A stretch of DNA of 46,140 bases from Nitrospiraceae bacterium (GCA_002726235.1 PBSN01000002.1:112400-158539); one strand, 5' to 3'; counted from the first letter of the stretch, positions 1 through 46,140 are shown. Made by a program: numbers and translations. The notes: a model not told the origin generated them from the letters alone.

Positions 1-17
1 GCAAAAATTAACGTCAT

Positions 18-860
18 TCACCATGCCGTCCACCCACCATCGACGACCAAATTATGGCCTGTCACATATGCAGAAAGGTCACTAGCAAGGTAAGCCACGG
101 CACCTTTCATGTCTTCTTCCCTCGCCATCCGACCGAGTGGAGTCCGAGCGACATATCGCTCTTGAAAAACATTTGGTTGGTTGCGTCTCACTCCTCCGGC
201 AGAAATAGCATTGACCCGAACCCGTGGCGCAAGCGTCGTAGCAAAGTATCGAGTCAGCTGTATCAGACCGCCCTTTGACGCTGCCCCTCCAACCGGATTA
301 GCCATTTCCGTCCCGTCATACAGGCGAAGATCAGGTCCGACAAATCCATAGATCGAACTGAAAAGAATGACAGAACCAAGTCCAGATTCCGACAGTGCTT
401 TTTTGGCCTCTTGGATCATTACGAACACCGAGGTAAGGTTTACTCTAGTCGCATCTTCCCAAGCGGCCACAGTCTGCTCCTCAAAAGGAACCGCCCATCC
501 AGGGTCCTGAGTTGTACCAACATACGCTGCACAGTGCACCAAAATGTCCAGTCCGCCCATCTCCTCAATTACCTTATTGATAACCAGGCGCGTTCGACGC
601 TCATCTCTCAAATCGCACGAGAACGGATAGGCACTGCCAGGTCGCCCGCGATTAAACAATTGAGCTTGTTTTTCGCACGCACGAATGTCCAGATCCAAAA
701 TTGCAACGGTGGATCCAAGGTCAATCAACGTTTCACCCACTGCGGATCCAATATGTCCAGCCCCCCCCGTGATCAACGCCCGCCGACCCCTTAGATCCAT
801 CAGTTTGGCCACCGTTCGCATGCCCTTAGCTTCTACCATCTCGTCACGGTCGACTGTCAC
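18..860 (-). CDS. SDR-family oxidoreductase (PtmA-like) lacking the catalytic Tyr
   Basis: Classical short-chain dehydrogenase of 280 residues. The NAD(P)-binding glycine motif TGGAGHIG is at about residues 31-38, NAG is replaced by CAA near 110, and the C-terminal VDGGW is typical of the family. The layout resembles PtmA-type flagellin-glycan SDRs, which carry a short insert before the active-site helix. The catalytic Ser (about 168-169) and Lys196 are present, but the YxxxK tyrosine is replaced by Gly192 (GGAASKGG). Oxidoreductase activity is therefore doubtful unless another residue substitutes. The start is GTG at 860, overlapping the stop of the sulfotransferase-like gene (GTGA), which suggests translational coupling. 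Internal ATGs at residues 8, 14 and 21 are alternatives. Family call is sure; substrate is unknown. Confidence 0.85.
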   Translation of the reverse strand: MTVDRDEMVEAKGMRTVAKLMDLRGRRALITGGAGHIGSAVGETLIDLGSTVAILDLDIRACEKQAQLFNRGRPGSAYPFSCDLRDERRTRLVINKVIEEMGGLDILVHCAAYVGTTQDPGWAVPFEEQTVAAWEDATRVNLTSVFVMIQEAKKALSESGLGSVILFSSIYGFVGPDLRLYDGTEMANPVGGAASKGGLIQLTRYFATTLAPRVRVNAISAGGVRRNQPNVFQERYVARTPLGRMAREEDMKGAVAYLASDLSAYVTGHNLVVDGGWTAW

Positions 861-1936
861 AGGATTTCTGAGCGGGTCAACTGCGTCATTTCATATTCTT
901 CGCAGAGTCGATCCCATATCCCAAGAGCTTCGGGCGTTGCTTCCGACGCGACGAACGCCCTTCGCTTGGCAAGTTCATCTTTCTCGGTTGCCCCTTGCGT
1001 TGGTGGTTCCCATCCATATTGTTTATAAATGTTCAACCCAATTCCATCTGCAATCAGTTTTCTAGGAACATTTTGCTTCTTCATTGCCCATCGGGTCCCT
1101 ATATCAGCTTGCGTCCCAAGAAGAGACTCAATACGACGGATAAAGGGATCAGGATCAGTCACGAAGTGTTCGAATGGGACAATGACCAACCGACACCGAT
1201 CGGATTCCGACATGTGTTGGATCCTCGTCATCCCCAATTGCCATTGATTGCGAATGCCATAGATCGCACGGTCCATCCGGCCTGATTGCAAATAGAGATC
1301 CTCCCACCCCAACGCCATCCACGGAACCGCGTGTCCCTTATGATCAAGCCACACATCAAAAACGCGTGGATCAACCCCCTGCCGGGGAATCCACGCATAC
1401 CATTGCTTAATCATATAGAGGGGGTGTCGAAGTACTTCGATAAATGTCATCCGAGCCTGCAACGCCTGAAATAACGGTCCTGATACTCCTAGCAAATGGT
1501 GAGTAACTAGATTTAGAATTGGCCGTTCTTCCCTAAGGCGTGGTATTACCGCTGCGTCACCGGACAGAAATAGGCGTTTCAAATAACGCCATGGTTTGGC
1601 ATTATTCCACACGGATGAAAGATCGGAAAAGCGAAAATTCGTCTCACGGGCCATCATTCCGTGATACAGATCCAAATCCGTTCGCATGCGAATCATAGCG
1701 ATGGCTGCGTCTTCAGTTATTTTTTTTAGAAAATGTAGAATGCAGACCGTCTCAAGGTCATAGTTGTACCGCATAAGTTCGGTCCCCGGGAGGCTGCCGA
1801 TAATCGGAGATAGCATGGTCTTGCCACAGCCAGCAAGGCCATTGACAATCACAATTCTCTCAGCAAGATATGGTTCTCTCGCTACTCGCGTCGCTGTGGT
1901 ATCCGTCGCGTCATTGATGCAAAAAACCTGCTCCAC
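857..1936 (-). CDS. Sulfotransferase-like P-loop protein
   Basis: 359 residues, GTG start with a GGGAG Shine-Dalgarno about 5 bases upstream that overlaps the stop of the preceding gene. A nucleotide-binding loop GLAGCGKT lies near residues 34-41. A later segment VLRHPLYMIKQWYAW (about 185-200) matches the 3'-phosphate-binding region of sulfotransferases, and the C-terminus (CEEYEM) resembles their usual ending. PAPS-dependent sulfotransferases normally have a looser 5'-PSB loop (xxSGTT). Here it is a full Walker A GKT, so a kinase-like activity is also possible. It sits between Gfo/Idh and SDR genes in a glycan cluster, so sulfation or phosphorylation of a sugar is the natural inference. No membrane segment is evident. 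Confidence 0.6.
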   Translation of the reverse strand: MEQVFCINDATDTTATRVAREPYLAERIVIVNGLAGCGKTMLSPIIGSLPGTELMRYNYDLETVCILHFLKKITEDAAIAMIRMRTDLDLYHGMMARETNFRFSDLSSVWNNAKPWRYLKRLFLSGDAAVIPRLREERPILNLVTHHLLGVSGPLFQALQARMTFIEVLRHPLYMIKQWYAWIPRQGVDPRVFDVWLDHKGHAVPWMALGWEDLYLQSGRMDRAIYGIRNQWQLGMTRIQHMSESDRCRLVIVPFEHFVTDPDPFIRRIESLLGTQADIGTRWAMKKQNVPRKLIADGIGLNIYKQYGWEPPTQGATEKDELAKRRAFVASEATPEALGIWDRLCEEYEMTQLTRSEIL

Positions 1937-1945
1937 AAAGTCTCC

Positions 1946-2983
1946 CTAAGTGATCGGACACCGCTCCACTGTTTGTCCCATCAACTCACTGAATGCTGGC
2001 TGCAGAACACTGAACATGAATTCATGAGCGGTGTAGCAATCATGCAAGGTAGGCAAGTCACACATGCCATTAGACAGAATATCGCGCACAAACGCTTTAC
2101 TCATGTGGCTAATACGCAAGTTTCCTTCAAACACAGTCGGACGCAGCACCCATCCCGTTTCGGCATTCGACTCAAACGCCAAGCGATTGGTATGATCGAG
2201 CACAAACCGATATCGCTTCGAAGAAACAACGTAGATGTCGGAGGCCAAGTGATCGTGTGCATACGATACCGCCATTCTGCTCCCTTTTTCAGAACGAGCT
2301 TCTAGCGCCCCACTCAAATCAAATACGTGCTTGCCCCGTTTCGATGGATGGAGTGTTGGATCAATGTAAGTGGCTGTACTCGTTAGAGAGGAACATCGAT
2401 CATAGAATGTAAAAAGATCAATGCTATGTATCCCGTTGACCGCAAGACCATGATTTCCTGCGGTAACAGAAAATTGAATCGGATCTTGAGGATCAAATTT
2501 CTCAATCGCTCTCTTGTGAAACGGGTATGCCCGAGTCTTGCAATTGATCCACATATTGATGTGTCGTTCTTCAGCTAGTGCAAGTAATCGTTTGTAATCA
2601 GCGAGCGATTGTGTGACCACTTTTTCGAGAAGAAACGATTGATAGCCTAGCTTCTTCACGACATCTCTCACGATCTCGTATCGTCCCTCCGCCTGGGTCG
2701 CAACGATACACAATCCTCCTCCAAAAGAAGCTTCGTCGATACTCGTCAACCACCGAACCTCGCAAAGGGGGTTCAGATCGGAGATTGCAGTCAGTCTCTC
2801 CTGGCCAAGTTGTAAACTCTCTGCGCGCGGATCCACCACCTCAATTGCACACACCTCCGAAAGAGAAGCCACGGCCTGCAGATGCCGTGTTCCAATTTCC
2901 CCACTTCCCACGACAAGCACACGCCCATTCAAATGATGTTGTGTGTTCGTCTCAAGCGGGCTTAAAACGCTCTTCACTGTCAT
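1946..2983 (-). CDS. Gfo/Idh/MocA-family oxidoreductase (divergent)
   Basis: About 345 residues. The N-terminal Rossmann motif is GSGEIGTRHLQA. The usual EKP motif reads EKV (LLEKVVTQS), so the lysine is retained and the proline lost. This family oxidises or reduces sugars and cyclitols with NAD(P). The ATG at 2983 overlaps the TGA of the cytidylyltransferase by one base (TGATG); a TTG three bases upstream is less likely. It looks most like the other divergent member at 10608-11651 (similar spacing and a short C-terminal half), so the two may be subfamily relatives. Likely modifies the sugar activated by the adjacent cytidylyltransferase; substrate not determinable. Confidence 0.8.
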   Translation of the reverse strand: MTVKSVLSPLETNTQHHLNGRVLVVGSGEIGTRHLQAVASLSEVCAIEVVDPRAESLQLGQERLTAISDLNPLCEVRWLTSIDEASFGGGLCIVATQAEGRYEIVRDVVKKLGYQSFLLEKVVTQSLADYKRLLALAEERHINMWINCKTRAYPFHKRAIEKFDPQDPIQFSVTAGNHGLAVNGIHSIDLFTFYDRCSSLTSTATYIDPTLHPSKRGKHVFDLSGALEARSEKGSRMAVSYAHDHLASDIYVVSSKRYRFVLDHTNRLAFESNAETGWVLRPTVFEGNLRISHMSKAFVRDILSNGMCDLPTLHDCYTAHEFMFSVLQPAFSELMGQTVERCPIT

Positions 2984-3750
2984 CAATTTGGATGAACCTG
3001 CCCGGGAATTTCATGTTCAGACAACCAGGGAAGCCGAACCATCCCTGCCTTGACAAAAAGTTCTGCGCGCTCAAACTCCTCCCGCGTATCAACCGAGATC
3101 GCTGAAAAATCCGCGACCTCATACATAAGGTGTTTTCCACGTTTCCTCCACTCAAATTTTTCTCGCCTCATGAATTCTGTGCGCCAAATATACAGTGTGC
3201 CATTCACGCGATATACCACTGGGACATCCTGACGCCGATGATAGTTGCTCCCTTCGGAAATTAAATCGGTCATCCACCCATCACGCTCAATGACAGAATG
3301 CCAAATCGGGCTAAAGTCAGGTTCAGAAATGCCAATGATGCCATCGGCCGAAGATTTTGCTCTGAGACGGTGAAATGCTTGGACGACATCAATCGGCAAC
3401 CGACAGGGCGTGGTGGGATCTAAAAGAAGCACAAACTCGAATTGCCTACCATCCCGCGACTCTATCTCTTCCAATGTATGGCGAAGCACAGGCCATAAAG
3501 GAGTCTCGTCCTGTGCCAATTCTGCAGGACGCATGAATGGAACTTCGGCCCCAAACTTACGCGCCACATCAGCAATCTCAGGAGCATCAGTTGATACCAC
3601 GATGCGCTCTACTTCAGCACAGGCTTGCGCCAGGAGAATGGAATGCGCAATGAGCGGCAACCCAATGAAGGGTCGAATGTTTTTTCCTGGTAATCCTTTG
3701 GAACCACCACGTGCTGGAATAATAGCGAGCAATCCTTCGGAAGCATTCAT
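2983..3750 (-). CDS. NeuA-type acylneuraminate cytidylyltransferase family protein
   Basis: 255 residues, close to the usual length for the single-domain family. The N-terminal signature IPARGGSKGLPGKNI is the CTP-binding loop of CMP-sialic-acid synthetases (NeuA/PseF/LegF). LLLDPTTPCR and the acidic VYRVNGTLYIW region also fit. The expected reaction is transfer of CMP from CTP to the anomeric position of a nonulosonate or similar sugar. The ATG overlaps the stop of the upstream Gfo/Idh gene (ATGA). No sialate/nonulosonate synthase (NeuB) is present in the window, so the substrate may be made by enzymes encoded elsewhere or may not be a nonulosonate. Confidence 0.85.
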   Translation of the reverse strand: MNASEGLLAIIPARGGSKGLPGKNIRPFIGLPLIAHSILLAQACAEVERIVVSTDAPEIADVARKFGAEVPFMRPAELAQDETPLWPVLRHTLEEIESRDGRQFEFVLLLDPTTPCRLPIDVVQAFHRLRAKSSADGIIGISEPDFSPIWHSVIERDGWMTDLISEGSNYHRRQDVPVVYRVNGTLYIWRTEFMRREKFEWRKRGKHLMYEVADFSAISVDTREEFERAELFVKAGMVRLPWLSEHEIPGQVHPN

Positions 3751-4736
3751 TTATACATAACCCGTTCTTCTCTATTACTCTGCGTCGCACGCCAAGCGGC
3801 GTCACATACCGCAAGAGCTTTTACACCATCCGCTCCTGTAGCCAAACGTGTGTCCCATGAACCCTCACATGATGCGAGAAAACTATCCATTTGTTCGACA
3901 AAGATCTCATCGCAAACATGGCTCAACTGCTGTTGTTTCATCAATCCATCTCGCTGAATGCTCACGGTATTCGCAACACCATCCCATTCCAGAGTCCCTT
4001 GCTCACCATATGCGGCCATTCGTCGTCGCGTCGGCTTCGACAGGTAATCAAGCCGTATCGATACCACACCACCACCATAAACTTCCCAAAACAAATCCGC
4101 GGTCTCGTCGGACATGATTGCAAGACGCCCGAGATTCTTGACACGAGCCTGCAGGGCTGTTGGCCACCCGAAAATCCAGCCTGCGTAGTCGATCTCATGG
4201 ATCAAATCACGCAGCACTCCCCCCTCTGCTGACCTTCCTGAATATGACTCCTTATATGGGCGAGACGGGCGCCAGTCAGGCAAATATGACTGACATTCGA
4301 TGCGAACAGCATGAATCATTCCGATCTCACCAAGCATTTCACGAAATCTGTTAAGCGACTTTGAGAAACGCAGAACACATCCAACAAAGACATTTCGGCC
4401 AAGTTTTGTTGCGGCCTCCATCAGACATTTGGCCTCACCGACATCCGTGGATAACGGTTTTTCAACCAGTACATCCATTCCATGCTCCATCGCGGTAACG
4501 CCATCTCTCAGATGCTCCGCAGTATCTGAAGCAATGACACACAATCGCGTCCCAAGTTTTCTCGCTTCCTCAACGCTATGAACGGCCATATATCCCGAGT
4601 CTTGTAGCACAAAGACTCTCTCAGATCGTTTTGGAATAGCGACCGGCTGAACAGTCACAACGCCGCTCAGAACGTTCAAGTGACGCATCCCGATGCTTCC
4701 CGTTCCAACAACAGCCACCGGAACTCTGTCTGCCAT
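3747..4736 (-). CDS. Gfo/Idh/MocA-family oxidoreductase (PtmF-like context)
   Basis: 329 residues. Rossmann motif VGTGSIGMRHLNVL at the N-terminus, EKP motif (VEKPLSTD) near residue 100, and the substrate-side segment GGVLRDLIHEIDYAGWIFG containing the conserved Asp/His pair. All expected residues appear intact, so an active NAD(P)-dependent sugar dehydrogenase is likely. The start is two bases after the stop of the SDR gene at 4739. An order of SDR, Gfo/Idh and NeuA-type cytidylyltransferase resembles flagellin-glycan (ptm/leg) clusters in Campylobacter; that similarity is from general knowledge, not a search. Confidence 0.87.
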   Translation of the reverse strand: MADRVPVAVVGTGSIGMRHLNVLSGVVTVQPVAIPKRSERVFVLQDSGYMAVHSVEEARKLGTRLCVIASDTAEHLRDGVTAMEHGMDVLVEKPLSTDVGEAKCLMEAATKLGRNVFVGCVLRFSKSLNRFREMLGEIGMIHAVRIECQSYLPDWRPSRPYKESYSGRSAEGGVLRDLIHEIDYAGWIFGWPTALQARVKNLGRLAIMSDETADLFWEVYGGGVVSIRLDYLSKPTRRRMAAYGEQGTLEWDGVANTVSIQRDGLMKQQQLSHVCDEIFVEQMDSFLASCEGSWDTRLATGADGVKALAVCDAAWRATQSNREERVMYK

Positions 4737-4738
4737 GG

Positions 4739-5455
4739 CTAGAGTTGCCCACCATTCACATCAAGCACAGCCCCAGTGATATACGATGCCGCCTCACTCA
4801 CTAAGAAACAAATGGTCTGGGCCACCTCCTTAGGCTCTGCTAATCTACGTAACGGAACCGCCGTCGAAAGTGCGTCAATCTGTTCTTGCGCGACATTCGC
4901 GAGCAACATCTCTGACTTCGTGTGTGACGGGGACACACAGTTGATCGTAATGCCATCTTGCCCAAAGCTCGAAGCGAGCTGCCGAGTCAACCCAATTACA
5001 CCATATTTTGAACACGTGTATGGAAGTGATGCCGTCCTACTATATGACCGTCCTGCAATCGAAGAAATGTTCACAATCCGACCGTACTTGTGACGTTGCA
5101 TGATAGGGATCGCATATTTACAGCAGAGGTATGTACCGATCAAATTCGTTTGAAGAATCGTCTCCCACTCTTCTATCTGATGCGTCAAAGGATCCGTAGC
5201 TGGTGATGCAATACCTGCACAGTTAACAAGAATATCTAATCTTCCAAATTGCAACGCAAGATCGCGGAACACAGCCATGACTGCGTGTTCGTCTCGGACA
5301 TCACAGCATCGGGTACTGTCGGTATTCTCAAGACGTCGCGCGAGGCTTATTGTGAAGACCCCTTCGTTTTGAAGCAGAGTGGCCGTAGCACGTCCAATGC
5401 CACTTGAAGCCCCAACCACAACCGCAACACGATGGCCATTACCGATAGTAGACAT
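4739..5455 (-). CDS. SDR-family oxidoreductase (FabG-like)
   Basis: About 238 residues from the ATG at 5455. A GTG at 5476 would add seven residues but overlap the upstream gene further. Canonical SDR motifs: GASSGIG, NCAG, catalytic Ser in NISSIAG, and YTCSK carrying the Tyr/Lys pair, ending in VNGGQL. Catalytic residues are complete, unlike the SDR at 18-860. The chosen start overlaps the end of the cytidylyltransferase-cupin gene by 17 bases. Probably reduces or oxidises a keto sugar in the same pathway; substrate unknown. Confidence 0.87.
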   Translation of the reverse strand: MSTIGNGHRVAVVVGASSGIGRATATLLQNEGVFTISLARRLENTDSTRCCDVRDEHAVMAVFRDLALQFGRLDILVNCAGIASPATDPLTHQIEEWETILQTNLIGTYLCCKYAIPIMQRHKYGRIVNISSIAGRSYSRTASLPYTCSKYGVIGLTRQLASSFGQDGITINCVSPSHTKSEMLLANVAQEQIDALSTAVPLRRLAEPKEVAQTICFLVSEAASYITGAVLDVNGGQL

Positions 5456-6611
5456 GTTCCATGTCCCGCGCACCACAGGCGAGACGAATTCCTGCTAACT
5501 CGCTGGTACACACAATACTATGCACAACGCCTTGTGGAAGGCACACAATGTCAGATGGTCCCGCCGTGATCACACTTCCATCATCTAGACGCCATTCGAA
5601 CTCCCCTTCCAAGACCACCCACCACTCATCATGCGTCACATGACAATGCTTCCGTGCTCCCTCTCCAGGCTCCTGACAAATCAGTGCAATCTGATCAGTT
5701 CCGGTGTAGACGAGTAGATACAACCATGGGGCTGACCCCATTTGATTCTTGATCACGTCAAGGTTTCGAAGCTTCAGGTTTGCACCTGAATCGACAAACT
5801 TAGTGACTCCATCTCGTCCGATCAGTTCTTCAAGTTCATGTTCAATCCCCACCACCTTATCACTAAACTTGTGCGCGCCGAGTTTTACATTTTGCCGTCT
5901 CAGTTGCAGTGCTGCCTCAATCAAATACAAGTCATCCCAATCGTCGGCATCAAGAGCTTGGACTCGGTCAACAGGAAATCGGCCTATTTTCCCACAAAAT
6001 GTCGGCCCTGTATCATCATGACTATCCAGACGATACGAGTGAAGAAAGGAAGAACTCTTCCATCCTGAAAGCGCCCACGTAATCAATTGTAGTGGGCGGA
6101 GGGTTTGGGTGGGAATCTTATTTGACAAAGAAAAGTTCAATGGTTTTCCGTCAAAAAATGTCTCCGCATACCGCTCTTCGATAGAAAACAAGGAATCATA
6201 GCCATCGGCCTCAAGTATGCGCACGAATTCCTTAATCGTCTCCGCACGCAAAAGAGGAGATGTAGTATGCACCAATGCGAGATAGGCTGGGTCCATCTGC
6301 TCCATGAAGTCATAGAGAAAATGATCGTGGGTCTGACATCTCTGACCGGAACATTGACGGGATTTGTTGTGCATCGTACATGCAGATCCACCACGCTCCG
6401 GAGCCCGTTGATAGAACTTCACCCCAATCATTTTGGCCATTTTCTCCACAATGTCATGCTCTGAGTTCAAATAAATCTCATCAAATGCCCCGGCCTTTTG
6501 ACAAGCACGAGCAACGTAGAATGCCATAGGATATCCATCAACAAGCAGTAGATTCTTGTCAGGAATTCTTGTACTCCCCAGCAAGACCGGGATGAGAGCA
6601 ACTTTTTTCAT
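5439..6611 (-). CDS. NeuA/KdsB-like cytidylyltransferase fused to a C-terminal cupin
   Basis: 390 residues in two parts. Residues 1 to about 240 form a cytidylyltransferase-like domain: IPVLLGSTRIPDKNL corresponds to the IPARGGSKRIPGKNL loop, with LVHTTSPLLRAETI and DADDWDDLYLIEAAL toward its end. Residues about 270-390 form a small cupin: HCHVTHDEWWVVLEG gives the metal-binding His/Glu cluster and LPQGVVHSI the last His. Cupins in glycan pathways are often sugar epimerases, isomerases or sensors. The fusion suggests CMP transfer coupled to a change or check of the same sugar. The first Arg/Gly-rich loop is altered (LLGSTR for ARGGSK), so activity should not be assumed. Confidence 0.75.
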   Translation of the reverse strand: MKKVALIPVLLGSTRIPDKNLLLVDGYPMAFYVARACQKAGAFDEIYLNSEHDIVEKMAKMIGVKFYQRAPERGGSACTMHNKSRQCSGQRCQTHDHFLYDFMEQMDPAYLALVHTTSPLLRAETIKEFVRILEADGYDSLFSIEERYAETFFDGKPLNFSLSNKIPTQTLRPLQLITWALSGWKSSSFLHSYRLDSHDDTGPTFCGKIGRFPVDRVQALDADDWDDLYLIEAALQLRRQNVKLGAHKFSDKVVGIEHELEELIGRDGVTKFVDSGANLKLRNLDVIKNQMGSAPWLYLLVYTGTDQIALICQEPGEGARKHCHVTHDEWWVVLEGEFEWRLDDGSVITAGPSDIVCLPQGVVHSIVCTSELAGIRLACGARDMEHVYYR

Positions 6612-6663
6612 TGGCCATTTTTCCTTTTCATTATCAATTCCTTCTCTCCGCTATAGAAGATCG

Positions 6664-7152
6664 TTATAGAGGGGAACTCTCGCCACTCAGCATCACACGA
6701 TCAACAGTCGCTTTAATTACCAGTTTCCTTATTTGGCAGGCAGCACCACTCATCAACTGCGGCATATGAGCATCCTGCGGGAAGAATGCCGCAAACAATC
6801 CCGGCTTAAGCACAATTTCTGCCGCAGAATCCGCAGGAAGATTGTAAAAAACAACGTCACGATCACTGTCATAGCTAGTTCTTGGAGTCAGCGTTCTAGT
6901 TGGCCAAATCGCGATAGCCTCTTCACCATCCAATACGATCTGAATATCAACATACGTCCGATGGGACTCTAGAATTGCGTCTTCCCGACGACCAGTGAAA
7001 CACGTCATGACTCTGGCGAACATTTCCTTCCCAACAATCGAGTGTTCCCCATCAGACAATGTGGGAGCGACGTCGACAACAAATTCATTCACCCTGTCCC
7101 ACCAAGGTAAAGAAAAATAACATCGGGCATTCTCTATTGTGTCAAAGATCAT
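6664..7152 (-). CDS. YhcH/YjgK/YiaL (NanQ-like, DUF386) protein
   Basis: 162 residues, the normal length. The pattern ESHRTYVDIQIVLDGEEAI followed by FFPQDAHMPQL is characteristic of this cupin-like family, whose Glu and His residues bind a metal. E. coli NanQ (YhcH) speeds sialic-acid anomer interconversion. Its presence next to two NeuA-type cytidylyltransferases fits handling of a 2-keto sugar before CMP activation. Separated from the cytidylyltransferase-cupin gene by 52 bases and from the SIS gene by 79 bases, so probably the same transcript. Confidence 0.85.
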   Translation of the reverse strand: MIFDTIENARCYFSLPWWDRVNEFVVDVAPTLSDGEHSIVGKEMFARVMTCFTGRREDAILESHRTYVDIQIVLDGEEAIAIWPTRTLTPRTSYDSDRDVVFYNLPADSAAEIVLKPGLFAAFFPQDAHMPQLMSGAACQIRKLVIKATVDRVMLSGESSPL

Positions 7153-7231
7153 GCCTGCCTCTCCAAGTTATGAGTTGGTAGCAACTTAGGAAACGGATGA
7201 CTACGGAATGCGAGAAGAAGCAAACGTAGGC

Positions 7232-7795
7232 TTATGACGCAGGGTACTCAGCTTTCCCAATAATTAGATCACACACAGCTAATAGCCATATCTGGTGGGT
7301 CATCTCGACAATATTGTAGGCATGGCTATCGACCCAAAAATTTAGTTTGCCTCGTATTTTCAATGCATTATCAGGGGCAAAACCTGTAAATGTCACGAGC
7401 ATGAGATTCTGATGGATAGCGTATTCAGCAGCCCGGATCATATTAGAAGATTTTCCGCTTGAGCTGATAAGCACTAGCAGGTCTCCAACATCTACATATG
7501 ATTCCAATGCTTTTTCTATCCAATATTCATAACCGTAATCATTGGCGAGACACGTAATCAATCCTGATTCATTAAAATTCACACACCGAATGCGTGCATT
7601 CTTGGTGAAGTCAACAGTACAGTGACTTGCAATTGCCGCGCTGCCTCCATTACCCACAATTATCGTCTTGCGGTGCGCCGCATGCGTCGCTGTCATAAGT
7701 TCTTTTAGCTGGATCAGTTGCGAGGAAACATCGGTATCGAGAAGTGCTTCACGATATCGCGCAAAGTACGAACTGAGAAATTGATGATCGCTCAT
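7232..7795 (-). CDS. SIS-domain sugar isomerase (GmhA-like), copy 1
   Basis: 187 residues. SIS fold with phosphosugar-binding motifs GNGGSAAIASH near residue 48 and ISSSGKSSNM near 110, as in sedoheptulose-7-phosphate isomerases (GmhA). GmhA makes D-glycero-D-manno-heptose 7-phosphate, the substrate of the HddA-like kinase encoded at 15798-16799. It is a close paralogue of the gene at 45466-46029: same length and about 70% identical by hand alignment. The start codon is preceded by little recognisable Shine-Dalgarno. Another sugar-phosphate isomerase role is possible. Confidence 0.8.
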   Translation of the reverse strand: MSDHQFLSSYFARYREALLDTDVSSQLIQLKELMTATHAAHRKTIIVGNGGSAAIASHCTVDFTKNARIRCVNFNESGLITCLANDYGYEYWIEKALESYVDVGDLLVLISSSGKSSNMIRAAEYAIHQNLMLVTFTGFAPDNALKIRGKLNFWVDSHAYNIVEMTHQIWLLAVCDLIIGKAEYPAS

Positions 7796-7806
7796 TAGAA
7801 TCGTTG

Positions 7807-8793
7807 TTATGCGTGGCGGTAGATTTTATCCATCACACGCATAAGTTCCAATGCAGCCTGAGAGCTCCCAACCTCCACCGGTGTTTTTTTTTCAATCGCT
7901 TGCAAAAAATGTTCAATCTCAGACCGCCATGAGTTGTTGACCTCAAAACGAACATGTTCTTCATCACTCCACATGGCTGCTGGAGCGCGTGTTCTGTTCT
8001 TGGCAATGGTCATCGCCTCCTCCCCATACGCACCCGAAGAGGTCAGAAGCCCATTAATAACGATGTAGCCTTTTTCCAAAAACATTTCCAGTGAAAACAA
8101 GTGCCTCCACTGAGTCATCGTCGAATGTAGGGATGCAACAACACCTTTGTCATTGCGAAGAATTGCAAATACATTGTCCTCGACGTCCAACTTCCAGTAG
8201 ACATTTGAAACATAAGCACTGACGTCACTAAACTCTCCTGCCATCATCAGAAATAGGTCAACCATGTGAATGCCCTGGTCCATCAATATTCCGCCACCCG
8301 CAAGCTCTTTCTTAGCTCGCCAGCTGTGATAGAAGCTCTGGTCGACACTCTTACCATAGCGTCCACGCATCCATAACAATCGTCCATGTGATTCCGAATC
8401 AATCAATTCCTTTGCGAGCTTGATGCTATCGTGATGCCGATGGTTGAATCCGTACATCAAGATCATCCCAGCAGACGCCTGCTCAGCGACAATGATCTCT
8501 TCGACATCTCGAGCTGAAAATGCCGGAGGCTTCTCGCAAAATACATGTTTTCCTGCAGCCAATGCGTGCAGGGTCAGTGGTTTGTTTAAATAGTTTGGGG
8601 TGCAGATAATGACGGCATCAACATCGGGAGAAGAGATGAGCATCTGAGGATCGGAATGCCAGCGGACAGCGGGAAGATCGCCTGGTTGTTCCGGATCAGC
8701 GATTGCGACGACTCTCGCTCGACTATTTTCGCCTATCGCGTCATAGCGAATACGGCCCATTTTCCCAAACCCTATGATGCCAACGTCGATCAT
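7807..8793 (-). CDS. Gfo/Idh/MocA-family oxidoreductase
   Basis: 328 residues from the ATG at 8793. This start lies one base after the TAA of the cyclase gene and directly precedes the Rossmann motif VGIIGFGKMGRIR. An open frame extends 25 codons upstream inside the cyclase gene but has no support. EKP motif (CEKPPAFS) near residue 98 and GGILMDQGIHMVDLF with the conserved Asp/His are intact. The protein resembles myo/scyllo-inositol dehydrogenases and sugar dehydrogenases. Direct coupling to an AroB-like cyclase makes a cyclitol or keto-ring substrate plausible, but this is inference. Confidence 0.87.
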   Translation of the reverse strand: MIDVGIIGFGKMGRIRYDAIGENSRARVVAIADPEQPGDLPAVRWHSDPQMLISSPDVDAVIICTPNYLNKPLTLHALAAGKHVFCEKPPAFSARDVEEIIVAEQASAGMILMYGFNHRHHDSIKLAKELIDSESHGRLLWMRGRYGKSVDQSFYHSWRAKKELAGGGILMDQGIHMVDLFLMMAGEFSDVSAYVSNVYWKLDVEDNVFAILRNDKGVVASLHSTMTQWRHLFSLEMFLEKGYIVINGLLTSSGAYGEEAMTIAKNRTRAPAAMWSDEEHVRFEVNNSWRSEIEHFLQAIEKKTPVEVGSSQAALELMRVMDKIYRHA

Positions 8794-8794
8794 T

Positions 8795-9916
8795 TTATGA
8801 GCTAGTCTCGGCATGATACCCAACCCGACGAGCATGCAGAAACCCAAAAAATCCGCGGCAGATCTCATGGAGATAACTGTTGTTTGGATAACGATCCTTG
8901 AACACCTGCCCGGGACTCCGCAGAAGAATCAACGCGAGATCTGATCCGACATTCTTTTTGTCTCGTGAAAGTGCGACAAAAAACCGATCCTCAGGGATTC
9001 GTATCTGTTCAAATCCCGCGTAATTCTCAGCCAAAACGACATGTAACTCTTCATACACATCCTGTCCGGCTAAACCGAATTTCCACGAAATATAGTTAGC
9101 CATATCCATGCCAATGGTCACGGCGATTCCATGAGGAATCGCATAGTCCGTCGCACTCTCGATGGCGTGCCCAAAACTATGTCCGTAGTTCATGACAAGA
9201 CGCTCATCGCGGTCAAACTCATCCGCTTCAATTTTCAGTTTCTTAATTTCAAGCGAGCGACGAATATAGTGCTCAAGGGTGTGACGATCCGTAAGAAGCT
9301 TTTGATAATCAGCCGCAATAGCCCGCACATCGTCCCACCCTGAAATAGCGTGAACCTTGATCATTTCCCCGATGCCAGATCTAATATCAACAGCTTCGAG
9401 TGTATTCAATACATCTGTTGAAATCCGGATGTCCCGAGGTGGAGCGAAAGTCCCCATTTGATTCTTATATTGTCCAACGTTAATCGATGATTTCGACCCA
9501 ATGCAACTATCAGCCTGTGCCAGCAATGTCGTTGGATAGAAACACCACGCGAGCCCACGAAACAACGTCGCCGCAATAAATGAGGTGATATCTTGTATGA
9601 TTCCACCGCCCACAGCAATCAAGAGATGATCTCGCTTGATCCCATTCGCCAACAATTGCATCACATAAGAAGGAATCTGTTCGAGCGACTTATTCGTTTC
9701 AGTCGCCTCGATACGAATAACCGACCCACAAGTCAGTGCGAGTTTTAAATCCTCTGCATATAATTCGGCAACCCGCGCGTCAATTATGAGATGGGAGTTC
9801 TCGCTCAACCCGGATTCGAGCCCAACAAACATCTCCCCGAACTGGACTTTGTATGGCCCGGCATGCGATTGAATTACGAGATCAGGCACTGGTATACCCG
9901 CCATCGACAATAACAT
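8795..9916 (-). CDS. 3-dehydroquinate-synthase-family sugar-phosphate cyclase
   Basis: Up to 373 residues. Motifs: NAD-binding GGGIIQD (103-109), IPTTLLAQ-like YPTTLLAQADS (128-138), metal ligands Glu184 (GIGEMIK), His246 and His250 (NYGHSFGHAIE) and His262 (PHGIAV). The DHQS substrate loop GGKTGIN is replaced by GSKSSIN, and GKNLIG by YKNQMG, so it is probably not ordinary dehydroquinate synthase. The family also includes cyclases acting on sedoheptulose 7-phosphate (EEVS) and glucose 6-phosphate (DOI synthase). The starts at 9916 or 9904 both overlap the end of the upstream SDR gene by 20-35 bases. Product is probably a cyclitol ketone, substrate unresolved. Confidence 0.82.
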   Translation of the reverse strand: MLLSMAGIPVPDLVIQSHAGPYKVQFGEMFVGLESGLSENSHLIIDARVAELYAEDLKLALTCGSVIRIEATETNKSLEQIPSYVMQLLANGIKRDHLLIAVGGGIIQDITSFIAATLFRGLAWCFYPTTLLAQADSCIGSKSSINVGQYKNQMGTFAPPRDIRISTDVLNTLEAVDIRSGIGEMIKVHAISGWDDVRAIAADYQKLLTDRHTLEHYIRRSLEIKKLKIEADEFDRDERLVMNYGHSFGHAIESATDYAIPHGIAVTIGMDMANYISWKFGLAGQDVYEELHVVLAENYAGFEQIRIPEDRFFVALSRDKKNVGSDLALILLRSPGQVFKDRYPNNSYLHEICRGFFGFLHARRVGYHAETSS

Positions 9917-10589
9917 GCTGACCTGTCATATACGAATTATCCTCGCTCACTAAAAAACGTACGAAGCGTGCGATTTCACCGGGGAGGGCAAGTCGACCCA
10001 TGGGGACACTCGCGATAATCGTCTCGATTCCTTTAGCACCCAGAATACGACGCGTCAGTTCTGTATCAACAAATCCAGGAGCTACACAATTGACCAAAAC
10101 ATTGTCAGCAGCCACTTCAAGTGCAAGCGCTCGACTCAACCCTAGCAGCGCAAACTTACTGGTCGAGTACGCAGCACGCTCGGCCTTACTCACAACACCA
10201 AAGACAGATGTGATATTGACAATCCGCCCGAAACGCCCTTTACGCATCCCCGACACTGCAGCCTGACATATCCTATACGGAGCCGTTACGTTAACCCGTT
10301 GAATTCGATCGAAGTCCTCCATCGTGTAGTCCTCAAACGAGCCAATCTTATTGATCCCCGCATTGTTCACCAGCACCCCAACATCAAGGCCAGCTACGGT
10401 ATCGACAAAACAAGACAACGCAGAAGAATCTTCGAAATCACAACACAGATAGCTACTACCTTTCGGTCCATGGCCATCAGGCGTGGTTCCACTGACAAAG
10501 ACTTCATAGCCAGCCTCTAGGAGAGCAGAAGCTGTAGCTTCTCCTATCCCACGGGTACCACCCGTCACTAACGCTCGCGTAGGCTTCAT
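9882..10589 (-). CDS. SDR-family oxidoreductase (FabG-like)
   Basis: 235 residues with complete motifs: GGTRGIGEA near residue 10, NNAG, NITSVFG with the catalytic Ser, and YSTSK. The C-terminus VDGGYTSA is standard. Its 3' end overlaps the cyclase gene and its start lies 18 bases after the stop of the Gfo/Idh gene at 10608. Most likely a keto-reductase for the cyclase product or another sugar intermediate of this block. Fatty-acid FabG is unlikely given the context. Confidence 0.87.
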   Translation of the reverse strand: MKPTRALVTGGTRGIGEATASALLEAGYEVFVSGTTPDGHGPKGSSYLCCDFEDSSALSCFVDTVAGLDVGVLVNNAGINKIGSFEDYTMEDFDRIQRVNVTAPYRICQAAVSGMRKGRFGRIVNITSVFGVVSKAERAAYSTSKFALLGLSRALALEVAADNVLVNCVAPGFVDTELTRRILGAKGIETIIASVPMGRLALPGEIARFVRFLVSEDNSYMTGQHVIVDGGYTSA

Positions 10590-10607
10590 GGGGGAAGTGA
10601 TCCAGGA

Positions 10608-11651
10608 CTACTGCGTGGGATAACCAAATACCTTTTCAGCGTACGCTGTCAAGATTGCTGCGTGGGATAGAGATACAAGCGGAATATAGTGACTAATCTC
10701 GGAACTGAGCATCGCGGCAACTTGTTCCACAATACCCATCTTCACTTCTGGAGCGTAGGTTGAAATTGGAATGTTCTCCCATTGAGCCACTGAAGACTCC
10801 TTTCGCAGGACCGTCTCGAGAGGACACAAACGATAGGATGCAACAGGAGTGTGAGCTTCCACCGACCAGCGACTCTTCGAACCCCAGTCCGCGTGATACC
10901 CAAACACAATATCCTGATCGGAAACTCCTGATCCTGTGAAAACCGCACCAGATGGATGCCACTCCAGAGAACTAGAGCGATGGCCACTCCATTCCTGAGG
11001 CGCACCAATCAGTGCATGTGCCATGCTGATAACATGAAGACTGTTCGCGATGCCCCACCGCGCAAGTTCGCTTTTCTGAAAGCGTTGAGACCAATTAGAT
11101 TTGATCATTTCGGTGAACGTATAGCTACAGGAAGTGATTCCGCCTTCAGAACTGGCACGCGCACGCACTTCCTGCACCCCTGGATATGCAACTCGATTAT
11201 ATGCACACAAAGCCCGCACCTTAGATCGAGTCATGCGTTCAGCCAACTGCGTAATCTCCGATGCATAAAGAGAGATCGGTTTTTCAATCAGTAGGTGGCG
11301 AAAGCCAAGCGCGACGAGTAGATCCGCAACATTGACCAATGATTCCATTGGGGTACAGACAATACCAAGCTCATTGGGACGCGGAGAACACCGTAGTTTC
11401 TCAACACCCCCCACTACAGTTTCTATATCCTCCGTGCCATGAAGATCAGGCAACGAACCCTTGGAACGAGAGCAAACACGAATACGCCTTACCCCAAGCG
11501 AGCGAAGAGCCTTGACATACTCTTTCCCCATGCCCCCATACCCAATGACTGTTGCCTCTCTATCAGAAAAGTCAATGGCGTTAATACTTTCCACAAGTTC
11601 ACTAGATGACAATGCCCTATCTTGCTGATGAGAAATAGTATCTTCCTCCAT
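10608..11651 (-). CDS. Gfo/Idh/MocA-family oxidoreductase (divergent, extended N-terminus)
   Basis: 347 residues. About 32 residues precede the Rossmann motif VIGYGGMGKEYVKAL, longer than usual. The EKP motif is intact (LLIEKPISL, near residue 130). The C-terminal half is short and divergent, like the member at 1946-2983. The ATG has no clear Shine-Dalgarno: a GAGGAG about 40 bases upstream instead precedes a different-frame 20-codon open frame. First gene of the downstream block after a gap carrying a decayed radical SAM fragment, so a promoter could lie in 11652-11858, though I cannot point to one. Confidence 0.8.
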   Translation of the reverse strand: MEEDTISHQQDRALSSSELVESINAIDFSDREATVIGYGGMGKEYVKALRSLGVRRIRVCSRSKGSLPDLHGTEDIETVVGGVEKLRCSPRPNELGIVCTPMESLVNVADLLVALGFRHLLIEKPISLYASEITQLAERMTRSKVRALCAYNRVAYPGVQEVRARASSEGGITSCSYTFTEMIKSNWSQRFQKSELARWGIANSLHVISMAHALIGAPQEWSGHRSSSLEWHPSGAVFTGSGVSDQDIVFGYHADWGSKSRWSVEAHTPVASYRLCPLETVLRKESSVAQWENIPISTYAPEVKMGIVEQVAAMLSSEISHYIPLVSLSHAAILTAYAEKVFGYPTQ

Positions 11652-11858
11652 TGTCAGAACAACCCCAATGATGGAATATGCTCATGGGCACTCCTCATTC
11701 CAATGCCTTCTCATCACAGACTTAGGCTTTTTAAATGATCATTACACATTTAGACACAAACGCTATGATTGTTCAGTCTGTCGATTGCAACTTCCGCAAT
11801 GAAAGAGCCTGTGCTTTGTCAACTTTGAAGCATCAAGCATTTCTTTCTGCGTCGCATT

Positions 11859-11949
11859 GAATTTCGTTCCCGAATATGGGAACGGCGATAGCAAAATCAT
11901 CTTGCCTTACCTCGTGCGCTGTGCTCAGCCAAACCATAGCCTTTCTTAT
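11859..11949 (-). pseudogene. Remnant of a second radical SAM gene (repeat of 12241-12331)
   Basis: These 91 bases align with 12241-12331, inside the neighbouring radical SAM gene, at roughly 80% identity with two compensating one-base indels. Read on the minus strand in the parental frame the remnant encodes IRKAMVWLSTAHEV and then DDFAIAVP, matching IRKTMVWLSTAREV and NFAIAVP of the intact segment. The indel shifts the frame after that. The last 15 or so codons of the neighbouring gene are translated out of frame through this remnant. Beyond about 11850 the similarity fades. Confidence 0.75.
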
Positions 11950-13420
11950 CACCGGAAGACCTGCTAGTGAACACTCCTTTCAGCCTCGGGAAAACCCTTC
12001 CGAGCACCAGACTCACTACACGAAGGAGCATCAGAATCCCGCCAAGAAGACCATTTTTTCTTAACATGGGAATCCAACGCCAAGGAGCCGAATAAACGCT
12101 AACGAAACCTTCATTTTGCAGTTCGATCAGGTCCTCAGGTCCAAGTTCACCAACTTTCGTAACAGCCGTCCCATACCGCCGGTATTCTGAGAAATCTTCC
12201 GTCAATAAATTAACACCATTTCCGTTTCTCGCCATCTCGTGAAATTCTGTTCCTGGATATGGAACAGCAATAGCAAAATTAGCCTGTTTTACCTCGCGCG
12301 CTGTACTCAGCCAAACCATCGTCTTTCGTATTGTTTCACGCGTTTCGCCAGGCAAACCTATCATCACGGAGTTCAAGGTCTCAACACCATGCTTGTTACA
12401 GATTCTGTTCGCCTTTTCATAATGCTCCAGAGGTATCTGTTTTTTCATTGTCTTGCGCATTTCACTGTCGACGGTTTCAAGACCAAATGATATCCGGGTG
12501 AGACCGGCATGCACCAATCGCCTCATGAGCTGGTCATCAACCAAATTCGCACGTGTTGACCCCTCGAAGGTAATTGACAGGCCCTCTTCCACGATCAGAT
12601 CACATATTTCCAAGATGTGTTCTTTCGTCATGGTCAAAACATCGTCAATAAAATAGAAGTGCTGGACACCAAACTCGGAAATTACTGCTTTCATCTCATC
12701 AACAACCGACCGTGGAGATCTTTGGATTACCCGTGTTGTATCCAACTTATCCGAAGCACAAAATATGCATTTCCACGGACACCCTCTTGTTGTCTGAATT
12801 GAGGTCATCGATTGCCGCCCATTTACAGTTTTGGACTTGTACAGATTCATTTTCAGCAAATGTCTAGCTGGAAGAGGAAACTGGTCGAGTGGATACCCCC
12901 TTCCTTCGTGGTCATCGATGGGATCCGGTCTACCAGTAGAACAAATCTCACCATTTTTACGAAAAATGATTCCCTTAACCCCGGAGAGATCTTTCCCCCC
13001 TTCAAAATAGTCTAGGAACGTTGGCCAGGATTTCTCAGCCTCGCCGACGAACGCATAGTCAAACATCGGCTGCAGCGCTTTTTCCTCCACGATCGTGACA
13101 TGCGGACCACCAATTGCAATCGGCGCCTTAACGCCGGCATTTTTCAAACCTTGTGCGAGACTTACATTGATGTGAAAGAATGGAGTAAATGCCGTCAAAC
13201 CAATAACATCCGGACCAACTTCCTGCGTCATTGCTATCATTTTTTCGAGTGACAAATTCTCGGCCTCTCCATCGATAATGCCAACTTCGTGCCCCCTTTG
13301 TTCCGTGATCGCACCAAGAAGCGCTAAGCTTAATGGAGGCCAAATCGCTTATTTCCGTGCAAAATGCCGGAAAATCCCGTAGCCAGTGGTCCAACTCGGA
13401 TACAAAAACAACACTTTCAT
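11897..13420 (-). pseudogene. B12-binding-domain radical SAM protein, interrupted by in-frame TAA
   Basis: The ATG at 13420 (AGGAG about 10 bases upstream) opens MKVLFLYPSW, a typical N-terminus of B12-binding radical SAM proteins. A TAA at 13349-13351 (codon 24) interrupts it. The same frame then continues without shift into IWPPLSLALLGAITEQRGHE and IIDGE, the expected rest of the first B12-fold strands, and through to 11897. The radical SAM cluster motif RGCPWKCIFC follows near residue 213, with IGGPH and GLPGE segments as expected. After the stop there is no good ATG before residue 56 (TTG), which would lose part of the B12 domain. The C-terminus runs out of frame into a radical SAM remnant. 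Probably inactive; a sequencing error or recoding cannot be excluded. Confidence 0.8.
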
Positions 13421-13625
13421 CTCATTCCAACTCCTCTGCATACACAGAAATTCCTATGTACAAAGATAGTTTCTCCATACAATGTGCGTCGCGTCATCGA
13501 GATTGATGCGTATTGCGTCGCCCTGACGAACATGCCTTACTCAAAAACTTTCAAATGAAATCTAGCTCACAGGCCAAACGTCGTCTACTGCGACACACGT
13601 ATTTTCCGCTGCAAAACGTCAACCC

Positions 13626-14492
13626 CTACTCCAGCTCACTCGCGCTCACCTGAAAAAAGACGTCTCCACGGACAAATTTTCGTTTGCTTTTTCCTTGACT
13701 CCGATAGTGTTTCGCATGCTCGTATCGATGCAACGGAATAATCCTAAAATCCAGACTCACACGAGTCCTTCCCTCCGTGTTCTCTGCAGGCCCGTGAAGG
13801 CATCGTGGATCAAACGCGATGAATTCTCCAACCTTCATGTCAACCGGTTTCGTGCTGCGAACAACGAGGGACTGAAAATCATCATCCGAGAAAAGGCGCT
13901 TATGAAAATGTTCACGCCCCGCCGTATGATACACGTCTGAGTCCCAACCAATGTCGTCAAAAACACGGCCGATAACTTGGATTCCGCTCGCAAGATCAGA
14001 CATGTGCAACGCGTTTGATGCCCTGCATTCCGTTAGGGGCAACCAAAAATTGACTTCCTCAAATGAGTGGCCGAGCATCGTATCGGAATGTTGCCCCAGA
14101 AACACACCGTCCTTGTTGCGCTTGTTGCGAAAAGCTTCCCCAAAATGAACCGGGAAGTGAAATCTAAAATTTGGAATCGCTTGAAAAATAAAATCATACT
14201 GGAAGTATTCCCGATGAATATACTTGATAAGACCAAAATAAAGCTCACGAAAACGGGTACTGGTTTCGTAGAATTGATCAACGACGTTGTTCATATAATG
14301 CGCATTTACCACCTGATCTTTGGGAGGGATGTGCTTGTGCAACTCTTCAAGAGACACTGCATTCTTCACAATGCCTTTTTCAACAAGCATCCTTGTCACT
14401 TCCGCGACAAACAGAAATTCCTGGTGCGGGTAGGTCAAACGTCGAAACCCAGTCTCGACTAAACTCGGCCTGTCCAGTTCCGTCCTGTCCAT
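13626..14492 (-). CDS. Fe(II)/2-oxoglutarate oxygenase (PhyH/StrG-like)
   Basis: 288 residues. The facial-triad motif HxD appears as QHSDTMLGHS (about residue 135), and the distal His with a 2-oxoglutarate-binding Arg as CLHGPAENTEGRTRVSLDF near 245-260. The segment FEEVNFWLPLTE between them is typical of oxygenases found in aminoglycoside and surface-glycan clusters. Expected to hydroxylate or otherwise oxidise a sugar or lipid-linked precursor. Separated by 82 bases from the upstream aminotransferase gene and by about 200 bases from the broken radical SAM gene. Confidence 0.78.
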   Translation of the reverse strand: MDRTELDRPSLVETGFRRLTYPHQEFLFVAEVTRMLVEKGIVKNAVSLEELHKHIPPKDQVVNAHYMNNVVDQFYETSTRFRELYFGLIKYIHREYFQYDFIFQAIPNFRFHFPVHFGEAFRNKRNKDGVFLGQHSDTMLGHSFEEVNFWLPLTECRASNALHMSDLASGIQVIGRVFDDIGWDSDVYHTAGREHFHKRLFSDDDFQSLVVRSTKPVDMKVGEFIAFDPRCLHGPAENTEGRTRVSLDFRIIPLHRYEHAKHYRSQGKSKRKFVRGDVFFQVSASELE

Positions 14493-14574
14493 AGCAATCT
14501 CACTTCCATGGATAGTTCATCATGTCCCAGCCCTCATCCATGCAAACAACTCATCAATAATTACCAGCGCGTCG

Positions 14575-15747
14575 TTAGCGTCTATTGAGGCGTTGCCTCT
14601 GTAAGGACTTCGCAAGCAATACCACTTGGCGCAGTCCTTTTTTTACATCATTCGTCTCGCCACAGATCGACGCTCGAACAAACCCAGCACGCCCAAAACT
14701 CGCTCCCGGAGTTACAGCAGTCGCGAATTCGTCCAACAGTCTCGAACAAAACACCCTGTCATCAATCTTCAGCTTTCTAATATCGATCAACAGATAAAAC
14801 CCGGCTTCTGGTTTCACGCAGGCCAAATAATCTGACCTAGTGATAATCTTTAGACACTCATCACTCAAGGCTCTGTAATATTTTTTCCTACTATCCGTAA
14901 ACGAGTCAATGATAGGGACCCCCTCGGTGATGCCTTCCTGAACAAAAACAGGCAGGCACGAGTACAACGTCGAGGAAGAAAGTGCAATTTTTTCTACGAC
15001 TCTAGGATCCGCAACTGCATACCCAATACGGTACCCCGGGACACAGAATATTTTTGAGAAAGAGGAGATAATAACGAGCTTCTCGTACTCAAAACCTAAC
15101 AAGCTAAAGTAGGTTTTATTGTAACTCAGCTTACTGTACGTTTCATCACTCACGACCCAACAATCCCGTTTCACGGCCTGTTCTAGCAAGTATTTCAAAA
15201 GACCTTCATCATAGACAGCTCCAGTTGGATTATTTCCAGAGTTTACAAATACAACTTTTGGGTTTGCAGAAAAGGCCTTATCGATGGTCTTTTTCGTAAT
15301 TTGAAACCCATTGTTCATTGATAGAGGGACTTGATGCATCGTGATTCCAACGTACCCGCATACCGCGATATAGGTCGGAAACGCCGGCGTGAAAAGTGCA
15401 ACAGTTTCGGTTGCTTCACAAATAATATCCAAAATTTGGTAAATGAGCATATTGGCAGGACTGATGACAACGTTCTCCGTCTTAATATGCCGCTGACAAT
15501 TCTCAGAACAGTAACCGGCTAACTTTTCACGCAGGGACAGCAAACCGCTGGGGGGGGCATAGCCAACTTCAGAATTCAGGAGAGAAATAATTGTTCTATT
15601 GATAACGCGGCCCGGAGGATATCTCTTCGGTTCACCTAGTTCGAGGTGATACACCGGCTTTCCATCACGCTCAATGTTCCGGGCTTGGTCCTGAAGGGAA
15701 AACATTTCTTGACCGATTAAAGCCTCGCCTCGCCTTGAAAACTTCAT
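14575..15747 (-). CDS. Aminotransferase class I/II (fold type I PLP)
   Basis: 390 residues, normal for the aspartate-aminotransferase family. NSGNNPTGAVYDE is the pyrophosphate-type Asn motif, SDETYSKLSY the PLP-contact Asp/Tyr region, and SSFSKIFCVPGYRIGY carries the Schiff-base Lys near residue 233. FGRAGFVRASI near the C-terminus holds the carboxylate-binding Arg. Sugar aminotransferases in such clusters are usually DegT-type, so this one may work on an amino acid or keto acid used to decorate the glycan. Linked to the HddA gene by a 50-base gap. Confidence 0.85.
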   Translation of the reverse strand: MKFSRRGEALIGQEMFSLQDQARNIERDGKPVYHLELGEPKRYPPGRVINRTIISLLNSEVGYAPPSGLLSLREKLAGYCSENCQRHIKTENVVISPANMLIYQILDIICEATETVALFTPAFPTYIAVCGYVGITMHQVPLSMNNGFQITKKTIDKAFSANPKVVFVNSGNNPTGAVYDEGLLKYLLEQAVKRDCWVVSDETYSKLSYNKTYFSLLGFEYEKLVIISSFSKIFCVPGYRIGYAVADPRVVEKIALSSSTLYSCLPVFVQEGITEGVPIIDSFTDSRKKYYRALSDECLKIITRSDYLACVKPEAGFYLLIDIRKLKIDDRVFCSRLLDEFATAVTPGASFGRAGFVRASICGETNDVKKGLRQVVLLAKSLQRQRLNRR

Positions 15748-15797
15748 GCCTAATGAGCCTGCTTTCGAAAAGTTAAAATAATATCCTCGGCCAGCGC

Positions 15798-16799
15798 TTA
15801 ATACTCATCGTTGTAAAAGATGACTTGCGCTCCATGCGTTTCAAAGTTGAATGGTACCCAGACGCGAATATTCGAGAGTGCCTCCTTGATACGAGCATGA
15901 CATTCAGGTGGCGCTAGAAACATGATAAATCCTCCACCCCCTGCGCCCATGATTTTACCCCCATACGCGCCAGCCGCCAGACCTGCCTCATACAGCTCAT
16001 CGATTTCTGGGGTTGTGATGCCATGGGCCAACGACCGCTTGAGCAACCACGTGTGATGGAGCAACTTTCCAAGACAATCGACATCTGCATGATTGCGAAA
16101 AAGATGAAGCGCTTCCTTCGCGATTGAGAGAAGTTCACTCACGCGCGTTTCGCCTTTTTCCATTTTCGCAATTTGCTCCCTCGCGATATCAGAAGCAACT
16201 CGCGTCAACCCCGTGAACCCAAGGAGTACATGCTGACGCAAATTCTCAATAAACTCTGGTGGCAAGATAAGGGGGGTGACCCGATAACCCTGACCCCCAA
16301 TTTCCGGCCCCATCTCAATGATGCGAAACCCGCCATTCGCCGACAAAATCTGATCTTGAATGCCAACACTTTCTTGGAGAACGGATTGTTCGATATGGAT
16401 CGCCTCCTCCGCCAGTTTTTGCTTGGTAGGCATTTCATGGCGCAATCCATGGAGGGCAAGGAGTAACCCAACGGTGAAGCTTGAGCTCGACCCTATCCCC
16501 GATCGTGCTGGAATATCAGCATCGTGATGAATCTCCAGTCCACCCTCAGCTCCAAGATACTCCAAGCACCCACGCACCGCTGGATGTTCTATCTTCTTAT
16601 GCTCATCAACAGATTCTATCTTAGAGTACACAACTCTTGTTTTATAATCGAAAAATGGCTCCAGGCGGCGGCAAGAAATATAACAATACTGGGCAAACGT
16701 TGAGGCAATGACTAAGCCTTCATTTTGTGAATACCAGGCCGGATAATCGGTTCCTCCACCGAAGAACGATATTCTAAATGGAGTCCGCGTAATAATCAT
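15798..16799 (-). CDS. hddA: D-glycero-alpha-D-manno-heptose-7-phosphate 1-kinase (GHMP kinase)
   Basis: 333 residues, the length of HddA. TPFRISFFGGGTDYPAWY at the N-terminus is a hallmark of HddA/FKP-type sugar kinases. The GHMP ATP loop reads PARSGIGSSSSFTVGLL near residue 100 and the C-terminal motif is GGKIMGAGGGGFIMF. It phosphorylates heptose 7-phosphate at C1 in the GDP-heptose route. GmhA-like (7232, 45466) and HddC-like (36154) genes are in the window. The GmhB phosphatase is not. A related sugar kinase activity is the alternative. Confidence 0.85.
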   Translation of the reverse strand: MIITRTPFRISFFGGGTDYPAWYSQNEGLVIASTFAQYCYISCRRLEPFFDYKTRVVYSKIESVDEHKKIEHPAVRGCLEYLGAEGGLEIHHDADIPARSGIGSSSSFTVGLLLALHGLRHEMPTKQKLAEEAIHIEQSVLQESVGIQDQILSANGGFRIIEMGPEIGGQGYRVTPLILPPEFIENLRQHVLLGFTGLTRVASDIAREQIAKMEKGETRVSELLSIAKEALHLFRNHADVDCLGKLLHHTWLLKRSLAHGITTPEIDELYEAGLAAGAYGGKIMGAGGGGFIMFLAPPECHARIKEALSNIRVWVPFNFETHGAQVIFYNDEY

Positions 16800-16826
16800 A
16801 TGGACAGTCCAACACTCATATGATCT

Positions 16827-17858
16827 CTACCCAACGGAACACTCCGATTCGTGCGCGCGAGTCGCCACTTCCTTGGCAACCTTTGCTCTCCAGAACGCCA
16901 TGAGATGCCGTACACTCTCTTCAATCGTGTACTTTGGCTTCCAGCCCGTTGCATTCAAAAACTTCTCCACCTTGGGTATCTGAAGCGTCACGTCAGCAGG
17001 GCGAAGAAGTTGTGGGTCCTGTCGAGTCTGGATCGGCACCCGACTCTCCGTTTTCAATAGTGCAAGAAACTCTCCAACACTCATTGATGTCGCGCCACCG
17101 ATGTTATAGGCCTCCCCTGGCTGGCAATGCACTATGGCCTTCCAATACGCTTCCATGGCGTCTCGAACATCAATCAACGTTCGAATTGAGTCAAGGTTAC
17201 CATGGAGAAGCTCACACTGAAGCCCGTGTTCAATCCGAGCTACCTGCCGGGCAAACGAGGTCGCAAACAGATCCGTACGCCGTGGATTAAAGTACGCAAA
17301 CATACGTGTCCGAATGATTTGCATCTGATAGCTACGGAAATACGTCCATCCCAGCAAATCTTGCGCTACTTTCGACACCGCATACGGGCTGGACGGCCGA
17401 AGCGCTACCTCCTCGGCAATGGGAACATCTTTCGGGTCAACCTGGCCATAGACCTCAGACGTGCTACAGAGTTGGATAATAGGATTAATCCCCGCGATCC
17501 TAACCGCCTCAAACAAATTTGCTGTACTCATGATGTTGTTATTGAGAACTGCCAGCGGGGTGGTAAACGACGCTTTCACATTCGCATGCGAAGCGAGATG
17601 AAAAATGGCATCAGGTCTCACGGCGGAAAGCACGGCAAACAGCGAACTAAAGTCGTTCATATCACATTCATGCATAACCACGCTTGAAGCAATTCCTGCC
17701 AGATTGCTAGAAGCGGTCGTACTATGCCAACGAGAAATTCCATGAATTTCAACCGCCGGGTGATTCTGAACAACGTACTCGGCCAAGTAGCTACCACCCG
17801 ATCCGCTAACCCCCGTGATGAGGATGCATTTGAAGTCTGTTACACGTTTCGTTTCCAT
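16827..17858 (-). CDS. GDP-mannose 4,6-dehydratase-like NAD-dependent sugar dehydratase
   Basis: About 343 residues from the ATG at 17858, which has GGGAG four bases upstream; an ATG 15 bases earlier lacks one. Glycine motif TGVSGSGGSYLAE, then CSTSEVYG with the catalytic Thr/Ser and Glu, SPYAVSK with the Tyr/Lys pair, and AYFNPRRTDLFATSF, which resembles the substrate loop of GDP-mannose and GDP-heptose 4,6-dehydratases (GMD, DmhA). Given HddA and HddC homologues nearby, GDP-heptose is a reasonable substrate. GDP-mannose is equally possible from sequence alone. The product would be a 4-keto-6-deoxy nucleotide sugar. Confidence 0.8.
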   Translation of the reverse strand: METKRVTDFKCILITGVSGSGGSYLAEYVVQNHPAVEIHGISRWHSTTASSNLAGIASSVVMHECDMNDFSSLFAVLSAVRPDAIFHLASHANVKASFTTPLAVLNNNIMSTANLFEAVRIAGINPIIQLCSTSEVYGQVDPKDVPIAEEVALRPSSPYAVSKVAQDLLGWTYFRSYQMQIIRTRMFAYFNPRRTDLFATSFARQVARIEHGLQCELLHGNLDSIRTLIDVRDAMEAYWKAIVHCQPGEAYNIGGATSMSVGEFLALLKTESRVPIQTRQDPQLLRPADVTLQIPKVEKFLNATGWKPKYTIEESVRHLMAFWRAKVAKEVATRAHESECSVG

Positions 17859-17957
17859 CCCACTCCCAAGCATTTACTCATCACAAGGGAGGCCAATGAG
17901 GCCCCAGTTCACAAAGACCAATTCGCAGAGCAGTCAGCTCGGTTGCGGGAAACATAC

Positions 17958-18938
17958 TCACGGCTTAAGAACCCCCTTTTCTCCCGCATAAAACTGATGG
18001 GCATTATAAACTTCCTCTATTTTCATTCGTTTCTCCTCTGCAAGTGCCCCAAGGTAGCTTGCGTCAACGTTTTCCTCGACATGTTGTTTACGCAACATTC
18101 CCGGAATAGCCGTTGAAACAGCAGGATAAGATAAACAATATCTCAATGCCAGTTGAGCGTCAGTTTGATCCTCTGTTCGCCGTATTGTGGAAAACCTCTG
18201 GTTCGCGGCGGACCAGAGGTCGAGTTGCTCAGAGGACCAGCGACTACGATGATCATACGCACCAAATTCTGTTTCAGCCGTATACCTTCCGGTCAAAAAC
18301 CCAAAGCAGAGTGGTGTTCGGCATATCAATCCAACCCTCTTCGTCTCACACAAACCCATAAGTCCATTCAACAGCATTCGCTGGTCAGCCATATTAAAAT
18401 TGACCTGTAGAACATTTGCGCCGAAGTGTTCTATGGCGAGCAATCCATCATCGGGACATCGCACTGAAATTCCCCACGACCGAATCTTTCCTGCTCTCTC
18501 AAGTGATTGAAGGGTGTCAACAATCTCCTCAGCATTGCCCAGAGACGCCAACGGCGGATCATGTAACTGATACACGTCAATATAGTCCGACTGGAGTCTT
18601 TTCAGGCTCCCATCAACGGACATCTCGATATGCGCGGGAGAAAAATCCTGATGGCCATTTTGGTCGAGAAGTCCGCCTTTTGATGCAATGACCACCCGGT
18701 TTCGAATCTCCTTAAATGTCTCACCGATCAATCGTTCACTGTGACCATGTCCATACAAATCAGCGGTATCATAAAACGTGATGCCCAAATCAAACGCACA
18801 TTTCAAGGCCTCTCGGCTCTCCGTATCATCGGTCGGCCCATATGATATCGCTCCCTGATTCACCCCACCAATACCCCAAGCACCAAATCCAATCTCAGAC
18901 ACCCTGAGCCCAGTGCAACCAAGCGTTCTATAGTTCAT
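17958..18938 (-). CDS. Aldo/keto reductase
   Basis: About 326 residues from the ATG at 18938. Upstream codons of the open frame overlap the previous gene and do not resemble the family. The N-terminus MNYRTLGCTGLRVSEIGFG is characteristic. The catalytic tetrad is visible: Asp and Tyr in FYDTADLYGHGHSERLIG, Lys in VIASKGG, His in YQLHDPP. Such proteins reduce aldehydes or ketones with NADPH. In glycan clusters they can finish deoxysugar or branched-sugar synthesis. Spaced 64 bases from the preceding radical SAM gene. Confidence 0.87.
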   Translation of the reverse strand: MNYRTLGCTGLRVSEIGFGAWGIGGVNQGAISYGPTDDTESREALKCAFDLGITFYDTADLYGHGHSERLIGETFKEIRNRVVIASKGGLLDQNGHQDFSPAHIEMSVDGSLKRLQSDYIDVYQLHDPPLASLGNAEEIVDTLQSLERAGKIRSWGISVRCPDDGLLAIEHFGANVLQVNFNMADQRMLLNGLMGLCETKRVGLICRTPLCFGFLTGRYTAETEFGAYDHRSRWSSEQLDLWSAANQRFSTIRRTEDQTDAQLALRYCLSYPAVSTAIPGMLRKQHVEENVDASYLGALAEEKRMKIEEVYNAHQFYAGEKGVLKP

Positions 18939-19002
18939 GATCGTATATGCATCGGAAGAAGCGTGGTCAAAACAACGATTATGGACATTGCTACTTCCCT
19001 TT

Positions 19003-20997
19003 TCAGTAATGCCCTGACAGCTGAGCCTCGACAGCATTATTGCCGTAAAGATAGGCTCCTTTTTTGTTTCCATACCAGATCACCTCCCGACACCAGTCAT
19101 CCCAAGAAGTCCAGATCTGACTCGTGCGGTCAATGTGATAGGTCGTTGGTCGGTTCTCCAGAGAAATCTGCGTGCCACGTAGTACCGACTGATAGTATTC
19201 CCACACGTTGTGAGACAGTTCGAGAGAGAGATCATCCGTTTGGAAAGGAAATTTCATCGAACTTCTATTAAATTCGATGGTTTCATGAAGAAGCCCTGCT
19301 GGGAGAGACAGGGAATGCTCTCTAAGATACTGCTCCAACACCACTTCCGCTTCATCGTAAAATTGCTGCAGGTTGTTTTCCACACACAACTTGATCAGGA
19401 TATATTCATCCGCCGGCCAATAAATATTAAGCCAATCTTCAGAGAGACAAAATTCTGCCCCCCCATCTTGTATATCTCGCGATTTATCCATGAAAAACTG
19501 CTGGACCGAGGCGAGAACAGGAAGCTCATTGAACGCTCTCCCTACGAACATTTCGATGAGATCTCGACAACTCACAGAACAGATTTTTTGTATGAGGACA
19601 AAGGGGATTTGCAATATCTTATTGAAGTAGAGAAGGGCTGCCATCCATGAAAATACTCGGATCCTCACCCAATCATTCTTTGGCATAGAGTTGGTGCCAA
19701 CAACGAGAAATTGAGTTTCACAACATTCATCCTCAGATTCCTCAAGGGTTCCATGGATATTGATCAATTGCGTTTCAACAATGATCATTCCATATGTCTT
19801 TTGATACTCAGGGTCTCCCATTTCTGCATTGGGAAGAATGGAGAGATTATTGAATTGAATGCGGTTGTGTTGCCCATTCTCAACAATCGTCGATACCGCG
19901 TTGGTAAAGGACTCGTAGGTTTCCCCTGGAAGCCCAAGAATCAAATCTGTAAAAGTTTCAACATTATCTCTTGTAAACCGCCTCTGGAGTTCTTGATATG
20001 TTTCCGTTGAAATATTTCCTCGCTTAATGCTCTTCAGTGTATTCGAATCCATCGACTGCAGGGCAATATCAACTCCCTTATTCAATCCGCTATCGGCGAG
20101 GATTTTCTGCGTGAGATATGCACGTTCCGTCGCATTTTTCGTCGCCTGGACTGAGAGTGCTTTGGGATACCCATATTGCTTCTTTGTCTGTGCGGCATAG
20201 CTGGCAAGGTCCACATCTCTCTTCAAGATTCCAAAGTTGGCATCGCAGCAGAAGACAAATTCGATTTTATGATCAGCGAACCACTCCAACTCTTTATGGA
20301 GTCGTTCAATATCAAACGAGTACACCTTGCTCGCAATAGCCGATCCCCAATCACAAAAGGTGCAGGCAAAGGGACATCCCCGGTTTGTTTCCCACAATCC
20401 AATCCAATGCTCAGAAGGATTAGCTTTCATGAGCGGAGCAAATGCCCCCGCGAGATAAGGAGACGGGAACTGGTCTAACTCCTTCACTCGTCCAGCTTTT
20501 TGGTTCGTAACAACACATCCATTTTCATCCACAAAGCTCACTGACGGGACGTCAGACCAGTCCCTGGACTCATAGCGATCTAAGATCGCGAGCGCCACTT
20601 GCTCCCCTTCACCATGACAGGCAAGATCTATGAAAGAATGCTTCTGTAGAAATTCATGGTCCTTCTCCGGCACATGTGGCCCACCAAACACAATCAGAAC
20701 ATTTGGCTGGCGGCATTTCAATCGCTGCGCAATTTCAAGCGAAATCTTCGCGTTCCACACATACATACTAAAGAACACAACATCCGCTTCAAGGAGACTG
20801 TGAACCGCTTCCTCTACTGAAATTCTGCTGTAGAGAGGCAAGAGAAACTGATAATGTTCTGGATGGCTGCTGTGTTTTTGCACGTATGCTTGTAGCATTC
20901 CAACCGATAACGGCAAATAGTTCTGGTTTGAGAAACTATTATTAATCTGAACCAAACCAACGTTTACCTGTTGTCGTTCACCGTTGCTCAACATCAC
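19003..20997 (-). CDS. B12-binding-domain radical SAM protein (intact)
   Basis: 664 residues. B12-binding-like domain at about 1-170 (LPLSVGMLQAYVQK, VFGGPHVPE, CHGEGE). Radical SAM domain from about 200, with Cys208, Cys212 and Cys215 in RGCPFACTFCDWGSA. GLPGETYESF is present and a long C-terminal domain follows. Related proteins include cobalamin-dependent methyltransferases such as GenK that methylate unactivated carbons of sugars. GTG start at 20997 preceded by AAGGA seven bases upstream (ATG at 20994 is an alternative). The only one of the three B12-type radical SAM genes here that is uninterrupted. Confidence 0.85.
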   Translation of the reverse strand: MMLSNGERQQVNVGLVQINNSFSNQNYLPLSVGMLQAYVQKHSSHPEHYQFLLPLYSRISVEEAVHSLLEADVVFFSMYVWNAKISLEIAQRLKCRQPNVLIVFGGPHVPEKDHEFLQKHSFIDLACHGEGEQVALAILDRYESRDWSDVPSVSFVDENGCVVTNQKAGRVKELDQFPSPYLAGAFAPLMKANPSEHWIGLWETNRGCPFACTFCDWGSAIASKVYSFDIERLHKELEWFADHKIEFVFCCDANFGILKRDVDLASYAAQTKKQYGYPKALSVQATKNATERAYLTQKILADSGLNKGVDIALQSMDSNTLKSIKRGNISTETYQELQRRFTRDNVETFTDLILGLPGETYESFTNAVSTIVENGQHNRIQFNNLSILPNAEMGDPEYQKTYGMIIVETQLINIHGTLEESEDECCETQFLVVGTNSMPKNDWVRIRVFSWMAALLYFNKILQIPFVLIQKICSVSCRDLIEMFVGRAFNELPVLASVQQFFMDKSRDIQDGGAEFCLSEDWLNIYWPADEYILIKLCVENNLQQFYDEAEVVLEQYLREHSLSLPAGLLHETIEFNRSSMKFPFQTDDLSLELSHNVWEYYQSVLRGTQISLENRPTTYHIDRTSQIWTSWDDWCREVIWYGNKKGAYLYGNNAVEAQLSGHY

Positions 20998-21178
20998 TAG
21001 ATATTCCTTCTCTCAACGCTCACGAAAGTACAGCATGAGCGTTTGAACTGCATAGCAAAGCAAACATCATTCCGTTATAGAAAAGTGAAGAGTGCTCTGG
21101 AAACCGCCGGTCGCCAGCGCCCAACAGGTAACATCTCATACCCTAAATGTTACCCGTCTCCCATGTTACGCGAAGCAC
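20998..21178. promoter_or_regulatory. 181-base gap with two perfect inverted repeats
   Basis: Two 8-base perfect inverted repeats lie here. AACGCTCA/TGAGCGTT occupies 21015-21022 and 21036-21043 with a 13-base spacer, just upstream of the radical SAM start. GGTAACAT/ATGTTACC occupies 21127-21134 and 21147-21154 with a 12-base spacer, 25 bases after the glycosyltransferase stop. Neither is followed by a T-run on the minus strand, so neither is a classical intrinsic terminator. They could be RNA hairpins or operators. Confidence 0.4.
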
Positions 21179-22258
21179 TCACCCACTGATAGAATAACTC
21201 GTAATCGATCGATATATCGGTAAGAAATCGGCGTGGTATGGGGAGGAAGAGCGCAACAGTGCTGGTAACAACGCTTTATACTCATCGTTCCCATGGCCCG
21301 GAAAAAATGATCGCAGGTCACGCCATGCACTACGCAGTGCTGGGATATCACGAAGCATTCTGTAGACACGGGCGGAGAGGGAAGTTTCGCAGGGCGAATA
21401 ACGTTCTTCAAGGTTCTGCGCAAAACCATGCCTTAGGTGAAACCAAAATGCTTGCTTGACTATCTCTCTCGCCTCTCCGATCCCAATTTTATCAACGCGC
21501 ACAACTTCTTGAGCAAGGCAATCCCTAAATCTCTCCCATTGAATAGCCCACTGCGGCCCTGACACCCAGTCAAACATATCAGAATTGAGTTTAGTCGAGG
21601 TCATATTGGCATGAGATTGGCGCACCATATACAGGCGGTCAAGTGTCTTAACCTTCCCCAGGATAATAGGCACACTGCTTGGCAATAACTCCCCAAATGA
21701 ATTATCCAAGTTGAGATCGACAATGGATTGATAGCTTTCTCGCAATAATTCTGTCCGATGCACAGCGTAAATTGTCGGTCGATAGTTTTTCAGATGAGCA
21801 ATCAGACGCTGAGAAGCAGTTGCATGTTCAACAGACCCTTGAGGATATAACCACGTGCTCGTGATCGGACCATGTGCATCATCAGAACGCACCTCAAAAA
21901 GAATCGCTTTCCCACTGGCGCCAACGTAATCGGAATGACATTCGAGAAATGCCACCGCATCATTCAGGCCATTTGGAACAAAAAAATCATCGTCTGCCGC
22001 AAAAACAGCATAGGGCGTTGTTACTTGATTCAGGAGGTCGAGGATGCAATGGAAAGTGAAAAGGCCTGGGTATGGCTGAAGCTTAACACTAAGTTGTCCA
22101 GAAACTGAGCCAAGCACCTGTTTTGCCTTGGCAGCTTGGCTCGAACCGCTAGAGTCTCCGATAAGGAGAGTATGTTCAAGCCGAAAGTCAGCAAAATATG
22201 TGAGCAACCGTTCTAGATAAGCCCAACGATTGCAAGTTGGCATGACAAGAGTGAGCAT
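21179..22258 (-). CDS. Family-2-like glycosyltransferase (TIGR00180-like)
   Basis: About 359 residues from the ATG at 22258. The open frame extends 79 codons further but that part is unlike the family and lies in a gap. MLTLVMPTCNRWAYLERLL is the GT-A nucleotide-binding start. LLIGDSS and AADDDFFVPNGL correspond to LIGDSS and IGDDDFLVP of the second glycosyltransferase at 23208; the DDD is the metal-binding acidic motif. A repeat-unit or side-chain glycosyltransferase is expected. The two share the same layout, suggesting an old duplication with a PhyH gene between them. Confidence 0.78.
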   Translation of the reverse strand: MLTLVMPTCNRWAYLERLLTYFADFRLEHTLLIGDSSGSSQAAKAKQVLGSVSGQLSVKLQPYPGLFTFHCILDLLNQVTTPYAVFAADDDFFVPNGLNDAVAFLECHSDYVGASGKAILFEVRSDDAHGPITSTWLYPQGSVEHATASQRLIAHLKNYRPTIYAVHRTELLRESYQSIVDLNLDNSFGELLPSSVPIILGKVKTLDRLYMVRQSHANMTSTKLNSDMFDWVSGPQWAIQWERFRDCLAQEVVRVDKIGIGEAREIVKQAFWFHLRHGFAQNLEERYSPCETSLSARVYRMLRDIPALRSAWRDLRSFFPGHGNDEYKALLPALLRSSSPYHADFLPIYRSITSYSISG

Positions 22259-22355
22259 TAGAACGCATACAAAATAAAACTCCAGTCGCGGCAAATATCG
22301 ACTAGAGTTTCTAGAGAAACAGTATCGGTAGTTGGAAGAAGCGAGCGCAAGGAAT

Positions 22356-23084
22356 TCAATCCTGCGTGAGAGAAATTTCCATGCGCTTTGCAGTATTCCC
22401 AGGAATAAACGTGACGCCTTTGGGAATGTAGCACATCGAAAACATCGGTCGAGACCGGTCTGATGGATTGTTGTATGATCCGTGGATGACATCACCGTGC
22501 AGAAACAAAGCAGACCCCCTCTTCATCAGCAAATCTACCCGAGTGTACCGTTTAATAATCTCATCTGGAATCGTATTGCCCGGATTTTTCCCTGCCTCAT
22601 AACTCGGCGTCGGAGCGAACGGGAATGTTCCCTCCTTGTGTGAACCTGGGTAGATATACATACACCCATTCTCACGATCCTGATTAACAAGAGGAATATT
22701 GATCGTAAAATACTCGCCGTTCTCACTTTGCGGATAGGCATTATCCTGATGCGGACTCCAACCGAAGGAGTGCGGACTACCCGCTTCTTTGAACATAATT
22801 TGGGTCATGAGGCCGACAATCTCTCGCCCCCCTTTCAAGGCCCTCATAATGGACACAACCTTTGGGGCTTTCATAAGGCTACGAATTTCTTCTACCTCAC
22901 GATCAAGGTTTATGAGTCCCTTGAAATCCTTGTCCGCATGAGCTCGATGAATATCATTGATGGATTGACATTCTGTTTGCGAAAACAACTCCTCTATGAG
23001 GAGGTATCCATTTTTATTCCAAAAGTCTATCTCATCTTGCTTTGTTGGATACAGATCCAAAGTTAAGCCAGGAAGTACTCTCAT
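22356..23084 (-). CDS. Phytanoyl-CoA dioxygenase (PhyH) family oxygenase
   Basis: About 242 residues from the ATG at 23084, chosen because a perfect AGGAGG (23089-23094) lies four bases upstream. An ATG 18 bases earlier would place that site inside the gene. HQDNAY (about residue 115-120) gives the HxD iron ligands. HGDVIHGSYNNPSDRSRPMF gives the distal His and the 2-oxoglutarate-binding Arg. YPGSHKEG is also typical. Such enzymes hydroxylate small molecules using Fe(II) and 2-oxoglutarate. Sits between two glycosyltransferase genes, so it may act on the glycan or a donor sugar. Confidence 0.85.
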   Translation of the reverse strand: MRVLPGLTLDLYPTKQDEIDFWNKNGYLLIEELFSQTECQSINDIHRAHADKDFKGLINLDREVEEIRSLMKAPKVVSIMRALKGGREIVGLMTQIMFKEAGSPHSFGWSPHQDNAYPQSENGEYFTINIPLVNQDRENGCMYIYPGSHKEGTFPFAPTPSYEAGKNPGNTIPDEIIKRYTRVDLLMKRGSALFLHGDVIHGSYNNPSDRSRPMFSMCYIPKGVTFIPGNTAKRMEISLTQD

Positions 23085-23207
23085 GGCGCCTCCTTTCCTC
23101 AATATTACCGGTCCTCCTACCTCAGACCAACCCCCGTTTGACTTTACACTAGCTTTACGAGGAGAAAATATTATCCGTCAACAATCGAGGGAATATGAGA
23201 TTGTTTA

Positions 23208-24296
23208 TCACACTGGGGAGGATAGATTGACGCCAGCAGTCACCAATCGATAGAACGGCATAAAATCGTCATGATACTTGGAAGATGGCCGTTTTAAGGC
23301 TGGCAATGATAATTTCTCCCACCGGATTTGTCGCCGAAGTTCCCCGTGTCGCAAGGATTGCAATAGACGCCAAATGCAGCGGGAACTAGGAATACTACGA
23401 GTGGCCTGTCGGAAACGGAGGAAACGACCCTGCGTGTTCTTTTCATGCTGAAACTTGCGATCTATTGCTTGCACTAGATAGACTTGGAAGGCCTGCTTCA
23501 CTATTGAGTGAGCTTCGTCTAAGTCGACGTGGTCTTGCTTTGATAATTTTTCTGCCATAAGATCCCGGAATACTTGGTATGACGGAAGCCAATTCGAATC
23601 TGTTAGCCAGTCGAGAAGGTTAGGCAAAAGAAAACGCCGTTCATGGGCTTGTCTCAGCAAATACAAACAATCAAATTCCTTGAATTTTCCTTTGATAGTA
23701 GCTAAACAACCCGGCACCAGTTCTCCCCCAAATGTCATATCTAAATGCGTGGATTTCCACATTAACTGCCATAATTCGAGACGAAAAACCGAGAACACAG
23801 GCACAGAATAACTGGACAAATGATCCAAGAGCCGCTGAGCGCCAGTTTCTGCCTCCGCAACTGGTAATCTGTATGGGCCTAGCCATTTAACAGGACCATG
23901 CGCCCCGCTTTGTGAAAGGGTAAACAATACCCCCAAACCGTGGGCAGCACTATAATCCGGATGTCTGTCCAGAAACTGCGCACACTGATCCAGCGCTTTT
24001 GGTACCAAAAAATCATCATCTCCAATATATGCAACGTATGGTGTGGAAACGAAATCGAGTGACCGCCAAAACCACTCTACCCCTTTTAGCACCTCGTATT
24101 CTTTATGAATGATGTTAAGCCGATCTTGAAATAAATGGATTGCTTTCTTTGTATGCTCGAGGTGCATCGCCTCGCTTGAGTCGCCAATTAAGATACACCC
24201 CTGAAAGTTCAAATCGTAGTAATAGCGTAACAAGCGAACTAAAAAGTTGGACCTATTCATCGTAGGAATGATTAAAGTCACCATTGAGCCAGCCAT
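23208..24296 (-). CDS. Family-2-like glycosyltransferase (TIGR00180-like)
   Basis: 362 residues. MVTLIIPTMNRSNFLVRLL at the N-terminus, CILIGDSSE, then YIGDDDFLVPKAL with the acidic metal-binding motif, and a basic C-terminal region. Similar in order and spacing to the protein encoded at 21179-22258. The ATG follows the upstream TAA by one base, indicating coupling to the interrupted radical SAM gene's downstream fragment. Donor and acceptor are unknown. Confidence 0.82.
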   Translation of the reverse strand: MAGSMVTLIIPTMNRSNFLVRLLRYYYDLNFQGCILIGDSSEAMHLEHTKKAIHLFQDRLNIIHKEYEVLKGVEWFWRSLDFVSTPYVAYIGDDDFLVPKALDQCAQFLDRHPDYSAAHGLGVLFTLSQSGAHGPVKWLGPYRLPVAEAETGAQRLLDHLSSYSVPVFSVFRLELWQLMWKSTHLDMTFGGELVPGCLATIKGKFKEFDCLYLLRQAHERRFLLPNLLDWLTDSNWLPSYQVFRDLMAEKLSKQDHVDLDEAHSIVKQAFQVYLVQAIDRKFQHEKNTQGRFLRFRQATRSIPSSRCIWRLLQSLRHGELRRQIRWEKLSLPALKRPSSKYHDDFMPFYRLVTAGVNLSSPV

Positions 24297-24297
24297 T

Positions 24298-26172
24298 TTA
24301 CCCTACAGTCGTATCCTGCAAGTCAACAGTCCGGCGCAACCTTGGGCTTAAACGCGCCTCAAGGTCTTCGGCTAGGCGAAACAATCCAAATACATCGAAT
24401 CGTATCTGCCAGTAGGCAGACTGTTGAACAAGATCTTTGGCTTGCGCCAGCCTACGCTTCGCCTCATCAAAGTTTTTTAATTTTTGTTCGATAAGAGCAA
24501 AATACAAACTCCCTAAGGCATGTCCAGTATGCGTTCGATCACACATGCTGAAAAACATCTTGCGCAGCATGCCAAGCTTCATTTCACATTCCACATCATG
24601 GAGCCTTTCGTAATTTATCTTGTAGTCCATGATGAACCAAACGTCTTTGATTTCATCGTCCGTAGGAACGTGAGTGGAGTCCCCTTCCTCCATCAAGTTG
24701 TACCATCGTGCTGCACTGCTTGTCTCTGCTGCTTCACGCAATATCTGTTTGCCGGTCGAACCTAGAAACGGACGCTGGGACCCATCAACGAGTTGCTCCT
24801 CCACTATTTTGCCAATACTGAGTGTCCAATCGGTGAGTTCCGTTGCCGGGATCAAGGTGAGCGGCTGTATCACACTTCAGTCAAATTGCATCTCCCTCCC
24901 TAAATTGATGGTATCAGTAAGCTGACTGATCGTTTCTCCCGGAAACCCACACATGAAGAGCCCACGCGTGAAAATCGAAGGATAGTTTCGCAAAATTTCC
25001 CCGGCTTGAATGTAGTGTTTTACCGTACTTGGTTTGTATACGGCACGTAAGATTTTATCGCTTCCAGACTCAACCCCCAAACTGAGTCCAATACAGCCCG
25101 ATTCAGAAGCACTGTGCACAATTTCATTGGTTAGTGCAGAAGCAATAATCCCATTTGACGCATCCCACGTAATTCCAAGGTTGCGTTTTGTTATCTCGTT
25201 AAACAGTTGAACGGTTCTCTTCTCCTTATAAAACAAGTCATCATCCAACCACATAATGTGCGTAATTCCATATCGATCTCTCAAGTTCTCCAACTCATCG
25301 ACAACAGCATTGACATCTCTGTCATTCACACCTTTTCCATTGAAATGCCTCACTGAGCAAAAGGTGCATTTTGCTCTACATCCTCGATTTGAGAGCACAG
25401 TGGAAGCACGAGTAGCATCATCAAAAAGCCAGTAGTATGTGCCGATTCGGCCAAGGGAGCTATATTCTTCGATTTTCAAGTCACGATAGTCAGCAGCTGC
25501 ATTCAGATCATTGGATTCAACAGGTGCCCGCTCCGTAATGGCAATATATTGCTCATTCTCGATCGTGCAAAGTTGAGTTAAGCTTGATTCTGGCTGCTTT
25601 CCGTTTATAAAATCCAGCATATCAGGAAGGCTCGTATTGCCTTCATACAAACCAGCAAAATCAATTCCAGCACAGTCTTTAAGCACCAATTCCGGAACAC
25701 CTGATGTGTGAACCCCGCCGGCAAAAACGGGAAGTTGAGCGTATAGTTCCTTCACATAACCAGCAACCTGTTTCATCGCACGGTGGGTAACTGAGAACAT
25801 ACATGTTAAACCTACAAAGTCTGGATTAAGGTCATCAATTTTTTTCCGTAGCCATTTCCTCCAAATATTATATTTAAAGTTCTGAGGAAAACTTTTAAGA
25901 GCCGCTTGCTGTTCAAAGTTGAGGTCCATGATATTGGCTTCATAGCCCCTTCGCTGGAGGCATTCAGACAGAACACCTAAACCATACGGCGGATATATTG
26001 GATATCTATTTTGAACTGCAACGTTAATATCATAATCCTCTTCGGGAACTCCCATTGGATTAACCAATAGCACACGTTTACATCCATTGGGGAACATCCT
26101 CTGAAGTTTTCGCCCAATCGCCGCTTTGGCAATCGCTTCACCCTGACCGACGCTTTCAATCACGAGATTCAT
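24298..26172 (-). pseudogene. B12-binding-domain radical SAM protein interrupted by in-frame TGA
   Basis: The frame from 26172 gives a B12-binding domain (RVLLVNPMGV, YPPYGLGVLSE) and a radical SAM domain with Cys265, Cys269 and Cys272 (RGCRAKCTFC), then GFPGET and ends at TGA 24877-24879 after GREMQFD. The next codons, in the same frame, read SVIQPLTLIPATELTDW, the strand that follows in this family, and continue for another 190 residues to 24298. In relatives the stop position is usually Trp (DW), so a TGG to TGA change fits. A GTG at 24873 could restart translation of the C-terminal part. Without the stop the protein would be about 624 residues. A broken gene is most likely; recoding or a sequencing error remain possible. 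Confidence 0.78.
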
Positions 26173-26239
26173 GCGCGCGATCCTTTACGATGTTTGCAAA
26201 AGAGTCATCAGATGATAATCGCCCAAGCTTAACCCGCCC

Positions 26240-27664
26240 TCAAGCCATGCTCCTGAGATGTTTATAGCGCGGAACAAAACGATCGAAGGTTTCGCAAACG
26301 AGGTTCGCAAATTGCTTGCCCGATTCTGTAATGACAATCGTTGTGTTAGAAAGCTCTATAATATTCTCTTGGGCGAAATCACAAAGGATCGTTTTTTCCT
26401 CGCCAAAATACTTCTCAAAGTTAATACCATATTGTTCTTCAATGCTACGGCAATCAAGATAAAAGTAGCTTCGTAGGCGAGTTATAATGTCACGTCGCAT
26501 AATATCGTCTTGGTCTAATTTATACCCGCGGTAGATTGGAAAGTGTCCCTTCGTAATCGCTTTCTCATAATCCGGTTCATCAAAACAATTCTGGAAATAA
26601 TAGTTTTCGCCAACCGTGCTATAGCTGCTTATTCCGAGACCGATCACACTCGCATATTTTCCAGATGTATAGCCAAGCGCATTCCAGTGCATTTTTTGCT
26701 CTACCAAGGCCTTCGCAACAGCGTCTGTCGGCTTAGCAAAATGGTCATATCCAATTCGCACATACCCACTTCGCTCAAGAACATCAAGCGCTTCATAAAA
26801 CAGCATCTTTTTCTCATGCATACTTGGAAGTTCAGATCGATTCATCAGTTTCTGATGCTTGGCGAATTTCGACAAATGCAAATAATTGAGACAAATTCGA
26901 TCCGGGGACATGTCTACCACCTTATTGATTGTTTCCCGAATCGAGGTTGGAGTTTGTCGAGGCAATCCGCAGATGATGTCGAAATTAATGCCGTTCACAA
27001 AACACTTCTTAATCTCGGGCGCAAGCAAGTTTTCAATTAACTCTGGAGGCTGCACTCTATTAATAGCTTTCTGAACATCAAGATCAAAATCTTGCACGCC
27101 GAGCGATATCCGATTAACTCCCTTTTCATGGTAGAATTTCAGTCTCTCCTTATCGACTCTTCGTGGATCTATTTCGATTGAGAATTCGCTTAACCTGTCT
27201 ATATCAACAATGGTTCGTACACGCTCCATAAGCTGCTCAAACTCGTCTTCACAAATATACGTCGGCGACCCTCCACCAAAGTGGACTTCCTGAAAATTTG
27301 GCGTCAGCGAGTGTTGATCCAAAAAATCCCGAAATAGCTCGACCTCGCGATGCAGAACACTGAGATATTTTTTCACTTTTTCATAACTGTGGGTTACCGT
27401 CATGTGACACGTACAAAACCAACACAATTCCTCACAATGTGGGATGTGAAGATAGAGCATTAGTGGAGAGCTTTTATCACATGAGAATAGATTCTTGAGA
27501 GCCGTTCTGAACTCTTTATCGCCAAATTCCTTTGACCAATGACTGTGATGAGGATACGCCGTATACATAACGACATCACAGTCGTATTTGTCGATCAAAC
27601 GAGCGTACGTTTCACTAACTATGGCAGCCATTCGGTTTTCTCCCGTCTTTTTAAAGTGAAGCAT
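26240..27664 (-). CDS. HemN-like radical SAM protein
   Basis: 474 residues, colinear with oxygen-independent coproporphyrinogen III oxidase (about 457 in E. coli). LYLHIPHCEELCWFCTCH carries Cys77, Cys81, Cys84 and Cys86 in the HemN CxxxCxxCxC spacing. FGGGSPTYI, IEIDPRRVD, ISLGVQDFD, CGLPRQT and the winged C-terminal end match along the length. True HemN acts in heme synthesis. Here it lies in an AT-richer part of a glycan cluster next to radical SAM genes, so it may be a co-opted relative. A HemN-like coding region is sure; function in heme synthesis is not. Confidence 0.8.
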   Translation of the reverse strand: MLHFKKTGENRMAAIVSETYARLIDKYDCDVVMYTAYPHHSHWSKEFGDKEFRTALKNLFSCDKSSPLMLYLHIPHCEELCWFCTCHMTVTHSYEKVKKYLSVLHREVELFRDFLDQHSLTPNFQEVHFGGGSPTYICEDEFEQLMERVRTIVDIDRLSEFSIEIDPRRVDKERLKFYHEKGVNRISLGVQDFDLDVQKAINRVQPPELIENLLAPEIKKCFVNGINFDIICGLPRQTPTSIRETINKVVDMSPDRICLNYLHLSKFAKHQKLMNRSELPSMHEKKMLFYEALDVLERSGYVRIGYDHFAKPTDAVAKALVEQKMHWNALGYTSGKYASVIGLGISSYSTVGENYYFQNCFDEPDYEKAITKGHFPIYRGYKLDQDDIMRRDIITRLRSYFYLDCRSIEEQYGINFEKYFGEEKTILCDFAQENIIELSNTTIVITESGKQFANLVCETFDRFVPRYKHLRSMA

Positions 27665-27671
27665 ATTCCCG

Positions 27672-27722
27672 CTAAGCTGTATTGTCGCCTGAGAGAAGAA
27701 TCACTCCCTGTGTCACCTCCAT
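27672..27722 (-). other. Possible 16-codon leader ORF upstream of the HemN-like gene
   Basis: In the 171-base gap before the HemN-like gene, an ATG at 27722 opens a 16-codon frame ending at TAG 27672-27674, eight bases before the HemN-like ATG. A purine-rich stretch precedes it. It could be a small regulatory leader, or chance. The peptide has no residue bias that would suggest attenuation. Confidence 0.2.
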
Positions 27723-27835
27723 AGCCGCCTTGCACATGTATCGCCCGCCACAATATCACACCGAATACACCCTATCAGCATCCCAGGAGAACGAACCAAG
27801 ACATACTATCACCAGCAGCAATAGTTGTTGCGAAG

Positions 27836-28744
27836 CTACACATCTCGAAGCATCATCTCAACAGTATCGACGATGCGCATGGTGGTTGGCGTCCCGTTTT
27901 CCAAACGCTTCGCTACGCCTGGGGAACGATCCGCTTGCCCCACCGCCTTAACCGGACACCCAGTGGCATACATTAATTCATATGCCACAGATTGTGATGC
28001 CCCGGCAATCTCATAGGCAGAATCAACAACGATGCCGTGACCACTCGCCTTCAACGGCTCCATCACTCTCTGAGTTAGATCAAACGGCTTTAACCATAGG
28101 AGGTGTACAAGGTTGCATCTTACCCCCCTGTGACCAAGCACCTCGACGGCTTCGACCGCATTGAAACGCGCCGCCGACATGGCATAGATCGTAATGTGTG
28201 CATCATGGTGTACCTGATCCGGCATTTCTTGTCTGCTGGTGTAACTACGCCGGTGTTCACTCACAAGCAACGGGTCATCGTGCGTCATATACCAATTCCA
28301 AATCTGCACATACTCGTTTGGCGTCATCGGCGCACACACTGGAAGACCCGGCATATGCATGAACAGACTGTGGAAGCAATTGGTGTGTATTGGTCCTGTA
28401 CTGTCACCCTCACTACCAATCGCACGCACAAACACCGGCGCCGGATAACCAAAGACGCTTTTCGCTTTCGCGGCGTGGTTGACGATAGGACTTGCATTGA
28501 GCCACAGCAAACTTTGAAACCGAATGATAAATATCGGTCTCCGCCCCATAATGGCAGCGCCAACTGCAATGCCAGCTCCAGACACGTCTGTCATCGGCAA
28601 CTCCACAATACCCTCTGCCTGTGCCGGCACAGTATTCTGGACCCATCCCACCGCAGTAAGACACTGACCAAGAAGAATGCCGTTGTGTTTCGCAATGTGC
28701 TCGCGGCTTATATCGCGGATCGTCTCTGCAACCGTTCGTTCCAT
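27836..28744 (-). CDS. TPP-enzyme E1 beta-type / transketolase C-terminal subunit, pair 2
   Basis: 302 residues of the pyrimidine-binding/transketolase-C layout found in E1 beta subunits. GAGIAVGAAIMGRRPIFII aligns with the cofactor region of pair 1, but the conserved Glu that activates TPP (Glu61 in pair 1, PLSED) is Asp53 here (PMTDV). SYTSRQEMPD and the C-terminal VDTVEMMLRDV follow. It overlaps the alpha gene by 37 bases. No lipoyl E2 or E3 genes are nearby, so it is unlikely to belong to a dehydrogenase complex. A ketol- or acyl-transfer role in sugar or keto-acid chemistry is possible. Confidence 0.75.
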   Translation of the reverse strand: MERTVAETIRDISREHIAKHNGILLGQCLTAVGWVQNTVPAQAEGIVELPMTDVSGAGIAVGAAIMGRRPIFIIRFQSLLWLNASPIVNHAAKAKSVFGYPAPVFVRAIGSEGDSTGPIHTNCFHSLFMHMPGLPVCAPMTPNEYVQIWNWYMTHDDPLLVSEHRRSYTSRQEMPDQVHHDAHITIYAMSAARFNAVEAVEVLGHRGVRCNLVHLLWLKPFDLTQRVMEPLKASGHGIVVDSAYEIAGASQSVAYELMYATGCPVKAVGQADRSPGVAKRLENGTPTTMRIVDTVEMMLRDV

Positions 28745-29706
28745 AAATCCTCGACAAACGTCTTGATTTCCAGTTCGATCGCACGCGCCTTATCACGAAG
28801 TCCAATTTCTGTGAGTTTGGCCTTGGTCAGATCAAAGCGGCTCCACTCTGCATTGTTGTCGCTTCCTGTCCCGTTATGCCAAAACTCGCGACACGTTCGA
28901 ATGTTAATGATTGCAGGAAGCTGATCGGCTAACGTGGTTGTCCAATACTCGATCAACCACGGATCGTCGGTGATGTCCACGGCGTTTAACCCGAAGCCTT
29001 GCGCGACATCTACCACACTCCAGTTTCGCCGCTCAACCGTCGGAGTAAGGACTGAAAGATCGTTATCTTCACAAACGAAAAGAAGTGGAAGTTTCTTGGT
29101 AGCCACAAACCCAAGCGTGGCAAGGACGTAATCCTCTTCGGCGGCCCCGTCACCGAAAAAACATATCACCCGCTCACCTGGCGCCGCGAGGGCAATACCC
29201 GCAGCTACCGGCACTTGATCGCCAATCAGCCCGTTATGAGCGACGATTTTGCGTTCAAAGTCGTGTGACGGCGGTGAACCACCCATACCACCACAACAAC
29301 CCGTGGACATGCCTAAAAGTTCGTCCGCAAGTCGTTCAGGTCGCCCACCGAATGAGAGGTAGACGGAATGGCCTCGATGCTGTCCGAGGACGTAGCATCC
29401 TTCCATCACAACCGCGACTGCTGCAGCAACCGCCTCCTGCCCAACAGAAAGGTAAATCAGACATTCAATATCGTTATCAAGCTGGGCTTGCCGAACACGC
29501 AAATCGAAATATCTTGTCAGGCACATTTTGCGAAACATCGCCAACGATCGTTCAGGTGAGCACGCCTCTGCAAGGCCTTCCATCATCCCCCAATCAGGCG
29601 AACGTACCATCCTTGGCTGTTGAGGCCCCTGCGCAATACCGCGTTCAATACTCATATGCTTGATCCAAGCTTTAAAATCATACGGAAAAATGTCATGGGC
29701 CCACAA
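28708..29706 (-). CDS. TPP-enzyme E1 alpha-type subunit, pair 2
   Basis: Up to 332 residues. The TPP/Mg motif GDGAAEEDYVLATLGF begins at 185 and ends with Asn215 (CEDND). YLSVGQEAVAAAV near 85-98 and HRGHSVYLSFGG are typical of E1 alpha. The N-terminus has about 45 residues more than the alpha subunit of pair 1. The TTG at 29706 directly after the upstream stop is a poor start, and the ATG at 29655 is a reasonable alternative. Partner of the beta gene at 27836. Probably catalyses decarboxylative transfer from a 2-oxo acid without an E2. Confidence 0.78.
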   Translation of the reverse strand: MWAHDIFPYDFKAWIKHMSIERGIAQGPQQPRMVRSPDWGMMEGLAEACSPERSLAMFRKMCLTRYFDLRVRQAQLDNDIECLIYLSVGQEAVAAAVAVVMEGCYVLGQHRGHSVYLSFGGRPERLADELLGMSTGCCGGMGGSPPSHDFERKIVAHNGLIGDQVPVAAGIALAAPGERVICFFGDGAAEEDYVLATLGFVATKKLPLLFVCEDNDLSVLTPTVERRNWSVVDVAQGFGLNAVDITDDPWLIEYWTTTLADQLPAIINIRTCREFWHNGTGSDNNAEWSRFDLTKAKLTEIGLRDKARAIELEIKTFVEDLWNERLQRRSAI

Positions 29707-30867
29707 TCAGCCAACAATTCGATTCACAAGATTCACAATATCGTCATCTACGATCATTTTCTTTTTGGCCGATAAATCCTTGAAGGACAAATAGACCTTA
29801 TCGAAATCTTGCGGCCCGATGTCCAAACTCAATTCCATTATTTTTGTCCGCAACGCATGCTTGCCGGATAGCTTTCCCAGCATAAGATCAAACTTTCGAG
29901 CCCCGACTGTTTCCGGCTCGATAATTTGATAGGTTTCACTGTTGCACAGCATGCCGTGCTGATGAATTCCAGACTCATGCTTAAACGCGTTCTCCCCGAC
30001 AATCGCCTTGTTGGGTGCGACCCTCATTCTTGAGAGCGCCTCGACCAACTTGCTCGTTTCCAGGATTGCTTTGGTATTAATATCAGCCTGAACTCCAAAT
30101 TGGGTCGGCCTAGTCTTTAGCGCCATGACAACTTCTTCCATCGACGCGTTTCCTGCACGTTCCCCGATCCCGTTGATCGTGCATTCTGCCTGGCCTGCAC
30201 CCGCGGCCAAGCCAGCCAACGTATTCGCAGTAGCCAACCCCAAATCGTCGTGGCAATGTGTAGATACCACCATATCTTTCACGCCTGCTACCTTGGCAAG
30301 TACGGTTTTGACGATCGAAGCATACTCTGTAGGGATGGAGTACCCTACGGTGTCTGGAATTTCTAATGTTCGCGCTCCAGACTCCCCCGCAACGGTAAAA
30401 ACACTGCACAAGAAGTCCAGATCGCTACGTGTCGCATCCTCAGCTGCAAATTCAACATCCTCGACCAACGATCGTGCGAACGCAACGGTTTCTCTCGTAA
30501 GATCAATTACCTGCTCCCTAGTAAGGTTGAGTTTGTATTCTAGGTGCAAATCTGATGTCGCGAGGACAACCTGAATTCTTGGCTTAGCCGCTGGTCTGAG
30601 AGCTTCGTACGCGCACTCGATATCGCGCTTATGGGCCCTGGCCATGGAACAGATCGTAGGGCCATCTGGAGAACCAAGTTCCATGGCAATACGGTTGACT
30701 CCTTGAAAGTCAGACTCTGACGCTACGGCAAACCCTGCTTCGATAATTGGAACATTCATGTTCACAAGCTGACGGGCAATCTCCAGCTTTTCCTCGGGAA
30801 AAAAATTGACGCCAGGCGACTGTTCACCATCACGAAGCGTGATGTCATTTAACAGGATTCTTCTCAC
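29707..30867 (-). CDS. 2-isopropylmalate/homocitrate-synthase-like condensing enzyme
   Basis: About 386 residues from GTG 30867 (GGTGA just upstream). The open frame extends farther, but that stretch overlaps the previous gene. NDITLRDGEQSPGVNF, EAGF, STHCHDDLGLATANTLA and NGIGERAGNASMEEVVM are diagnostic of the HMGL-like family, with metal-binding Asp and His intact. ESGIHQHGM and LGKLSGKHAL follow. It stops there, so the C-terminal leucine-regulatory domain of LeuA is absent, as in NifV/FrbC-type enzymes. It condenses acetyl-CoA with a 2-oxo acid. Location between a sugar epimerase and a TPP pair argues against leucine synthesis. Confidence 0.82.
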   Translation of the reverse strand: MRRILLNDITLRDGEQSPGVNFFPEEKLEIARQLVNMNVPIIEAGFAVASESDFQGVNRIAMELGSPDGPTICSMARAHKRDIECAYEALRPAAKPRIQVVLATSDLHLEYKLNLTREQVIDLTRETVAFARSLVEDVEFAAEDATRSDLDFLCSVFTVAGESGARTLEIPDTVGYSIPTEYASIVKTVLAKVAGVKDMVVSTHCHDDLGLATANTLAGLAAGAGQAECTINGIGERAGNASMEEVVMALKTRPTQFGVQADINTKAILETSKLVEALSRMRVAPNKAIVGENAFKHESGIHQHGMLCNSETYQIIEPETVGARKFDLMLGKLSGKHALRTKIMELSLDIGPQDFDKVYLSFKDLSAKKKMIVDDDIVNLVNRIVG

Positions 30868-30886
30868 GTTTTCACCATGAAAACCC

Positions 30887-31861
30887 TTATGTTGGGATTG
30901 ATTCTCCGAGCAGGTTCTCACGATACCAACGTAACGTTTTTTGAATCCCCCCGTCGAGCGAGGTATTTGGCGTCCAGCCATACCGCGATTTCGCTTTATC
31001 GATATTCAAATCAAGCTTGAAACCTATGCTAGGCTTTGTTAAATCGAATTCGGCTTTTAAATCCATTCCTGAAAACTGGATCATCTTGTGGACGAGGTCT
31101 CGAACCGAGACTGATTTGCCTAACCCCAGATTGAGAAGTTCAAATGCCACGTTTTGCTTTTCTAAGGCCAGATGAATGAAGTCGATGAGGTCATCAACAT
31201 AGAGAAAATCACGCTCATCAGTCCCGTCACCCCAAACCATAATTTTTCCGTCCGTTGCAGTCAGTACCTTGGTCATCGTGGCACCAAATACATGTGATCG
31301 TTCCAGATCAAATTTATCGTGTGGGCCATAAATGTTTGAATGGCGAAGCACGGTGTATTTCGTTGAGCCTATTTGAGAATAAAACTCACACATTTTTTCG
31401 TGATACACCTTGGTCCATCCGCTGGCAAAATATTTCTCGTGTAGCTCTCCATTAAAATCTTCTTCTTTCACCGGTTCTTGCTGCTCTTGATACATCACTG
31501 TGCAACTCAGAAAAACCACATGCCCAACTCCTGCCTCATGGCTGGCGCGAAACAGAAGCGCATTCATGATTACGTTATCGGTGACATGGATATATGGACT
31601 GTTAACAATATCTTTGGCGCCTGAGGTTGTTGCTGCGCTCTGAACAACAACATCCATACCCTGGACCACACGATATACATCATCTCGATTCGTCAGTTCG
31701 GCTTGAAGATATTCAACCGACGGAGTCTTATGAGGCACATCTGCTAGGTTCTGCCTACAAGTAGCGTAGACGTCATAGGCCGCATCTTTAGCAAAATACT
31801 CACATAGATTTCGACCAATAAATCCTGTTCCGCCGCAGACTAAGAGCTTCCGCCGCTTCAT
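30887..31861 (-). CDS. NAD-dependent epimerase/dehydratase (GDP-fucose-synthase-like), copy 1
   Basis: About 324 residues from ATG 31861, overlapping the stop of the next epimerase gene (ATGA). Motif GGTGFIGRNL, then IYGPHDKFDLERSHVFGA, a segment typical of GDP-L-fucose synthase/WcaG-type enzymes. The usual YxxxK cannot be located cleanly: the region reads SGWTKVYHEK, and the catalytic Ser/Thr neighbourhood is SCTVMYQE. The next gene upstream is closely related, so this looks like a tandem duplication. Probable nucleotide-sugar epimerase-reductase. Confidence 0.75.
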   Translation of the reverse strand: MKRRKLLVCGGTGFIGRNLCEYFAKDAAYDVYATCRQNLADVPHKTPSVEYLQAELTNRDDVYRVVQGMDVVVQSAATTSGAKDIVNSPYIHVTDNVIMNALLFRASHEAGVGHVVFLSCTVMYQEQQEPVKEEDFNGELHEKYFASGWTKVYHEKMCEFYSQIGSTKYTVLRHSNIYGPHDKFDLERSHVFGATMTKVLTATDGKIMVWGDGTDERDFLYVDDLIDFIHLALEKQNVAFELLNLGLGKSVSVRDLVHKMIQFSGMDLKAEFDLTKPSIGFKLDLNIDKAKSRYGWTPNTSLDGGIQKTLRWYRENLLGESIPT

Positions 31862-32826
31862 GTCTGACATCGTCCAATGTGTTTCTGATACCAATCAATC
31901 GTCCGCATCAGACCATCTCGAAGACTCACACGTGCTTCCCAACCCAACAGTTCTTTGGCTTTTGCTGGATCGGATACTCGATAAGGGATTGTCGCCGGTT
32001 TCTCAGGATCATACGTCACCGACACGTCAAGATGCAGGATGTCCAAGATCACGGACACGAGATCCTTAATCGTGTATGCCTCCTTGGCGCTGATGTTTAC
32101 CGGAGAGCATGTCGCGTTCGTGTCAAGATTGATCATCAGGCCATCGACCAAATCATCAACGTATGTAAATGATCGAATTTGCTTTCCGTCTCCCCATACC
32201 TCGAACGGATTCATCCCCTGTGTCGCCTTGACAATCAATGCCGGGATGACGTGACATTGATCGAGATTAAAGTTATCGTGCGGCCCGTAATACGCATTAG
32301 GGCGAACGATTGCATATCTTGTCTTGCTGGTCATGTGACTGTATCGACACAGCGTTTCCAGATAACGCGTTGTCCAGCCTATACCATAATTTGTGGGAAT
32401 CCATGGATCACCTTGGAAGCCTTCACTTTCTACATTCGGTTTTCCCGTATCAGGATAGATATAACAGCTACTGATGAAACTACATCGATCCACCTTCATC
32501 TCTGCGGCCAGTACGATTAGTTTCGAATGTATATATAAATAATCTAAGATGAGGCTCGCTGGATTAGCTTGGATCTCCTTGGCACCGCGTACTCTGGCGG
32601 CTGCAAGAAAAACAATATCCATATCCGCAAACGCTGCGCGAGCCTTATTCTCGTCCATCAAATCACAAGACATAACCTCCAGGTTCGCGTGCTGCAGCAG
32701 CACCTTTCGAGTCGTATACTGCGTCGCTCTGACGAACGCGCCTTGTTCGAGAAGTTTTCGCACGAGGCTTTGCCCAACCAAGCCTGCGCCGCCAGCGACA
32801 AGAACGTTTTTCCCTCGGTAAAACAT
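31858..32826 (-). CDS. NAD-dependent epimerase/dehydratase (GDP-fucose-synthase-like), copy 2
   Basis: 322 residues with VAGGAGLVGQSLV, SSCYIYPDTGK, AYYGPHDNFNLDQCHVIPALIV, VWGDGKQIRSFTYVDDLVDG and GWEARVSLRDGL. Strongly colinear with the gene at 30887 and with fucose-synthase-like reductases. The lysine expected in YxxxK reads as Thr in NYGIGWTTRYLE, though alignment there is uncertain. The two tandem copies may reduce or epimerise successive intermediates of the same 4-keto sugar. It lies about 90 bases after the TPP beta gene. Confidence 0.75.
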   Translation of the reverse strand: MFYRGKNVLVAGGAGLVGQSLVRKLLEQGAFVRATQYTTRKVLLQHANLEVMSCDLMDENKARAAFADMDIVFLAAARVRGAKEIQANPASLILDYLYIHSKLIVLAAEMKVDRCSFISSCYIYPDTGKPNVESEGFQGDPWIPTNYGIGWTTRYLETLCRYSHMTSKTRYAIVRPNAYYGPHDNFNLDQCHVIPALIVKATQGMNPFEVWGDGKQIRSFTYVDDLVDGLMINLDTNATCSPVNISAKEAYTIKDLVSVILDILHLDVSVTYDPEKPATIPYRVSDPAKAKELLGWEARVSLRDGLMRTIDWYQKHIGRCQT

Positions 32827-32919
32827 GGTTGCTCAATTAGTAGGATAAGGGTGTGGATCTAGTACAGAATAGACGTGCTTTTCTTGTTCTTTAGAAATCC
32901 GTGCCGCTGCATTTATCGC

Positions 32920-33960
32920 CTAGAAAGGTCCTTTGAAGTTTTTTTCGTAACTGTAGAACGATTCCCCACTCAGATCGGAATGTTCAAGGCCTAACATGCG
33001 TTCGACCGCCTGAATGATCGTCACTGCTGAAGGATAAAAGAGGTTTTCCAAGGGGCGAGTCGTTGGACATGGCACAGACGCGAAACCAAACCGTTCTACC
33101 GGCTTCTCCAGGACCTCAAAACACCTGTGACTAATGAGCGCAGCCAATTCAGCCCCGAACCCACAAAACACCCAGTCATAGTCGACAACAAGGCAATGCC
33201 TGGTTTTCATGACGGATGAGGTGATCAGTCCCTCATCCAAAGGGGTAGCGGTTCGCACATCCACCACCTCCAACTCAACTCCTCGTTTAGCCAAAACGTC
33301 TGCCGCTTTCAATGCCTCAATGTTCATCCACGATGTCGCCACCACGGTCAAAGCATCACCTGTCCGACGTATGACGGACGACCCGAGGGGAATTTCCTCT
33401 TCCTCATCCAACTCCCCTTCAACATCGTACAGCCACCGATGCTCCATGAAAATCACAGGATTGTCATCGCGAATCGAAGACCTCAATAGGCTATAGGCAT
33501 CTTGAGGCGTCGTCGGAAGAACAACTTTCAGACCGGGAAAATGTGCAAATATCGAATGGAGTGATTTGCTATGTTGGGCCGACTGGCCCCACCCACGTCC
33601 GATGATAGCTCGAATCACTAATGGGATCTTCAGTCTGCCCGCACTCATATACCGCAGATTCGACACCATATTCGCAATCTGATTTATACCCAAAAGCATA
33701 AAATCCGCGCGGATATGTACGTGGACTGGCCTTAAACCTGAAGCGGCTGCTCCTAATGCAACACCGGTCATTGCATCCTCTGAGAGAGGGGTCCCAAAGC
33801 AACGATCCGTACCGAACCGCTCGACCAAACCACGCGTACTTCCAAATATTCGCTTGTGATCCGGCACATCGAGGCCAAACACAAAAACCGTCGGATCTCT
33901 TTCCATCTCCCGCGTGAGAGCGAGGTTTAATGCCTTGCGAAATGTCGTCAGCGATGTCAT
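32920..33960 (-). CDS. TPP-enzyme E1 beta-type / transketolase C-terminal subunit, pair 1
   Basis: 346 residues. The Glu61 needed to activate TPP is present (GTPLSEDAMTGVALGAAASG). FMEHRWLYD and VVDVRTATPLDEGLI, with DYDWVFCGFGAELAALI, are typical of transketolase-C E1 beta chains. The ATG overlaps the alpha subunit stop (ATGA). It pairs with the alpha gene at 33957 and is followed by the two fucose-synthase-like epimerases. No E2/E3 partner, so two-carbon transfer to a sugar acceptor is the favoured idea. Confidence 0.8.
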   Translation of the reverse strand: MTSLTTFRKALNLALTREMERDPTVFVFGLDVPDHKRIFGSTRGLVERFGTDRCFGTPLSEDAMTGVALGAAASGLRPVHVHIRADFMLLGINQIANMVSNLRYMSAGRLKIPLVIRAIIGRGWGQSAQHSKSLHSIFAHFPGLKVVLPTTPQDAYSLLRSSIRDDNPVIFMEHRWLYDVEGELDEEEEIPLGSSVIRRTGDALTVVATSWMNIEALKAADVLAKRGVELEVVDVRTATPLDEGLITSSVMKTRHCLVVDYDWVFCGFGAELAALISHRCFEVLEKPVERFGFASVPCPTTRPLENLFYPSAVTIIQAVERMLGLEHSDLSGESFYSYEKNFKGPF

Positions 33961-34928
33961 ACGAAAACATCGGTGTACAGCTCCGATGGAGCAGGGAATG
34001 GCGCCTGTTTTGCGGCTTGAATGCTTCGAGCAATCTTTTCATCCACCTCCGTTCGTATCGCGCGCAAGTCATCAAGCGAGCACTCGTTCCTGAGGAGATT
34101 TTTCTCAAATCGAAGAACAGGATCGAGACGTGCCATTTCCGTCGACGCCGGCCGAAGCCTATACCCCACATCGAAGTCTTCTGCTATGCCAACATGCTCG
34201 AGAAACCGCAGATACGTAAGATGAAGAAACCCAGGTTTTGGTTGCTCAGACATTTGCTCCACCATCTGACGTGTCATCATGATGACCTCTTGGACATCGC
34301 TCCCATCCCCACTCATGCAATAACACTCAAATCCCCCAACAATTTCTGATATGGATCGAAAGCCTTGTCGCGCAGCTGAAGGGGTATGGATCGCTAGATT
34401 ATTGTCTTCACACACAAACAGGATGCGAAGGCGATGCAAACAAGCAAAATTCATGCTCTCCCAGAAGCTACCTTCTTCCACCGCACCATCACCAAAAAAG
34501 GCAACCGCCACGTCATCTGACTTCTTGTACTTGGCAGCAAATGCTGCACCTACCGCTAACGGAATTGTTGTTCCAACGACGGCCGATGTTGCGACCAAAC
34601 CGCTCTCCGGCGCGGAGAGATGCATCGACCCTGCTTTTCCTTTTCCTGCCCCTGTTGCCTTGCCGTAGAGTTCCGCAAAAAACCCATCAGTGTCATCGGT
34701 GAGCATCAGGTACAATGCGTGGTTGCGGTATGTTCCGAAACACTGCGTTGCCTCTGGCACCCCAGATAAGACACCGACAGGTATCGCCTCTTGCCCAATA
34801 CTCAGGTGAACTGGGGTTTTCATTCCATCATTGCCATATTCTTCGCGAATCTTTTCCTCCGCTTGCCGAATTAGGACAAGCTTCCGATACAGATAAAGCG
34901 ATTCATCCGTACGTAACCGTGCCGTCAT
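33957..34928 (-). CDS. TPP-enzyme E1 alpha-type subunit, pair 1
   Basis: 323 residues. The TPP/Mg motif begins GDGAVEEGSFWESMNFA (146) and ends with Asn177 (CEDNN). HLSIGQEAIPVGV (41-53) and GKGKAGSMHLSA (95-106) are hallmark E1 alpha segments. The ATG overlaps the stop of the ColD-like gene and the 3' end overlaps the beta gene (ATGA at both ends), so the three are probably co-translated. In avilamycin synthesis a pair of E1-type subunits (AviB1/AviB2) is proposed to add a two-carbon branch to a sugar. That is the closest known parallel I can name. Confidence 0.82.
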   Translation of the reverse strand: MTARLRTDESLYLYRKLVLIRQAEEKIREEYGNDGMKTPVHLSIGQEAIPVGVLSGVPEATQCFGTYRNHALYLMLTDDTDGFFAELYGKATGAGKGKAGSMHLSAPESGLVATSAVVGTTIPLAVGAAFAAKYKKSDDVAVAFFGDGAVEEGSFWESMNFACLHRLRILFVCEDNNLAIHTPSAARQGFRSISEIVGGFECYCMSGDGSDVQEVIMMTRQMVEQMSEQPKPGFLHLTYLRFLEHVGIAEDFDVGYRLRPASTEMARLDPVLRFEKNLLRNECSLDDLRAIRTEVDEKIARSIQAAKQAPFPAPSELYTDVFV

Positions 34929-36091
34929 TGCACTGCCCCCAGAACTGTCTGTGAGATGAACGCTAAAGATTCCTCATTCAGAGAAGGATTGTTCGGAAGA
35001 AATAGCCCGCAACAATGAATCCGATCGGCCATAGGAAAACGTGTCGTTCCGTACCTATCGGACCAAAACGGATGCAATCCAAGGTTTCCAGCTGAAAAAA
35101 TTCTCGTCTCAATGCCGTTCCGCACAAGAGCAACAATGATCTGCTTACGCTGTCCTTCACTCGCTGCCAGAAGACCAAACGAGATGCTCGCAACCTGACA
35201 CTCTGGCTCGCAGCGCTGAACAGTGAATGTATCCCCAAGCCGTTGCATATAATAAGCGTGGTTCTCTTGCCGACGAGAGGTCATCCAGTCCAATTTTTCA
35301 AGTTGGACAAGCCCAATGAAGGCATTAAGGTCTGTTGATCGCAAATTAAATCCAGGCTCATAAAAGACAAAGGGTGCATGGAAATCATCAATATGGTGCT
35401 GTTTAAGCAACGATTGGTGATCCCTGCCATCTAGGTCTTTGCTCCAACCATGGCTCCTGAGCATCAGGAGTAAGTTGTTGAACGTTGCGTCATCAGTCGA
35501 GACCATGCCACCTTCTATCGTCGACATCTGATGACCAAAGTAGAACGAGAAACTCGCCATATCACCAAAACTGCCAACCTTGTTCCCCTTGTATGATGCC
35601 CCAATTGCAGCACAGGCATCCTCGAGCAAGAAAAAACCGTACTTGTCTTTCAGCGCAAGCACCGCGTCCATCTTATGTGGCACACCAAGCACCTGAACCA
35701 TTAGGACGGTGCTTGGTTCATACTCTTTAAGAAGGCTCTCAAGATGATCTAAATCAAGCCCAAAGGTGTCCGAATCGGCTTCACACATCACCGGCTCAAA
35801 ACCAAACTGGATTGCCGGCGCAATGGAGGTTACCCAACCAACACTGGGAACAATTACTTTCTTGTTCTTGAGTTTCCCAGACAGGAGAAGGGCATAGTAC
35901 ATGAGGAGGTTAGCTGACGATCCAGAATTGCAGTTGACCGAATAGGACCGGCCAAGCCACCGACTCCATTTATCTTGAAAGTCAATGGTAACGTCACCTT
36001 TCGTCAAGCGCGGATTTGTCTGTAGCCACTGGATCAAGCGAGCGATGTCCTTGGCATCGATGGTATCTTCAGCCAAGTGAAATTTAATCAA
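34925..36091 (-). CDS. ColD-like PLP-dependent nucleotide-sugar 3-dehydratase (DegT/DnrJ/EryC1 family)
   Basis: 388 residues, the same length as E. coli ColD from memory. The DegT motif that normally holds the PLP lysine reads SFYFGHQMSTIEGGM, with His187 in place of Lys. ColD uses His188 there to remove the 3-hydroxyl from a GDP-4-keto-6-deoxy sugar, while ordinary sugar aminotransferases keep Lys. The [2Fe-2S] Cys cluster of the CDP-ascarylose E1/RfbH enzymes is not seen. So a glutamate-dependent 3-dehydratase, not an aminotransferase, is expected. Its product (a 4-keto-3-deoxy sugar) could be the acceptor for the TPP pair encoded next. Confidence 0.85.
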   Translation of the reverse strand: MIKFHLAEDTIDAKDIARLIQWLQTNPRLTKGDVTIDFQDKWSRWLGRSYSVNCNSGSSANLLMYYALLLSGKLKNKKVIVPSVGWVTSIAPAIQFGFEPVMCEADSDTFGLDLDHLESLLKEYEPSTVLMVQVLGVPHKMDAVLALKDKYGFFLLEDACAAIGASYKGNKVGSFGDMASFSFYFGHQMSTIEGGMVSTDDATFNNLLLMLRSHGWSKDLDGRDHQSLLKQHHIDDFHAPFVFYEPGFNLRSTDLNAFIGLVQLEKLDWMTSRRQENHAYYMQRLGDTFTVQRCEPECQVASISFGLLAASEGQRKQIIVALVRNGIETRIFSAGNLGLHPFWSDRYGTTRFPMADRIHCCGLFLPNNPSLNEESLAFISQTVLGAVQ

Positions 36092-36153
36092 GAAAAGCCT
36101 CTTCTTCTACGCGTGGAAACATCAATGCTCAATTTCACTTCACTTGCACCATT

Positions 36154-36918
36154 TCACTGTGCGCTTTCATTTTTGAGCGACAGCCCTCGGTCAGGTACAT
36201 ATCGAGCAAAAAACTGCTCAGCTGCCCTATATGATTCCGGTGTGCCCACATCTAAGAAATCCCCTTGGCTACGGCACCCATGCAACGTTTCGCCAACCCA
36301 GGCAGGAAAGACCTCACGTTCAAGTGATTCGGCGCCACTCGATACAATGTCAGACAACATCCGCTGAGAAAAAAGATACATACCCGCGTTGATCCAGCAT
36401 CGTTCATCGGACGAATCTCCTTTATCGTCGCTTTTTTCTTTAAAACGAACAATGTGATCATGCTGATCCAAAACCACACTCCCATATCGCTCAGAATCGG
36501 GAACAGCCGCTAAGAGCAATGTGGCATCCGAACATCGGTTCCGATGACACGAAAGAAACAGACTTAGATCCGTCTGATAATACGAATCTCCGTTCATCAC
36601 CAACACCACATCGGACTGGAGAAACGGGGCCGCCAAGCGTAGCGCACCAGCGGTTCCCAAGGGTTCTGCTTCCTGAGAATAATTGAGACGGAGACCACGA
36701 TAAGTATCACCAAATGCTCCCTGAATCTGTTCGCCGAGATAGCCCGTACACAAGACAACGTTCTTCAGGTCTCGCTCAACCAACACATCGAGGAGATACG
36801 AAAGAAATGGCCGTCCTCGCACCATAGCCAAGACCTTTGGCGTATCGGCAACGACCGATCGAAGCCGCGTGCCTAACCCCCCTGCCAAAATCGCTGTTGT
36901 GATTTGGTCACTAGACAT
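36154..36918 (-). CDS. hddC: HddC-like sugar-1-phosphate nucleotidyltransferase
   Basis: About 254 residues from ATG 36918, eight bases overlapping the epimerase stop (an upstream ATG extends into that gene). ILAGGLGTRLRSVVADTPKV is the nucleotide-binding loop, VVLCTGYLGEQIQ and YSQEAEPLGTAGAL follow, and NGDSYYQTDL and GDFLDVGTPESY complete the fold. Sequence and length fit D-glycero-alpha-D-manno-heptose-1-phosphate guanylyltransferase, partner of HddA. The symbol reflects similarity and context; a different nucleotide or sugar is possible. Confidence 0.75.
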   Translation of the reverse strand: MSSDQITTAILAGGLGTRLRSVVADTPKVLAMVRGRPFLSYLLDVLVERDLKNVVLCTGYLGEQIQGAFGDTYRGLRLNYSQEAEPLGTAGALRLAAPFLQSDVVLVMNGDSYYQTDLSLFLSCHRNRCSDATLLLAAVPDSERYGSVVLDQHDHIVRFKEKSDDKGDSSDERCWINAGMYLFSQRMLSDIVSSGAESLEREVFPAWVGETLHGCRSQGDFLDVGTPESYRAAEQFFARYVPDRGLSLKNESAQ

Positions 36919-37843
36919 TCCCAAATTCGCCACGTCCAAGCATACGAAACCCCTTTAACAACTCGCGTATGCCCCCTTCAAGAGATCGCTGTGCGCGAAA
37001 CCCTGCTTCTGCAAGCCTTTGGCTTGACACAATATAATTCCGTTTGTCGCGATCACTCCCAATTGGTGCAAAATGGAGGTAAAAAGCTGGAACCTGTTCC
37101 TTGATTTTCAGAGCAAGCTCTTCTTTTGAAAGATTCGCCGTATCAAGTCCTGCGTTATAAGAATGTCCGACCATCTGCTGGGCGTTCTCGATGCAATGCA
37201 CCACACACGCCGCAACATCTCGAATATGAATAAAGTTCCGCTTGAACTCCTTTTCAAAAATGACCAGATAGCTCGAAGAAAAAGCCGCATAGGTAAAATT
37301 ATTGACCAAAAGATCCATCCTCATACGTGGCGACATTCCAAACACCGTGGCAAGTCGCAATGTAATCACATTGGGAGTGCTCAAAAGTTCTGCCTCGGCT
37401 TGGACTTTCGTCCGACCATAGAGCGAAATGGGTTCTAATGGCGTGTCTTCAGTGCAATAGCTATCACCCGATTTAGTTCCATACCCACTGTTCGTTGTTG
37501 GAAACACAATTAATTGCTCCGGACTCCTGATACGGTTGAGCAGTTGGACGGCTTCCAGATTGACGGCCTGAGCCATATCGGGATCACAATCACATGCCGG
37601 CGCCCCGACAATGGCAGCAAGCGGGATAAGGACATCTGCGTTCTTGACATGGTTTCCCAGAAGCGTTTTATCACGTGCGTCACCTAACACAAATTCAAAG
37701 TGATCATTCGCGCAAAAATGAAATAGGCTATGTTGCCGGTAGAGCAAATTATCAATAACAGTTACGTGATAACCAGCCAAAAGAAGATGCTCGCATAAAA
37801 CCGAGCCTAAATACCCCGCCCCTCCTGTAATAAGAATTTTCAT
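36911..37843 (-). CDS. NAD-dependent epimerase/dehydratase (extended SDR)
   Basis: About 310 residues from ATG 37843. The open frame extends 20 codons further, but MKILITGGAGYLGSVLCEHLL is the natural start. TTNSGYG supplies the active-site Ser region and YGRTK the Tyr/Lys pair. RNFIHIRDVAACVVHCIENA and AGFRAQRSLEGGI are typical of UDP-/GDP-sugar epimerases. Its ATG overlaps by one base the stop of a short open frame upstream (TAATG). Likely modifies a nucleotide sugar in the HddC/ColD branch. Confidence 0.82.
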   Translation of the reverse strand: MKILITGGAGYLGSVLCEHLLLAGYHVTVIDNLLYRQHSLFHFCANDHFEFVLGDARDKTLLGNHVKNADVLIPLAAIVGAPACDCDPDMAQAVNLEAVQLLNRIRSPEQLIVFPTTNSGYGTKSGDSYCTEDTPLEPISLYGRTKVQAEAELLSTPNVITLRLATVFGMSPRMRMDLLVNNFTYAAFSSSYLVIFEKEFKRNFIHIRDVAACVVHCIENAQQMVGHSYNAGLDTANLSKEELALKIKEQVPAFYLHFAPIGSDRDKRNYIVSSQRLAEAGFRAQRSLEGGIRELLKGFRMLGRGEFGNV

Positions 37844-38146
37844 TAGTGTGAAACTTTCACGAGGACAAGAGGTCGTTGAATCAACCACGGCCAGCACCTG
37901 CAAAGGCTATCCCCCATGCTACGCAACGGCTGCACAATCTCGCACCGGACTATAAGCACAATATTCAAATCAATCCCTCTCTCCTCTGCCACTTGCAGCA
38001 ACATGCCTGCTTTCAGTTTGCCACGGGCACACTCAGTGCACTCAACGTGCATAGAGTAAGCACTTGCAACTTAGCCATTTATGTCCGAAAAAACAGAAGA
38101 CGATATGGGCCTCTGCCCGAAGCCACAAGCATCACAACCTGTCATA
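37844..38146 (-). other. 303-base gap; short 69-codon open frame of unknown status
   Basis: No recognised gene. A minus-strand frame from 38052 to 37843 encodes about 69 residues, with four cysteines, two of them close together near the start (ECTEC). Its stop overlaps the epimerase ATG (TAATG), which suggests a former coding sequence or a leader. The sequence resembles no family I know and has no Shine-Dalgarno. It may be decayed DNA between the ABC exporter and the sugar genes. I see no promoter or terminator. Confidence 0.3.
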
Positions 38147-39931
38147 TTAAGTCCGTACGACTTTTTCCCTGCGCCGATTGAGCATGGTAGCAGGGCTCCC
38201 CTCTTCCACCATGCGGCCATGCTCCATCCGATACACGCGGTCGCTGTGTGCCACAGTACTGACGCGATGCGCGACGATCAAAATAGTCTTGCTCCCTCGA
38301 AGTGCTGTGACGGCCTGCATTATTCCACTCTCAGTGTCGGTGTCGAGCGCACTGGTGGCCTCATCCAACACCAACACGGCAGGATCGTGGTACAGCGCCC
38401 TAGCAATGCCGATTCGCTGACGCTGACCACCCGATAACCGAATACCGCGCTCGCCGACCATAGTCTCCAGCCCTTGAGGTAGGCTATCGATAAACTCTTC
38501 CAATTGCGCGGATTGGATCGCACGCTTCACGGCAACATCATCGATCTGTTTGTTGGGCAATCCAAACGCGACATTACGCTTTAGAGTATCATCGGTAAGA
38601 TAAATGGACTGCGGCACGTAGCCGATTTGGTCTTGCCAAGCGCGCAGATCCTGTTGGATGTCTTGCCCATCCACTGTGACCATCCCGGAGTTTGGAGTGA
38701 ACAACCCTAGGATCACATCCACCAGCGTGCTCTTGCCTGCGCCACTTGGACCAATGAACCCTACAGTTTCACCTTTTTGGATGGTGAGCAACAAACCGTT
38801 AAGTGCTGATGACGATGCACCCGGATAAGCGTAGCTGACGTTGAAGAGTTGAATATGGGTTTGGAGAATTACAGTGTGCTTCGTTTTTATGGCAGGCTCG
38901 GGTGCGTCAAGCCGAAGTTCCTCGAACATGAGATTGATCGCCGGTCGGCTATACCGAAGACTTTGGACAGACCCCAGCACCCGACTCACCGATGGCATCA
39001 GCCGAAACGCGGCTGCGGCAAAGAGCCCCAGCGTAGGCAGAATGCTAGCTGCGTCGCGTCCTTGAGCCAGCATGGTTAACACCAAGGTGGCCAGGCCCGT
39101 TACGGCAAGTAGTTCAATCCATAGGCGAGGGAGTGCCTGTAGCGTAGCCTGATATCGACTAACCTTGGCGCCTTGAGTGTTGTGCTCGCGATATTGCGCG
39201 AGGAAATCGCCCTCACGGCCAAGCAATTTAACATCTTTCACGCCGCCTAGCCCCTGCATTAGATGTTGTGTGGATAGCCCGGCGTGATATATACGCAACT
39301 CGCCCCAACTCAGAATATAGCGACGCGTGATGTGATGGAAAATCCAAGCAGCGCTGCCAAGTACCAACGCAACGATTAGCGCGCCTATTGGTTCGACCAT
39401 GAGCAGAAGTACCGTGATGCCGACAAGCACCAGACATTCGGTCAACAGTGCCATGCTATAGAGAAGCGTATTCCTAAACACGCCCACTTCATGGGTGGAA
39501 TTGCGGATCAACTGTGCCGAGTTTCGTTGAAGGTGAAACGTATAGGGCTGACGCAGATAGGTGGTAAATAGTCGCTGCGAAAGCTGCACTAGCACATCGT
39601 TCGCAAAACGCTGCTGCATCCACGTAAAATAGGAGAGAAACGAGTTCTTGCAGAGATAAATACTCACCAGCGCCAACATTCCACCTGTGATGAGTTGGAC
39701 CTGAGTGGGATTACCCAACATATGCAGCACAGGTTGGACCTTCGGGTAGCTTACAGCGATGTCGTCTTGGACAAGCAATGCAATGACAGGAATGACTAAC
39801 CCAATGCCCAGAGTTTCCAAGATCATGCTAATGCCCGTGAGTCCCAATAACACCAATGCATTCTTGCGCTGAATGGAGGTAAGCAGCATCCAGACTTTAG
39901 CACCGGAGCTTATTTTCATTTTTACCGGCAT
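38147..39931 (-). CDS. ABC transporter, type-1 exporter half-protein (PglK/MsbA-like)
   Basis: 594 residues. The N-terminal half (to about 330) holds six membrane segments, beginning MILETLGIGLVIPVIALLV, similar to PglK-type flippases. The ATPase half has Walker A GPSGAGKST, Q-loop region IGYVPQ, signature LSGGQRQR, Walker B VLVLDEATSALD and H-loop VAHR. It probably flips a lipid-linked oligosaccharide or a glycan precursor across the inner membrane, which would replace a Wzx step. It starts 11 bases after the upstream aldolase-SDR stop. Base composition looks a little GC-richer than its neighbours. Confidence 0.87.
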   Translation of the reverse strand: MPVKMKISSGAKVWMLLTSIQRKNALVLLGLTGISMILETLGIGLVIPVIALLVQDDIAVSYPKVQPVLHMLGNPTQVQLITGGMLALVSIYLCKNSFLSYFTWMQQRFANDVLVQLSQRLFTTYLRQPYTFHLQRNSAQLIRNSTHEVGVFRNTLLYSMALLTECLVLVGITVLLLMVEPIGALIVALVLGSAAWIFHHITRRYILSWGELRIYHAGLSTQHLMQGLGGVKDVKLLGREGDFLAQYREHNTQGAKVSRYQATLQALPRLWIELLAVTGLATLVLTMLAQGRDAASILPTLGLFAAAAFRLMPSVSRVLGSVQSLRYSRPAINLMFEELRLDAPEPAIKTKHTVILQTHIQLFNVSYAYPGASSSALNGLLLTIQKGETVGFIGPSGAGKSTLVDVILGLFTPNSGMVTVDGQDIQQDLRAWQDQIGYVPQSIYLTDDTLKRNVAFGLPNKQIDDVAVKRAIQSAQLEEFIDSLPQGLETMVGERGIRLSGGQRQRIGIARALYHDPAVLVLDEATSALDTDTESGIMQAVTALRGSKTILIVAHRVSTVAHSDRVYRMEHGRMVEEGSPATMLNRRREKVVRT

Positions 39932-39942
39932 GCGGCGACCTG

Positions 39943-42003
39943 TTATCGTGGAAATGCCTCCTTCACGCCACCATCAATGGGAAGCATCGCACCGGTGGTT
40001 TTTGAAGTGCGGTCGGATGCAAAAAACAGCACAGCTTCAGCCACATCCTGAGCTGATATTCTCACTTTCAACAAATTCCGTTCGCTACAGTAACGCTCAA
40101 GATCGCTAACCCGTATACCATACGCCTTAGCACGCGCATTGCGCAGTTCACCCGACCAAAGGTCGGAACCCTCAAACACGCCATCCGGATTCACCATATT
40201 CACCCTCACCCCAAACTCTCCCCCTTCAATGGCGAGGATACGTGATAGTTGGGCCTGAGCAGCCTTCGAAGCCGAATATGCGCCAAAGTCTTTTCCAGGT
40301 GCAAGAACGTTCTTTGTCGCCACCACCACAATGTTGCCCCCAATACCTTGCCTTTTAAAGATACGCATTGCCTCCCGACATATGAGGAAATGTCCAGTGG
40401 CATTAACGGCAAAACTATCGGCCCAGTCATCTAGCTGGATATTGTCGACCGAGGCACTGCGAGCAATCCCAGCATTGGAGACCACAATGTCAAGGCCACC
40501 AAAGACCAAGATTGCTTTTTGAACCGCCTCTGCGACGTTTTTTTCGTTAGAGACGTCCATTGGAATAGCAACGGCAGTTTCCTCCCCAACTTGCTTATTG
40601 AGTTTGGAAGCAAGTGTGCAAAGCTTTGTCTCATTCACATCAGTAAGGACGACAGAGACACCTGCTGCCACAAGCCGTTCAGCAATAGCTCGACCAATTG
40701 CGCCGGCAGCACCAGTGACGAGCGCAATACGACGGGAAAGTTCCTTCTCGGAAGGTGCCAAGGTAAGCTTATAGTTTTCCATAGGCCAATATTCAAAATT
40801 ACACATCTCCTTGGACGAGATTGCGGTATAGGAATTAATGGCTGAGGCATTAAAAATGACGCGCATTGTATGGCAATACAGATCATGAGCGATTCGTGCT
40901 GCGCGCCGATCCTTTCCCGTCGTGAAAAGACCAACCCCCGGGACGAGGATGATCCGAGGGATAGGATCCAGCATAGTTACCCCAGGAGTTTTATACCGCT
41001 CGAAATATTTAACATATTCTTTTTCGTAACCCACTACGGCTTTCTGTACAATCCGGTCAATTGCGCTCGCAGTACATTCCTTTGGAAGCTGCAAGAAAAG
41101 AGGCTTAGGCTTCGTATGGATCAGGTGATCTGGAGTAAATGGCCCAATCTGGGAGAGCCTTTTCGCCCTGGGATCATCAACAAACGCCATCACCAACTCG
41201 CTGTCATCGTACGTGACCAGCATGCGCTTGTACTTGCTAATCGCCCCTCGAAGAACGGGCAGCAATTGCACAGCACGAAACCGTCGTGCCCCAACCAAAC
41301 GGATTCCTTCTCTCCGCTGACGTCTACGCGATGAACCTCTGACCCTCCCACCTATGAAACACTCCGCTTCGGAAACCATTTTGATTGTCTCTAAGTATGC
41401 AACTTTGGGTGAATCCCCCCAAGTGACCAAGCCATGTTTATCAAGGATAATGGCGCGAAGAGTGGGATGACGCCGATATGTTTCACCAACCTGCTTTGCC
41501 AACAGAAACCCTGGACGGATATACGGGATGACCGCTACATCATCGCCATAGATGGTGTGTATAAGTTTTGAGCTATCCAACGTATCCGTAAGCGTACAAA
41601 TGGCATCGGCATGAGTATGATACACATGAGCTGGCGGAAGGAAGGCGTGCAGAAGCGTCTCAATAGACGGCTTAGGCGCAGTCAAATCCAATACGCATTG
41701 GGTTTGATACGCAACCATGCTCTCATCAGACATCTCCTTCCGGTCCCAAAGGACCAGCAGTTCGTCTAGACGAAGGGGCGTGAATTGCTTCTGGGTTATC
41801 GTCCGCATATCTGAGCCACTCCCTTTGATCCAAAGCACTCGGGTTTTGCGTCCCACATGATCCAACATGGTATCTTTCATAGACGAGTTCCCACCTCCCC
41901 AAAGAACCAACTCTGGGTTTGACCCAATCGCTCGACTGGCGTAGACCAGGAGATCCAACTTCTTGAAGGTTTTAGCAACTTGATTCGACCACTGACTTCT
42001 CAT
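39943..42003 (-). CDS. Class II aldolase / SDR fusion (RhaD-like aldolase-dehydrogenase)
   Basis: 686 residues. The N-terminal class II aldolase/adducin domain has zinc ligands His129 and His131 (VYHTHADA) and His190 (LDKHGLVTWG). The SDR from about 430 has TGAAGAIGRA, SNAGIA and catalytic Tyr/Lys in AYSASKAA. The Ser is not obvious: VVVATKN lies where NISS is usual. Same layout as bifunctional rhamnulose-1-phosphate aldolase/lactaldehyde dehydrogenases. GAGG Shine-Dalgarno five bases before the ATG. Here it sits between a phosphonate gene and an exporter, so its aldehyde may be an unusual one. Substrate unknown. Confidence 0.82.
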   Translation of the reverse strand: MRSQWSNQVAKTFKKLDLLVYASRAIGSNPELVLWGGGNSSMKDTMLDHVGRKTRVLWIKGSGSDMRTITQKQFTPLRLDELLVLWDRKEMSDESMVAYQTQCVLDLTAPKPSIETLLHAFLPPAHVYHTHADAICTLTDTLDSSKLIHTIYGDDVAVIPYIRPGFLLAKQVGETYRRHPTLRAIILDKHGLVTWGDSPKVAYLETIKMVSEAECFIGGRVRGSSRRRQRREGIRLVGARRFRAVQLLPVLRGAISKYKRMLVTYDDSELVMAFVDDPRAKRLSQIGPFTPDHLIHTKPKPLFLQLPKECTASAIDRIVQKAVVGYEKEYVKYFERYKTPGVTMLDPIPRIILVPGVGLFTTGKDRRAARIAHDLYCHTMRVIFNASAINSYTAISSKEMCNFEYWPMENYKLTLAPSEKELSRRIALVTGAAGAIGRAIAERLVAAGVSVVLTDVNETKLCTLASKLNKQVGEETAVAIPMDVSNEKNVAEAVQKAILVFGGLDIVVSNAGIARSASVDNIQLDDWADSFAVNATGHFLICREAMRIFKRQGIGGNIVVVATKNVLAPGKDFGAYSASKAAQAQLSRILAIEGGEFGVRVNMVNPDGVFEGSDLWSGELRNARAKAYGIRVSDLERYCSERNLLKVRISAQDVAEAVLFFASDRTSKTTGAMLPIDGGVKEAFPR

Positions 42004-42151
42004 AGAAACCTCGCTGATCTATACAGTACTACCACGGAGAGGGCCACATGACCTTCGCGTTCTACATACATAGAGAACCCCATACGTCCTCGTCATAGAA
42101 ACGGGCTCTACGCTCTTCAGACGTTCCCGTCATTGGAGCCTCCAAAGACCG

Positions 42152-43453
42152 TCAGTTGTGCAGTGTTCGCTGTGCATCATCCCCGGTCGGCTGATTCTCC
42201 CAATGTAAGTCATCATGAATCCCATCGGAAACCCATTTTGCAAAGGCAAGTGCAGACGTCATGCCCGGCGAAACAACATTGAGGATGTGAATGGATCGTG
42301 GAGTGGCTTCAACAACGAGATCTTCGACAAGCCGTCCATCCTTGTTGATAAGTTGCGGTCGAATCCCCACACGCCGATCGAGTGTGAGATCCTGCAGGCA
42401 TAGACCAGAGACAAGACAACTCGCCTCTTTAAAGAAATGTTTTTTGCTACATGAATGTCGCAACTCGTTCCATGCGACCCCAATCAACTCCTGATTGCGT
42501 ATCAACGCGTTCCAGATCCCTCTGTGCCACACCATTTCGATCATATCCTTGGCGTTAATCGCAAACTTGTTGTACGCCTCACGACCAAAAGCTGGGACAG
42601 CGTTTGGTCCGATCAATACCGATCCCGCAATGGTCCTGGTCAGATGTACACCCAAAAATGGAACCAACGCGTTAGGAACTGGATATACCATCGATTTTAT
42701 GACCGGGTCGTCGGCACGATTGACGACAAAATATTCACCTCTAAACGGTGCCACCACGTAATTTCGTGCAAGTCCCATCGTGTGTGCTAAACGGTCGGCG
42801 TAAAGACCCGAACAGTTGATCATAAACTGAGTTGAAAAGCGGCGACTCCTAGTGTGCAGTGTAATCGCCTGGGCGGATTCTTCAATCCGAACGACTTCCT
42901 TCCCCAACGCCACAGTGACTCCTAATTGGCTTGCGTCCTCTGCCAAGGTCTGTGTTAGTGCAACGGAATCTACGATAGCCCCGGTGGGAGAAAACAGTGC
43001 TGCAACACCTTTAACATTAGGCTCCTGCCTACGCACGTCTTCCATAGATAATATCTCGATCCCTGGAACTCCGTTCTCATCACCCCGGCGTTTCAATGTA
43101 TGGAGAACGGGGACCTGACTCTCATCCGTAGCTACCACATAGGTTCCAACCTGTTCATATGGAACCTGCCTCTCTTTGCACAACTCTCGAATTGCCTTGC
43201 TGCCTTCAACGCAAAGTTTTGCCTTCAGAGTCCCAGGCCTTGGATTGAAGCCAGAATGAACAACACCGCTATTCCTTCCGCTAGTGTGAAACCCAACTGA
43301 CGTCTCCTTTTCCATTAGAAGAACGTTTCCAAAACGCCTGCCAAGTTCACGCGCGAGCGCACAACCAATGACTCCACCACCAATAACCACAATATCGTAA
43401 AAAACGTCGTCACTGTTCACGAGTGTCAAGGGACGGAAATTTGAGACACTCAT
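42152..43453 (-). CDS. FAD-dependent 2-hydroxy-acid oxidase (LhgO-like)
   Basis: 433 residues. FAD-binding DIVVIGGGVIGCALARELG near residue 20-38 and SGRNSGVVHSGFNPRPGTLK, a hallmark of L-2-hydroxyglutarate oxidase (LhgO), are intact. The remaining DAO-family fold (INCSGLYADRLA, RGEYFVV) also fits. LhgO oxidises L-2-hydroxyglutarate to 2-oxoglutarate and passes electrons to the respiratory chain. In this cluster it may oxidise another 2-hydroxy acid. It follows the PEP-mutase gene after 240 bases and could share its pathway. Confidence 0.82.
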   Translation of the reverse strand: MSVSNFRPLTLVNSDDVFYDIVVIGGGVIGCALARELGRRFGNVLLMEKETSVGFHTSGRNSGVVHSGFNPRPGTLKAKLCVEGSKAIRELCKERQVPYEQVGTYVVATDESQVPVLHTLKRRGDENGVPGIEILSMEDVRRQEPNVKGVAALFSPTGAIVDSVALTQTLAEDASQLGVTVALGKEVVRIEESAQAITLHTRSRRFSTQFMINCSGLYADRLAHTMGLARNYVVAPFRGEYFVVNRADDPVIKSMVYPVPNALVPFLGVHLTRTIAGSVLIGPNAVPAFGREAYNKFAINAKDMIEMVWHRGIWNALIRNQELIGVAWNELRHSCSKKHFFKEASCLVSGLCLQDLTLDRRVGIRPQLINKDGRLVEDLVVEATPRSIHILNVVSPGMTSALAFAKWVSDGIHDDLHWENQPTGDDAQRTLHN

Positions 43454-43693
43454 TCTCCGCCAAGTGTCCCGAATCGCATGACATAAGCCACTATAATATC
43501 TTGTGCTCCACTCAACACATTTATGCCCTTTGCGCTGTAATCACTGCTTGTAACAAGTCCAATCCTCCACAAAATCTACATATTCTTAAATGAGCCAATT
43601 TCACAGTGACCGAATCTCAAGACAGCGTTCGGAAAAATCAACCCAAGTAATATTTTCAGCTCACAGCAGCGTTATGAGGGATAGCGAGTTCAA
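43454..43693. other. 240-base gap between PEP mutase and LhgO-like genes
   Basis: No gene found. The sequence contains a short palindrome, CTTGTAACAAG, at 43547-43557. No convincing -35/-10 pair with normal spacing is seen on the minus strand, and no T-run follows a hairpin. The LhgO-like ATG has a GGAG only one base away, so its ribosome-binding site is poor. Confidence 0.35.
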
Positions 43694-45310
43694 TCAAATA
43701 CGGCTAGCAAGATTGAGATCACCTAATGTATCCACATCAGCCCAATGGCCACGAATATACTGAATCGTTACTGGAATATCCTGTTCGACAAGAGCATTTA
43801 ACAGGTCCGCTAACGACATTTGTTGGAATGCTGGGACAGAGACAAAACGATCAATACACGTCTTCACATGATCCAGCCCACGCTTAGAGAGTTTCATCAT
43901 TCCAATCCACTCTCCATCAAACGCAAGAGTCTGATCAGGAGCAGTACTGACCATTCGTTTTAGAACGACCCTATCCTCTAATAAATAGGAACCGCTATCA
44001 CGGTGGCTAGCGTAGACATAGTCTGATTCCCGCGCGAGGTGCGTCCGCCCTTCCCAGCCAGAGTCAACGGTTAGGACAATATCATCCTGTTCGCGAATGA
44101 GAAGATCGAGGATGTACGGTTTAAAACAAATATCGCCATAGGCGATCACCACGTTGCTTGAAACCAAGTCAATGGCTTTCGCCAAAGAAACCATTTCACC
44201 AGTGCTCTCATACTCTTGGTTTTCTACAACCTTCACTTTTGGGACATCAATCATTTCCCTGAGATATCCGGCTACAACGATGATATCGTGGATATCATTA
44301 ACCCATAATGCGTTGACCATTCGCTCTAAAATAGTTTCATTGCCTAGTTTTATCATCGCCTTAGGAACATGTTCCGTAAGCTTCCCAAGCGCCAAACCTC
44401 GACTCGCCGCAAGAATAATGGCGGAATGTGCATTGTTTGCAGTGGCCAGATACCGTTTCTCGGCTTCTTGCAATTCATCATCGCCTTGGAGACGAAACAC
44501 TTCCCCAAGTGAAGAAATTTGATCTTCGACGTTGAGCAAATTCTCGTCTACATAAATTCTGGCAGCAACCTCCTGCATTTTTCTAATAGCTCCACGTAGC
44601 AGATGATTTGCCCAAATAACGATTGAGACCTTACGTTCTCGGAATCCCGCTGTGGGCGTTGTGTAATACTTTGTCGGCACCAGAAGAACCGGCAAACGAT
44701 TGGCCCATTCTTTGAGAAATGAAAAAACTTCCGCAGGATCTGAGTGTTTACTGTGAATTAGAATGGCATCTGCCCCAGCACGTCGGTAGGCCTCGGCGCG
44801 TTTCATGGCCTCTCCTAAGCCCCATCCCGCAATAAACGCTTCGATTCTCGCGGTAATCACGAAATCATCATCCCGCTGAACATCTTTCCCTGCCTTGATC
44901 CGGCCACAAAACTCATCAATATCAGCGAGAGGCTGCTTTTCCTCCCTCAAAAAACTATTGGTCTTGGGAAATACTTTATCTTCGATGCAAACCCCTGCAA
45001 TGCCCCGTTGTTCTAACTTTTTGACAAACCTCCGCATGTTATTGAAGTTACCATGCCCAGTATCGCCATCTAATAAAACTGGAATAGACACTGCATCGTT
45101 CATGAATTCAACGGCTTCCAGAACCTGGGTCCAACTGATTTCATTGTTGTCACGAACTCCAAGGGATGCCGACACGGTGAGGCCACTTCCCCAGATGCCT
45201 TGAAACCCAGCATCCTCCACAATCTTCGCGGATAATCCATTGTGCGCTTCCATTAAGAAATCCAGTTGATCTCCTGAAAGCATTTGGTGCAAACGTGTCG
45301 TTTTTTTCAT
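43694..45310 (-). CDS. Phosphoenolpyruvate mutase fused to a nucleotidyltransferase
   Basis: 538 residues. Residues 1 to about 290 form an isocitrate-lyase-fold PEP mutase: DGDTGHG at 81-87 and the diagnostic [10 protein letters not shown] (110-119), matching EDKX5NS of PEP mutases rather than related lyases. It converts phosphoenolpyruvate to phosphonopyruvate, the first step of nearly all phosphonate synthesis. Residues about 296-536 form a sugar-nucleotidyltransferase-like domain as in PntC-type CMP-phosphonate enzymes, but its loop reads [19 protein letters not shown] where AAGxGxRL is usual, so CTP binding may be weakened. No phosphonopyruvate decarboxylase of the usual single-chain type lies in the window. 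Confidence 0.88.
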
Positions 45311-45334
45311 GAGAATATGGGATGTTGCTACTTG

Positions 45335-45356
45335 CTCGTAATGCGAATATTACAAG
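45335..45356. promoter_or_regulatory. Imperfect inverted repeat upstream of the PEP-mutase gene
   Basis: CTCGTAAT (45335-45342) and ATTACAAG (45349-45356) form an inverted repeat with a six-base spacer and seven of eight pairs matching, 25-46 bases before the PEP-mutase ATG in a 155-base gap. It could be an operator or leader hairpin. No Shine-Dalgarno is evident before that ATG. Confidence 0.3.
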
Positions 45357-45465
45357 CCTCGTCTACCTCCCCGCCACAGGAATATATTGGCAACAAACAA
45401 CCTCATCCCTTAGATATCGTGATCGAAATATTTACGACCAATCCATCCATGGCAGCAACCATCAC

Positions 45466-46029
45466 TCAGGATGCTGGATACTCCGCGCTGCCAATGATCA
45501 AGTCACACACAGCTAATAGCCACATCTGATGGGTCATTTCAACAATGTTGTAGGCCCGGCTATCAACCCAGAAATTGAGATCTCCCCTCATTTTCAGCGG
45601 GTTGTCGGAAAGAAACCCGGTGAACGTCACCAACACATGATCCTTACTTCGCGCGTAGTCAGCTGCTTTAACCATGTTAATGGATTTGCCGCTCGAGCTG
45701 ATCAGTATTATCAAATCGCCGCCGTCAGCATACAGTTCCAATGCCTTCTCAATCCATCGTTCATAGCCATAATCGTTTGATAAACAGGTCACAAGACCGG
45801 TCTCATTAAAATTCACACAGCGAATATGTGCATTTTTGGAAAAGTCTACGGCGCAGTGGCTCGCAATGGCAGCACTCCCCCCATTCCCAGCAATGATGAC
45901 CTTTTTCCCATCGGCATGAACTCCACTCATGAGTCCCTTTAATTCAATGAGTTGACTGTTCATGTCAGTCCCAAAAATGGACTGACGGTAGCGATCGAAA
46001 TATTCAGCTAAAAACTGTTTCTCATTCAC
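45466..46029 (-). CDS. SIS-domain sugar isomerase (GmhA-like), copy 2
   Basis: 187 residues from GTG 46029. GGAGG (46035-46039) lies five bases upstream. This start aligns the N-terminus (VNEKQFLAEYF) exactly with copy 1 (MSDHQFLSSYF). An ATG at 46041 would add four residues. GNGGSAAIASH and ISSSGKSINM are the phosphosugar motifs. About 70% identical to copy 1 along the whole protein, including the same C-terminus EYPAS. The first gene of the window in transcription order; its own upstream neighbour is outside. Confidence 0.85.
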   Translation of the reverse strand: MNEKQFLAEYFDRYRQSIFGTDMNSQLIELKGLMSGVHADGKKVIIAGNGGSAAIASHCAVDFSKNAHIRCVNFNETGLVTCLSNDYGYERWIEKALELYADGGDLIILISSSGKSINMVKAADYARSKDHVLVTFTGFLSDNPLKMRGDLNFWVDSRAYNIVEMTHQMWLLAVCDLIIGSAEYPAS

Positions 46030-46140
46030 GCTAGCCTCCATCTGATCATTTACTTGCTCACATCAAGTTCATGGCACGCTACCGCCATGCCGGGTGTAGA
46101 ACCCACCCAGATGTGTCACGCACACAGCCCCGGTTCGGCT

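Follow-up and report, generated by a model that had tools for sequence, protein, structure and literature searches.

A ColD-like dehydratase and an E1-type TPP enzyme pair encoded in one operon: a probable route to a two-carbon-branched deoxysugar in a Nitrospirales surface-glycan locus

Here we propose that an operon of three overlapping genes in a Nitrospirales MAG produces, via a GDP-heptose route, a nucleotide-activated 3-deoxy sugar with a two-carbon branch that is destined for a surface polysaccharide, a reading to which, judging from the sequence, we assign a probability of roughly 0.6. The window, by which we mean the whole stretch of 46,140 nucleotides analysed (PBSN01000002.1:112400-158539), carries on its minus strand the gene of a predicted ColD-like, PMP-dependent sugar 3-dehydratase (34925..36091; 388 aa), a protein with the DegT fold in which His187 replaces the PLP Lys, followed by those of the sugar-locus-type E1 alpha (33957..34928; 323 aa) and E1 beta (32920..33960; 346 aa) subunits. 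As originally predicted, the three genes overlap on that strand, both the ColD-like/E1 alpha and the E1 alpha/E1 beta junctions being 4-nt ATGA overlaps; the interval first assigned to the unit covered the ColD-like and alpha genes but left the beta gene outside, just downstream. When the triad was searched for across genomes, the same arrangement recurred in another genome of the genus (84-90% identity) and in that of a deltaproteobacterium (64-78%), and is therefore not a chance one, but it is far from constant: among 44 loci fetched via the ColD-like protein, a sugar-type E1 pair is present in 12 and absent from 32, so the coupling of the two is optional. Of the named organisms whose loci were found, Nitrospiraceae UBA2166 is the closest relative, placed in the same genus by its kinship label.

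In the pathway that we propose, GmhA, an HddA-like kinase and an HddC-like transferase would supply GDP-heptose, which a 4,6-dehydratase would convert into GDP-6-deoxy-4-keto-heptose. The ColD-like enzyme, using PMP (regenerated from glutamate) and His187, would strip the C3 hydroxyl to give GDP-3,6-dideoxy-4-keto-heptose, and the E1 alpha2beta2 would decarboxylate pyruvate on TPP without passing the acetyl unit to a lipoyl-E2. Acyloin ligation of the hydroxyethyl carbanion to the C4 ketone would then generate a 4-C-acetyl tertiary alcohol, a nine-carbon sugar, whose branch may be reduced by an aldo/keto reductase (AKR) and which a KedN5-like radical SAM enzyme may methylate. We infer each of these reactions, as well as the pyruvate donor, the C4 site and the heptose.

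What can be read directly in the DNA is the operon, the active-site residues, the absence of an E2 partner, the recurrent linkage and the heptose-pathway kinship. The alpha subunit is an E1_dh protein and the beta subunit a Transket_pyr/Transketolase_C protein, with an intact catalytic set (the TPP motif GDG..N and, in beta, Glu61 and His130), and the pair is encoded amid deoxy- and keto-sugar genes, as are the pairs that place C2 branches on sugars. A profile of the sugar-locus E1 alpha, run over 295 Nitrospirota genomes, gave scores in two groups, sugar-type (at least 373 bits) and PDH-type (at most 342 bits), with 47 sugar-type genes in the 295 sampled genomes; the two types differ in HMM score, in loop motif and in their place in the tree. 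The pair is not a YerE-like enzyme, that is, a single-chain protein of the acetolactate-synthase type with a TPP_enzyme_N domain, and a search of the genome for a YerE-like gene found none, the only candidates being an acetolactate-synthase-type protein of full length and a fragment of 161 aa.

How often do such pairs accompany 3-dehydratases elsewhere? In a Nitrospirota sample fetched through E1 alone (56 sugar-type and 23 PDH-type loci, with DegT genes scored within 7.5 kb), a His-type DegT is found in 10/56 sugar-type loci and in none of the PDH-type ones, a Lys-type DegT in 17/56 and 3, respectively, and about half of the sugar-type loci have no DegT within that distance. The frequency of Lys-type partners and of loci without DegT implies that 3-deoxygenation does not define the E1 family; it is broader than the 3-deoxy sugars, just as the ColD-like enzyme elsewhere works without the pair. 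The His-type partners belong to at least 4 lineages: (i) the clade of the window protein; (ii) the ColD clade, in which E. coli ColD groups in the DegT tree with the enzymes encoded beside E1 pairs on Azospirillum plasmids and in L172; (iii) RfbH with its Fe-S motif; and (iv) an 'AHI' type, with members in L037, the Solidesulfovibrio magneticus plasmid pDMC1 and L143. Those of L044 and L160 stand isolated in the tree. Two of these loci deserve further description. The E1 genes of L037 show 63-77% identity to those of the window, and the ColD slot there is occupied, at the same operon position, by a His-type enzyme of 26% identity. In L150 the gene order is glucose-1-phosphate cytidylyltransferase (RfbF), RfbH, E1 alpha and E1 beta, the first two scoring over cut-off and the last three having frames that overlap or touch, with RfbG on another contig of the genome. 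The product of the rfb steps of L150, CDP-3,6-dideoxy-4-keto-glucose, is the one that YerE uses as its acceptor (PMC12247030); the E1 pair sits where YerE would be expected, directly behind RfbF and RfbH, which are precursor steps of yersiniose.

This distribution bears on an alternative that we consider unlikely, in which the ColD-like enzyme and the E1 pair, though encoded in one operon, serve different building blocks. The former would make an ordinary 3,6-dideoxy sugar, and the pair would add its two carbons elsewhere, for example to GDP-6-deoxy-4-keto-heptose with its 3-OH, or to an open-chain aldose, giving a 1-deoxyketose in a DXS-like manner. The 32 ColD-orthologue loci without the pair agree with it, as do the E1a-E1b-GMD-GHMPk cassettes, devoid of DegT, found on several Nitrospirota and viral-binned contigs, and three Nitrospira loci in which about 5 kb separate the pair from ColD. 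However, such a division of labour fits poorly with the ATGA coupling, with the gene string of L150 and with the recurrent adjacency of E1 pairs to distinct His-type dehydratases in varied gene orders. Among the ColD-orthologue loci, a class I aminotransferase gene occurs in 0/12 cassettes with the pair and in 24/32 without it, most Nitrospira loci having it in place of the pair (the genomes are related, and the p-value overstates the contrast), and neither an AKR nor a radical SAM gene was a significant marker of the pair.

The heptose in our preferred reading comes from the neighbouring genes, all of them on the minus strand. Next to the operon lie an HddC/WcbM-like nucleotidyltransferase gene (36154..36939), which among solved structures matches 6-deoxy-D-mannoheptose pathway proteins best, and one for an extended SDR (SDRup; 36911..37903) present in nearly all cassettes of ColD-like orthologues. 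Further away are those of an HddA-like GHMP kinase (15798..16799; best solved matches, D-glycero-D-manno-heptose kinases), a GDP-heptose/GDP-mannose-type 4,6-dehydratase (16827..17873; best solved match, the GDP-D-glycero-D-manno-heptose 4,6-dehydratase 7us5) and a GmhA-like phosphoheptose isomerase (45466..46041). A second GmhA-like copy is at 7232-7795. In most of the cassettes at the 44 loci, the ColD orthologue is joined by homologues of the kinase and the transferase, which ties that orthologue to a heptose sugar. Moreover, a ColD-type C3-dehydratase of C. jejuni converts GDP-6-deoxy-4-keto-heptose into GDP-3,6-dideoxy-4-keto-heptose (PMC10440746). On the basis of this precedent and of the heptose-type kinase, nucleotidyltransferase and 4,6-dehydratase, the predicted acceptor of the E1 pair is GDP-3,6-dideoxy-4-keto-heptose, and the substrate sugar is likely to be a GDP-heptose and not a hexose. 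About 15-20 kb separate the operon from the kinase and 4,6-dehydratase genes, which could belong to the synthesis of a different sugar.

The same surroundings raise the question of what the pair acts upon. It could use a non-sugar 2-oxo acid such as phosphonopyruvate, or take its two carbons from a donor other than pyruvate, namely an oxo acid produced by an LhgO-like oxidase; we regard either option as improbable. A PEP mutase fusion (43694-45310; TIGR02320 over cut-off) and an LhgO-like gene do lie upstream, and LhgO-like genes occur in 6/74 E1 loci versus 0/56 others (same-genus loci counted twice). Yet the PEP mutase fusion is near the E1 pair in only 2/74 loci, which weakens phosphonopyruvate as a general E1 substrate, and heptose and deoxysugar genes are common there; with another donor, the product would remain a branched sugar.

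The E1 pair of the window is an orphan, without an E2 partner. The original prediction had named lipoyl E2/E3 partners elsewhere as evidence that would count against it, and of these the E2 was looked for: the single 2-oxoacid dehydrogenase E2 of the genome (91% complete) is encoded on contig 3, immediately after a different E1 pair. E2 genes lie within 7.5 kb of 0/56 sugar-type and 18/23 PDH-type E1 loci (Fisher p about 1e-13, the relatives not being independent), and a dedicated E2 for the window pair was rejected on both counts. In the tree, the E2-linked E1s form one clade, together with a few unlinked members. The pair shares with the E1 of PDH and acetoin dehydrogenase a common fold, the TPP motif and the catalytic Glu and His, and differs from it in lacking an E2, in its loop and in an added tail. 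The loop of the alpha subunit reads RFLEHVGI..D where PDH has GHSM, most sugar-type alphas having [E/G]H[V/C]G[P/A]; the beta subunit ends in FKGPF, a tail that is disordered in its AlphaFold model and that, as FxGP[FY], is found in 47/72 sugar-type betas versus 0/21 PDH-type ones. Two Streptomyces plasmid E1 pairs group among the sugar-type E1s in the tree, and an FxGP[FY]-type beta tail is also present in one such plasmid pair. That the window pair is nonetheless an ordinary paralogous PDH or acetoin-dehydrogenase E1 feeding the single E2 is very improbable: the fold comparison gives E1 beta an identity of 37-40% to its PDH-type counterpart, and the model superposes well, but the pair falls outside the E2-linked clade, the sole E2 has its own adjacent E1s and, as said, none of the relatives is near one.

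Regarding the first enzyme of the operon, it belongs to the DegT/DnrJ/EryC1 family (PF01041, 242 bits), and its best four matches among solved structures are all ColD sequences (E about 1e-49). The structure-model comparison is also closest to ColD, with a low model confidence (67) that probably stems from too uniform an alignment. His187 aligns with the catalytic His of ColD, as had been claimed, and is present without exception in the 13 orthologues aligned and throughout a wider orthologue panel; conservation extends to the PLP-site Asp and to the SGSSANLL, Trp86 and Asn249 positions. The Fe-S motif of the RfbH/E1-type dehydrases (C-X57-C-X-C-X7-C), sought in the window protein, is absent from it, and is present in the second DegT protein of L058 and in L150. 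Taken together, these features support its assignment as a putative ColD-type, Fe-S-free sugar 3-dehydratase, which has the DegT fold, the His for Lys, the active-site residues and the lack of Fe-S in common with ColD and the C. jejuni GDP-heptose C3-dehydratases; it differs from ColD in its distant identity, its own well-supported clade and its operon with an E1 pair. The family is named after aminotransferases, but that the protein is one of them is hardly credible, with every orthologue carrying a His at the Schiff-base position and with His-type and Lys-type clades separated in the DegT tree with a support of 97.

For the later steps, it had been suggested that reductase-like SDR epimerases and an AKR could finish the sugar, and the two halves of this suggestion fared differently. 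SDR1 (31858..32826, minus strand; GDP-fucose-synthase-like) misses both YxxxK residues (NYGIGWTTR), and SDR2 (30887..31894, minus strand), of the same divergent group, has lost the Tyr and kept the Lys (YFASGWTK), so both are poor reductase candidates. The idea that they are epimerase-only enzymes sparing the 4-ketone was dropped, the epimerase Cys of GDP-fucose synthase being missing too. The AKR (17958..19073, minus strand) is the better candidate for a branch reductase, and is found with the E1 pair in L037, L044 and L057, as is, in these loci and in L145, the KedN5-family B12 radical SAM C-methyltransferase-like protein (19003..20997, minus strand). Paulomycin biosynthesis employs an AKR, Pau7, to reduce the branch (PMC4753412). 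The window AKR, whose activity is predicted, likewise sits in a putative C2-branching locus, whereas it matches other AKR models (YdjG/Kv-beta-like).

The use of E1-type enzymes to branch sugars is not new, since it is established by in vitro and genetic work. KbDH, an E1-type pair, has been proven in vitro to equip a keto sugar with a pyruvate-derived C2 branch, and about 120 clusters with E1-type sugar-branching pairs have been predicted (PMC12247030); for paulomycin Plm8/Plm9 there is genetic evidence, with C2 addition also to 2,3,6-trideoxyhexoses (PMC4802897). Like the window pair, these alphaKADH2 pairs (KbDH-alpha/beta, Plm8/Plm9 = Pau11/Pau12, AviB1/AviB2 and EvdU5/EvdS3) are two-subunit, PDH-E1-like and encoded in sugar clusters; in contrast to them, known from actinomycete antibiotics, the window pair lies in a Gram-negative surface-glycan locus, with a ColD-type dehydratase and GDP-heptose genes adjoining. 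The likeness to KbDH, AviB and Pau11/12 is one of subunit make-up and gene setting. YerE also acts after a His-type 3-dehydratase, adding C2 to C4 of a 3,6-dideoxy-4-keto sugar nucleotide, as we predict for the window pair, but it is a single-chain, acetolactate-synthase-type flavoprotein and not an E1 alpha/beta enzyme; the literature found ascribes Gram-negative LPS branching to YerE-like single-chain enzymes. In the part of the literature covered, we found no description of surface-glycan or O-antigen loci that combine an E1 pair and a ColD/RfbH-type dehydratase, and this combination, recurring across several phyla, appears to be undescribed. The 'different solution to branched-sugar synthesis' that had been suggested is thus a known one as regards the enzyme class, and seemingly new as regards the pairing with ColD/RfbH-type dehydratases.

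A wider reading, which we offer tentatively and at somewhat less than even odds, is that the E2-less E1 enzymes form a widespread and so far undescribed branch that serves Gram-negative surface glycans as a main system of C-branching, repeatedly recruited beside His-type 3-dehydratases and making here a GDP-linked 4-C-acetyl-3,6-dideoxyheptose new to science. The RfbF-RfbH-E1alpha-E1beta locus offers a known substrate, CDP-3,6-dideoxy-4-keto-glucose. Generic annotation would label the sugar-type E1 genes as pyruvate dehydrogenase, from whose true E1 they can be told by the motifs EH[VC]GP (in most) and FKGPF (often). If our proposal is true, E1-type acyloin ligases would be a large family of surface-glycan enzymes, extending beyond the actinomycete antibiotics, an unseen class of branched heptoses would be predicted, and new biocatalysts for chiral tertiary alcohols would become available.

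The sugar-locus E1 beta subunits, including that encoded at 32920-33960 in the window, conserve a C-terminal FKGPF tail, whereas the PDH E1 beta subunits lack it; in a single-chain model the tail is disordered. Nearly all loci that encode short-chain dehydrogenase/reductases (SDRs) of the type found in tandem at 30887-32826, two extended proteins with YGIGW and YFASGW where YxxxK is expected, also have a sugar-type E1 pair.

The window contains a second E1 alpha/beta pair (27836-29706), located behind and adjoining the gene for a LeuA-like enzyme that has no regulatory domain (29707-30981). This pair is distant from the first (28% in the sequence comparison), and in its beta subunit the TPP-activating Glu is replaced by Asp, as also occurs in its relatives from three Nitrospira ColD cassettes (L062, L064 and L095). 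Such cassettes (L059-L099) have the order ColD-SDR-SDR-kinase-nucleotidyltransferase, with a similar slot filled by a class I aminotransferase or by an E1 pair of the first or the second type.

A third sugar-type pair in the window's own genome (contig 21, L038:4068-8338), followed by two Lys-type DegT aminotransferases, is also present in a same-genus genome (G003, L051). On Solidesulfovibrio magneticus plasmid pDMC1 (L207), an E1 pair is grouped with genes for a kinase, a His-type DegT enzyme, a nucleotidyltransferase, LhgO and a SIS-domain protein, in a stretch flanked by IS66 elements. Sugar-type pairs also occur on IMG/VR contigs classed as viral (L208-L213, up to 219 kb), some accompanied by GMD, GHMP kinase and nucleotidyltransferase genes. 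A pair of the sugar-locus type (EHVGP, tail FAGPY) is carried by Streptomyces griseofuscus pSGRIFU1 (L108:8989-11035), adjoined by a condensation-domain protein and regulators; no evident sugar genes surround it in the plasmid stretch read, and this pair may serve a non-sugar acyloin step.

The window also encodes a PEP mutase fused to a nucleotidyltransferase (43694-45310); the mutase has a ten-residue motif and scores above the TIGR02320 cut-off. Next to it lie genes for an aldolase/SDR fusion and for an oxidase resembling LhgO. The PEP mutase fusion suggests that the glycan carries a phosphonate.
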